The notes below the pieces were generated by a model. It worked only from the letters and a program-made list of their open reading frames with translations. It had not been told where the DNA came from and did not search any database. DNA of 33,647 bases from positions 1 to 33,647 of the forward strand of contig DYJD01000050.1 of the NCBI GenBank assembly GCA_020723325.1, given 5' to 3'. A program made the translations under genes and the position numbers. This DNA is from Desulfosudis oleivorans (GTDB taxonomy: Bacteria > Desulfobacterota > Desulfobacteria > Desulfobacterales > SURF-7). How positions within the stretch are numbered: position 1 is the first letter of the stretch; every line of letters begins with the position of its first letter. Below, piece after piece: positions 1-33,647 of this stretch.

Positions 1-5
1 TCGCT

Positions 6-326
6 TTATCTTGGCGAGCAATAGTATTCGCTGGGTGAAATATTGGCAATTAATGTTTGCACATTCCGCGCCAAGTTTACATGCGATTCCCCTGCCTCAC
101 CCATGAAACCGTATTGACTTTCGGTAAGCCGTAAAATATCGGAACATCCCATCGGCGGCCTGTTTTTATCGTGAAAAACTTGATAACATCTTTTCCCGCG
201 CAGATCTTCAGTCCGAGTGGCCGTGGCCTCCACCGCAGCACGATTGGCGTCCAGAATAAGATACTGCAGATCTAGAATCAGCGTGGGATGCCTGACGGAT
301 TGAAAAATTCGGATCAACCAGCTCAA
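6..326 (-). CDS. Short PAS-domain protein or remnant
   Basis: About 106 residues, ending at a TAA near the window edge. The first half resembles the N-terminal half of PAS sensor domains of deltaproteobacterial histidine kinases: a HPTLILD strand, then DANRAAVEAT, then a GKRCYQVFH stretch and a PPMGC cysteine. The second half no longer resembles a PAS fold and no kinase or GGDEF module follows, so this is probably a decayed or truncated sensor. The frame is open to 392, but residues upstream of 326 are encoded by a 7-bp repeat array. The TTG at 326 has an AAGGAG 7 nt before it, so I prefer that start. Whether it is expressed is unknown. Confidence 0.4.
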   Translation of the reverse strand: MSWLIRIFQSVRHPTLILDLQYLILDANRAAVEATATRTEDLRGKRCYQVFHDKNRPPMGCSDILRLTESQYGFMGEAGESHVNLARNVQTLIANISPSEYYCSPR

Positions 327-357
327 AGAGGTGCTCCTTTCGAGGTTTTGGACACGG

Positions 358-399
358 GATGTAAGATTTGAGATGTGGGATATGAGGCTCAAGATACGT
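358..399 (+). repeat. Degenerate 7-bp tandem array
   Basis: Six consecutive 7-base units on the plus strand: GATGTAA, GATTTGA, GATGTGG, GATATGA, GGCTCAA, GATACGT. Five begin GA. It faces the minus-strand array at 465-499 across about 65 bp, and it encodes the spurious N-terminus of the upstream extension of the PAS ORF. Confidence 0.6.
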
Positions 400-464
400 C
401 ATAAGGATACCCATATCCCACAAATTACTCTGCGGACCCCGATGCCGAGACGACCTCTCGCCCC

Positions 465-499
465 AAAATTCCGCGTTCCGAGTTCCGAGTTCCGCGTTC
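465..499 (-). repeat. 7-bp GAACGCG/GAACTCG array after a stop codon
   Basis: On the minus strand the units GAACGCG, GAACTCG, GAACTCG, GAACGCG, GAATTTT start 4 nt after the TGA of the solute-binding protein gene. A near-identical array follows the acyl-CoA ligase stop at 12227-12254. Confidence 0.8.
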
Positions 500-503
500 G
501 GCA

Positions 504-1802
504 TCATTCTCCCGGCAGCTTCTCCAATTCAGTGGGAACATTTGCTGCCTGACGGCGCTGGTTCCATTCGGCCCTGGTTTCCACAAGTTCCTCACCGCTT
601 TGCTTGTCCAAAATCTCAAAATAATCCAGCTTGAATTTATCCTTCATCACTTCATCCTCAGGTTTGCATTTCACGATGTATACGGATTGAACGCACTGAT
701 GATCGAAGTCCTGCCAGGTCTGCTGATCTTTCAGCAGAGTGAATTTATGCCCTTCCAAGGCTTTGATTACCTTGGGAACCTCAAAACCGCCGGCCCGTTT
801 TACCGCATCACGGTACTGAATCAAATTGGTGTAAGCCGTGGCCGCGCCCCAACAAGGATACCGATTGTATTTGGTTGTAAATTTCTCCACAAAAGCCTTC
901 CCCCCTGAATAATTGTATTTATAAGGGACCTGCCAGTTAAAGTCCGCCGTGCCGATGACGCCTTCCATGACTTTGGGGCCGCCGCCTTCAGCCAAACCCA
1001 GCTCAAGAATGGGGACCACGATCTGCATGGTCTTTTTCACGCCGGCCATGGTGGCCAGCCGAATGGCCGTGGACATATCTTTTCCAAATAAAACCAGGAC
1101 AAGCACATCCGGTTTTACCATGTTGGCCAGGGTGATCGCCTTCTTGAAGGTCTCCTCATCCGCACCCAGGGCCGTCAATACCCGTTTATGCTTTTCCTGA
1201 TCCTCCGTGCCCGTGAATTTTCGTATAGAAGCCTCTGAAGACCAGCCCCAGGTATAATCGGAAACCACATAAAAATATTTCTTGCCTTCAAAATTTTTCT
1301 TCAAATAGGCGGACATGGCCTTGGCGCCCATCCAGGCATTGTAACAAGCCCGAAAAGTGTGCCGGTGCCCTTTTTCACCGGTGGTTTCATTGGAAGCAGT
1401 CACTGTTCCCATGAAAAGCATGCCTTTTTGTTGACAGACCTCCCCTACGGCAACCGCCACACCGCTGGATACACCGCCGAAAATCATTTTAACACCTTCG
1501 GTGTCGATCAATTCATTTGCATTCTTAACAGCAATGTCCGGCTTGGAGACGGTGTCTCTCGTTACGATTTCAATGCTTTTACCCAGAATGCCGCCTTCGG
1601 CATTGATCTCCTCCATGGCAAGTTCAGCACCGCGCAACTGGTCCAACCCTTGAACAGAGTAAGGGCCGGTCTTTGGATAGTTCAAACCGATTTTCACTGT
1701 TTCCCCTTGGACGGCCTGGGCTGACAATAAGCCGAACAGGGCAATCATTACGACGACACTGAAACACTTCTTGGGAAACCATACGAAGATACGTGTACGC
1801 AT
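504..1802 (-). CDS. Liv-type ABC transporter substrate-binding protein
   Basis: A 432-residue periplasmic binding protein of the branched-chain amino acid/amide family (LivJ/LivK, Peripla_BP_6). The N-terminus has a signal peptide: basic residues, hydrophobic core about 14-28, AQA-type cleavage region near 30-33. The mature part opens with the typical VKIGLNYPKTGPYS strand and a GAELAMEEINAEGG helix-turn, then FGGVSSGVA and a second lobe around YVVSDYTWG. A strong AGGAGGG lies 4 nt upstream of the ATG. No liv permease or ATPase genes are nearby, so it is an orphan binding protein. The ligand cannot be named; this family in anaerobic degraders binds amino acids, amides or aromatic and short-chain acids. 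Confidence 0.88.
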   Translation of the reverse strand: MRTRIFVWFPKKCFSVVVMIALFGLLSAQAVQGETVKIGLNYPKTGPYSVQGLDQLRGAELAMEEINAEGGILGKSIEIVTRDTVSKPDIAVKNANELIDTEGVKMIFGGVSSGVAVAVGEVCQQKGMLFMGTVTASNETTGEKGHRHTFRACYNAWMGAKAMSAYLKKNFEGKKYFYVVSDYTWGWSSEASIRKFTGTEDQEKHKRVLTALGADEETFKKAITLANMVKPDVLVLVLFGKDMSTAIRLATMAGVKKTMQIVVPILELGLAEGGGPKVMEGVIGTADFNWQVPYKYNYSGGKAFVEKFTTKYNRYPCWGAATAYTNLIQYRDAVKRAGGFEVPKVIKALEGHKFTLLKDQQTWQDFDHQCVQSVYIVKCKPEDEVMKDKFKLDYFEILDKQSGEELVETRAEWNQRRQAANVPTELEKLPGE

Positions 1803-1870
1803 AAGCCCTCCTAAATTGAAAAGAATAAATGGTTAATTCCACCGACCGACCGAAACATCCGCGGCCCTAT

Positions 1871-1894
1871 CGCGGCTGGGAGCCGCTCCCACAG
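1871..1894 (-). repeat. GGAG-type REP palindrome
   Basis: On the minus strand GTGGGAG is followed by a hairpin CGGCT-CCC-AGCCG and then CGAT. A GGAG tetranucleotide at the foot of a short hairpin is the layout of REP sequences served by REP-associated tyrosine transposases. Related copies are at 27864-27880 and 28075-28093. Confidence 0.65.
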
Positions 1895-2000
1895 GAAGGA
1901 TTTCTGAAAAAGACATTTTCTAATGAATTCGGCTTGCAATAAATCTGCCAAATTCTGTCTTCTGAATTCTGGCTACTGTCTTCTGTTCATTTGTTGAATT

Positions 2001-2927
2001 TCAAACACTGACCTTGTTCCGCCCGGCTGATTTGGCCCGGTACATGGCTTGATCCGCCCTTTCCACAGTGGCGGCCCACTTGATGTCTTCACATTCGTTG
2101 TTAAAAACCGCAACGCCGCAACTAATGGTGATAATGCCATTTTCCGAGCCTTGATGTTCGATGGCTAAAGATTCAACCGCCTTGCGGACTCTTTCGGCTG
2201 CCAATAAAGTGGATTGTTCGTTCTGATCCGGCAAAAACACCAGGATTTCCTCACCGCCATAGCGAAAGATATCGTCAGAGGTGCGTAAAGAACGTCTGAT
2301 GGCGGCTGCCACCCGTTCCAGAATCCGGTCGCCCTGCAGATGACCATAGTGATCATTGTAGGCTTTAAATAGATCGATATCGCACATAATCACGCCGTAA
2401 CGCTGGTCGTAGCGACAGGCGCGATGGTGGGCCTTGTCCATGACGGAATGCATGTTCCTGCGGTTGCCGATGCCCATTAGCGGATCAACACAGACCAATT
2501 CCTCGAGTTTCAGATTTGCAAATAACAATTCCTCGTTCATCTCGACCAATTTTTTTTCGAGATTTAAAATGCGCTCACCTGTGCGAATCCGCACACTGAT
2601 CTCTTCCCAATCAAAGGGTTTGGTGACATAATCATCCGCACCGGCGTTGAGTCCATTAATAATATCCTCTTTTTTGTCCTTGGCGGTGAGCAGCATGATA
2701 TATGTATAGCCTGAATCGACTGAAGCGCGAATTTTTTTGCATAGTTCCAGACCATCGAGAACCGGCATTACCCAGTCGGCAATGACAAACTTGATATTCT
2801 CCCGGATGATTATTTCCCAGGCCTCCTCGCCGTTCTGCGCCGTTATGACCGCATGGTCCCAGCTTTCGATATTCTTTTGGAGAAGCTTTCTTGAGATAGG
2901 GTCATCCTCGGCAATCAGAATGTTCAT
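2001..2927 (-). CDS. Response regulator diguanylate cyclase (REC-GGDEF)
   Basis: A 308-residue PleD-like protein with one receiver domain. REC spans 1-120 with acidic residues E7, D8, D9, phospho-acceptor D51, T81 and K103. A coiled linker (120-145) leads to a GGDEF domain from about 148 (DPLMGIGNRR). The active-site loop is GGEEI (224-228), a functional variant, with metal/substrate residues in CDIDLFKAYND (182-192). An inhibitory I-site RTSD (215-218) lies 5 residues before the GGEEI, so product inhibition by cyclic-di-GMP is expected. It makes c-di-GMP from two GTP in the cytoplasm. The cognate kinase is not adjacent. An AGGAG precedes the ATG; a TATAAT-like hexamer at 3018-3023 (minus) may be part of its promoter. 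Confidence 0.93.
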   Translation of the reverse strand: MNILIAEDDPISRKLLQKNIESWDHAVITAQNGEEAWEIIIRENIKFVIADWVMPVLDGLELCKKIRASVDSGYTYIMLLTAKDKKEDIINGLNAGADDYVTKPFDWEEISVRIRTGERILNLEKKLVEMNEELLFANLKLEELVCVDPLMGIGNRRNMHSVMDKAHHRACRYDQRYGVIMCDIDLFKAYNDHYGHLQGDRILERVAAAIRRSLRTSDDIFRYGGEEILVFLPDQNEQSTLLAAERVRKAVESLAIEHQGSENGIITISCGVAVFNNECEDIKWAATVERADQAMYRAKSAGRNKVSV

Positions 2928-2951
2928 AATCTACTCCTGTTTTGCCAATGT

Positions 2952-2986
2952 GAGATTTGAGATTTGAAATTCGAGACTTGAGATTC
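2952..2986 (+). repeat. 7-bp GAGATTT array
   Basis: Five plus-strand units: GAGATTT, GAGATTT, GAAATTC, GAGACTT, GAGATTC. It lies about 25 bp upstream of the diguanylate cyclase start, in the opposite orientation to that gene. The rest of the spacer up to 3133 is A/T-rich with no gene visible. Confidence 0.75.
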
Positions 2987-3133
2987 TGCGTGGCTTTATT
3001 TCATGCTAATATAAACCATTATAATATAATCAGCAAGGCAATTAAAACTGTTATCAACCATGCCAAACTGGAAAAAAACAACACAATTGTGCCTCCACCC
3101 GCATCATATCATTATCATGCGATAATCTTGTCT

Positions 3134-5317
3134 TCATGAAAGGCCGTTTTGTGATAAGTTTCCCCGGTGATATTCTATCCGCTTGAGCGTTGCCGGTGCC
3201 GCTGCCTCGGTTCGTATCCGGAAACGTGCGAGCACTTTTTGAACATAATTCGCCTGGGAGGTGAGTTGCGTCGCCGCCGCGGAGGTTTCTTCAGCGATCG
3301 CCGTATTTCTTTGGGTGACATTGTCGATCTGACCGAGTCCGGCGTTTATCTGGGTGATGCTTTGGGCCTGTTCGTTGCTGGCCGCGGCGATCTCCCCGAC
3401 AATATCGGCCACCCGGGTGATGCCATCGTAAATATTGCCCAGCGCCGCGGATGTTTTTTGCGCGATCAGGCTGCCTTCACCCACCCGTCGGCCCGCGCTT
3501 TCTATCAATGCGGTGGTTTCCTGGGCCGCCTTGGCGCTACGCGCCGCCAGCGAACGCACCTCCTGGGCCACCACCGCGAAGCCCTTGCCGTGCTTGCCGG
3601 CCCGGGCGGCTTCAACAGCCGCATTCAGCGCCAGCAGATTGGTCTGAAAAGCAATGCCGTCAATGGTTTTAATGATTTTGGCGATTTCCTGACTGGAAGT
3701 CTGGATGGCGCCCATGGCCGACATCATCTCTTCCATACGCTGAACCCCGTCATGCGCGGCATCACGCGCTGCAGTCGAAAGCTGATTGGCCTGTACCGCG
3801 TTTTCAGCGCTACTGTGGGTTTGGGCGCCCACCTCGTTCAGGCTGCTTGAAATCTCTTCCAGCGAGGAAGCCTGCTCGGTGGCACCCTGGGACAGAGCCT
3901 GGCTGGAATCGGCCACCTGCCCGGAACCGGCATCCACCTGGCGCGCGGCCAAACTCAATTCGCCGATGATGCCGTTCAGGTTTTTCAACATGACTTGCAG
4001 CGCCAGTCCCAGCGCATCCTTGTCCGAGACCACCTGCACCGCCTGGGTCAGATCGCCTTTTGAAATGGATACGGCCACATCGGCCTTGGTGGTCAGACTT
4101 TCCACCAGGCTGTTGAGGGAAGCGCTCATCAACCCGATTTCATCATGGCCGCTGTCGATCCTCACGGACAAGTCCCCCAACCGCAACCGTCCGGCAAACT
4201 CCACGATCGCGAATATGGGTCTGGTGATGGAAACAGTGACGGCCCATCCCACCAAGGCGGCCAGCAGAAATGCGATCACCACCAGAACAAGCTGGATCGA
4301 ACGCCCCCGCGTAACCAGATCCGTACAAGCTTTCATGGTCTCGCCGGAGTTCGTTTTCAGGCGCTGGGAGGCTTCCAGCATGTCGGCGTTCACCGCGATT
4401 ATGGATTGTTCGATCAATTCGTTGGTTTCACGCAACTGCCGCCCGGCGAGGATGGCATCTTTTTTCACCCGCACCATTTGATCGATCAAGCCGGACAGAT
4501 CGCTCATCAACTTGCCCATTTGCGCGGTCATCTCATCCGCCGGCAAAACGGCGGTTGCGCTTTTTATCCGTTCGGTGAGGGTCGTGATTTCTATCTTGCT
4601 ATAGTCCACTGCCGCCATATCGTCGTTGATCAGCACATCCTTGACCAGCGCTTCCAGTTTATGCATGTCGGCCCGGACAGAGAGCGCGGTTTTAATGGTG
4701 CCGAGGGCCTTGCCCGACACCGCGGCCATGGTGTCCAGACGCTGATTCAATGCGGTCTGGTCAGAGGTCTCCGAAAGTGTTTTTGACGCAATAATCTTTT
4801 CCAGGTTTTTTTTGATTTCAGAACCGGCCTCATCAATGGAAACAGCGGCTTCAAAATCGGCGTTGTCGACAATGGTCAGGGCCAGCTTGACCACCTCGTC
4901 CAGCAGCGCGCCGCCCGCCTTGCGCAACTCCACCAACTTGGCGGCAGTGGTCAACTGCCCGCTCTTGATTGCATGCAGATTTTTCACCGCCGCCGGCAAA
5001 CCACTACGACCCCCGCGGCTTTCCCCATGGGATTGGCCTGGCTGGTCTTCCATGGGCAGGCTTATCTTATTCAGGGTCTCAACCGCATCCGCTCCGAGAA
5101 TAGCGCTGATGCAGGTGCGGATGCCGGTCAGACGTTTGATGTCCCGGTTTTGCGCTTCGATATTGCCGCTGATTTCGCCGGAACTGGCATTGATCTTGTT
5201 CTGCAAGGCCTGCATGAAAAAAATGCCGAGCCCGCCCGAAAGACCCGTGAACAAGACACATACAAAAAATCCGCCGATGAGGCGCCATTTAATCGTGATC
5301 CTGGAAATGAAGCGCAT
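3134..5317 (-). CDS. Methyl-accepting chemotaxis protein
   Basis: A 727-residue inner-membrane chemoreceptor. TM1 is at about 12-35. A mostly helical periplasmic region of about 300 residues follows; it resembles helical-bundle sensors but I cannot assign a named ligand domain. TM2 is at 342-363. HAMP covers about 364-415 ([16 protein letters not shown]). The cytoplasmic signalling domain carries the hairpin tip with [20 protein letters not shown] and [13 protein letters not shown], which binds CheA/CheW. There is no C-terminal CheR pentapeptide. The gene starts 8 nt after the stop of a solute-binding protein gene, so the binding protein may present its ligand to this receptor. The gap consists of a run of eight G, which must also serve as the ribosome binding site. 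Confidence 0.93.
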
Positions 5318-5325
5318 TCCCCCCC

Positions 5326-6474
5326 CTAAAACGGCATGATTTTATCACCCTTGATGACCGTCATAAACACATCGTTCATGCCCTGATGATCATTGGGACC
5401 GAATTCCAAGCGGACGCCCCCCAAATCAAAAACACCGGTGGACGAGACTGCGTTTAAAAAACCTTCGCGCGTCGGTTGGCCCGCAACTTTTCCGGCCACC
5501 ATGGCAAAAAGCTTTGCGACCATATAGCCCTCCAGGGAAACAAAACCGATGGTCCCCTCCGGACGATATTGCTGCATGGCCGCGGTGAACTCCTTGACAA
5601 GCGGCAGATTCATGTCCCAAGGATAGGTGACCACCTGGGAAATGATGCAGCCGTCGCCCTCTGGGCCCATCTCCTGGCGCAGGGCCTCGGTGCCGACGAA
5701 TGAGATGTTGCAGAAAATAACATCCCCCATGCCGACTTTCTTGGCCGACTTGATGAATTCAGCGCAAGGCTTGTAGGCGCCCACCATAACGATGGCTTCC
5801 GGTTTGGCGCTGCGAATGGTCATCAGCCCGCTCTTCACCGCCAGGGTGTTACGTTCGTAATTGGCCGTGGCAATGAGCTTCATCCCCCGTTTCTCCAGGG
5901 CCATGGTGATTGCATCCAGGCCGGCTTTGCCATAGCCGTCGTTTTGATAAAAACAGGCGATCTTGGTCAGTTTCTTCTGGTCGATTAAGTATTGGGCGTG
6001 CTTCTCCATTTCCTGGTTGTAACCGGCCCGGACATTGACCACATATTTCTTGAAAGGATTCCGCAAAAACTCCGCGCCGGTGAACGGACCGAAAAACGGC
6101 ACCTTATTCTCCTCCGCAATGGGCACAACCGCCTGGGCGGTGGGGGTGCCGACTCCGCCGATCAGCAGAAATACCTTGTCTTCATTGATCAAGCCGCGGG
6201 CATTTTTGATAGCCTGGTCGGGCTCATAGCCGTCGTCCTTGCTGATCAGCCTGATCTTGCGCCCATTGACGCCCCCTTCCGCATTCAATTTTGAAAAATA
6301 CGCGGAAATCCCGTCACGCATCCCCTGGCCCAAGGCCTGGGCCGGTCCTGACAAGGCGCAAGTCTGCCCAAGGACGATTTCACTGTCGGTAACCCCATCC
6401 TCGGCGGACACATTGAAACAGCCGATCAAAAGCAACGACAAAACCTTCCACATGCCGCTCAATACCGTTCGCAT
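5326..6474 (-). CDS. ABC-type substrate-binding protein paired with the chemoreceptor
   Basis: A 382-residue Peripla_BP_6/LivK-family protein. The signal peptide has a hydrophobic core about 10-22 and AE cleavage near 24-25. The mature start, [20 protein letters not shown], is the typical N-terminal strand and ligand loop, followed by [20 protein letters not shown] and [17 protein letters not shown]. It is only about as similar in layout to the other binding protein (504-1802) as family members generally are, so it is not a recent duplicate. AAGGAG lies 7 nt before the ATG. No permease genes are present and the next gene is a chemoreceptor, so sensing rather than uptake is a plausible role (inference). 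Confidence 0.88.
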
Positions 6475-6770
6475 GACGATCTCCTTTCTTGAGGTGTTGA
6501 TTCATCACCAAATTTATGTAGCATATGCCAATTGATTGTTAACCGTTGTAAAAAACACAAAAAAAGAGATTTTGGTAATGGTTGAGTTGGCCTTGGGACC
6601 ATGCAGGAGCCGCACCTAAAGACTGTTTCCCCACTGTTAATGATGTTTCAGGTAGACCTAACCAGTACGGGGAATCTATCTTAAATATTTATATAACCTA
6701 TTGAAACCACACCGGCAAGACAATTCGAACAAGGAATCGGCAAGACCCCGGCAATGTTGCAAGCAAGAGC

Positions 6771-6793
6771 AAAAAAGGGAAATCGGATTTTCC
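6771..6793 (-). terminator. Possible rho-independent terminator after tetR
   Basis: On the minus strand GGAAA-ATCCGA-TTTCC is followed by C and six T, 10-30 nt after the TetR stop. The stem is short and A/T-rich, so this is weak. It would end the long catabolic transcript. The remaining spacer (6475-6770) shows only an A/T-rich region upstream of the binding protein gene. Confidence 0.35.
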
Positions 6794-6801
6794 AAAATTC
6801 C

Positions 6802-7443
6802 TTATTTTTTTCTGTGGTTTTCCAGATCGGCGTAGGCTGCCACGTAGGAGAATTTAAGGGTTTCCTTGACCATGCGGACATATTCCTCCCGGTTCAGGTT
6901 GAGCATGGGCATGAAAAAACTCTGGCCGGAGACGAAATTGTGCATGGTATTCATGATGGTGAGCACTTTCATCTTGGCTTCGGACGTGACATTGCGCTTG
7001 TCCTTGGCCAGTCCCATGGAATAGGCGATCTCCGAGATGAATTCCGGCACACGCATATCCAGGCTGGTTTTGCTCCTGGTCTTGGTGAAATAGCGGAAAA
7101 TGGTCATATTGGAAATCTGCGGGTGTTCGAACAAATAGTCCATCATCTCATCCAGGGCGATCTCCAACCGTTCGGTCAAGGGCCGCCCCTTGATGTTCTT
7201 TTCCACATCCATCAGTTTCTGGCGCAGGCCTTCGTTGATATCCAGCACCACCGCTTCATATAAATCGGTTTTTTCACCCCAGTGGTAGTACAAAGTGGAA
7301 ATATCAATGCCCACGTATTTGGCGATCATGCGCGTGGTGGTGCCGTGAAAGCCGTATTCGCCGAACAATTTCCGGGCAGCCGAAAGAATTTTACCTTTCA
7401 TGGATTTGGGATTCTGCCTGGCTTTTTCAAGCGGCGTGGCCAT
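6802..7443 (-). CDS. TetR/AcrR family transcriptional regulator
   Basis: 213 residues. The N-terminal helix-turn-helix (about 17-62) has KILSAARKLFGEYGFHGTTT, then IAKYVGIDISTLYYHWGEK, the usual TetR recognition helix and YYHWxxK tail. The C-terminal half is a helical ligand/dimer domain with no recognisable subfamily signature. It is the last gene of the catabolic run and its start overlaps the end of the metallophosphoesterase gene by 17 nt; AAGGAG stands 6 nt before its ATG. Regulators of this type in fatty-acid gene clusters usually repress and respond to acyl-CoAs, so it is a good candidate controller of the cluster (inference). Confidence 0.9.
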   Translation of the reverse strand: MATPLEKARQNPKSMKGKILSAARKLFGEYGFHGTTTRMIAKYVGIDISTLYYHWGEKTDLYEAVVLDINEGLRQKLMDVEKNIKGRPLTERLEIALDEMMDYLFEHPQISNMTIFRYFTKTRSKTSLDMRVPEFISEIAYSMGLAKDKRNVTSEAKMKVLTIMNTMHNFVSGQSFFMPMLNLNREEYVRMVKETLKFSYVAAYADLENHRKK

Positions 7444-8113
7444 GGTGTACTCCTTTGAAACAACTGATTTCGCAACACTCGATTTCCTCTGCAGCAGGCC
7501 GCCAGATCATGCACAGTCCCTTGGTCAAGGCTCCGCAGGTAACGATGCAGGGACGGCGCTCATGGAGAATCACACGACCGCCTTTGGCGATCGGTTCCGA
7601 CACAATCCGGCCGTTCCTTTGCCATTTGATCTCCGGATCATGGCTATGACCCCGGAAGAGGATTTTATCCGGGCAAGCCTGGAAAAACCATTGGGTTTCC
7701 TGCTCACCCGGAGTGCGCACCATGCAGGAAAGACCGAGTTCCTTCTCAAACGGGAGGGAATGGGTAAAAACCGCCTCATCCTCCTTGGTCTGCATGGGCA
7801 GGCGGTTCAGAAAATCGATGGTTTCAGGAGCAACGCCGGCGCCGGTGGCATCCGGGCGGTTGACCACCAGGGTGTGATCATTGTTGCCTTTCAAGGCCGT
7901 CACCTGCTCGTCCTGAAGCAGTTGCACGCAGGCATCCGAGGCTTCCGGCCGCAGAGAGTCGCAGATATCCCCCAGATGATATACCCGCCGGCACCCTGCC
8001 TGTCGAAAGCAGGCCAGGGCCGCCAGCATGGTTTCCACCTGGCCATGGCTGTCGGCCATGATCCCCACCGCCGCACCGGCCCCCGCCGACTTATTTTCCT
8101 GAAACCATCCCAT
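7427..8113 (-). CDS. YfcE/MJ0936-type metallophosphoesterase
   Basis: 228 residues with the calcineurin-like metal-binding set: D21-x-H23 in MADSHGQ, G48-D49 with D52 in HLGDICD, GNND (76-79), a histidine in FTHSLP, and the final GHSH motif. This suits a small cytoplasmic phosphodiesterase/phosphatase of the MJ0936 class. Substrate is unknown and the link to acyl-CoA metabolism is unclear. No ribosome binding site is visible: the 64 nt before its ATG are a 7-bp repeat array reaching back to the preceding gene's stop, so it may rely on weak initiation. It overlaps tetR by 17 nt. Confidence 0.85.
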   Translation of the reverse strand: MGWFQENKSAGAGAAVGIMADSHGQVETMLAALACFRQAGCRRVYHLGDICDSLRPEASDACVQLLQDEQVTALKGNNDHTLVVNRPDATGAGVAPETIDFLNRLPMQTKEDEAVFTHSLPFEKELGLSCMVRTPGEQETQWFFQACPDKILFRGHSHDPEIKWQRNGRIVSEPIAKGGRVILHERRPCIVTCGALTKGLCMIWRPAAEEIECCEISCFKGVHHGHAA

Positions 8114-8117
8114 TTAT

Positions 8118-8173
8118 TCTTATCTCAAATCTCAAATCTGAAATTTCAAATCTCAAATCTCAAATCTCAAATC
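8118..8173 (-). repeat. 7-bp GATTTGA array filling an operon gap
   Basis: Eight minus-strand heptamers (GATTTGA x4, AATTTCA, GATTTGA x2, GATAAGA). The array begins 4 nt after the TGA of the long acyl-CoA dehydrogenase and ends just before the next ATG, occupying almost the whole spacer. Confidence 0.85.
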
Positions 8174-8177
8174 CCCC

Positions 8178-10031
8178 TCATCCGCCAAAGGCAACTTCCG
8201 GAATATCCACAACCGCCTTGCTGCCGGCCTGGATGGCATCCATCCTGCCGTTGGTAACCGGCAGAATGGCCTGGATGAAATATTCCGCGGATTTGATCTG
8301 GCCTTCATAAAAGGCCGCGTTTTTGTTTTTCTGGATCTTGTCCAGGCGTTCCGCACCCTGGGCGTCGCCCACCAGCTTGTCCAGGGCCGGTCTGGCCACC
8401 GTCGCCCGCCACAAAAGCATCCAGGCCATGACCACATCCCCCATGACTTCCAGGAAGGGCGAAGCAAAGGAAAAAGCCACCTTGAAGTCGGCGCTCATGG
8501 CGGTCTTGCCCATGTACATGGCCACTTCGCCCAGACGATTGAGACTCTTTTCCAGCTCGCCGGCCACTTCAGCCAGGCCCGGCGTGACTTTGGCCTTGGC
8601 GATGATCTTCTGCACTTCCCCCATGAACTGCATGAAAACCATGCCTTTTTTCATACCCATCTTGCGGCCCAAAAGATCCATGGCCTGGATGCCGTTGGTG
8701 CCCTCATAGATGGAATTGATTTTGGAATCGCGCATGAGGCGTTCCACCGGATAGTCGGCGGTATAGCCGTAGCCGCCGTAAACCTGCATGGCCAGCACCG
8801 TGGCTTCAAACCCGCGGTCCGTGCAATAGGACTTGATGATGGGCGTGAGCAGCTCGATCAGATCATTGCAAGCGGTTTTTTCGGCCTCATCCGTGGTGCA
8901 GGCCACTTTGTCGAACAGATAGGCGGTATAATAAACCAGGCTGCGCATGCCTTCCATATGGGATTTCATCCAGAGCAGCATCCGGCGCACATCCGGATGG
9001 CGGATGATGTTCACGGATGCGGCGTCCTTGTTGAACATGTCCCCCAGGTCCCGGCCCTGGATCCGCTCCCGGGCATAATTGACGGCATACAGATAAGCGC
9101 AGGAGGCATTGAACAGACCCAGGGCGCCCACCCCCAGCCTGGCTTCGTTCATCATGTGGAACATGACATGCATGCCTTTGTTCTCTTCGCCCAGGAGTAC
9201 GCCCCGGCATTTGCCCTTGCCGCCGAAGGTGAGCTGGCAGGTGGGGCTGGCATGCAGACCCAGTTTTTCCTCAATACTCGTGCAAACCACATCATTGGGC
9301 TCAGCCAGGCTGCCGTCGTCGTTCACCCAGATTTTGGGTACGATGAAAAGGGAAATGCCCTTGGTGCCTTTGGGGGCGCCTTCAATGCGCGCCAGCACCG
9401 GATGAATGATGTTTTCCGTCAGGTTGTGCTCCCCGCAGGTGATGAAAATCTTGTTGCCGGAAATGGAATAGGTGCCGTCGGCGTTTTTCACGGCCGCAGT
9501 GGTCAGGTTGCCCACGTCCGAGCCGGCCTCGGGTTCGGTGAGCACCATGGTGCCGCCCCATTCGCCGGAGTACATTCTGCGCATGTAAAGATCTTTCTGC
9601 TTTTCCGTGCCGAAAACCTCGATCATCTTGGCAGCCCCATGGGTGGCAAAGCCGAAGGCCGAAAAAGAAAAATCCGCGCCCACGATATATTCCGCCGAAG
9701 CCTGGGCCACCAGATGGGGCAGGCCCTGGCCCCCGATCTCCGGATCTTCCGTCATGGCGATCCATTCCCCTTCCCGGAGCAGATCATAGGGCCGGTGAAA
9801 ACATTCCGGCACGGTCACCTTGTTGTTTTCAAAAATAAGCCCGACCCGGTCGCCCTCCTCATTCACCGGCAGAATTTCCTTGATGGCGAAATTGCGCGCC
9901 TCGGTGACGATCATGTCGAACATCTTGCGGTTCATGTCCTTATAACGGGCGAATTTGGTCAGGTTTTCCCCTTCCAACTGCTCGTACATCACAAAGTCTA
10001 CATCCCGTCGATCAGCGATTTGTTGTGCCAT
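8178..10031 (-). CDS. Acyl-CoA dehydrogenase, long (about 600 aa) DmdC-like class
   Basis: 617 residues, well above the usual 380. After the N-terminal helical part come TEPEAGSD (165-172, flavin/substrate loop), the beta domain with GNKIFITCGEHN, and the C-terminal flavin domain with QVYGGYGYTADYPVERL. The catalytic glutamate is present as E443 in IYEGTNGIQ, the medium/short-chain position. A further 160-residue helical C-terminal extension is typical of the 3-methylmercaptopropionyl-CoA dehydrogenase (DmdC)/FadE-like class with an Acyl-CoA_dh_C domain. It forms a 2-enoyl-CoA using FAD and probably passes electrons to ETF. GAGGAG precedes the ATG. Substrate within the pathway is unknown. Confidence 0.92.
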   Translation of the reverse strand: MAQQIADRRDVDFVMYEQLEGENLTKFARYKDMNRKMFDMIVTEARNFAIKEILPVNEEGDRVGLIFENNKVTVPECFHRPYDLLREGEWIAMTEDPEIGGQGLPHLVAQASAEYIVGADFSFSAFGFATHGAAKMIEVFGTEKQKDLYMRRMYSGEWGGTMVLTEPEAGSDVGNLTTAAVKNADGTYSISGNKIFITCGEHNLTENIIHPVLARIEGAPKGTKGISLFIVPKIWVNDDGSLAEPNDVVCTSIEEKLGLHASPTCQLTFGGKGKCRGVLLGEENKGMHVMFHMMNEARLGVGALGLFNASCAYLYAVNYARERIQGRDLGDMFNKDAASVNIIRHPDVRRMLLWMKSHMEGMRSLVYYTAYLFDKVACTTDEAEKTACNDLIELLTPIIKSYCTDRGFEATVLAMQVYGGYGYTADYPVERLMRDSKINSIYEGTNGIQAMDLLGRKMGMKKGMVFMQFMGEVQKIIAKAKVTPGLAEVAGELEKSLNRLGEVAMYMGKTAMSADFKVAFSFASPFLEVMGDVVMAWMLLWRATVARPALDKLVGDAQGAERLDKIQKNKNAAFYEGQIKSAEYFIQAILPVTNGRMDAIQAGSKAVVDIPEVAFGG

Positions 10032-10162
10032 GGTGTTCTCCTCTCTCTTTGATATTTTTTCCTAATAATTATAAAAAGCAGGTCCTTTGCGCTTCAGTCT
10101 TCAGCCTATTCACCTGCTTTTTGTATTTCACAAAACGAGTTTCTCCGCAACTTATAAAGTCT

Positions 10163-10612
10163 TTATAATCCGTTCTTGCGGAGCTGATAAACCCCATGGC
10201 TGATGGCCACTACTTCCCCATGGGCATCCATGATCTCACCATCCAGAACAAAATCGGCTTTGCCGTTCTGCTCCGCCTCAACGGTAATACGCCGGACATC
10301 ATCCGCCCCCATGCTGAGTTCGATAAAGGCATCGGTCTTGACAGGTCGACGAAAGCGGATGCTCATTTCCTTAACAATGGGATAAAAGCGAGTTACGTCA
10401 AACGTAGTTAAAAACAGCGCTCCTCCCGGAACTTCAGCTAATGTAAACAGCGCTCCGGCATACATGCCGCCGATGTGATTCATGTTGGGAGTAAGCGGAA
10501 CCATCAGTCGGACATGGCGGGGCTCAAGAACCATTGCCTTCAAACCGATGCGCTCGATAAATGCGAAGGGTCTTTCAATCCATTGCCGCATGTCATCAAA
10601 AGACAAGTCCAT
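10163..10612 (-). CDS. Hotdog-fold thioesterase (PaaI/DUF4442-like)
   Basis: 149 residues in a single hotdog fold. The central helix region reads NHIGGMYAGALFTLAEVPGG, matching the H-x-G-x-x-x-G-A-x-x-x-x-E/L pattern of PaaI-type and DUF4442 acyl-CoA thioesterases; a RFRRPVKTDAFIE strand follows. It probably hydrolyses acyl-CoA to recycle CoA or remove dead-end intermediates in the surrounding beta-oxidation pathway (inference). GGGAGG lies 6 nt before the ATG. It starts 32 nt after the racemase stop and belongs to the same gene run. Confidence 0.78.
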   Translation of the reverse strand: MDLSFDDMRQWIERPFAFIERIGLKAMVLEPRHVRLMVPLTPNMNHIGGMYAGALFTLAEVPGGALFLTTFDVTRFYPIVKEMSIRFRRPVKTDAFIELSMGADDVRRITVEAEQNGKADFVLDGEIMDAHGEVVAISHGVYQLRKNGL

Positions 10613-10643
10613 CAGATACCTCCCGGTAATAAGATATTTTAAA

Positions 10644-11807
10644 TTAAATTACTTTCTTTTGAGTAAGTGTTTCAATTTCCACCGGGGTATAGCCGAATTC
10701 GGTTAAAATTTTGCGCGTGCTCCGGCCGAATTGGATCGGCGGGGTGCGCAGACTGCCAGGGGTTTCGCTCAGTTTGACCGGCACGCCGATGGCGGTGGTT
10801 TTAGCGCCGTTACCGGCGTCGATTTCAAGGAACATCTCCCGGCTGCGCAAATGGGGGTCCTGCATGGCCTCATCCAGGTGCTTCACCGGGCCGTAGCAGA
10901 TATCCAGTTCGCCGAAGGTTTGCTCCCATTCCGCCAGGGTCTTGCTTTTAAAGGTCTTGCGCATGCAGGCGATGATCTCCTGGCGGCGCTTGTCGTCGTA
11001 CTGCAGCGGAATATATTCCGGCACGCCCAACTGGTTGCAGAGCACCTGCCAGAAGCGCAGCTCCACGGCGCCGATGGAGATGGCGCGGCCATCGGCGGTT
11101 TCATAGGTGTTGTAACAGGCATAACGGTGGGAAAGCATGGTATCGGCGCGTTGGGGGACCTGGCCGGTGAGCTGCTGAAAGAACAGCGGCACGGACAGCA
11201 GGGCCGCCATGCCGTCGGTCATGGAGATGTCGATGTACTGGCCCCTACCCGTGCGCTGCCGGGCATACAAGGCCAGCAAAATGCCGATGGCGGCATTCAT
11301 GCCGCCGCCGGCAATATCGGCAAGCTGGACCCCGGGGATCGCCGGCGGCCGGTCGGCCTCACCCATCAGGTCCAGCACGCCGGCCACGCTGAGGTAGTTG
11401 GCGTCATGGCCGGCCCGGTCCCGGTAGGGGCCGGTCTGGCCATAGCCGGTGATGGAGCAGTATATTATGCCGGGATTGATGCGTCGCACGGCTTTATAAT
11501 CCACCCCCAGGCGCTCCACCACCCCCGGCCGGAAGCCCTCCAGCACCACATCAGCGTTTTTCACCAGCCGGAAAAAAATTTCCTTGCCCTCCTGGGTTTT
11601 TAAATCCAGGGAAATGTGCTCCTTGTTGCGGTTCACGGTTCCCAGGAAGAGTCCTTCGGCCTGGTAGCGTTTGTCTTCAATGGCGATCACCCGGGCCCCG
11701 TGATCGGCCAGAATCATGGAACAATAGGGTCCGGGCAGCAGGCGGGACAGATCAATTACGGTGATGCCGGCCAGGGCACCTTGGTTTTGTGATTGGTTTT
11801 CCAGCAT
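10644..11807 (-). CDS. 2-methylacyl-CoA racemase (CaiB/BaiF family)
   Basis: A class III CoA-transferase-fold protein of 387 residues. The open frame extends 10 codons further to a TTG, but AGAGGA stands close before the ATG at 11807, so I start there. H134 in AGHDANYL, D164 in QLADIAGGG and E249 in GAVE keep the spacing of the H126/D156/E241 catalytic residues known for Mycobacterium MCR (30 and 115 residues apart), which favours racemase over CoA-transferase. The reaction is epimerisation of (2R)- and (2S)-2-methylacyl-CoA, needed because acyl-CoA dehydrogenases accept only one epimer. Its place among a ligase, dehydrogenases and MFE-2-like proteins supports a methyl-branched substrate. A CoA-transferase role is not excluded. 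Confidence 0.83.
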   Translation of the reverse strand: MLENQSQNQGALAGITVIDLSRLLPGPYCSMILADHGARVIAIEDKRYQAEGLFLGTVNRNKEHISLDLKTQEGKEIFFRLVKNADVVLEGFRPGVVERLGVDYKAVRRINPGIIYCSITGYGQTGPYRDRAGHDANYLSVAGVLDLMGEADRPPAIPGVQLADIAGGGMNAAIGILLALYARQRTGRGQYIDISMTDGMAALLSVPLFFQQLTGQVPQRADTMLSHRYACYNTYETADGRAISIGAVELRFWQVLCNQLGVPEYIPLQYDDKRRQEIIACMRKTFKSKTLAEWEQTFGELDICYGPVKHLDEAMQDPHLRSREMFLEIDAGNGAKTTAIGVPVKLSETPGSLRTPPIQFGRSTRKILTEFGYTPVEIETLTQKKVI

Positions 11808-11829
11808 GGTTTCCTCTTTTATTATCTTT

Positions 11830-12261
11830 CTAAACAAAATTGACCTGGGTCAGGTTTTCCTTTTGGCGCAACAGGTCGCGGATTTGGGCCTGCAGGCCTT
11901 TCTCTGCAATGGGTTCCACCACGGAAACCGGCTGGCCGTGGTCATTGTTGCGATGGCGCCATTGATGCACAAAGCCCTGCACCAGGGCATAGGCGCAGCC
12001 GGCCGGGCCGCAGCAGGAGCTGTCGGTGACGGCGCAGCCCACATGATACAGTATTTCGCGGCCTTCTAGTTTTAGAAGTTCTTCCTTTAAAACCACATAG
12101 CGGCCGCCGATGGAGCGGATTTCCTGGTTCAGGGGCTGGTGGGCATAGTCCACCAAGGGCTGCGCTTGTGGACATAGTGGACGGAATGGACTTGGTGGAC
12201 GGCATGGACCACTGCTGTTTTCATTCCGCGTTCCGCGTTCCGAGTTCCGCGTTCGGCTCAT
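11830..12261 (-). CDS. Small cysteine-containing hypothetical protein, start uncertain
   Basis: I do not recognise a named family. The C-terminal 100 residues look protein-like: SIGGRYVVLKEELLKLEGR, then a DSSCCGPAGCAYALVQG cluster with a CC and a further C, and a charged tail. The cysteines might bind metal or be redox-active (speculative). The ATG at 12261 overlaps the ligase TGA as ATGA, but the first 35 or so residues from it are encoded by a 7-bp and a 9-bp repeat array, so the natural start may be the GTG at 12153, which has no clear ribosome binding site. It ends 22 nt before the racemase start and lies inside the gene run. Confidence 0.6.
   Translation of the reverse strand: MSRTRNSERGTRNENSSGPCRPPSPFRPLCPQAQPLVDYAHQPLNQEIRSIGGRYVVLKEELLKLEGREILYHVGCAVTDSSCCGPAGCAYALVQGFVHQWRHRNNDHGQPVSVVEPIAEKGLQAQIRDLLRQKENLTQVNFV
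12170..12213 (+). repeat. 9-bp GGAC tandem array
   Basis: Plus-strand units GGACATAGT, GGACGGAAT, GGACTTGGT, GGACGGCAT, then GGACCACT. Each begins GGAC and four of five end in T. It adjoins the 7-bp array at 12227-12254 and overlaps the putative N-terminus of the hypothetical gene. Confidence 0.75.
12227..12254 (-). repeat. 7-bp GAACGCG array after the ligase stop
   Basis: Minus-strand units GAACGCG, GAACTCG, GAACGCG, GAACGCG start 3 nt after the ligase TGA. The junction and first units match the array at 465-499, which follows an unrelated gene. Confidence 0.8.
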
Positions 12262-13955
12262 CGTAAGGCCTTTTTGTCCACTTTGCCCACGGCAGTCAAG
12301 GGGATTTGCTCCACAATCTCGACTTGCTTGGGCACTTTGTAGGGCGCCATGTTTTCGCGGCAAAAGGAGATGATCTCAGCCTCCACGGCTTTTGGGTCTT
12401 TGGCCTTGGCGCTGTTTTTCAGTTGAACCACGGCTTTCACGATTTCACTGCCCGGCCGGTTTTTATCCGGCAGGCCCACAATGGCGCAGAAATCCACGTC
12501 TGGCTGCTGATAAAGGGTTTCCTCCACTTCCCGGGAAAAGACCTTGTAGCCGCCCACGATGAGCATGTCCTTGGCCCGGTCCACGATATACACGAAACCG
12601 TCCTGGTCCATGCGGGCCACGTCGCCGGTATGCAGCCAGGTCGCACCTTCAAAGGTGCGCAAGGCATGGGCACTTTCCTCGGGCTTGTTATGGTAGCCTT
12701 TCATCACCTGGGGCCCCCGGGCGATGAGTTCGCCGGGTTCGCCCTTGGCCACTTCCCGGCTGCGGGTTTCCAGATCAATGATTTTAATGTCCGTGTTTTG
12801 CACCGGCACGCCCACGGAGCCGATCTTTTTCAGGCCCGCGTATGGGTTCATGGTCAGGAGCGGGCTGCTTTCGGTCATGCCGTAGACTTCCATGATCTTG
12901 CCCTTGCCCACCATTTTTTCAAAAACCTGGATCCCTTCCACGGAAAAAGGCGCGGCCCCCGAGGCGCAAACTTTCAGGCTGGAAAAATCGAGGGTCTTGA
13001 ACAAAGGATTGTCCAGCAACATCTGGTACAGGGTGGGCACATTGGCCATCACCGTGGGGCGATGGGCTTTGATCTCCTTGCAAAAATGAGTGGTGTTGCG
13101 GGGGTCCGGAATCAGACACTGGGTGTTGGCGGTGCTCATGGCCAGCATGCCAAAGGCCAATCCGGCCAGGTGGAAAAAGGGAAAAGCCGACAGCAGCACA
13201 TCCTGGCCGATTTCCCAGCCCACCCATTCCCGGGCGTGGGTGGTGTTGGCCACCAGATTGCGATGGGTCAGCTCCGCGCCCTTGGGCAGCCCGGTGGTGC
13301 CGCCGGTATACTGGATCAGGCAGGTGTCTTCCGGCGAGACAGAAGCGGCGCATGCATCCGTTGGTGTGTAGGATGACAAAATCTCCTGGAAACGCAGCAC
13401 CTCCTTGCCTGGCAAGGGCCTGACCAAGCCCACCGGAATCTTTTTCAATAACTTGCCCAGGACCCGTTTGGGCCAGGGCAGAAAGTCGGCCACATTGGGC
13501 ACCACCACATGTTTCAAGCCCGGAACCTTATCCGCTGCCTTGGTGAGCCGTTCTTCAAAAAGCTTGTCCAGAATCACCAGCACGCTCACACCGGCATCCT
13601 GCAACTGGTAGGCCAATTCCTTGGGGGTCAGGAGCGGTGAAATCCCGGTGACCGTGCACCCGGCCCGCAAGGCGCCGGTCAAGGCAATGGGATATTCGGG
13701 GATGTTGGGCAGGTTGATGCCCACCACCGTGCCCGGCCCATATCCATGGTTTTTTAAAAAGGCAAGGAAACTCCCGGATAATTTCCAGAGTTCCCCAAAG
13801 GAGATGGTCCGGCCCAAAAAATGCAAGGCCGCCCGCTCGGGCTTGGCGGTAATTCCTTCCACCAGCATGTCCGTGAAAGTGATATCCGGAATCTCCACCG
13901 TGGCCGACGTGCCCCTGTCATAATGCCTTAACCAAGGCTTGCTCCCCTGCTCCAT
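12258..13955 (-). CDS. Acyl-CoA synthetase (AMP-forming ligase)
   Basis: 565 residues of the ANL superfamily. The phosphate-binding loop YTGGTTGLPKG is at 216-226. Downstream are VYGMTESSP (adenine/acyl pocket), WLHTGDVARMDQDGF (ribose-binding aspartate), and the hinge region DRAKDMLIVGGYKVFSREVE. The catalytic lysine is in the C-terminal PLTAVGKVDKK. It converts a carboxylic acid, ATP and CoA to acyl-CoA, AMP and PPi. It resembles long-chain fatty-acid ligases (FadD type), but the chain length or a sterol/branched side chain cannot be told from motifs. It is the likely entry enzyme of the pathway. A GGAGGGGGAG precedes the ATG. Confidence 0.93.
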   Translation of the reverse strand: MEQGSKPWLRHYDRGTSATVEIPDITFTDMLVEGITAKPERAALHFLGRTISFGELWKLSGSFLAFLKNHGYGPGTVVGINLPNIPEYPIALTGALRAGCTVTGISPLLTPKELAYQLQDAGVSVLVILDKLFEERLTKAADKVPGLKHVVVPNVADFLPWPKRVLGKLLKKIPVGLVRPLPGKEVLRFQEILSSYTPTDACAASVSPEDTCLIQYTGGTTGLPKGAELTHRNLVANTTHAREWVGWEIGQDVLLSAFPFFHLAGLAFGMLAMSTANTQCLIPDPRNTTHFCKEIKAHRPTVMANVPTLYQMLLDNPLFKTLDFSSLKVCASGAAPFSVEGIQVFEKMVGKGKIMEVYGMTESSPLLTMNPYAGLKKIGSVGVPVQNTDIKIIDLETRSREVAKGEPGELIARGPQVMKGYHNKPEESAHALRTFEGATWLHTGDVARMDQDGFVYIVDRAKDMLIVGGYKVFSREVEETLYQQPDVDFCAIVGLPDKNRPGSEIVKAVVQLKNSAKAKDPKAVEAEIISFCRENMAPYKVPKQVEIVEQIPLTAVGKVDKKALR

Positions 13956-13982
13956 CTCCCCCTCCCTCTGCCCTTATAAATA

Positions 13983-14030
13983 TTGATAGAATACCACCAT
14001 TCCTAATTCCTAATTCATAATTCCTAATTG
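13983..14030 (-). repeat. 48-bp repeat copy A with GAATTAG array
   Basis: Matches 16481-16528 at 46 of 48 positions. It comprises TTGATAGAATACCACCATT followed by TTCCTAA heptamers (GAATTAG/GAATTAT on the minus strand). It sits directly downstream of the acyl-CoA dehydrogenase at 14037-15179; copy B sits directly downstream of its paralogue at 16522-17664. Confidence 0.85.
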
Positions 14031-14036
14031 CTTTTT

Positions 14037-15179
14037 TCACATCCCCATGAACTTGGCCGCAATCCCCTTCATGATCTCATTGGTGCCGGCAAAAATGGAC
14101 ATGACCCGCACATCCCGTTTGGCCCGCACAATCGGGCAGTCTTCCAGGGTGCCGTATTCGCCCACGAGCTCCAGGGCCCGGTCGGCGACACGGTTCACCA
14201 TTTCCGTGGTCCAGTATTTGGCCATGGAGGTCTCCACCACGATGGTCTGGCCCTCGATATGATCCATCACCAGTTTTTCCATATAGGTGCGGCCCAGTTT
14301 CACTTCCGTCAGCATTTCCACCAGGGCGAACTGGACCGCCTGGGATTTGATCAGGGGTTTGCCGTTTTGCACGGCCGTGCGGCAGCGTTCCACGGTCCAT
14401 TCCACCACCAATTCCGCGGCCGGCACGGCCCCCAGCACGCAGGTCAGGCGTTCCTGCTGGAGTTTCTGCATGAGCATCATGAAGCCGCTGCCGTTTTCGC
14501 CCAGGCGGTTCTGCTTGGGGATACGGCAGTCGCTGAAAAACAGCTCGGCCGTGTCCTGGCTGTGCCAGCCCATTTTTTCCAGTTGCCGGCCTTTGTTGAA
14601 GCCGGGCGTGCCGGCCTCCACCAGATAAAGGGAGACCGCATGATGTTTGCTGGCAATACCCGGGTCCCGGGCCGCGATGATCAAGAGATCACAGTTGACG
14701 CCGTTGGAAATAAAGGTCTTGGAGCCGTTGATGACGATTTCATCCCCCTGTTCCACGGCTGTGGTCTTCATGCCGGCCACGTCGCTGCCGGCATCCGGCT
14801 CGGTCATGGCCACGGCGCTGATGATGTCGCCGTTAACGCAGCCGGGCAGGTATTTGCGCTTCTGCTCGGGAGTGCCGAAGGAATCCAGATAGGGCACCAC
14901 CACATCGCTGTGCAAAGAGGCGGCCAGGCCGGTGCAACAGGTGCGGGACATTTCCTCGGCCACGATCACGGCATAGCGAAAGTCGCCGCCGATGCCGCCG
15001 TATTCAGTGGAAATACTCGGGCACAGGAACCCGCCCCGGCCCATTTTCTGCCACACGCTTTTGGGCACAAGATGCTCTCTTTCCCACTGGTCCACATAAG
15101 GGCTGACTTCCCTTTCCAAAAAATCCCGCAGGCGTTTGCGAAATTCCTGCTGCTCGGCGCTATAGGTAATGATATTCAT
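14037..15179 (-). CDS. Acyl-CoA dehydrogenase, IVD/LCAD-type catalytic base
   Basis: 380 residues from the ATG at 15179, which has GGGGGA before it; the frame runs further upstream but into the preceding gene. Motifs: AMTEPDAGSD (124-133), NGSKTFISNG, and a C-terminal FAGTNEIMKG. The usual IYEGT glutamate is replaced by alanine, but E243 in LQQERL aligns with the helix-G catalytic glutamate of isovaleryl-CoA (E254) and long-chain acyl-CoA dehydrogenase. It should therefore be active, on a branched or long chain. It is a close paralogue of 16522-17664: same length, same motif positions, same 3' flanking repeat. Confidence 0.92.
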   Translation of the reverse strand: MNIITYSAEQQEFRKRLRDFLEREVSPYVDQWEREHLVPKSVWQKMGRGGFLCPSISTEYGGIGGDFRYAVIVAEEMSRTCCTGLAASLHSDVVVPYLDSFGTPEQKRKYLPGCVNGDIISAVAMTEPDAGSDVAGMKTTAVEQGDEIVINGSKTFISNGVNCDLLIIAARDPGIASKHHAVSLYLVEAGTPGFNKGRQLEKMGWHSQDTAELFFSDCRIPKQNRLGENGSGFMMLMQKLQQERLTCVLGAVPAAELVVEWTVERCRTAVQNGKPLIKSQAVQFALVEMLTEVKLGRTYMEKLVMDHIEGQTIVVETSMAKYWTTEMVNRVADRALELVGEYGTLEDCPIVRAKRDVRVMSIFAGTNEIMKGIAAKFMGM

Positions 15180-15195
15180 GCTTCCCCCATTGCAT

Positions 15196-16341
15196 TTATT
15201 TGAGTTTTCCAATGACCAGGTCGGCGATCCGGTCCTTCTGGCTTTCCCTTGTTCCCAGACAGAGTTCAATAGTCTTGGCGTCCCGGTAATAGCGTTCCAC
15301 CTCCTGCTCGGTCATATAGCCGTAGCCGCCGAACAATTGAATGGCTTCGTCCGCCACTTCCACGGCCATGCGCGCCGCCGTCATTTTAGCCATGGCGCTC
15401 AAGGTGGGGTCTGCCTTGCCTTTGTCGAAATCCGCCGCGGCCCGGTAGGTAATCAGGCGCGCCAGTTCAATTTTGGTGGCCATGTCCGCGATCTTGTGCC
15501 GGGTGATCTGGAACTGGGCCAGTTTGCGCTCGAACTGCTCCCGCTGCTTGACATAGGCAAGGGCCCGGTCAAAGGCGCCGGCCGCAATGCCCACGGCCCG
15601 GGCCGCGGCCAGGATCTTGACTTCATCCAAAAAGGCCCGGGCCTGGGCCAGGCCTTGGCCCTCCTTGCCCACCAGATTGGTAAGGGGTACGCGCACATCG
15701 GCAAAAGTAATATCCGCCAGGGCCACGGAATTGAGGGCCAGTTTGTCCCCCAAATCGGCGACGGTGATCCCGGGCCGGTCCGGCTCCACCAGGATCAGAG
15801 CGACACCGCTGTTTTCAGCATGCTTTGCCTCGGTGCGGCAGAGAACGAGATAAAACCCGGCAGCCCCGCCGTTGGTCACGTAGCGTTTTTTGCCGTTGAT
15901 GATCCATTCATTGTCCGAACGGGTGGCCGTGGTGTCTAGAACGGTGAAGTCATCGCCCCGATCCGATTCCCCCAAGGCTATCCCGGCCAGCATCTTGCCG
16001 GCCGTGACCTGCTCCAAATACTGCTCTTTCATTTTTTTATCGCCGAAGCGGTGCAGGCATTCCGCGCCAAAGGCGGCAAGCACCACGGCACTGCCCATGG
16101 TGGAATCTTTGCGGCACAGGGCCTCGGCCACTAGGCAGGCATCCACCAGTCCCAAGCCGCCGCCACCGTATTCTTCGGCAAACTGCAAGCCGACAAAGCC
16201 CAGTTCCGCCGCCTTTTGCAGCAACTCGGCGGGATAGGATCGGCTCTGCTCCAATTCCACCGTGACTTCCTTGTCGAATTCCCCCTTGGCAAATTCCTGG
16301 GCCGCCTTTTGGATTTCTTTTTGTGATCTTGTCAGTTCCAC
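15196..16341 (-). CDS. Acyl-CoA dehydrogenase homologue lacking both canonical catalytic glutamates
   Basis: 381 residues with normal overall architecture (EEYGGGGLGLVDACLVAEAL, NGKKRYVTNG, LFGGYGYMTEQEVERYYRD). The C-terminal IYEGT position reads CLGT with L362, and the helix-G glutamate position of IVD/LCAD is V241 (LDEVKIL). The canonical TEPxAGSD loop reads GESDRGDD. It may be the non-catalytic partner in a heteromeric dehydrogenase, as known for mycobacterial alpha2beta2 FadE complexes in steroid side-chain degradation, or use a shifted base such as E240 or E359. The GTG start has AAGGGGGG 5 nt before it. It lies between the two paralogous active dehydrogenases, 16 nt upstream of one. 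Confidence 0.88.
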   Translation of the reverse strand: MELTRSQKEIQKAAQEFAKGEFDKEVTVELEQSRSYPAELLQKAAELGFVGLQFAEEYGGGGLGLVDACLVAEALCRKDSTMGSAVVLAAFGAECLHRFGDKKMKEQYLEQVTAGKMLAGIALGESDRGDDFTVLDTTATRSDNEWIINGKKRYVTNGGAAGFYLVLCRTEAKHAENSGVALILVEPDRPGITVADLGDKLALNSVALADITFADVRVPLTNLVGKEGQGLAQARAFLDEVKILAAARAVGIAAGAFDRALAYVKQREQFERKLAQFQITRHKIADMATKIELARLITYRAAADFDKGKADPTLSAMAKMTAARMAVEVADEAIQLFGGYGYMTEQEVERYYRDAKTIELCLGTRESQKDRIADLVIGKLK

Positions 16342-16365
16342 AATACCCCCCTTTTTTTCAATTAT

Positions 16366-16390
16366 GAATTAGGAATTACGAATTAGGAAT
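16366..16390 (+). repeat. 7-bp GAATTAG array, left arm of an inverted pair
   Basis: Plus-strand units GAATTAG, GAATTAC, GAATTAG, GAAT. Twenty-four bases (16367-16390) are repeated perfectly in inverted orientation within 16499-16527, enclosing about 110 bp in which I see no gene. Confidence 0.8.
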
Positions 16391-16480
16391 CAAGGATTGA
16401 ATTCATTTTTTCCTTCCCGGTTGTTCCAGGTTCCGATCCCATCTCGAGTAAACCATGGGGCCGCTATTTCAATTTTAAAA

Positions 16481-16528
16481 TTGATAGCATACCACCATTC
16501 CTAATTCCTAATTCGTAATTCCTAATTG
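16481..16528 (-). repeat. 48-bp repeat copy B with GAATTAG array
   Basis: Second copy of the 13983-14030 element (two mismatches). The TAG stop of the acyl-CoA dehydrogenase at 16522 falls inside the heptamer array, so the array reaches into the coding sequence. It also forms the right arm of the inverted pair with 16366-16390. Confidence 0.85.
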
Positions 16529-17664
16529 ATTTTCATTTTGGCAATAATGCCTTTCATGATTTCATTGGTCCCGGCAAAAATGGACATGACCCGCACATCC
16601 CGGAAAGTACGGACAATGGGGGTCTTTTCCAGGGCGCCGGCCTGGGAGAACAAATCCAAGGCCCGATCGGCAATACGCTTGGCCATTTCGCTGGTCCAGT
16701 ATTTGGCCATGGATGTTTCCACGATGATCCGGCTGCCGGCCATGTGCTCCACAATCAGTTTGTCAAGAAAAGTGCGGCCGATCTTGACTTCGGTGCTCAT
16801 CTCCACCAGGGCAAAGGCCAGGGCCTGGGAACGGTTCAACGGACCTTTGGGCCCCATGGTTTCCCGGCAGTAGCGCATGGCCTGTTCCAGAATGCCTTCC
16901 GCTGCCGCAACAGCCATGACCGCCACCACCAGCCGTTCCTGCTGGAGCTTTTCCATGAGCATGTAAAAGCCGGTGCCGGCTGCCCCCAGGCGGTTGCTTT
17001 TGGGGATGCGGCAATTGTTGAAAAAAAGCTCGGCCGTGTCCTGGCTGTGATAGCCCATCTTTTCCAGGCGCCGGCCTCTGGAAAAACCGGGGGTGCCGGC
17101 TTCCACCAGGTACAAGGACAGGGCCTGGTGGGCCTCGGCCGCCCGGGGGTCCTTGGCCGCCACCACCACCAGATCGCAGTTGATGCCGTTGGTGATAAAG
17201 GTCTTGGAGCCGTTCAGCACGATTTCCCCGCCGTCTTCCTCGGCCGTGGTCTGCATGGAGGCAAGATCACTACCGGCATTGGGCTCGGTCATGGCCACGG
17301 CCGTGATGATGTCGCCGCAGGCGCAGCCGGGCAGATATTTACGTTTCAATTCCTCGGTGGCATAGGACTCAAGATAGGGCACCACAATGTCGCTGTGCAA
17401 GGGTGTGGCCAGACCGCTGTGGTTGGTGCGGGCGATTTCCTCGATGACGATCACCGCATGCAAAAAATCTCCGCCGCCACCACCATATTCCTTGGGCAGG
17501 GCCGGGCAGATAAACCCGGCCCGGCCCATTTTTTGCCACACCGCCCTGGGAATAATGTGCTCCTTTTCCCACTGATCCACATGGGGCGTCACTTCTTCGG
17601 CCAGAAACTTGCGCAAGCGTGCCCGGAAACGATGATGATCTTCCGTATACGACAAGAGTTGCAT
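16522..17664 (-). CDS. Acyl-CoA dehydrogenase, IVD/LCAD-type, paralogue of 14037-15179
   Basis: 380 residues. Motifs occupy the same positions as in the paralogue: AMTEPNAGSD at 124-133, NGSKTFITNG, E243 in LQQERL as the probable helix-G catalytic base, and FAGTNEIMKG in place of the IYEGT loop. Both proteins share the opening pattern SYxxExxxFRxRLRxFL. FAD-dependent alpha,beta-dehydrogenation of a long or branched acyl-CoA is expected, with ETF as acceptor. AAGGAG precedes the ATG. It is separated from the thiolase gene by a 47-nt spacer almost wholly made of a 7-bp array. Confidence 0.92.
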   Translation of the reverse strand: MQLLSYTEDHHRFRARLRKFLAEEVTPHVDQWEKEHIIPRAVWQKMGRAGFICPALPKEYGGGGGDFLHAVIVIEEIARTNHSGLATPLHSDIVVPYLESYATEELKRKYLPGCACGDIITAVAMTEPNAGSDLASMQTTAEEDGGEIVLNGSKTFITNGINCDLVVVAAKDPRAAEAHQALSLYLVEAGTPGFSRGRRLEKMGYHSQDTAELFFNNCRIPKSNRLGAAGTGFYMLMEKLQQERLVVAVMAVAAAEGILEQAMRYCRETMGPKGPLNRSQALAFALVEMSTEVKIGRTFLDKLIVEHMAGSRIIVETSMAKYWTSEMAKRIADRALDLFSQAGALEKTPIVRTFRDVRVMSIFAGTNEIMKGIIAKMKIN

Positions 17665-17676
17665 ACAACTCCTTCT

Positions 17677-17711
17677 TTCATCTCAAATTTCAAATCTGAA
17701 ATCTCAAATTC
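17677..17711 (-). repeat. 7-bp GAATTTG/AGATTTC array between thiolase and dehydrogenase genes
   Basis: On the minus strand the units GAATTTG, AGATTTC, AGATTTG, AAATTTG, AGATGAA start immediately after the thiolase TAG and run up to the AAGGAG of the next gene. Confidence 0.8.
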
Positions 17712-18920
17712 CTAGGCTCCGTACTTCCCAATGATCGAGATGGCGCAAATATTCTGGAACGGAAACCCTCCCAAATTATGGGTCAGGCCGAATTTGGGAT
17801 TCTTCAACTGGCGTTTGTCGGCCCGGCCGTGGAGCTGCAGGTACATTTCATAGATCATGCGCAAGCCTGAAGCGCCGATGGGGTGGCCGAAACATTTCAG
17901 GCCGCCGTCTACCTGGCAGGGCACCTGGCCGTTCAGATCGTACATGCCGTTCAGGGCGTCTTTCCAGGCCTGGCCGCGCTCAGAAATATGCAGGTCCTCA
18001 TAGGTCACCAGCTCGGTGATGGAGAAGCAGTCGTGAACTTCCATCATGCTGATCTCCTTGCGCGGATCGGTGATGCCGGCTTCTTTATATGCCGCCAGGC
18101 TGCATTTGGAGGTGGTCATGAAATGATCGCCGTCCCATTCATTATAGGCCGCTTCCTCGCCGCTGCTCAGGGCGAGCTGCAAGGCCTTGACCGTAACAAA
18201 ATCCTTTTTGCCGAGTTGCTTGGCGATTTCGGGGGTGGTGACAATGGCGCAGGCCGAACCGTCGCTCACGCCGCAGCAGTCGAACAATCCCAGGGGGTGG
18301 GCGATGATGGGGGCTGCCAGCACTTGTTCCATGGTCACCGGCTTGCGCAGATGGGCCTTGGGGTTCAAGGAGCCGTTGGCATGACTCTTGACGGACACAT
18401 GGGCAATGGCCCGTTTCAGGTCCTTGTCCGATACCTTGTATTTGGCGGCATAGGCGCTGGCCAGTTGGGCAAAGGAACCCGGCGCCGATAGATTGGGCCA
18501 CCATTGCCAGGACAGGCTGCCGGCGCCCGAACCGGGGTTCGGCAAGCCGCCGTAGCCCGTGTCCTTCAATTTTTCCACGCCCTGGGCCAGACAGATGTCA
18601 TAGGCCCCGGAAGCCACGGCATAGCAGGCCCCCCGGAAGGCTTCGGTGCCGGTGGCGCAGTAGTTTTCCACCCGGGTAACCGGGATCATGGGCAGGCGCA
18701 GGGTCACGGCCAGGGGCATGCCGGTCTTGCCCACATTGACTTCATCCATGCAGGTGCCGAACCAGGCCGCGCCGATATCTTTCTTTTCAATGCCCGCATC
18801 CCCAAGCGCTTCTTCAAAAGCTTCCACCATCAATTCCTCGGCGCCCATGTCCCAGCGTTCGCCGAATTTGGTGCAGCCCATACCGATAATTGCAACCTTG
18901 TCTCTGATTCCTGTTGCCAT
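17712..18920 (-). CDS. SCPx-type thiolase (acetyl-CoA acyltransferase)
   Basis: 402 residues of the SCP2-thiolase branch. The nucleophilic cysteine is C88 in ENYCATGTEAF. The HDCF motif is at 296-299 and the second catalytic pair is C343/H346 in KCFGHPIGASG. All residues needed for CoA-dependent cleavage of a 3-ketoacyl-CoA are present, in contrast to the thiolase-fold domain of the next gene upstream. SCPx-type thiolases prefer 2-methyl-branched and sterol side-chain 3-ketoacyl-CoAs, which fits the racemase and MFE-2-like neighbours (inference). AGGAGG precedes the ATG. The gene starts 13 nt after the four-domain fusion gene and is surely co-transcribed. Confidence 0.92.
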   Translation of the reverse strand: MATGIRDKVAIIGMGCTKFGERWDMGAEELMVEAFEEALGDAGIEKKDIGAAWFGTCMDEVNVGKTGMPLAVTLRLPMIPVTRVENYCATGTEAFRGACYAVASGAYDICLAQGVEKLKDTGYGGLPNPGSGAGSLSWQWWPNLSAPGSFAQLASAYAAKYKVSDKDLKRAIAHVSVKSHANGSLNPKAHLRKPVTMEQVLAAPIIAHPLGLFDCCGVSDGSACAIVTTPEIAKQLGKKDFVTVKALQLALSSGEEAAYNEWDGDHFMTTSKCSLAAYKEAGITDPRKEISMMEVHDCFSITELVTYEDLHISERGQAWKDALNGMYDLNGQVPCQVDGGLKCFGHPIGASGLRMIYEMYLQLHGRADKRQLKNPKFGLTHNLGGFPFQNICAISIIGKYGA

Positions 18921-18932
18921 GGTTTGTTCCTC

Positions 18933-21668
18933 CTATCGATTCAGTTTGAACAGCTTTTGAATAAGCTGGGATTTCATGACATCGCCGTCAATGAGCAGTT
19001 TGCCGCTGGTAAAGGCTTTCATGGGATCCAGTTTGCCGGTCACCATCTGCACAAAGTCGTTGTCAGCCATCTTGATGGTGCAGGTGGCTTTGGCGGCCTT
19101 GCCGGTTTCCACCTTGCAGGCCCCGTCCTTTACCGTGATGATCCAGTCCCCGCCCTGGGGGCCGGAAATGGTGTATTGAAAGACCACATCCACGCCGGCG
19201 GCAGCGTCTTTTTGAAAAGCGCCGGGCATCTGCTCAAAAATCTGCCGGGGAGCCGGCTCACCGGAGGCGGCAGTCGGGGCCGCGCTGGCTGCTTTTGGAG
19301 CCGCCGGCGTCATCATATCGAACAAGGCCGCGTTCAGGTCCGCCATTTCCTTGGCCCCTTCCAGGCTGTTGATCTTGTCGATATTTTCATGGATCATCTC
19401 CGGGCTGGGCAGATGTGTGGCATCACCCAGTTGGACCGTGGGGCCGGTCATGACCGCGGCCCGGTTGTAATAACCCATGCCGGCGTTGAAAATCCGGCCG
19501 CTTTCCTGGCAGGCTTCGCTGCACAGATACATCACCATGGGCGCCACGTATTCGGGTTTCATTTTGGCAAAGACTTCCGGCGGCATGATGTCCTCGGTGA
19601 GGCGCGAAGCCGCCAATGGTGCCACGGTGTTGACCTTGATGTCGTATTTGGCCCCTTCCAGCTTCAGGGTGTTCATGAGGCCGATAAGGCCCATTTTGGC
19701 CGCCGAATAATTGGTCTGGCCGAAATTACCGTATAAACCGGCCGCCGAGGTGGTCATGATGATACGGCCGTAGCCCTGCTCCTTCATGGCGATGAAAGCC
19801 GGTTTGGTCACATGGAAGGCGCCGTTCAAATGCACATCCAGCACAACCTGCCAGTTTTCCGGATCCTGTTTCAGGAAGCTCTTGTCCCGCAAAATGCCGG
19901 CATTGTTGATGAGGATGTCCACCCGGCCGAAGGCTGCCAGGGCCGCCTTGATGATGTTCTCCCCGCCTTCGGGGGTGGCCACGTTGTCGTAATTGGCCAC
20001 GGCCTTGCCACCCAGGGCTTCGATTTCCGCCACCACCTTTTGGGCCGGGGTGGCCGAACCCGTGCCGGAGCCGTCCCGGGAACCGCCCAGGTCATTGACC
20101 ACCACCATGGCACCGCGTTTGGCCAGCTCCAGGGCGTATACCCGTCCCAGACCGCCGCCGGCGCCGGTGATCACCGCCACCCGGCCGTTGTAGTTGATCT
20201 TGTTCATCTGGGCCGCCGCGCCGGGCACCGGGGCCGCTTTCCAGAAATAATTGATGAACCCGCGCTCCTTGTCCTGCACGCGCTTACGGAAAACCATCTG
20301 CACCGGCAGCCCCACCTTGACTTCATCCATCTTGCAATCCGTGAAGTCGGCCATGAAGCGGCCGCCGCCCTGGAACTGGACCATGCCGTAGATATGGGGC
20401 GGGTCCACGGATACCGCCAAAAGATCGCCGGTAAAGGTCTTGACCGCGGCGGGCATGTCGGCGAATTCATAATCATCCTGGCTGCGGATGGCGCCGCAGT
20501 CCGGCTTGACGCAGATGTCCATTTTGGGGAACTGGGCCGTGCCGCATTTACGGCATTTGCCGCCCACCAGACCCAGGATCATCTTGCGTTTGCGCCACAG
20601 CACGGTCATGGCCGTCTGGGTGGGGGCCTCGGCGCGGATGCCCATCTCCGTGGGCAGAAGATCACGGAACTTCAGGAATTTGCTGTAGTTGTCCACGACT
20701 TCCTTGTTGGCCAGGGTGCCTTTGAGTCCGTCCCGGGCTCCCAGTTTGGTGATGGCCTCGGTGACCTTAAAGAGCATGGCGTTGCTGCCCTGGCCGAAAC
20801 CGGCCACCAGAATGCGCTGGCCGGGTTTGGCTTCCTGCAAGGCCGCGGTGAGCATCAAGAGGGCATGGGCCGTGCCGGTTTCGCCGCAGACTTCGTGCAG
20901 GTTGTCCATGACTTTTTCCGGCGTGGCGCCCAGCGTCTTGGCGATGTTTTTATGCTCGGCCTTGAAAAAACAGGGGAAAGCCAGCTTGTCCACATCTTTC
21001 ATAGTGAGATTGAGCTTTTTCAACAAGCCGTTGACCGCCTCTGGAATGATCTTGGAATAACCTTCATCCCGGGCCCAGCGTTCTTCCCAGACATAGTCGA
21101 ATTTTTTGTCAGCCCCCCGGTAGTGCTCCACAAAATCACAGGATACCGAATAGGACCCCAGGAATTCCGCGATCACGTCCTGGTTGCCCACGGTGACGGC
21201 AGCGGCGCCGTCGCCGTACCACATTTCGTAGAAATAGGCGGACTTGGTCTCACGCCGGTCGGCGGCCGCCACCAGGATATGGTTGCGCTCCCCGCTTTTC
21301 ACGGATTCCAGGGCCGTGAGCAGGGCCGTACTGCCGGCCTTTTGGGAAGAAGTAAAATCGGAAGTAACGATGTTCTCCCGCAGGTTCAAGGCCGTGGCCA
21401 CCACCCCGGCGTTCTGGCGGTCGGCGAACGGCATGGTGGTGGAGGCCATGTACAGGCCGTCCAGTCTGGTTTTATCCGTGCCTTTGAGGCAGTCGCGGCC
21501 GGCGGCCACCGCCATGGTGATGGAATCCTCGTCCCAGTTGCACATGGACCGTTCCCCCTGGGCCACCATCATGATGGCGGGCGCGAACCAGCCCATGCTT
21601 TGAAAAATGGACATGCGGCTCAAGCGTAAACGCGGAATATATGCGCCATAAGAAGTGATACCGATCAT
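18933..21668 (-). CDS. Four-domain fusion: thiolase-fold/HMG-CoA synthase-like, DUF35 OB-fold, SDR dehydrogenase, SCP2
   Basis: 911 residues from ATG 21668, with GGAGGAG upstream; the open frame beyond is encoded by a palindrome and is rejected. Residues 1-305 resemble archaeal HMG-CoA synthases (ITSYGAYIPR start), but the nucleophilic Cys position is Q109 (SSQKAGS). The His, Asn and Glu active-site positions also appear changed. Residues 355-480 form a zinc-ribbon/OB-fold DUF35 domain (C372, C375, C386, C391). Residues 490-770 are an SDR 3-hydroxyacyl-CoA dehydrogenase of the MFE-2 type (TGAGGGLG, TTSAAG, YSAAK). The last 105 residues are an SCP2 lipid-binding domain. The SDR-SCP2 half is a paralogue of that in 21782-23917. 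Possible roles are a DUF35-assisted aldolase/lyase, as in Ltp2-ChsH2, or a scaffold; unproven. Confidence 0.9.
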   Translation of the reverse strand: MIGITSYGAYIPRLRLSRMSIFQSMGWFAPAIMMVAQGERSMCNWDEDSITMAVAAGRDCLKGTDKTRLDGLYMASTTMPFADRQNAGVVATALNLRENIVTSDFTSSQKAGSTALLTALESVKSGERNHILVAAADRRETKSAYFYEMWYGDGAAAVTVGNQDVIAEFLGSYSVSCDFVEHYRGADKKFDYVWEERWARDEGYSKIIPEAVNGLLKKLNLTMKDVDKLAFPCFFKAEHKNIAKTLGATPEKVMDNLHEVCGETGTAHALLMLTAALQEAKPGQRILVAGFGQGSNAMLFKVTEAITKLGARDGLKGTLANKEVVDNYSKFLKFRDLLPTEMGIRAEAPTQTAMTVLWRKRKMILGLVGGKCRKCGTAQFPKMDICVKPDCGAIRSQDDYEFADMPAAVKTFTGDLLAVSVDPPHIYGMVQFQGGGRFMADFTDCKMDEVKVGLPVQMVFRKRVQDKERGFINYFWKAAPVPGAAAQMNKINYNGRVAVITGAGGGLGRVYALELAKRGAMVVVNDLGGSRDGSGTGSATPAQKVVAEIEALGGKAVANYDNVATPEGGENIIKAALAAFGRVDILINNAGILRDKSFLKQDPENWQVVLDVHLNGAFHVTKPAFIAMKEQGYGRIIMTTSAAGLYGNFGQTNYSAAKMGLIGLMNTLKLEGAKYDIKVNTVAPLAASRLTEDIMPPEVFAKMKPEYVAPMVMYLCSEACQESGRIFNAGMGYYNRAAVMTGPTVQLGDATHLPSPEMIHENIDKINSLEGAKEMADLNAALFDMMTPAAPKAASAAPTAASGEPAPRQIFEQMPGAFQKDAAAGVDVVFQYTISGPQGGDWIITVKDGACKVETGKAAKATCTIKMADNDFVQMVTGKLDPMKAFTSGKLLIDGDVMKSQLIQKLFKLNR

Positions 21669-21706
21669 TGCAGGTCTCCTCCATTGTTTTGATAATTTGT
21701 CATATC

Positions 21707-21730
21707 GTAGGGGCGGATCATGATCCGCCC
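21707..21730. repeat. GTAG-footed palindromic hairpin
   Basis: GTAG followed by the perfect 20-bp palindrome GGGCGGATCATGATCCGCCC. It lies in the 113-nt spacer between two operon genes. Part of it encodes the spurious N-terminal extension of the fusion ORF. Confidence 0.8.
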
Positions 21731-21754
21731 GAATCATTGCGATCCGATTATATT

Positions 21755-21782
21755 GTAGGGGCGGATCGCGATCCGCCTCTAC
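21755..21782. repeat. Second GTAG-footed hairpin
   Basis: Arms GTAGGGGCGGATC and GATCCGCCTCTAC pair with one mismatch around a GC centre. It touches the stop codon of the hydratase-SDR-SCP2 gene. Together with the previous hairpin it could act as an mRNA processing or 3'-protecting structure (inference). Confidence 0.8.
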
Positions 21783-23917
21783 TACAGTTTAAATACCTTC
21801 TCGATAAGTTGCGACTTCATGATATCGCCTTCGATCAGCAGTTTGCCGGACGTATAGGCCTGCATGGGTTTCAGTTTGCCGTTCATCATGTCCAGGAAAT
21901 CGCTGTCTTTAATCTTCAGGGTGCAGCCCGGCTTTTCATGCTTGCCGGCCTTGACCTCGCAGGTGCCCTGCTTGATGGCGCAGCTCCAATCCCCGCCGCC
22001 GGCACCGGCAATGATATACTGGAACACCACATCCGCACTGCCGGCCTTGTCGGCCTGGAAGGCGCCGGGCATGGCCTCGAAAATCGCGGCCACGGAAGAA
22101 AAGCCGGCGGCCGCGCCACCCGCAACCGCGGCGGACCCGCCTGCATCTGCACCGGCCTGTGGCCCGGTCAGGGCCGTGAACACATCGCCCACCTGGTCGT
22201 TCAACTGGAAGTATGCCTTGGCGCCGGAAAGGCTGCTGATCTTGCCCAGGCTCTTTTGGATTTCCTCCACCTCAGGATACTCACCACCGCCCCGCACCAC
22301 CGCGCCGGGACCGGTCATGACCGCCACGCGGTTGTAAAAGCCCATGCCGGCATTGTAGATATTGCCGGTGACCTTGCATTTTTCCGAACAGAGATAGATG
22401 GTCATGGGTGCCACATATTCCGGTTTCATCTTTTCAAACAGATCCGGCGGCAGGATGTCCTCGGTCAGACGGGAGGCGGCCACCGGCGCAATGGTATTGA
22501 CCTTGATGTCGTATTTCTGGCCTTCCAGTTTCAGGGTGTTCATGAAGCCGGTGAGGGCCAGCTTGGCGGCCGAGTAGTTGGTCTGGCCGAAATTGCCGTA
22601 GAGACCGGCGGCTGAAGTGGTCATGACGATTCGGCCGTAATTGTTGTCCTTCATGGCGCTAAAGGCCGGCCGGGTCACGTTATAGGCACCGTTCAGATGC
22701 ACGTTCATCACCGCCTGCCAATTTTCCGGCTCCATTTTGGTAAAACTCTTGTCCCGCAGGATGCCCGCGTTGTTGATCAGGATATCCACCTTGCCAAAGG
22801 CGGTCAGGGCGGTCTTGACGATATTCTCGCCGCCTTCGGGGGTGGCCACATTGTCATAATTGGCCACGGCCGAGCCGCCTGCTTGTTTAATTTCCTGCAC
22901 AACCATGTCCGCGGCGGAAGAGGAACCTTTGCCAGAGCCGTCCCGGGCCCCGCCTAGATCATTCACCACCACCTTGGCCCCGCGTTTGGCCAGTTCCAAT
23001 GCATAGACCCGGCCGAGTCCGGCGCCGGCGCCGGTGATGATGGCCACCCGGCCGTCAAAACGGATTTCCTCCTTGGGAATGTCGCCGTATTCGAATTCAC
23101 CCATGTCGATGACCACATCATCGGTTTGGGCGTTCAGGACCCGCCAGACGGCCTTGCCCGGCGCGGTTTTCCAGATCAGAATCTTGATGGGTGTTCCGGG
23201 GTACAGGGTCCGTGAAAAACGGCAATACATGCGCCGGGCCTTTTCCGGCTCGCCGGGGATCAGGTTGTTCACCAGGGCGCGGCAAGAGTAGCCGTGGGTG
23301 CACAGGCCGTGCATGATGGGCATTTCAAACCCGGCCATTTTGGCAAATTCCGGGTCCGCATGCAGGGCAAAAAGATCGCCGGAAAGACGATACAAAAGGG
23401 GTTGGTTGCCGGCCGGGGCTTCCTCCACCAGAAAATCCGGCTGGCGATCCGGAAAAATAACTTCCTTTTTAGGGGCGTCCGGACCGCCGAAGCCGCCGTC
23501 CAGACGGGCAAAAATGCTCAGGATGCTGGTGAATAGCTTCTTGCCGTTGGAATGCCGGGTTTCGCTCTCACCCACCACCAGGGCGCCTTTTTTCTGCCCC
23601 TTATCATAATAATGGGTCAGCTTGCCCTCGGTGCTGAGAGTACCTTCGGTGGGGATGGGATTATGAAAAATTAGTTCCTGCTCGCCGTGCAAAATCCCGG
23701 CCAGATTTACCCCCGACTGGATACCGAACTGGGTGATAAAATCAAAAACCGAGGCAATCGAAAAGCTGGGAATGACTTTCAGGTTTTTCTCATAACAATA
23801 CTCCAGATTGGAAAAGCCGGCCCCCACGCCCAGGGCGTAAAGAACTACATCCTTCCAACTGTAGTCCTTGGAAATCGGGCCGATCTTTTTCCCCAATGCA
23901 TCCATGTTCAAGGCCAT
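21782..23917 (-). CDS. Multifunctional beta-oxidation protein: enoyl-CoA hydratase 2 - SDR - SCP2
   Basis: 711 residues. Residues 1-280 form a double-hotdog (R)-specific enoyl-CoA hydratase 2. The catalytic D181 and H186 in LSGDLFALHADP keep the D/H spacing of the peroxisomal MFE-2 hydratase, and the GFEMPIMHGLCTHG segment follows. Residues 285-555 are an SDR (R)-3-hydroxyacyl-CoA dehydrogenase (TGAGAGLGRVYALELAKRGA, VNDLGG, TTSAAG, YSAAK). An Ala/Gly linker (about 580-610) leads to a C-terminal SCP2 domain. It would hydrate a trans-2-enoyl-CoA and oxidise the product with NAD+. Peroxisomal MFE-2 has the order SDR-hydratase-SCP2, so here the first two modules are swapped. It is probably the first gene of the run; GGGAGGG precedes its ATG. 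Confidence 0.94.
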   Translation of the reverse strand: MALNMDALGKKIGPISKDYSWKDVVLYALGVGAGFSNLEYCYEKNLKVIPSFSIASVFDFITQFGIQSGVNLAGILHGEQELIFHNPIPTEGTLSTEGKLTHYYDKGQKKGALVVGESETRHSNGKKLFTSILSIFARLDGGFGGPDAPKKEVIFPDRQPDFLVEEAPAGNQPLLYRLSGDLFALHADPEFAKMAGFEMPIMHGLCTHGYSCRALVNNLIPGEPEKARRMYCRFSRTLYPGTPIKILIWKTAPGKAVWRVLNAQTDDVVIDMGEFEYGDIPKEEIRFDGRVAIITGAGAGLGRVYALELAKRGAKVVVNDLGGARDGSGKGSSSAADMVVQEIKQAGGSAVANYDNVATPEGGENIVKTALTAFGKVDILINNAGILRDKSFTKMEPENWQAVMNVHLNGAYNVTRPAFSAMKDNNYGRIVMTTSAAGLYGNFGQTNYSAAKLALTGFMNTLKLEGQKYDIKVNTIAPVAASRLTEDILPPDLFEKMKPEYVAPMTIYLCSEKCKVTGNIYNAGMGFYNRVAVMTGPGAVVRGGGEYPEVEEIQKSLGKISSLSGAKAYFQLNDQVGDVFTALTGPQAGADAGGSAAVAGGAAAGFSSVAAIFEAMPGAFQADKAGSADVVFQYIIAGAGGGDWSCAIKQGTCEVKAGKHEKPGCTLKIKDSDFLDMMNGKLKPMQAYTSGKLLIEGDIMKSQLIEKVFKL

Positions 23918-24051
23918 AGCAATCCCTCCCTTGCGCTTAAACGGTTAATAAAAAAAAATATATCAAGATAATTTCTCACTTGCTCTTTAATTTTCTCCAA
24001 TAACCACCGGCTAAAAACAATCGTTACTCTTCATCCTTTGGTTGACTCGGG

Positions 24052-24156
24052 GTCGGGGTCGGGGTCGGTATCGGAATCGGTATCGAAATCAAAATCGATA
24101 TCGACAGTTAAAATCAAAAACTCGATACCGATTCCGATACCGACCCCGACCCCGAC
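24052..24156. repeat. Long hairpin made of 6-bp repeats
   Basis: A 35-bp perfect inverted repeat (24052-24086 with 24122-24156) with a 35-nt loop. Each arm is built from hexamers such as GGGGTC, GGTATC and GGAATC. It lies in the 677-bp gene-free spacer 23918-24594. Small open frames across it are repeat-encoded and not credible. Confidence 0.9.
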
Positions 24157-24375
24157 AGATGAGCTGATTGTTTGTCCTTTTGAGATTAAGATTATGAATA
24201 CAAGCAAGAAAAAACATAGTTCCCGATCCAATTTTCCATCAAAAAGATACCATGTTTTGTTTCCATCATTTGATGGATAATTCTATAATCGCATTCAGTA
24301 TTGAATGTCAAGATAGTTTTTATGTTTGGACAATACTATCTGTAATTAATATGCTATTTCAACGATATAAACATC

Positions 24376-24410
24376 GGGGTCGGGGTCGCTATCGGTATCG
24401 GGGGCGGATG
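24376..24410 (+). repeat. 6-bp GGGGTC/GGTATC array
   Basis: A single-orientation array of the same hexamer class as the 24052-24156 hairpin: two GGGGTC-like units, then GCTATC, GGTATC and GGGGGC. Confidence 0.6.
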
Positions 24411-24453
24411 TTTTCCCGGTCTTGATTATGGTTACAGCCGGTTATCAAAATTC

Positions 24454-24481
24454 GAATGCCGAAATCCGAAATTCGAATTTC
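24454..24481 (+). repeat. 7-bp GAA array
   Basis: Plus-strand units GAATGCC, GAAATCC, GAAATTC, GAATTTC. Same class as the other heptamer arrays, here in the spacer downstream of the C_GCAxxG_C_C gene. Confidence 0.7.
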
Positions 24482-24542
24482 AGATTTTGTTGACTGGCCG
24501 AAACGATGGCCAAGACCATCATTCCCTGCTCGGTAAGGGCCT

Positions 24543-24570
24543 GTAGGGGCGAAAAATCTTTCGCCCCTAC
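24543..24570. repeat. Perfect GTAGGGGCG hairpin
   Basis: GTAGGGGCGAAA, a 4-nt loop, then TTTCGCCCCTAC: a perfect 12-bp stem, 24 nt downstream of the C_GCAxxG_C_C stop. A neighbouring AAACGATGGCCAAGACC (from 24501) resembles one end of the REP element at 28045-28119. The hairpin may double as a transcript 3' end, although no T-run follows. Confidence 0.8.
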
Positions 24571-24594
24571 ACGTATTACCAGCATCACGGTTAT

Positions 24595-25089
24595 TCAGGC
24601 GGCAAAAGGACAACCTCCTTTTTGCAACGGCAGCATCTGCGGAATGTCAAATGCGGCTATTTTAACCGTCTCAAATTCCCTAAGGATATCCGCCACCAAT
24701 ACCGTGGCTTTGGCCGTCAGCTTGACGCAGCCAAAGGGTTCATTTTGCTCGATGAAGCCCTTGAACAGATGCGGGCAACTGAGGGACCCGAATTCCTTTA
24801 CAAAAGCGGTTTTAAATTGCCGTGACAGGGCGCCCAAATCCTTAAGGGATTCGCCCGGTGCGGATCGTCCCAACAGACTTCCCAACACCAGAATGCCGCC
24901 GGTAAAGGCCCCGCACAGTTCCTCCTGGGTGCCGCCGATGCCGCCGTTAAAACCGGAAGCGGCCCGGACCACCTCTGGTCGCGGAGTTTCGGAGAACAGG
25001 TCCAGGATGGTTCTGGACACCACTTCGGCGCAGGCATAGCCGGACTCGAAATAACGATAGGTTTGTTTGCGGATTTCTTTTGCGTCCAT
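24595..25089 (-). CDS. C_GCAxxG_C_C family protein
   Basis: 164 residues of the C_GCAxxG_C_C family (putative redox-active or metal-binding cysteine proteins). The pattern can be read off: C in YACAEVV, the CGAFTGG core replacing GCAxxG, C in LSCPHL and C in FGCVK. Biochemical function is not established. Members often sit beside methyltransferases or metal(loid) genes, as here: it starts 15 nt after the arsenite methyltransferase stop and has AAGGAG before its ATG. A role as thiol partner or electron donor in arsenic methylation is a guess from context. Confidence 0.85.
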   Translation of the reverse strand: MDAKEIRKQTYRYFESGYACAEVVSRTILDLFSETPRPEVVRAASGFNGGIGGTQEELCGAFTGGILVLGSLLGRSAPGESLKDLGALSRQFKTAFVKEFGSLSCPHLFKGFIEQNEPFGCVKLTAKATVLVADILREFETVKIAAFDIPQMLPLQKGGCPFAA

Positions 25090-25104
25090 ATTATTCTCCT
25101 TTTC

Positions 25105-25896
25105 TCATGCTCTTGGAACACCCGGTTTACGGGCCTGAATCAAGGCGGACCGAACCAGATCTGTCACACCCGCTTTTACCGTTGCATCCCCCGGTTCCGC
25201 CCACTGGATGCGGATGTCCTCAAAACCGGCTTGCTCCAGCAAGGACCGGGTCAGTTCTCCGGTCTCGGCTCCGCCGATACAACAGGAGACCAGTTCCGGA
25301 TTATTGCGCACAGTCTCCGGCAGGGGTGCCAGGGCCAGAATATCGGAAATCGCCAGCCGGCCGCCGGGCTTGAGCACCCGCAACACCTCCCTGAATACCG
25401 CCGGTTTGTCCTGGGAAAGATTGATGACGCAGTTGGAAATCACCACATCCACACTTTGGTCAGGTACCGGCAGATGCTCGATTTCCCCCAGCCTGAACTC
25501 AATGTTGGCCAGCCCGGCCTGTTCCGCATTGCGGCGCGCTTTTGCAATCATTTCCGGAGTCATGTCCACGCCGATGACCCGGCCTTGGGGTCCTACGGCC
25601 CGGGCCGCTATAAAGCCGTCAAACCCGGCGCCGCTGCCCAGATCCAGGACCCATTCCCCCGGCTTGAGAATGGCGGCCAGATGCGGATTGCCGCAGCCAA
25701 GGCCCAGATTGGCGCCCTCCGGCGCTGCCTGGATATCCTGCGGGGAATAACCCATATCCTCCGCCTGTTGGGCAAGGCCGGGGTGACTACTGCCGCAGCA
25801 AAGTCCTGAACCGCAAGCATTGGTTGCACCATTTTCCGTTGCAATTTTTCCGTAAAATTCCCTTACCGATTGTTTCATTTTGTTGGATGAATTCAT
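25105..25896 (-). CDS. arsM: Arsenite S-adenosylmethionine methyltransferase
   Basis: 263 residues from ATG 25896, preceded by AGGAGG; an upstream in-frame extension crosses the promoter and is rejected. The SAM-binding Rossmann motif is VLDLGSGAGFD (83-93) with VIGVDMTPEM following. Cysteines C28, C33/C34, C68 (GLGCGN), C156 (SNCVINL) and C205/C206 match the conserved thiolate layout of ArsM, which binds As(III) through cysteines and adds methyl groups to give mono-, di- or trimethylated arsenic. The SNCVINLSQDK motif is typical of this family. It is cytoplasmic. It probably forms a two-gene operon with the C_GCAxxG_C_C gene. No arsR, arsB or acr3 is present in the window. Confidence 0.92.
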   Translation of the reverse strand: MNSSNKMKQSVREFYGKIATENGATNACGSGLCCGSSHPGLAQQAEDMGYSPQDIQAAPEGANLGLGCGNPHLAAILKPGEWVLDLGSGAGFDGFIAARAVGPQGRVIGVDMTPEMIAKARRNAEQAGLANIEFRLGEIEHLPVPDQSVDVVISNCVINLSQDKPAVFREVLRVLKPGGRLAISDILALAPLPETVRNNPELVSCCIGGAETGELTRSLLEQAGFEDIRIQWAEPGDATVKAGVTDLVRSALIQARKPGVPRA

Positions 25897-25915
25897 AGGT
25901 CCTCCTATTTTTATG

Positions 25916-25933
25916 TTTCGATATATATCGAAA
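25916..25933. promoter_or_regulatory. Perfect palindrome, likely ArsR-type operator
   Basis: TTTCGATATATATCGAAA is an 18-bp perfect palindrome. It overlaps the end of the -10 hexamer and the predicted start site of arsM, where a repressor would block transcription. A/T-rich palindromes of this kind are bound by ArsR/SmtB repressors. Confidence 0.65.
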
Positions 25934-25960
25934 TATAAAACCATAAAGCCACCCTGTCAA
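25932..25960 (-). promoter_or_regulatory. Sigma-70 promoter of arsM
   Basis: Minus strand: -35 TTGACA (25955-25960), 17-bp spacer, -10 TATATT (25932-25937). The predicted start is near 25925 and the arsM ATG is about 30 nt further on. Confidence 0.7.
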
Positions 25961-26008
25961 GACCTATCTTTTTTCCTGCCTACGCAGCCACTTTAAACCA
26001 GTTTTTCC

Positions 26009-26038
26009 TCGGGGTCGGTATCGGTATCGGTATCGAAA
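26009..26038 (+). repeat. 6-bp GGTATC array
   Basis: GGGGTC followed by three GGTATC-like hexamers and GAAAAA, in the 200-bp spacer between the deacylase stop and arsM. Same class as 24052-24156. Confidence 0.65.
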
Positions 26039-26096
26039 AATTATATGATTTCCGGCAGATGGCCACCTGATTGAATATCGATTATCCCAACATCCC

Positions 26097-27725
26097 TCAG
26101 ACTCGCAGCACCTTGCCGGGCCCGGCCATGCTGATCATGGTTCCATCTTTTATCACCTGTTTGCCGTTGATGAAAACGTGCTGGATGCCCACGGGCCGGG
26201 CTGCGGCCAGGCGGCCTTGGGGCGGGGTATCGCTGATGATCTGGGGGTTGAAGATTACCAGGTCCGCGGCCTTGCCGGCCTGAATCAGGCCCCGGTCGGT
26301 GAGGTTGAAACGCCGGGCGCTGGCCAGGGTGGAGCGCTGGATGGCGTCTTCCAGGGTAAACAAGCGACGGTTCCGCACCAGGGGCCCTAAAATCCGCGGA
26401 AAAGTCCCCATGGCCGCCGGATTGGGATGGCCCTTGCTTTTGATGATGGCGTCGGTTTCAAACAGGCACAACCGGTTGGACAGCACGCTTTCCAGCACCG
26501 CCTCACGGCCGGGCTCGCCGCTATAGCCATGAAACAGCATGAGGGCGCTGCCCCGACTCTGCTCGCACAGCCGCAGCAGGGCTTCAAAATTGCTGGTCCG
26601 CCATTTAGCGGCGATCTCCGGGACCGTGAGCCCGTTCAGGTCCTCCCAGCCCGGAACCCCTACCTCCATGACCTGAAAATCCTTATACGTGAAGCCCACC
26701 AGGCGGAAACCGGTTTCCAGTTCAAACCACAAGCGCCCTTTGAGCCAGGGGTTGCGAAAGGCCTGGGAGCCTCGGCGCAAAAACCAGTGTGGTAAAACTA
26801 CAGTGATGGTGGTATTGCCGCACATATACGGAAAGGCATCAAACATCACATCCACCCCCTCCTGAACCGCCTGCTCCACCATTTTCAGGGCCTTTTCCGC
26901 AGTGGGAAAACTGCGCCGGCCCACGAAAATAAAATGGGAGATCTGCAGGGCAATGCCGGTTCTTTTGGCAATATCCAGCATTTCCCGCAGGGCCAGGAGA
27001 TTGTGAGGTTCGCTGGTAGTGAGGGGATACGTGGGCGACAGCAGACTCAAGGCCTTTAAATGCACCGTCACCGGCTTGTGCTTGTCCCGGGCCACCCGGC
27101 AAAAGGCCTCGATTTCCGATAAAGGCGAATACATACCCGGTTCATACCCCAGGCCGAAACTCAGGCCGCAGGCGCCCTCGTCAAGGGTGCGGCCCAGCAG
27201 GCTCAGGCAGCTCTCCAGCTCGTTTGGCAACATGGGCCCCCGGATGGTATCCGCCGCTGCCAGCCGAATGCTGGTGTGTCCTACCAGCTCCGCCAGGTTC
27301 AGGGGTAGATCCATGGTTTCCATACAGCTCAAATACTCGTCCATGCTGCGCCAGGTGAAGTCGAATTTTCTTTCCAGCAGGGTCCCCACCTGCTGAAAGG
27401 CCCTGAGCATTTCCGGCCGGAAAGGGGCGGGTGAAAACCCGCAGTTACCGGCCACCACGGTGGTGATTCCCTGCTCCAGCAGGCAGCGCAGAAGCTGGGG
27501 GCTCTCGGCCAAGGGCAGCAACCAATCGGAATGGGAATGCATATCGATAAAGCCCGGACAAATCACGAAACCGTTTGCATCCAGGACCTCGTCCGCGGCC
27601 GGAATTCCCTGGCCGGCTTTTATCACCGCACAAATGCTATCGTCTTCAATGAGGACATGACCCGGAAAACCCGGCTGTCCGGTTCCGTCGATGATCCAGC
27701 CATCCTTCAATAGAATTGTTCCCAT
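26097..27725 (-). CDS. N-acyl-D-amino-acid deacylase-like amidohydrolase
   Basis: 542 residues of the amidohydrolase superfamily (Amidohydro_3, D-aminoacylase branch). It has the N-terminal beta-sandwich start DGWIIDGTG, the metal motif DMHSHSD (H63/H65), and C95 in GNCGFSPAP, equivalent to the metal-bridging cysteine of Alcaligenes D-aminoacylase. Also present are HPNPAAMGTFPRILG and the C-terminal GKAADLVIFNP. It would hydrolyse N-acyl-D-amino acids or a related cyclic or amide substrate; the usual HxRxE-type segment is altered to HLKALSL, so specificity is uncertain. GGAG precedes the ATG. It is divergently oriented to the dus gene across a repeat-rich spacer of 460 bp. Confidence 0.88.
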   Translation of the reverse strand: MGTILLKDGWIIDGTGQPGFPGHVLIEDDSICAVIKAGQGIPAADEVLDANGFVICPGFIDMHSHSDWLLPLAESPQLLRCLLEQGITTVVAGNCGFSPAPFRPEMLRAFQQVGTLLERKFDFTWRSMDEYLSCMETMDLPLNLAELVGHTSIRLAAADTIRGPMLPNELESCLSLLGRTLDEGACGLSFGLGYEPGMYSPLSEIEAFCRVARDKHKPVTVHLKALSLLSPTYPLTTSEPHNLLALREMLDIAKRTGIALQISHFIFVGRRSFPTAEKALKMVEQAVQEGVDVMFDAFPYMCGNTTITVVLPHWFLRRGSQAFRNPWLKGRLWFELETGFRLVGFTYKDFQVMEVGVPGWEDLNGLTVPEIAAKWRTSNFEALLRLCEQSRGSALMLFHGYSGEPGREAVLESVLSNRLCLFETDAIIKSKGHPNPAAMGTFPRILGPLVRNRRLFTLEDAIQRSTLASARRFNLTDRGLIQAGKAADLVIFNPQIISDTPPQGRLAAARPVGIQHVFINGKQVIKDGTMISMAGPGKVLRV

Positions 27726-27833
27726 TTGCTTTCTCCAAAAAATTGTCTTTTTCCACTACCCGCTTCGCTTCGCGGCACACGAAAGTCTCGAAGTTTTTCA
27801 ATAATAAATTCTTATAGTTATTTTTTTGGACCC

Positions 27834-27909
27834 TGGTCATCGTTTCGGTAATGCTCCATTGTGGGAGCGGCTTCTATCCACGATTCGGACGAAATTAATG
27901 ATCAAGGCC
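27834..27909 (+). repeat. REP-containing element, copy A
   Basis: About 76 bp, running from TGGTCATCGTTTCGGTAATG through GTGGGAGCGGCTTC to ATGATCAAGGCC. It is closely related to copy B at 28045-28119. Its hairpin (GGAG at 27864-27867) is degenerate. Confidence 0.75.
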
Positions 27910-28015
27910 TTTTTTTCTTCTTGTCTTTCGTATCCTGGTGAATAAATGCACTGCTGAAGCGGCAAGACGAGTCTGATAATTGACACCATTAAGCCCCTCG
28001 CTTATACTCCCACAA

Positions 28016-28171
28016 TTTCGGGGTCGGGATCGAATTTTAGGCTTTGATCATCGTTTCGGCTATCCTCCTTTGTGGGAGCGGCTTCCAGCCGCGATAAGGC
28101 CAAAACGATGACCAAGGCCGAATTTTATTTTCCGGATTCTCGATTCCGATTTCGATTGCGACCCCGAAAAT
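28016..28171. repeat. Inverted 6-bp arrays bracketing a REP element
   Basis: TTTCGGGGTCGGGATCG at the left end and its degenerate inverse (CGATTTCGATTGCGACCCCG) at the right end flank REP copy B. The right array ends about 15 bp before the dus start codon. Confidence 0.6.
28045..28119 (+). repeat. REP-containing element, copy B
   Basis: Holds a canonical GGAG foot (28075-28078) followed by hairpin CGGCT-TCC-AGCCG and CGAT. The outer ends TCATCGTTT and AAACGATGA form a second, wider inverted repeat (28048-28056 with 28103-28111), so the whole unit can fold as a nested stem. Confidence 0.8.
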
Positions 28172-28185
28172 AAGGAAAACTACCA

Positions 28186-29166
28186 ATGAAACCTTTGCGA
28201 CTATATCTTGCGCCCATCCGCGGCATCACCGATTGGGTCTTCCGAACCTGCTTTGCTCAATTTTTTCAGGGTCTGGATCTATCGGTGGCGCCCTTCATCG
28301 CCACTGTCCAGGCCAATCGTTTTACCATAAAACTCCTGAAAGATCTATTGCCGGAAAACAATCAGAAAATGCCCGTGGTTCCACAATTGCTGGGCAAATC
28401 CGCCGAGGACTTCATCCGCCTGGCCCGGGCCTTGTATGATCTGGGCTATGACTGCGTTAACTGGAATCTGGGCTGCCCTGCTCCCATGGTGGCCCGCAAA
28501 GGCCGGGGCTCGGGCCTGTTGCTTTATCCGGAAAAAATTGAGGCCTTCTTGGAATCGGTGGTACCGGCCATCCCCAACCGCCTGTCCATCAAAACCCGCC
28601 TGGGGCGGACTCAACCCGCGGAAATCCAGACCCTGATGACCATCTTCAATCGCTTCCCCCTGAAAGAACTCATCGTCCATCCCCGCACCGGCAGCCAGAT
28701 ATATACGGGACAACCCGATCTTGAAATGTTTGCCTGGTGCTGTGAAAACAGTCAAAATCCCCTGGTTTACAACGGCGACATCGTCGACACACATTCCTTT
28801 CAAGAACTGTTCAAACGTTTTCCCGAAATCCACGGCTGGATGATCGGCCGGGGAGTTGTCGCCGACCCCTTTCTGCCGGCTGAAATCAAAGCGCAACCCC
28901 CAGTCCCCCCAACAGAAAAAGTGGCAATCATCCTGAAATTCCACGACGCTTTATATGAATCCTATTCCAGCCTCTTTGCCGGTCCGGCCCACCTGACGGA
29001 CCGCATGAAAGCGGTCTGGCAATATCTGCACCGCTCCTTTGAGGGGGGAGAGAAATTCGTAAAACGCATCCGCAAATGCCGGCATACGGAGACCTATCAA
29101 CAAACCGTGCAGGATTTCTTTGTCCAAGGGCCGATCTATAAGGACAATAAAAGCCTGCAAGAATAA
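28186..29166 (+). CDS. tRNA-dihydrouridine synthase (DusC-like)
   Basis: 326 residues: an FMN-dependent TIM barrel that reduces specific uridines in tRNA D-loops with NADPH. LAPIRGITDWVFR is the phosphate/FMN-binding start. The active-site cysteine is C97 in the family signature NLGCPAPMVARKGRGSGLL. IVHPRTGSQIYTG and YNGDI continue the barrel, and a C-terminal helical tRNA-binding domain follows. Length and motifs agree with the bacterial DusC-like subfamily rather than DusA or DusB. A TAAGGA lies about 10 nt before the ATG. It is one of only two plus-strand coding features. The TAA is followed in the same frame by a remnant ORF. Confidence 0.93.
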   Translation: MKPLRLYLAPIRGITDWVFRTCFAQFFQGLDLSVAPFIATVQANRFTIKLLKDLLPENNQKMPVVPQLLGKSAEDFIRLARALYDLGYDCVNWNLGCPAPMVARKGRGSGLLLYPEKIEAFLESVVPAIPNRLSIKTRLGRTQPAEIQTLMTIFNRFPLKELIVHPRTGSQIYTGQPDLEMFAWCCENSQNPLVYNGDIVDTHSFQELFKRFPEIHGWMIGRGVVADPFLPAEIKAQPPVPPTEKVAIILKFHDALYESYSSLFAGPAHLTDRMKAVWQYLHRSFEGGEKFVKRIRKCRHTETYQQTVQDFFVQGPIYKDNKSLQE

Positions 29167-29553
29167 AATTTTAATAGCGGCTACGCCACCTGGAATTATT
29201 TCATCACCCCCTTTCTTTTTCTCCAGAAGGGGTTTGTCTTTGAGACACTGCCCCCTTTGCCGGGTATGCCAAACACGTGGGCAGGGCTGCAAGTCGTTTT
29301 CCCGGACCATATCCCCACCCATTGCCGTGGACAGCAATTCTATTTCGATGACCGGCGCCCCCTGCGCCGCCTGGATTACACTGCTGAAGTAATCGGCGGC
29401 TTACCCCATGCCGCCCATCTATGCGATGACTATCAGGAATTCAACGGCATCCATTTCCCAACGAAACGTAAAGTCCTACCGCTGTTTTTCAGCCGCAAGC
29501 CCTTGCCCGGACCTACTTTGGTGGCAATCGAGATTCATAACGTTCGAACGTAA
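29167..29553 (+). pseudogene. N-terminally truncated remnant of a conserved hypothetical protein
   Basis: In the same frame as dus, directly after its TAA, 128 codons stay open to a TAA at 29551-29553. The translation is coherent: SGYATWNYFITPFLF, FPDHIPTHCRGQQFYFDD, LRRLDYTAEVIGG, YQEFNGIHFPTKRKVLP, PGPTLVAIEIHNV. From memory this matches the C-terminal half of an uncharacterised family of about 230-250 residues found in actinobacteria and other taxa. No start codon with a ribosome binding site precedes the homologous part; a TTG at 29257 is the first candidate. It therefore appears to have lost its 5' half by deletion next to dus. Function unknown. Confidence 0.65.
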
Positions 29554-29613
29554 ATTAGGTGAATAATGCGAAGACTGAAAACATATATCCGTTCATAGAG
29601 AATCGCTGTAAAA

Positions 29614-29645
29614 AAAGGGCGCCAAGTAATTTCTCAGCGCCCTTT
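29614..29645 (-). terminator. Rho-independent terminator of nrfHA
   Basis: Stem AAAGGGCGC (29614-29622) with GCGCCCTTT (29637-29645) and a 14-nt loop. On the minus strand a run of seven T (complement of 29610-29616) follows. It lies 56 nt past the nrfA stop. Flanking T residues on the plus side could make it bidirectional. Confidence 0.85.
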
Positions 29646-29700
29646 GTTTTGAATCATTTTTTTGGTAAATCAATTACTCTACGAAATATTTCCTGCATTC

Positions 29701-31143
29701 TTATTGTGGTGCTACCACAGTGCGCCAATTGATGGCCACGATTTGTCCCTGACGAGCCAAATCTGCCGCCTCACCCAAAATGCGGGCCGATTCCTGGGGG
29801 GCATGGAAGCCCATGGAATTTTCAGCGGCGATGAAATCAAGCCGCCACTGGGCCATGCGCTGGAACTCACGTGTTTTGGCCAACTGAGTGTCCGTGGCCC
29901 CTTCGTTGGTGGCTGCCTGAATGGCGTCCAACTGATCCATGAGGGCTTTGGCCGCACGTTGCATTAGTTGGTAGTTGCGCTCCTGGATCAAATCCACGCG
30001 CTCCTTGATTTCCTGCTCGGAGAACTTGTGGCAGGTCTGGCAGGCCCGGCTGATGTTCAACAGCGGGCTGCGCACCCAGTGATCCGAGACCTTGGTGGCG
30101 CCATCGCGCATATAGGGCATGTGACAATCGGCGCAAGCCACTCCGCTGCGGGCATGCACGCCTTGGCTCCACAACTCAAACTCCGGATGCTGGGCTTTCA
30201 ATAGTTTGGCACCCGACTCCTTATGGGCATAATCAAAGAACTGGGTCTCATCGGAAAATTTGGTATTGTTCCAAAAGGTCTCGATCTCTTCGGCCTTCAA
30301 GCCATTACCCCAGGGGAAAGTGAGTGGCGACTTATTGGAGCAGTAGTATTCCACATGACATTGGCCGCACACCATTGCGCGCATTTCAGTGCGCGAGGCG
30401 TCGGTATTGGGATTGTAATTCTGCTTGCGATCCCCCTTGCGCCACTGCTCGATTGATGGCAGATAAGGCGCCGGTGCGTTGGAGGCGGCCAGCTTTTGAA
30501 TGCCGTCCAAAAGTCCCGGCCGGGTGATGCGCAGTTGCATGGTTTTGGGATCATGGCAATCCACACAGGAGACTGGATGGGCATTTCCCATATCATGGAG
30601 CATTTTGTTCATATCCTGATACGAAGATTTATAGATCTCCTGCATGCCGAGCATGGCGTCGCCGTTGCCTAGTTTACGGAAAAGGGGCATGACCGAGGCG
30701 TGACAATGCAAACACGAGCCGGTTTGGGGCTTGGTGAGGCGCTGGGTCTTTTCCTGATCTTCCAGCATGTAGGCATGGCCGCGGCGGTCGCGGTAATCGA
30801 TGGAGAAGGCATAGCCCAGAAACATCCGTTTCAGCCAGGGATCACGCTCGATCTTTTCGGTGGGCATGGCTTCGGAACCGCCATGGCCGCCGAAACGCGT
30901 GCTGGTAGTAATAGCGGTCTTCTTGTAGGAATCATATTCCCGCGGCCAATTGATGCCCCATTTTTGGGGATCAGTGTCATCTTCGGTGACTTCCACAAGG
31001 CGCACATAGGGATTGAGAGCCTCGCCTTTGCGTTCGAAAATGTTGACAAGCAGACCCGTCACAAGAGCGGTGCAGACGGCCACACCCGCAATGATGGCGA
31101 TGTAGTGCCATTGCTTTAATGGCTGATTGAGCTGGCTGGTCAT
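29701..31143 (-). CDS. nrfA: Ammonia-forming cytochrome c nitrite reductase, CxxCH variant
   Basis: 480 residues from ATG 31143, with AGGAG 6 nt upstream. An N-terminal transmembrane or uncleaved signal helix is at 13-34. There are five haem motifs, all CxxCH: 144-148, 193-197, 259-263, 337-341, 368-372. The first motif, [12 protein letters not shown], occupies the place of the active-site CxxCK found in most NrfA, so haem 1 would have histidine rather than lysine as proximal ligand. CHVEYY (active-site Tyr) and [13 protein letters not shown] (active-site His319) are present. It reduces nitrite to ammonium with six electrons in the periplasm, fed by NrfH. It is encoded 22 nt after nrfH. Confidence 0.94.
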
Positions 31144-31165
31144 AAATACTCCTAATGTTCTAGAT

Positions 31166-31678
31166 TTAATCTTTTTCCATTCGGCCGAGTCCGGCGGGTT
31201 CCCCATGCCCCACTCCCGCGTGGCAATGGATACAATTATTTCTATCGGTTTCGTTTCGTCCCATCATGACAAGGTCCTGCAACAGGGCCTCATGGCAGTT
31301 GACGCAATTGTTCGTTAAAATTCTACTGCCTTTGGGGTTGATGGTGATTGGTTCGTGGAAGTTCTGGAAGGTGAAAGCCATCGAATGGCGCCGGCCGTTG
31401 TCGGCCTTGGCTATGTATTTGCCGGCCAGGTCGTGGGGCAGATGACAGTCCACGCATCTTGCCGCCTTGTGATGGCTGGACTTTTGCCAGGAATCGAACT
31501 GGGGACGCATGATATGGCAATTGACACACACTTGCGGGTCCGAGCTGGCATAGGAAAGCCCTTCGGCATAGCGAAAAGTATATATGCCGACCCCCAGGAA
31601 CACACCGATGATAATCGCTGTCAATACACGTGTCATTGTTTGATACGTTTCTTGGTTGAGTGATCGCATGGAATCCAT
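31166..31678 (-). CDS. nrfH: Cytochrome c nitrite reductase small subunit (NapC/NirT family)
   Basis: About 170 residues: one N-terminal transmembrane helix (about 18-36) and four CxxCH motifs (51-55, 75-79, 125-129, 149-153). The segment [16 protein letters not shown] contains the methionine that ligates haem 1 in Desulfovibrio NrfH. It is a membrane-anchored quinol dehydrogenase that passes menaquinol electrons to NrfA. The start is uncertain: ATG at 31678 or 31669 are both possible and neither has a good ribosome binding site; a TTG at 31696 is also in frame. It is the first gene of the nrfHA operon. Confidence 0.92.
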
Positions 31679-31759
31679 GCGGCAATATATCGGCAATTTG
31701 TTGATTGATTTAATCTACCGATATCTAATGATACACCTTCTATAATTAATACATCATAC

Positions 31760-31776
31760 CACGCTTTCCGAGCGTG
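31760..31776. other. Stem-loop in the nrfHA leader
   Basis: CACGCT-TTCCG-AGCGTG: a 6-bp stem with a 5-nt loop, between the palindrome at 31819 and the nrfH start. It would lie in the 5' untranslated RNA; role unknown. Confidence 0.5.
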
Positions 31777-31818
31777 TCCGCCGTTACCGTACAACATAAT
31801 AATTTGTTGATCTTGGGT

Positions 31819-31836
31819 ATTTGACTTAAGTCAAAT
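31819..31836. promoter_or_regulatory. CRP/FNR-family palindrome upstream of nrfHA
   Basis: ATTTGACTTAAGTCAAAT is a perfect 18-bp palindrome with TTGAC-N4-GTCAA half-sites, the form bound by FNR/NnrR/HcpR-type regulators. A minus-strand TATTAT (31796-31801) could be the -10, placing the site near -39, close to the class II activator position. Confidence 0.65.
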
Positions 31837-31868
31837 TTAGAATATTTTCTCCCATTCAGAAAGATTGA

Positions 31869-32288
31869 TTACGACTGCGCATATATTTCAAAACCAAGCC
31901 TCTTGAGCCTTGAAATAAATTTTTGATCGAAAGTTGCTATTACGGATTCCTTGAAGGACCGGCATACAGAAACAACCACTGCGTCACCGAAATCGGGTAT
32001 TGCTTCAGGCCAATAAGAAAATACAGTTTCAAAATCAATCTCGTGAATGATTTTAACTCCTGGAAGAACCAAAAAATCTCCAACCATAGTCTTTATATCA
32101 GAACGAGAAACCGCATATACTTTTGCCATTACGTAGATAAATTCAGTCAGGACATTTTGAGGGCAATATATCATCTTTTTCAATAATGCTGCATCTCTAA
32201 AAAGGCTTGAAATCCTGAGCTGCTGCTCTGCATTTCGGTCGGTAACAAAAGAGATCAACGCATTTGTATCAATTATATATTCCTTCAA
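31869..32288 (-). CDS. PIN-domain toxin (VapC-like RNase)
   Basis: 139 residues. DTNALISF supplies the first PIN aspartate. NVLTEF contributes the conserved glutamate, and IPDFGDAVVVSVC and IATFDQKF carry the later acidic residues. PIN toxins cleave RNA with Mg2+. The start is a TTG whose TGA overlap (TTGA) joins it to the antitoxin stop, so translation is coupled. The two-gene layout and the upstream operator fit a type II toxin-antitoxin module. It sits between nrfHA and the transposase remnant, a typical accessory position. Confidence 0.85.
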   Translation of the reverse strand: MKEYIIDTNALISFVTDRNAEQQLRISSLFRDAALLKKMIYCPQNVLTEFIYVMAKVYAVSRSDIKTMVGDFLVLPGVKIIHEIDFETVFSYWPEAIPDFGDAVVVSVCRSFKESVIATFDQKFISRLKRLGFEIYAQS

Positions 32289-32518
32289 CGAAACCGCTCC
32301 GATCGAAAGTTTCTCGCCTTTTGAATATCGTCTGTGATATTCCCTTTTCCGATTTTAATGCTGTTTTGGTATTCTAAAAACTTTTTTTGTACAGGAGAGA
32401 CGACAACTTTGCCTTCCACTATGTTCCACTCAAGTGTGTCTTTGATGGCAAGCTTCAAGCTTTTTCGAATTGTCTTGGGAATGGTTGTCTGAAATTTTGA
32501 GGTAATGACGGAGCGCAT
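32285..32518 (-). CDS. AbrB/MazE-type antitoxin (VapB-like)
   Basis: 77 residues from ATG 32518, chosen because GGAGG lies 6 nt upstream; the frame opens 4 codons earlier at a TTG that is itself part of the ribosome binding site. MRSVITSKFQTTIPKTIRK is the swapped-hairpin AbrB DNA-binding fold (TSKFQTTIPK signature). The C-terminal 35 residues would wrap the toxin. It neutralises the PIN toxin and should repress its own promoter through the inverted repeat at 32545-32568. Confidence 0.87.
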   Translation of the reverse strand: MRSVITSKFQTTIPKTIRKSLKLAIKDTLEWNIVEGKVVVSPVQKKFLEYQNSIKIGKGNITDDIQKARNFRSERFR

Positions 32519-32544
32519 TTTTTCCTCCAAAATTTTAATAAATT

Positions 32545-32568
32545 CTTACAAAAATATAATATTGTAAG
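32545..32568. promoter_or_regulatory. Inverted-repeat operator of the toxin-antitoxin operon
   Basis: CTTACAA and TTGTAAG arms separated by 10 bp straddle the -10 hexamer, the expected place for antitoxin autorepression. Confidence 0.65.
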
Positions 32569-32584
32569 GAGATTGATCTGTCAA
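32556..32584 (-). promoter_or_regulatory. Sigma-70 promoter of the toxin-antitoxin operon
   Basis: Minus strand: TTGACA (32579-32584), 17-bp spacer, TATTAT (32556-32561). The start site would be about 30 nt before the antitoxin ATG. Confidence 0.75.
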
Positions 32585-32933
32585 GAATTCTGTTATGAGA
32601 TCAATAAATACAATCGACCATGGATATAGTATAAAAACGGAATATAACGGCCTGCATCGAATCCACCGGCCAGCAAGTCAACCAAAAATTGAAAAATTGG
32701 GGGACAGGTTCGTTATACGCTTTTCGCGAATTAACAAAAATCGAACCACATCTCCGTTGGATTGAGGGTGAGATACTAACCAAAATTCTGCTATTAAGAG
32801 TTACCGATAGGAATAAAAGACGGGCGAAAAGCTTCTATTTTTGCATTATGTAAGCGTGGCTGAGCTGAAATCCTTGACTGTGATTATGATTTTTAAAACA
32901 GCGTTTTTTGACCCCATTCACTGGTGAAATAGA
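32585..32933. other. Spacer without a recognisable gene
   Basis: A/T-rich sequence between the toxin-antitoxin promoter and the transposase stop. A minus-strand open frame of 60 codons (32601-32783) has no convincing protein character. An AATTGGGGGACAGG motif (from 32694) is present; nothing else stands out. Confidence 0.4.
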
Positions 32934-33647
32934 TCATTCTGTAAGACGCTTCAAGGAGTATAGCCCTTTCAAACCTGATATGGGCTTGGGTTTTTTCTCC
33001 TTGGCGGATGGAAACAGCTCCTTGACCCGCAAATATTGTTGCCGCACAAAATCCTTGGAGCCGATGATGCCGGAATCTGTAAAATAGCGTGTGCGATACA
33101 GGAACCGATCGGTGCGGGTGATCCGGAAGCCTTTTTTCCGCTCCTTTTCCACGGTTTTCTGTTCAATGCCTTTTCCTTTTTCCCCCCTCACACTTCTCCC
33201 CTCTCCCTTCTCACTTCTTTCTTCCCCCTTCTTCTTTATCGCTCCGGCTTCGTACAAAAATTTTCGGTAAAGGCGCAAACGCTCCTTGGCGTCCAGCACC
33301 CCGAATTCTTTCAGGCCGAAATCCAGGGAAAGAAAATCCCCCTTGTTTTTCTGCTGGACATGATAGCCGATGGAATTCCAGCGGTAATCCTCGGGTTTCG
33401 CCACCAGCCCGGCCCGCACCGGATTAAGATCGATATAGGCCAGGCAGTTGATTAGGGTTTCGCCCTTTTCCACGATCAGGCTTTTGAAGCGCTCGCCCCA
33501 GAAAAAGCCCCGGCGGCCATGGCGTTTGTTGTAAAAACGGGAAAAGGTCTGCTTGAGTTCCTTGCAAAATTCGGAAAGGCTGGTCCATTTATGCTTCAGA
33601 AACGGAATCTGGCCGTCCAGACAGATCTTGTCCTTACCATGCAGAAG
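32934..33647 (-). CDS. Y1/REP-associated tyrosine transposase, 5' end outside the window
   Basis: 237 residues visible; the frame continues off the right edge, so the N-terminal HUH motif is not seen. The visible part has FSRFYNKRHGRRGFFWGERF, which includes the catalytic-tyrosine helix region of IS200/RAYT proteins, then CLAYIDLNPVRAGLV and DYRWNSIGYH, hallmarks of Y1_Tnp. The GTG at 33473 is internal, not the start. A lysine/glutamate-rich insert (about 33169-33224) is encoded by eight 7-bp repeats. RAYT proteins recognise REP hairpins with GTAG or GGAG feet; both kinds occur in this window. Confidence 0.88.
   Translation of the reverse strand, partial: LLHGKDKICLDGQIPFLKHKWTSLSEFCKELKQTFSRFYNKRHGRRGFFWGERFKSLIVEKGETLINCLAYIDLNPVRAGLVAKPEDYRWNSIGYHVQQKNKGDFLSLDFGLKEFGVLDAKERLRLYRKFLYEAGAIKKKGEERSEKGEGRSVRGEKGKGIEQKTVEKERKKGFRITRTDRFLYRTRYFTDSGIIGSKDFVRQQYLRVKELFPSAKEKKPKPISGLKGLYSLKRLTE
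33169..33224 (-). repeat. 7-bp GA array inside the transposase ORF
   Basis: Eight consecutive minus-strand heptamers: GAAGAAA, GAAGTGA, GAAGGGA, GAGGGGA, GAAGTGT, GAGGGGG, GAAAAAG, GAAAAGG. All begin GA, as in the intergenic arrays, and the reading frame continues through them. Confidence 0.85.

Follow-up and report, generated by a model that had tools for sequence, protein, structure and literature searches.

A four-domain reading frame in an acyl-CoA operon

The window, the whole stretch of 33,647 nucleotides that was analysed, raises the question of what a thiolase-superfamily domain with no cysteine at its nucleophile site may do on a polypeptide that also carries a DUF35, an SDR and an SCP2 domain. 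The fused protein comes from a bacterium of the sulfate-reducer type, and its gene and those around it are listed in Table 1. Two starts are available, an ATG at 21668 giving 911 aa and an ATG further upstream, at 21737, giving 934 aa; we favored the former because M1 of the shorter form is kept in at least 90% of 99 aligned proteins. Pfam matches in the 911-aa protein were ACP_syn_III_C (residues 216–296), zf-ChsH2 (367–393), OB_ChsH2_C (420–461), adh_short (496–684) and SCP2 (820–908), the last scoring above its cut-off.

Table 1. Coordinates of the four-domain gene, its parts and the neighboring genes
Feature	Position	Strand	Basis
Four-domain gene, pseudo-HMGS / DUF35 / SDR / SCP2, 911 aa	18933..21668	-	ORF, Pfam, relatives
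HMG-CoA-synthase-like (KAS III fold) domain, residues 1-345, without Cys nucleophile	20634..21668	-	
Codon CAA of Gln109, nucleophile site of HMGS/FabH	21342..21344	-	alignment
DUF35, rubredoxin-like zinc ribbon + OB fold, residues 346-481	20226..20633	-	zf-ChsH2, OB_ChsH2_C
Zinc-ribbon cysteines C372, C375, C386, C391	20496..20555	-	invariant, 99 aligned proteins
SDR, residues 496-684, predicted MFE-2-type (3R)-hydroxyacyl-CoA dehydrogenase	19617..20183	-	adh_short
SCP2 lipid-binding domain, residues 820-908	18945..19211	-	PF02036, 75.5 bits, cut-off 21.3
MFE-2-like gene MaoC-SDR-SCP2, 711 aa, upstream	21782..23917	-	
Thiolase (SCPx/PRK06157 type), 402 aa, proposed docking partner	17712..18920	-	NF004810 712 bits, cut-off 403
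Acyl-CoA dehydrogenase	16522..17664	-	
Acyl-CoA dehydrogenase	15196..16341	-	
Acyl-CoA dehydrogenase	14037..15179	-	start at internal ATG; mechanical frame begins 15269
AMP-forming acyl-CoA ligase	12258..13955	-	
Family III CoA-transferase	10644..11837	-	mechanical TTG start
Acyl-CoA dehydrogenase with PF12806 C-terminal domain	8178..10031	-	
TetR-type regulator	6802..7443	-	

Sampling the order yielded 61 further HMGS-DUF35-SDR frames and 37 shorter HMGS-DUF35 frames, which together with the query make up the 99 aligned proteins (mean column identity 62%). SCP2 is also in frame in 50 of the 62 SDR-bearing frames, and a relative of the TetR-type regulator (E up to 1e-20) was found in 48 of these 62 loci, the window included. 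The Pfam matches and the 61 further open frames bear out an earlier note, which had placed all four domains on one polypeptide, and the same frames rule out a frameshift or chance fusion. The zinc cysteines are invariant, as expected of a Cys4 zinc ribbon, and residues 357–477 were matched by the DUF35 chain 6esq_E. The earlier note had also held the joining of a thiolase fold to DUF35 to be unusual. This did not survive wider sampling: frames of ~490 aa matching residues 1–481 were common in samples of both the order and the phylum and also occurred on plasmids of Proteobacteria, two of which carry the unfused order SDR, MaoC, HMGS-DUF35, thiolase. Five SDR-bearing loci whose wider flanks were not fetched (L013, L015, L024, L027 and L029) lie outside the 62; site 109 is Gln in four of them, and L027 was dropped for two internal stops. 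Fusions of DUF35 proteins to thiolase-superfamily, SDR, SCP2 and hot-dog domains were described in 2010 (excerpt of PMC2954200). Our literature search found no paper announcing the order HMGS-DUF35-SDR-SCP2, and the terms ‘hydroxymethylglutaryl’ and ‘sterol’ did not occur in the available part of the D. multivorans proteogenomics paper (PMC5109826).

The HMGS-like domain lacks the catalytic residues of HMG-CoA synthase

The archaeal-type HMGS model NF003274 matched residues 1–338 with 203 bits, under its cut-off of 244, and the TIGR00748 score of 134 bits fell short of the 353 that marks an HMG-CoA synthase. Upon alignment with the M. thermolithotrophicus enzyme, Gln109 fell on Cys114 and Thr77 on Glu82, while Pro232 and Glu263 occupied the His and Asn sites, which we take to be catalytic; the set of Cys with Glu, His and Asn is thus lost, as the earlier note had read it. 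Cys was found at site 109 in none of the 99 aligned proteins. Among the 62 SDR-bearing frames this site is Gln in 55, Ile in 4, and Val, Leu and Ala in one each, and among the 37 shorter frames it is Leu in 24, Ile in 4, Thr, Met and Gln in 2 each, and Ser, Ala and Val in one each. Conservation of Gln109 therefore holds for the SDR-bearing frames but not for the family as a whole. Counted with the two of three plasmid relatives that also have Gln at the equivalent position, its strong retention in the SDR-bearing frames speaks against a pure spacer. Within the shorter frames, sites 109, 232 and 263 are outranked in conservation by 53%, 56% and 89% of 345 columns, and none stands above the median column. 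At the Glu site, 92 of the 99 proteins retain Thr77, and no more than 17% of columns surpass this one in conservation; Pro232 and Cys233 do not vary among the SDR-bearing frames, which is true of 68 of the 345 columns. These observations suggest some constraint near the old active site.

The predicted fold points to a probable docking platform for the neighboring thiolase

The model of residues 1–481 reached a pLDDT of 93.3 and a pTM of 0.94, and its best matching chains were 6esq_I (Z 48.3), 9skh_C (47.0), PhlA 5mg5_A (46.0) and MucA 9vbo_B (42.9), with free-standing HMGS ranking below them (Z 39.8). Three of these four chains lack the Cys and have Gly, Gly and Glu. The HMGS-like domain thus belongs structurally with the thiolase/DUF35/HMGS-like three-part complexes. 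In PhlACB the chemistry is done by the thiolase subunit (excerpts of PMC6392133 and PMC12955522); PhlA and PhlB are described as ‘not directly involved’ in transfer, and the complex ‘very likely’ requires them (excerpt of PMC6392133). Because the nearest structures are HMGS-type subunits of such complexes, and PhlA, itself without the Cys, is regarded as non-catalytic, we consider it probable, by analogy, that the fused protein is the scaffold and dehydrogenase of a CoA-linked beta-oxidation operon, its N-terminal half serving as a pseudo-synthase-DUF35 platform that docks the neighboring thiolase. This platform would be analogous to PhlA-PhlB for PhlC and to archaeal HMGS-DUF35 for acetoacetyl-CoA thiolase.

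The thiolase follows downstream at a distance of at most 600 bases in 55 of the 62 SDR-bearing loci and in all 37 shorter loci (92/99), and five of the seven loci without it run into a contig end at most 25 bases away. That a competent SCPx-type thiolase adjoins the fused gene, as had been noted earlier, is upheld by its NF004810 score and by intact Cys88, HDCF and GHP motifs; the nucleophilic Cys88 is kept in 92 of 92 linked thiolases, and the thiolase alignment shows no variation at Cys88, HDC and His346 wherever these positions are covered. Conversely, among the matches listed, an HMGS-like match lies no further than 3 kb from 125 of the 142 PRK06157 thiolases that score above the cut-off, and nine of the remaining 17 were inspected. 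Of ten pairs compared by distance correlation, HMGS-DUF35 and the thiolase ranked first (Spearman 0.71, vs 0.63 for HMGS-DUF35 with MaoC; 47 loci), a value of little weight since it had no null test. Two loci count against the scaffold. L103 (genome G151) carries the full fusion with no thiolase or MFE-2 gene adjoining, its PRK06157 thiolase being 1.2 Mb off. In L158 (genome G198) the MFE-2 gene is followed by the thiolase with no HMGS-DUF35 between, and an HMGS search of G198 gave a marginal match alone (E 7.6e-4); this thiolase seems to do without HMGS-DUF35, unless the assembly of this 80%-complete genome is faulty.

The dehydrogenase half has a paralogue upstream

All 59 aligned copies of the SDR retain the N, S, Y and K sites, and the rat MFE-2 dehydrogenase 1gz6 was the first structure match of the full-length model (49% identity), in agreement with the earlier assignment to the MFE-2 type; the pTM of this model is 0.66 and its domain arrangement is unreliable. 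MFE-2 (rat 1gz6, Candida 2et6) thus resembles the fused protein in its SDR domain and SCP2 tail and differs in that HMGS-DUF35 here takes the hydratase’s place. An MFE-2-like gene lies upstream in 59 of the 62 SDR-bearing loci; in the window, the SDR-SCP2 parts of its product and of the fused protein share 64% identity. The two SDR copies interleave on a quick 30-locus tree that carried long-branch warnings (13 label changes, at least three forced by starred branches). This interleaving makes concerted evolution of the two copies likely and leaves the duplication without date or direction.

In the pathway that we propose, the upstream MaoC-SDR-SCP2 protein would carry out hydration, the C-terminal SDR would act as a (3R)-hydroxyacyl-CoA dehydrogenase to give the 3-ketoacyl-CoA, SCP2 would hold the acyl chain, and the docked thiolase would receive the intermediate within the complex and cleave it by its own Cys88. 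More tentatively, and with somewhat poor odds, the SDRs of the two paralogues could pair as a mixed oligomer, which would bring the hydratase, the dehydrogenase and the thiolase (the last via the pseudo-HMGS-DUF35) together in one DUF35-centered particle in which SCP2 domains are lipid-carrying arms between active sites.

Alternative roles for the N-terminal half

In the chain-length factor (KS-beta) of type II polyketide synthases, Gln replaces Cys. The N-terminal half could likewise be the thiolase's partner in setting specificity or chain length; its former pocket, including Gln109, would shape a substrate tunnel that both share, beyond merely holding the thiolase. The prevalence of Gln109 and the retention of Thr77 are compatible with such a role, as are Phe146, Trp150, Pro232 and Cys233, which are present in all 62 SDR-bearing frames and not so in the shorter relatives, residues 146–150 presumably lining the pocket. 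In PpATase the PhlA and PhlC sites adjoin in one cavity, yet PhlA and PhlC homodimers are paired through PhlB rather than as a direct KS-CLF heterodimer (excerpt of PMC6392133); PhlA was suggested as a chain-length regulator in 2010 (excerpt of PMC2954200). Given also the seven SDR-bearing frames with Ile, Val, Leu or Ala at site 109, we regard this role as doubtful. It is improbable that the N-terminal half is a passive relic in what is effectively a second SDR-SCP2 gene: L158 lacks HMGS-DUF35 and the fused frame of L091 is cut short, but 62 SDR-bearing and 37 shorter frames are open, with invariant zinc cysteines, a mean column identity of 62% and a linked thiolase.

The earlier note had considered a KSQ-like decarboxylase or a retro-aldol activity conceivable. 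Both are rejected as main readings, since all four sites (Cys, Glu, His and Asn) carry other residues and the relatives do not retain Gln. KSQ decarboxylases have Gln for Cys and retain their catalytic His residues. Here Gln109, at the exact site, would mimic an acylated Cys in the decarboxylation of a malonyl- or methylmalonyl-type thioester, and the FabH C112Q structure 9ka5 is among the fold matches; against this, the His site is Pro in 62/62 SDR-bearing frames, the Asn site is Glu or Asp in 61/62, only two shorter relatives have Gln, and the operon looks catabolic, which makes such a decarboxylase very improbable. Least likely of all is a retro-aldolase or other cleavage using a different nucleophile or base, as Cys233 (62/62) and Cys261 (59/62) are kept in the SDR-bearing set but fall to 21/37 and 6/37 in the shorter relatives, with Ile, Leu and Glu at site 233 in three plasmid relatives, and as the adjacent thiolase has HDCF and not the YDHF/YDCY of the Ltp2/Sal aldolases (excerpt of PMC12329534). 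A catalytic Cys hidden elsewhere in the domain was rejected on the same cysteine counts.

The scaffold-plus-dehydrogenase reading would extend the thiolase/DUF35/HMGS-like architecture from biosynthesis (mevalonate, DAPG) to an apparently catabolic beta-oxidation in which a single chain unites the scaffold, the dehydrogenase and the lipid holder. It suggests that proteins annotated ‘HMG-CoA synthase’ or ‘KAS III’ in such genomes can be pseudo-enzymes, and the natural Gln, Leu and Ile variants at the dead nucleophile site make the role of the pseudo-subunit, a question shared with PhlA, testable.

Comparison with known systems

The gene set appears to parallel that of bbs (benzylsuccinate) beta-oxidation. 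To our knowledge, the benzoylsuccinyl-CoA thiolase BbsA-BbsB has no HMGS-like domain and no fusion to SDR-SCP2. It does share DUF35 and thiolase, BbsA being the DUF35 protein (excerpt of PMC12329534), and the bbs operon likewise encodes CoA-transferase, acyl-CoA dehydrogenase, hydratase and SDR steps (PMC10818641). In Ltp2-ChsH2 and Sal-Shy, the partner of the thiolase-fold enzyme is a DUF35 joined to the hydratase that acts one step earlier (excerpts of PMC11321319 and PMC12329534), the DUF35 of Shy binding Sal (PMC11321319); these systems lack an HMGS-like domain, and their thiolase-fold enzymes are aldolases, in contrast to the HDCF-bearing thiolase of the window.

Two systems have all three components. 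The archaeal acetoacetyl-CoA thiolase/DUF35/HMG-CoA synthase complex 6ESQ is the best fold match, but its subunits are separate and its HMGS retains Cys114 and Glu82 (excerpt of PMC6392133). PhlACB (PpATase/CsATase) combines a Cys-less HMGS-like PhlA, whose chains score near the top of the structure comparison (Z 45.7–47.0), with the DUF35 protein PhlB and the thiolase-superfamily PhlC bearing Cys88. It differs in its separate subunits, in its biosynthetic C-acylation and in having no SDR or SCP2, and PhlA carries Gly at the nucleophile site where the fused protein has Gln.

A Cys-less synthase-like domain in a four-domain protein

The four-domain frame proposed in the earlier note is genuine: it encodes 911 aa, in which Pfam places, in the expected order, a KAS III C-terminal domain, a ChsH2 zinc ribbon, an OB fold, adh_short and SCP2. 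Residues 1-338 match archaeal-type HMG-CoA synthase in NCBIfam, at a score below the cut-off. Residue 109, suspected to replace the nucleophile, is indeed a Gln; the archaeal synthase has its nucleophile, Cys114, at this alignment position. The remaining substitutions suspected there were also confirmed, with Thr77 aligning with Glu82, and Pro232 and Glu263 with the His and Asn sites, which are catalytic in HMG-CoA synthase.

Features discussed, with their coordinates
Feature	Location	Strand	Description
Four-domain frame	window 18933-21668	minus	911 aa from ATG 21668
SDR copy in the fused protein	window 19617-20183
Adjacent thiolase	window 17712-18920	minus	SCPx/PRK06157 type
MFE-2-like gene	window 21782-23917	minus	MaoC-SDR-SCP2
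Methyltransferase	window 25105-25944		upstream of operon
Amidohydrolase	window 26097-27725		upstream of operon
Two cytochrome genes	window 29701-31696		cytochrome c552 (nitrite-reductase-type); NapC/NirT-type
Ligase-SCP2-DUF35 frame	L138:8103-11123	minus	1006 aa; contig C64, window's own genome
SCP2-DUF35 frame	L138:535-1383	minus	282 aa; window's own genome
Truncated fused frame	L091:8761-10593		611 aa; genome G172
Plasmid HMGS-DUF35 frame	L151:7779-9224		Sphingomonas
Locus without HMGS-DUF35	L158:3227-6757		MaoC-SDR-SCP2, then thiolase

Residues 1-481 were matched in 132 of 291 genomes of the window's order and 115 of 297 of its phylum. At twelve loci with named records, the close relatives (66-71% identity) belong to Desulfobacterales and other 'Deltaproteobacteria' MAGs. 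From the order-sample matches listed we chose 61 further HMGS-DUF35-SDR frames, making 62 SDR-bearing frames with the window, and 37 frames with HMGS and DUF35 domains, each about 490 aa long. SCP2 is also present in 50 of the 62; some of the other 12 run into contig ends, and seven are 801-823 aa long. Outside the order, seven genomes of the phylum contain matching frames with a length of 912-926 aa, length being the sole criterion. On Sphingomonas and Variovorax plasmids the parts are unfused, in the order SDR, MaoC, HMGS-DUF35, thiolase.

None of the 99 aligned proteins has Cys at site 109. Family-wide conservation of Gln109, a check proposed in the earlier note, was strong in the SDR-bearing frames (Gln 55, Ile 4, Val 1, Leu 1, Ala 1) but not in the shorter ones, in which Gln occurs only twice (Leu 24, Ile 4, Thr 2, Met 2, Ser 1, Ala 1, Val 1). 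Pro occupies the His site in 62/62 and 21/37, respectively, and neither set has His there. At the Asn site the 62 have Glu (52), Asp (9) or Gln (1), and the 37 have eight kinds of residue, Asn among them in 7. At the Glu site, 92 of the 99 have Thr and none has Glu. Conservation of columns 109, 232 and 263 among the 37 is average or worse. The Thr77 column is among the better conserved ones of the HMGS-like domain, and Pro232 and Cys233 never vary among the 62, a property of 68 of the 345 columns, which argues against a domain that acts as a mere spacer. The four zinc cysteines of DUF35 are invariant in all 99. Separately, the Sphingomonas plasmid frame at L151 lacks three of these four cysteines and retains Gln109 and an adjacent thiolase.

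Predicted fold

The model of residues 1-481 was confident (pLDDT 93.3, pTM 0.94), and its best match among solved chains was 6esq_I (Z 48.3, 1.6 A over 334), from the archaeal HMG-CoA synthase complex. Next came 9skh_C (47.0), PhlA 5mg5_A (46.0) and MucA 9vbo_B (42.9). HMGS-type subunits of three-part complexes thus head the solved-chain matches; free-standing MvaS ranks below them (39.8). At the equivalent of site 109 these four chains have Cys in one, Gly in two and Glu in one. The full-length model matched best to 1gz6, the rat MFE-2 dehydrogenase.

Linkage to an intact thiolase

A competent thiolase next door, as previously claimed, was borne out by our alignment, in which Cys88, the HDC residues and the GHP His are invariant where aligned, the C-terminal part being absent from two rows. 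A thiolase frame lies at most 600 bases downstream in 55 of 62 SDR-bearing loci and 37 of 37 shorter-frame loci. Five of the seven loci without one are within 25 bases of a contig end; absence is genuine in L091 and L103, loci of one genus, and the L103 genome has such a thiolase elsewhere on its chromosome. The L091 frame, which adjoins no thiolase, is cut inside the SDR, which reflects either decay of the gene or an error in sequencing. Conversely, of 142 listed PRK06157 thiolases that score over the cut-off, 125 lie no more than 3 kb from an HMGS-like match. We read nine of the other 17 individually: four have, ahead of the thiolase, an SDR-SCP2 or SCP2 tail that extends to the contig end and could belong to the fused or to the MFE-2-like gene; another two have a DUF35 match, in one case together with HMGS, absent among the matches listed; one contig is cut within the thiolase (L161); one is the displaced locus L154; and L158 is a true exception, its MaoC-SDR-SCP2 gene being followed directly by the thiolase. 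Deletion (loop-out) between two SDR copies could give this arrangement, as could misassembly.

Of the 62 SDR-bearing loci, 59 have MaoC-SDR-SCP2 upstream, and contig ends account for two of the three that do not; a MaoC match occurs in 1 of 37 shorter-frame loci. SDR residues are intact in 59/59 fused and 59/59 upstream copies. The two copies interleave between genomes in a tree. Copies from one genome resemble each other slightly more than copies from different genomes (median identity 0.80 vs 0.76), and their longest exact DNA match has a median of 24 vs 17, with 98 in locus L111 as the maximum and 20 in the window. These patterns suggest gene conversion between the copies.

The window operon encodes a ligase, a CoA-transferase, four acyl-CoA dehydrogenases, MaoC, SDR and thiolase. 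Across the fetched stretches, window included, the CoA-transferase and three of the dehydrogenases each have relatives in 28 to 36 of 62 SDR-bearing loci; for the fourth dehydrogenase the figure is 10, and for the ligase 9. The upstream amidohydrolase and methyltransferase have no close relatives in the other fetched loci (1/62, the window itself; 0/37). Two cytochrome genes also lie in the window.

Elsewhere in the window's genome, a frame at L138 has an AMP-forming ligase fused to three SCP2 repeats and a DUF35-like tail; its neighbours are two thiolase-like genes and a DUF35-MaoC-like gene (all domains except the SCP2 repeats read by eye). The shorter L138 frame is a second SCP2-DUF35 fusion, its DUF35-like second half read by eye.

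Comparison with known systems

The three-part architecture is already known, and a 2010 paper noted that DUF35 is fused to thiolase-superfamily, SDR and SCP2 domains (PMC2954200). New here are the precise order of the four domains, how widely it occurs and is conserved in Desulfobacterota, a synthase-like part without Cys in all 99 proteins beside an intact thiolase, and the implied catabolic role. PpATase joins PhlA and PhlC dimers through PhlB around a common cavity; the key Cys and Glu are missing from PhlA, and only PhlC residues contact the bound product (PMC6392133). In the Chromobacterium enzyme, a PhlC C88S exchange abolished activity (PMC12955522), and PMC11321319 and PMC12329534 describe hydratase-fused DUF35 domains that bind the next-step aldolase. 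Analogously, the pseudo-HMGS-DUF35 part of the fused protein would dock the downstream-encoded thiolase, with the fused SDR as the dehydrogenase making the product that this thiolase needs; the thiolase complex, the passing on of intermediates and any pairing of SDR with SDR are what we infer. In its gene content the operon parallels the bbs set for benzylsuccinate (PMC10818641).
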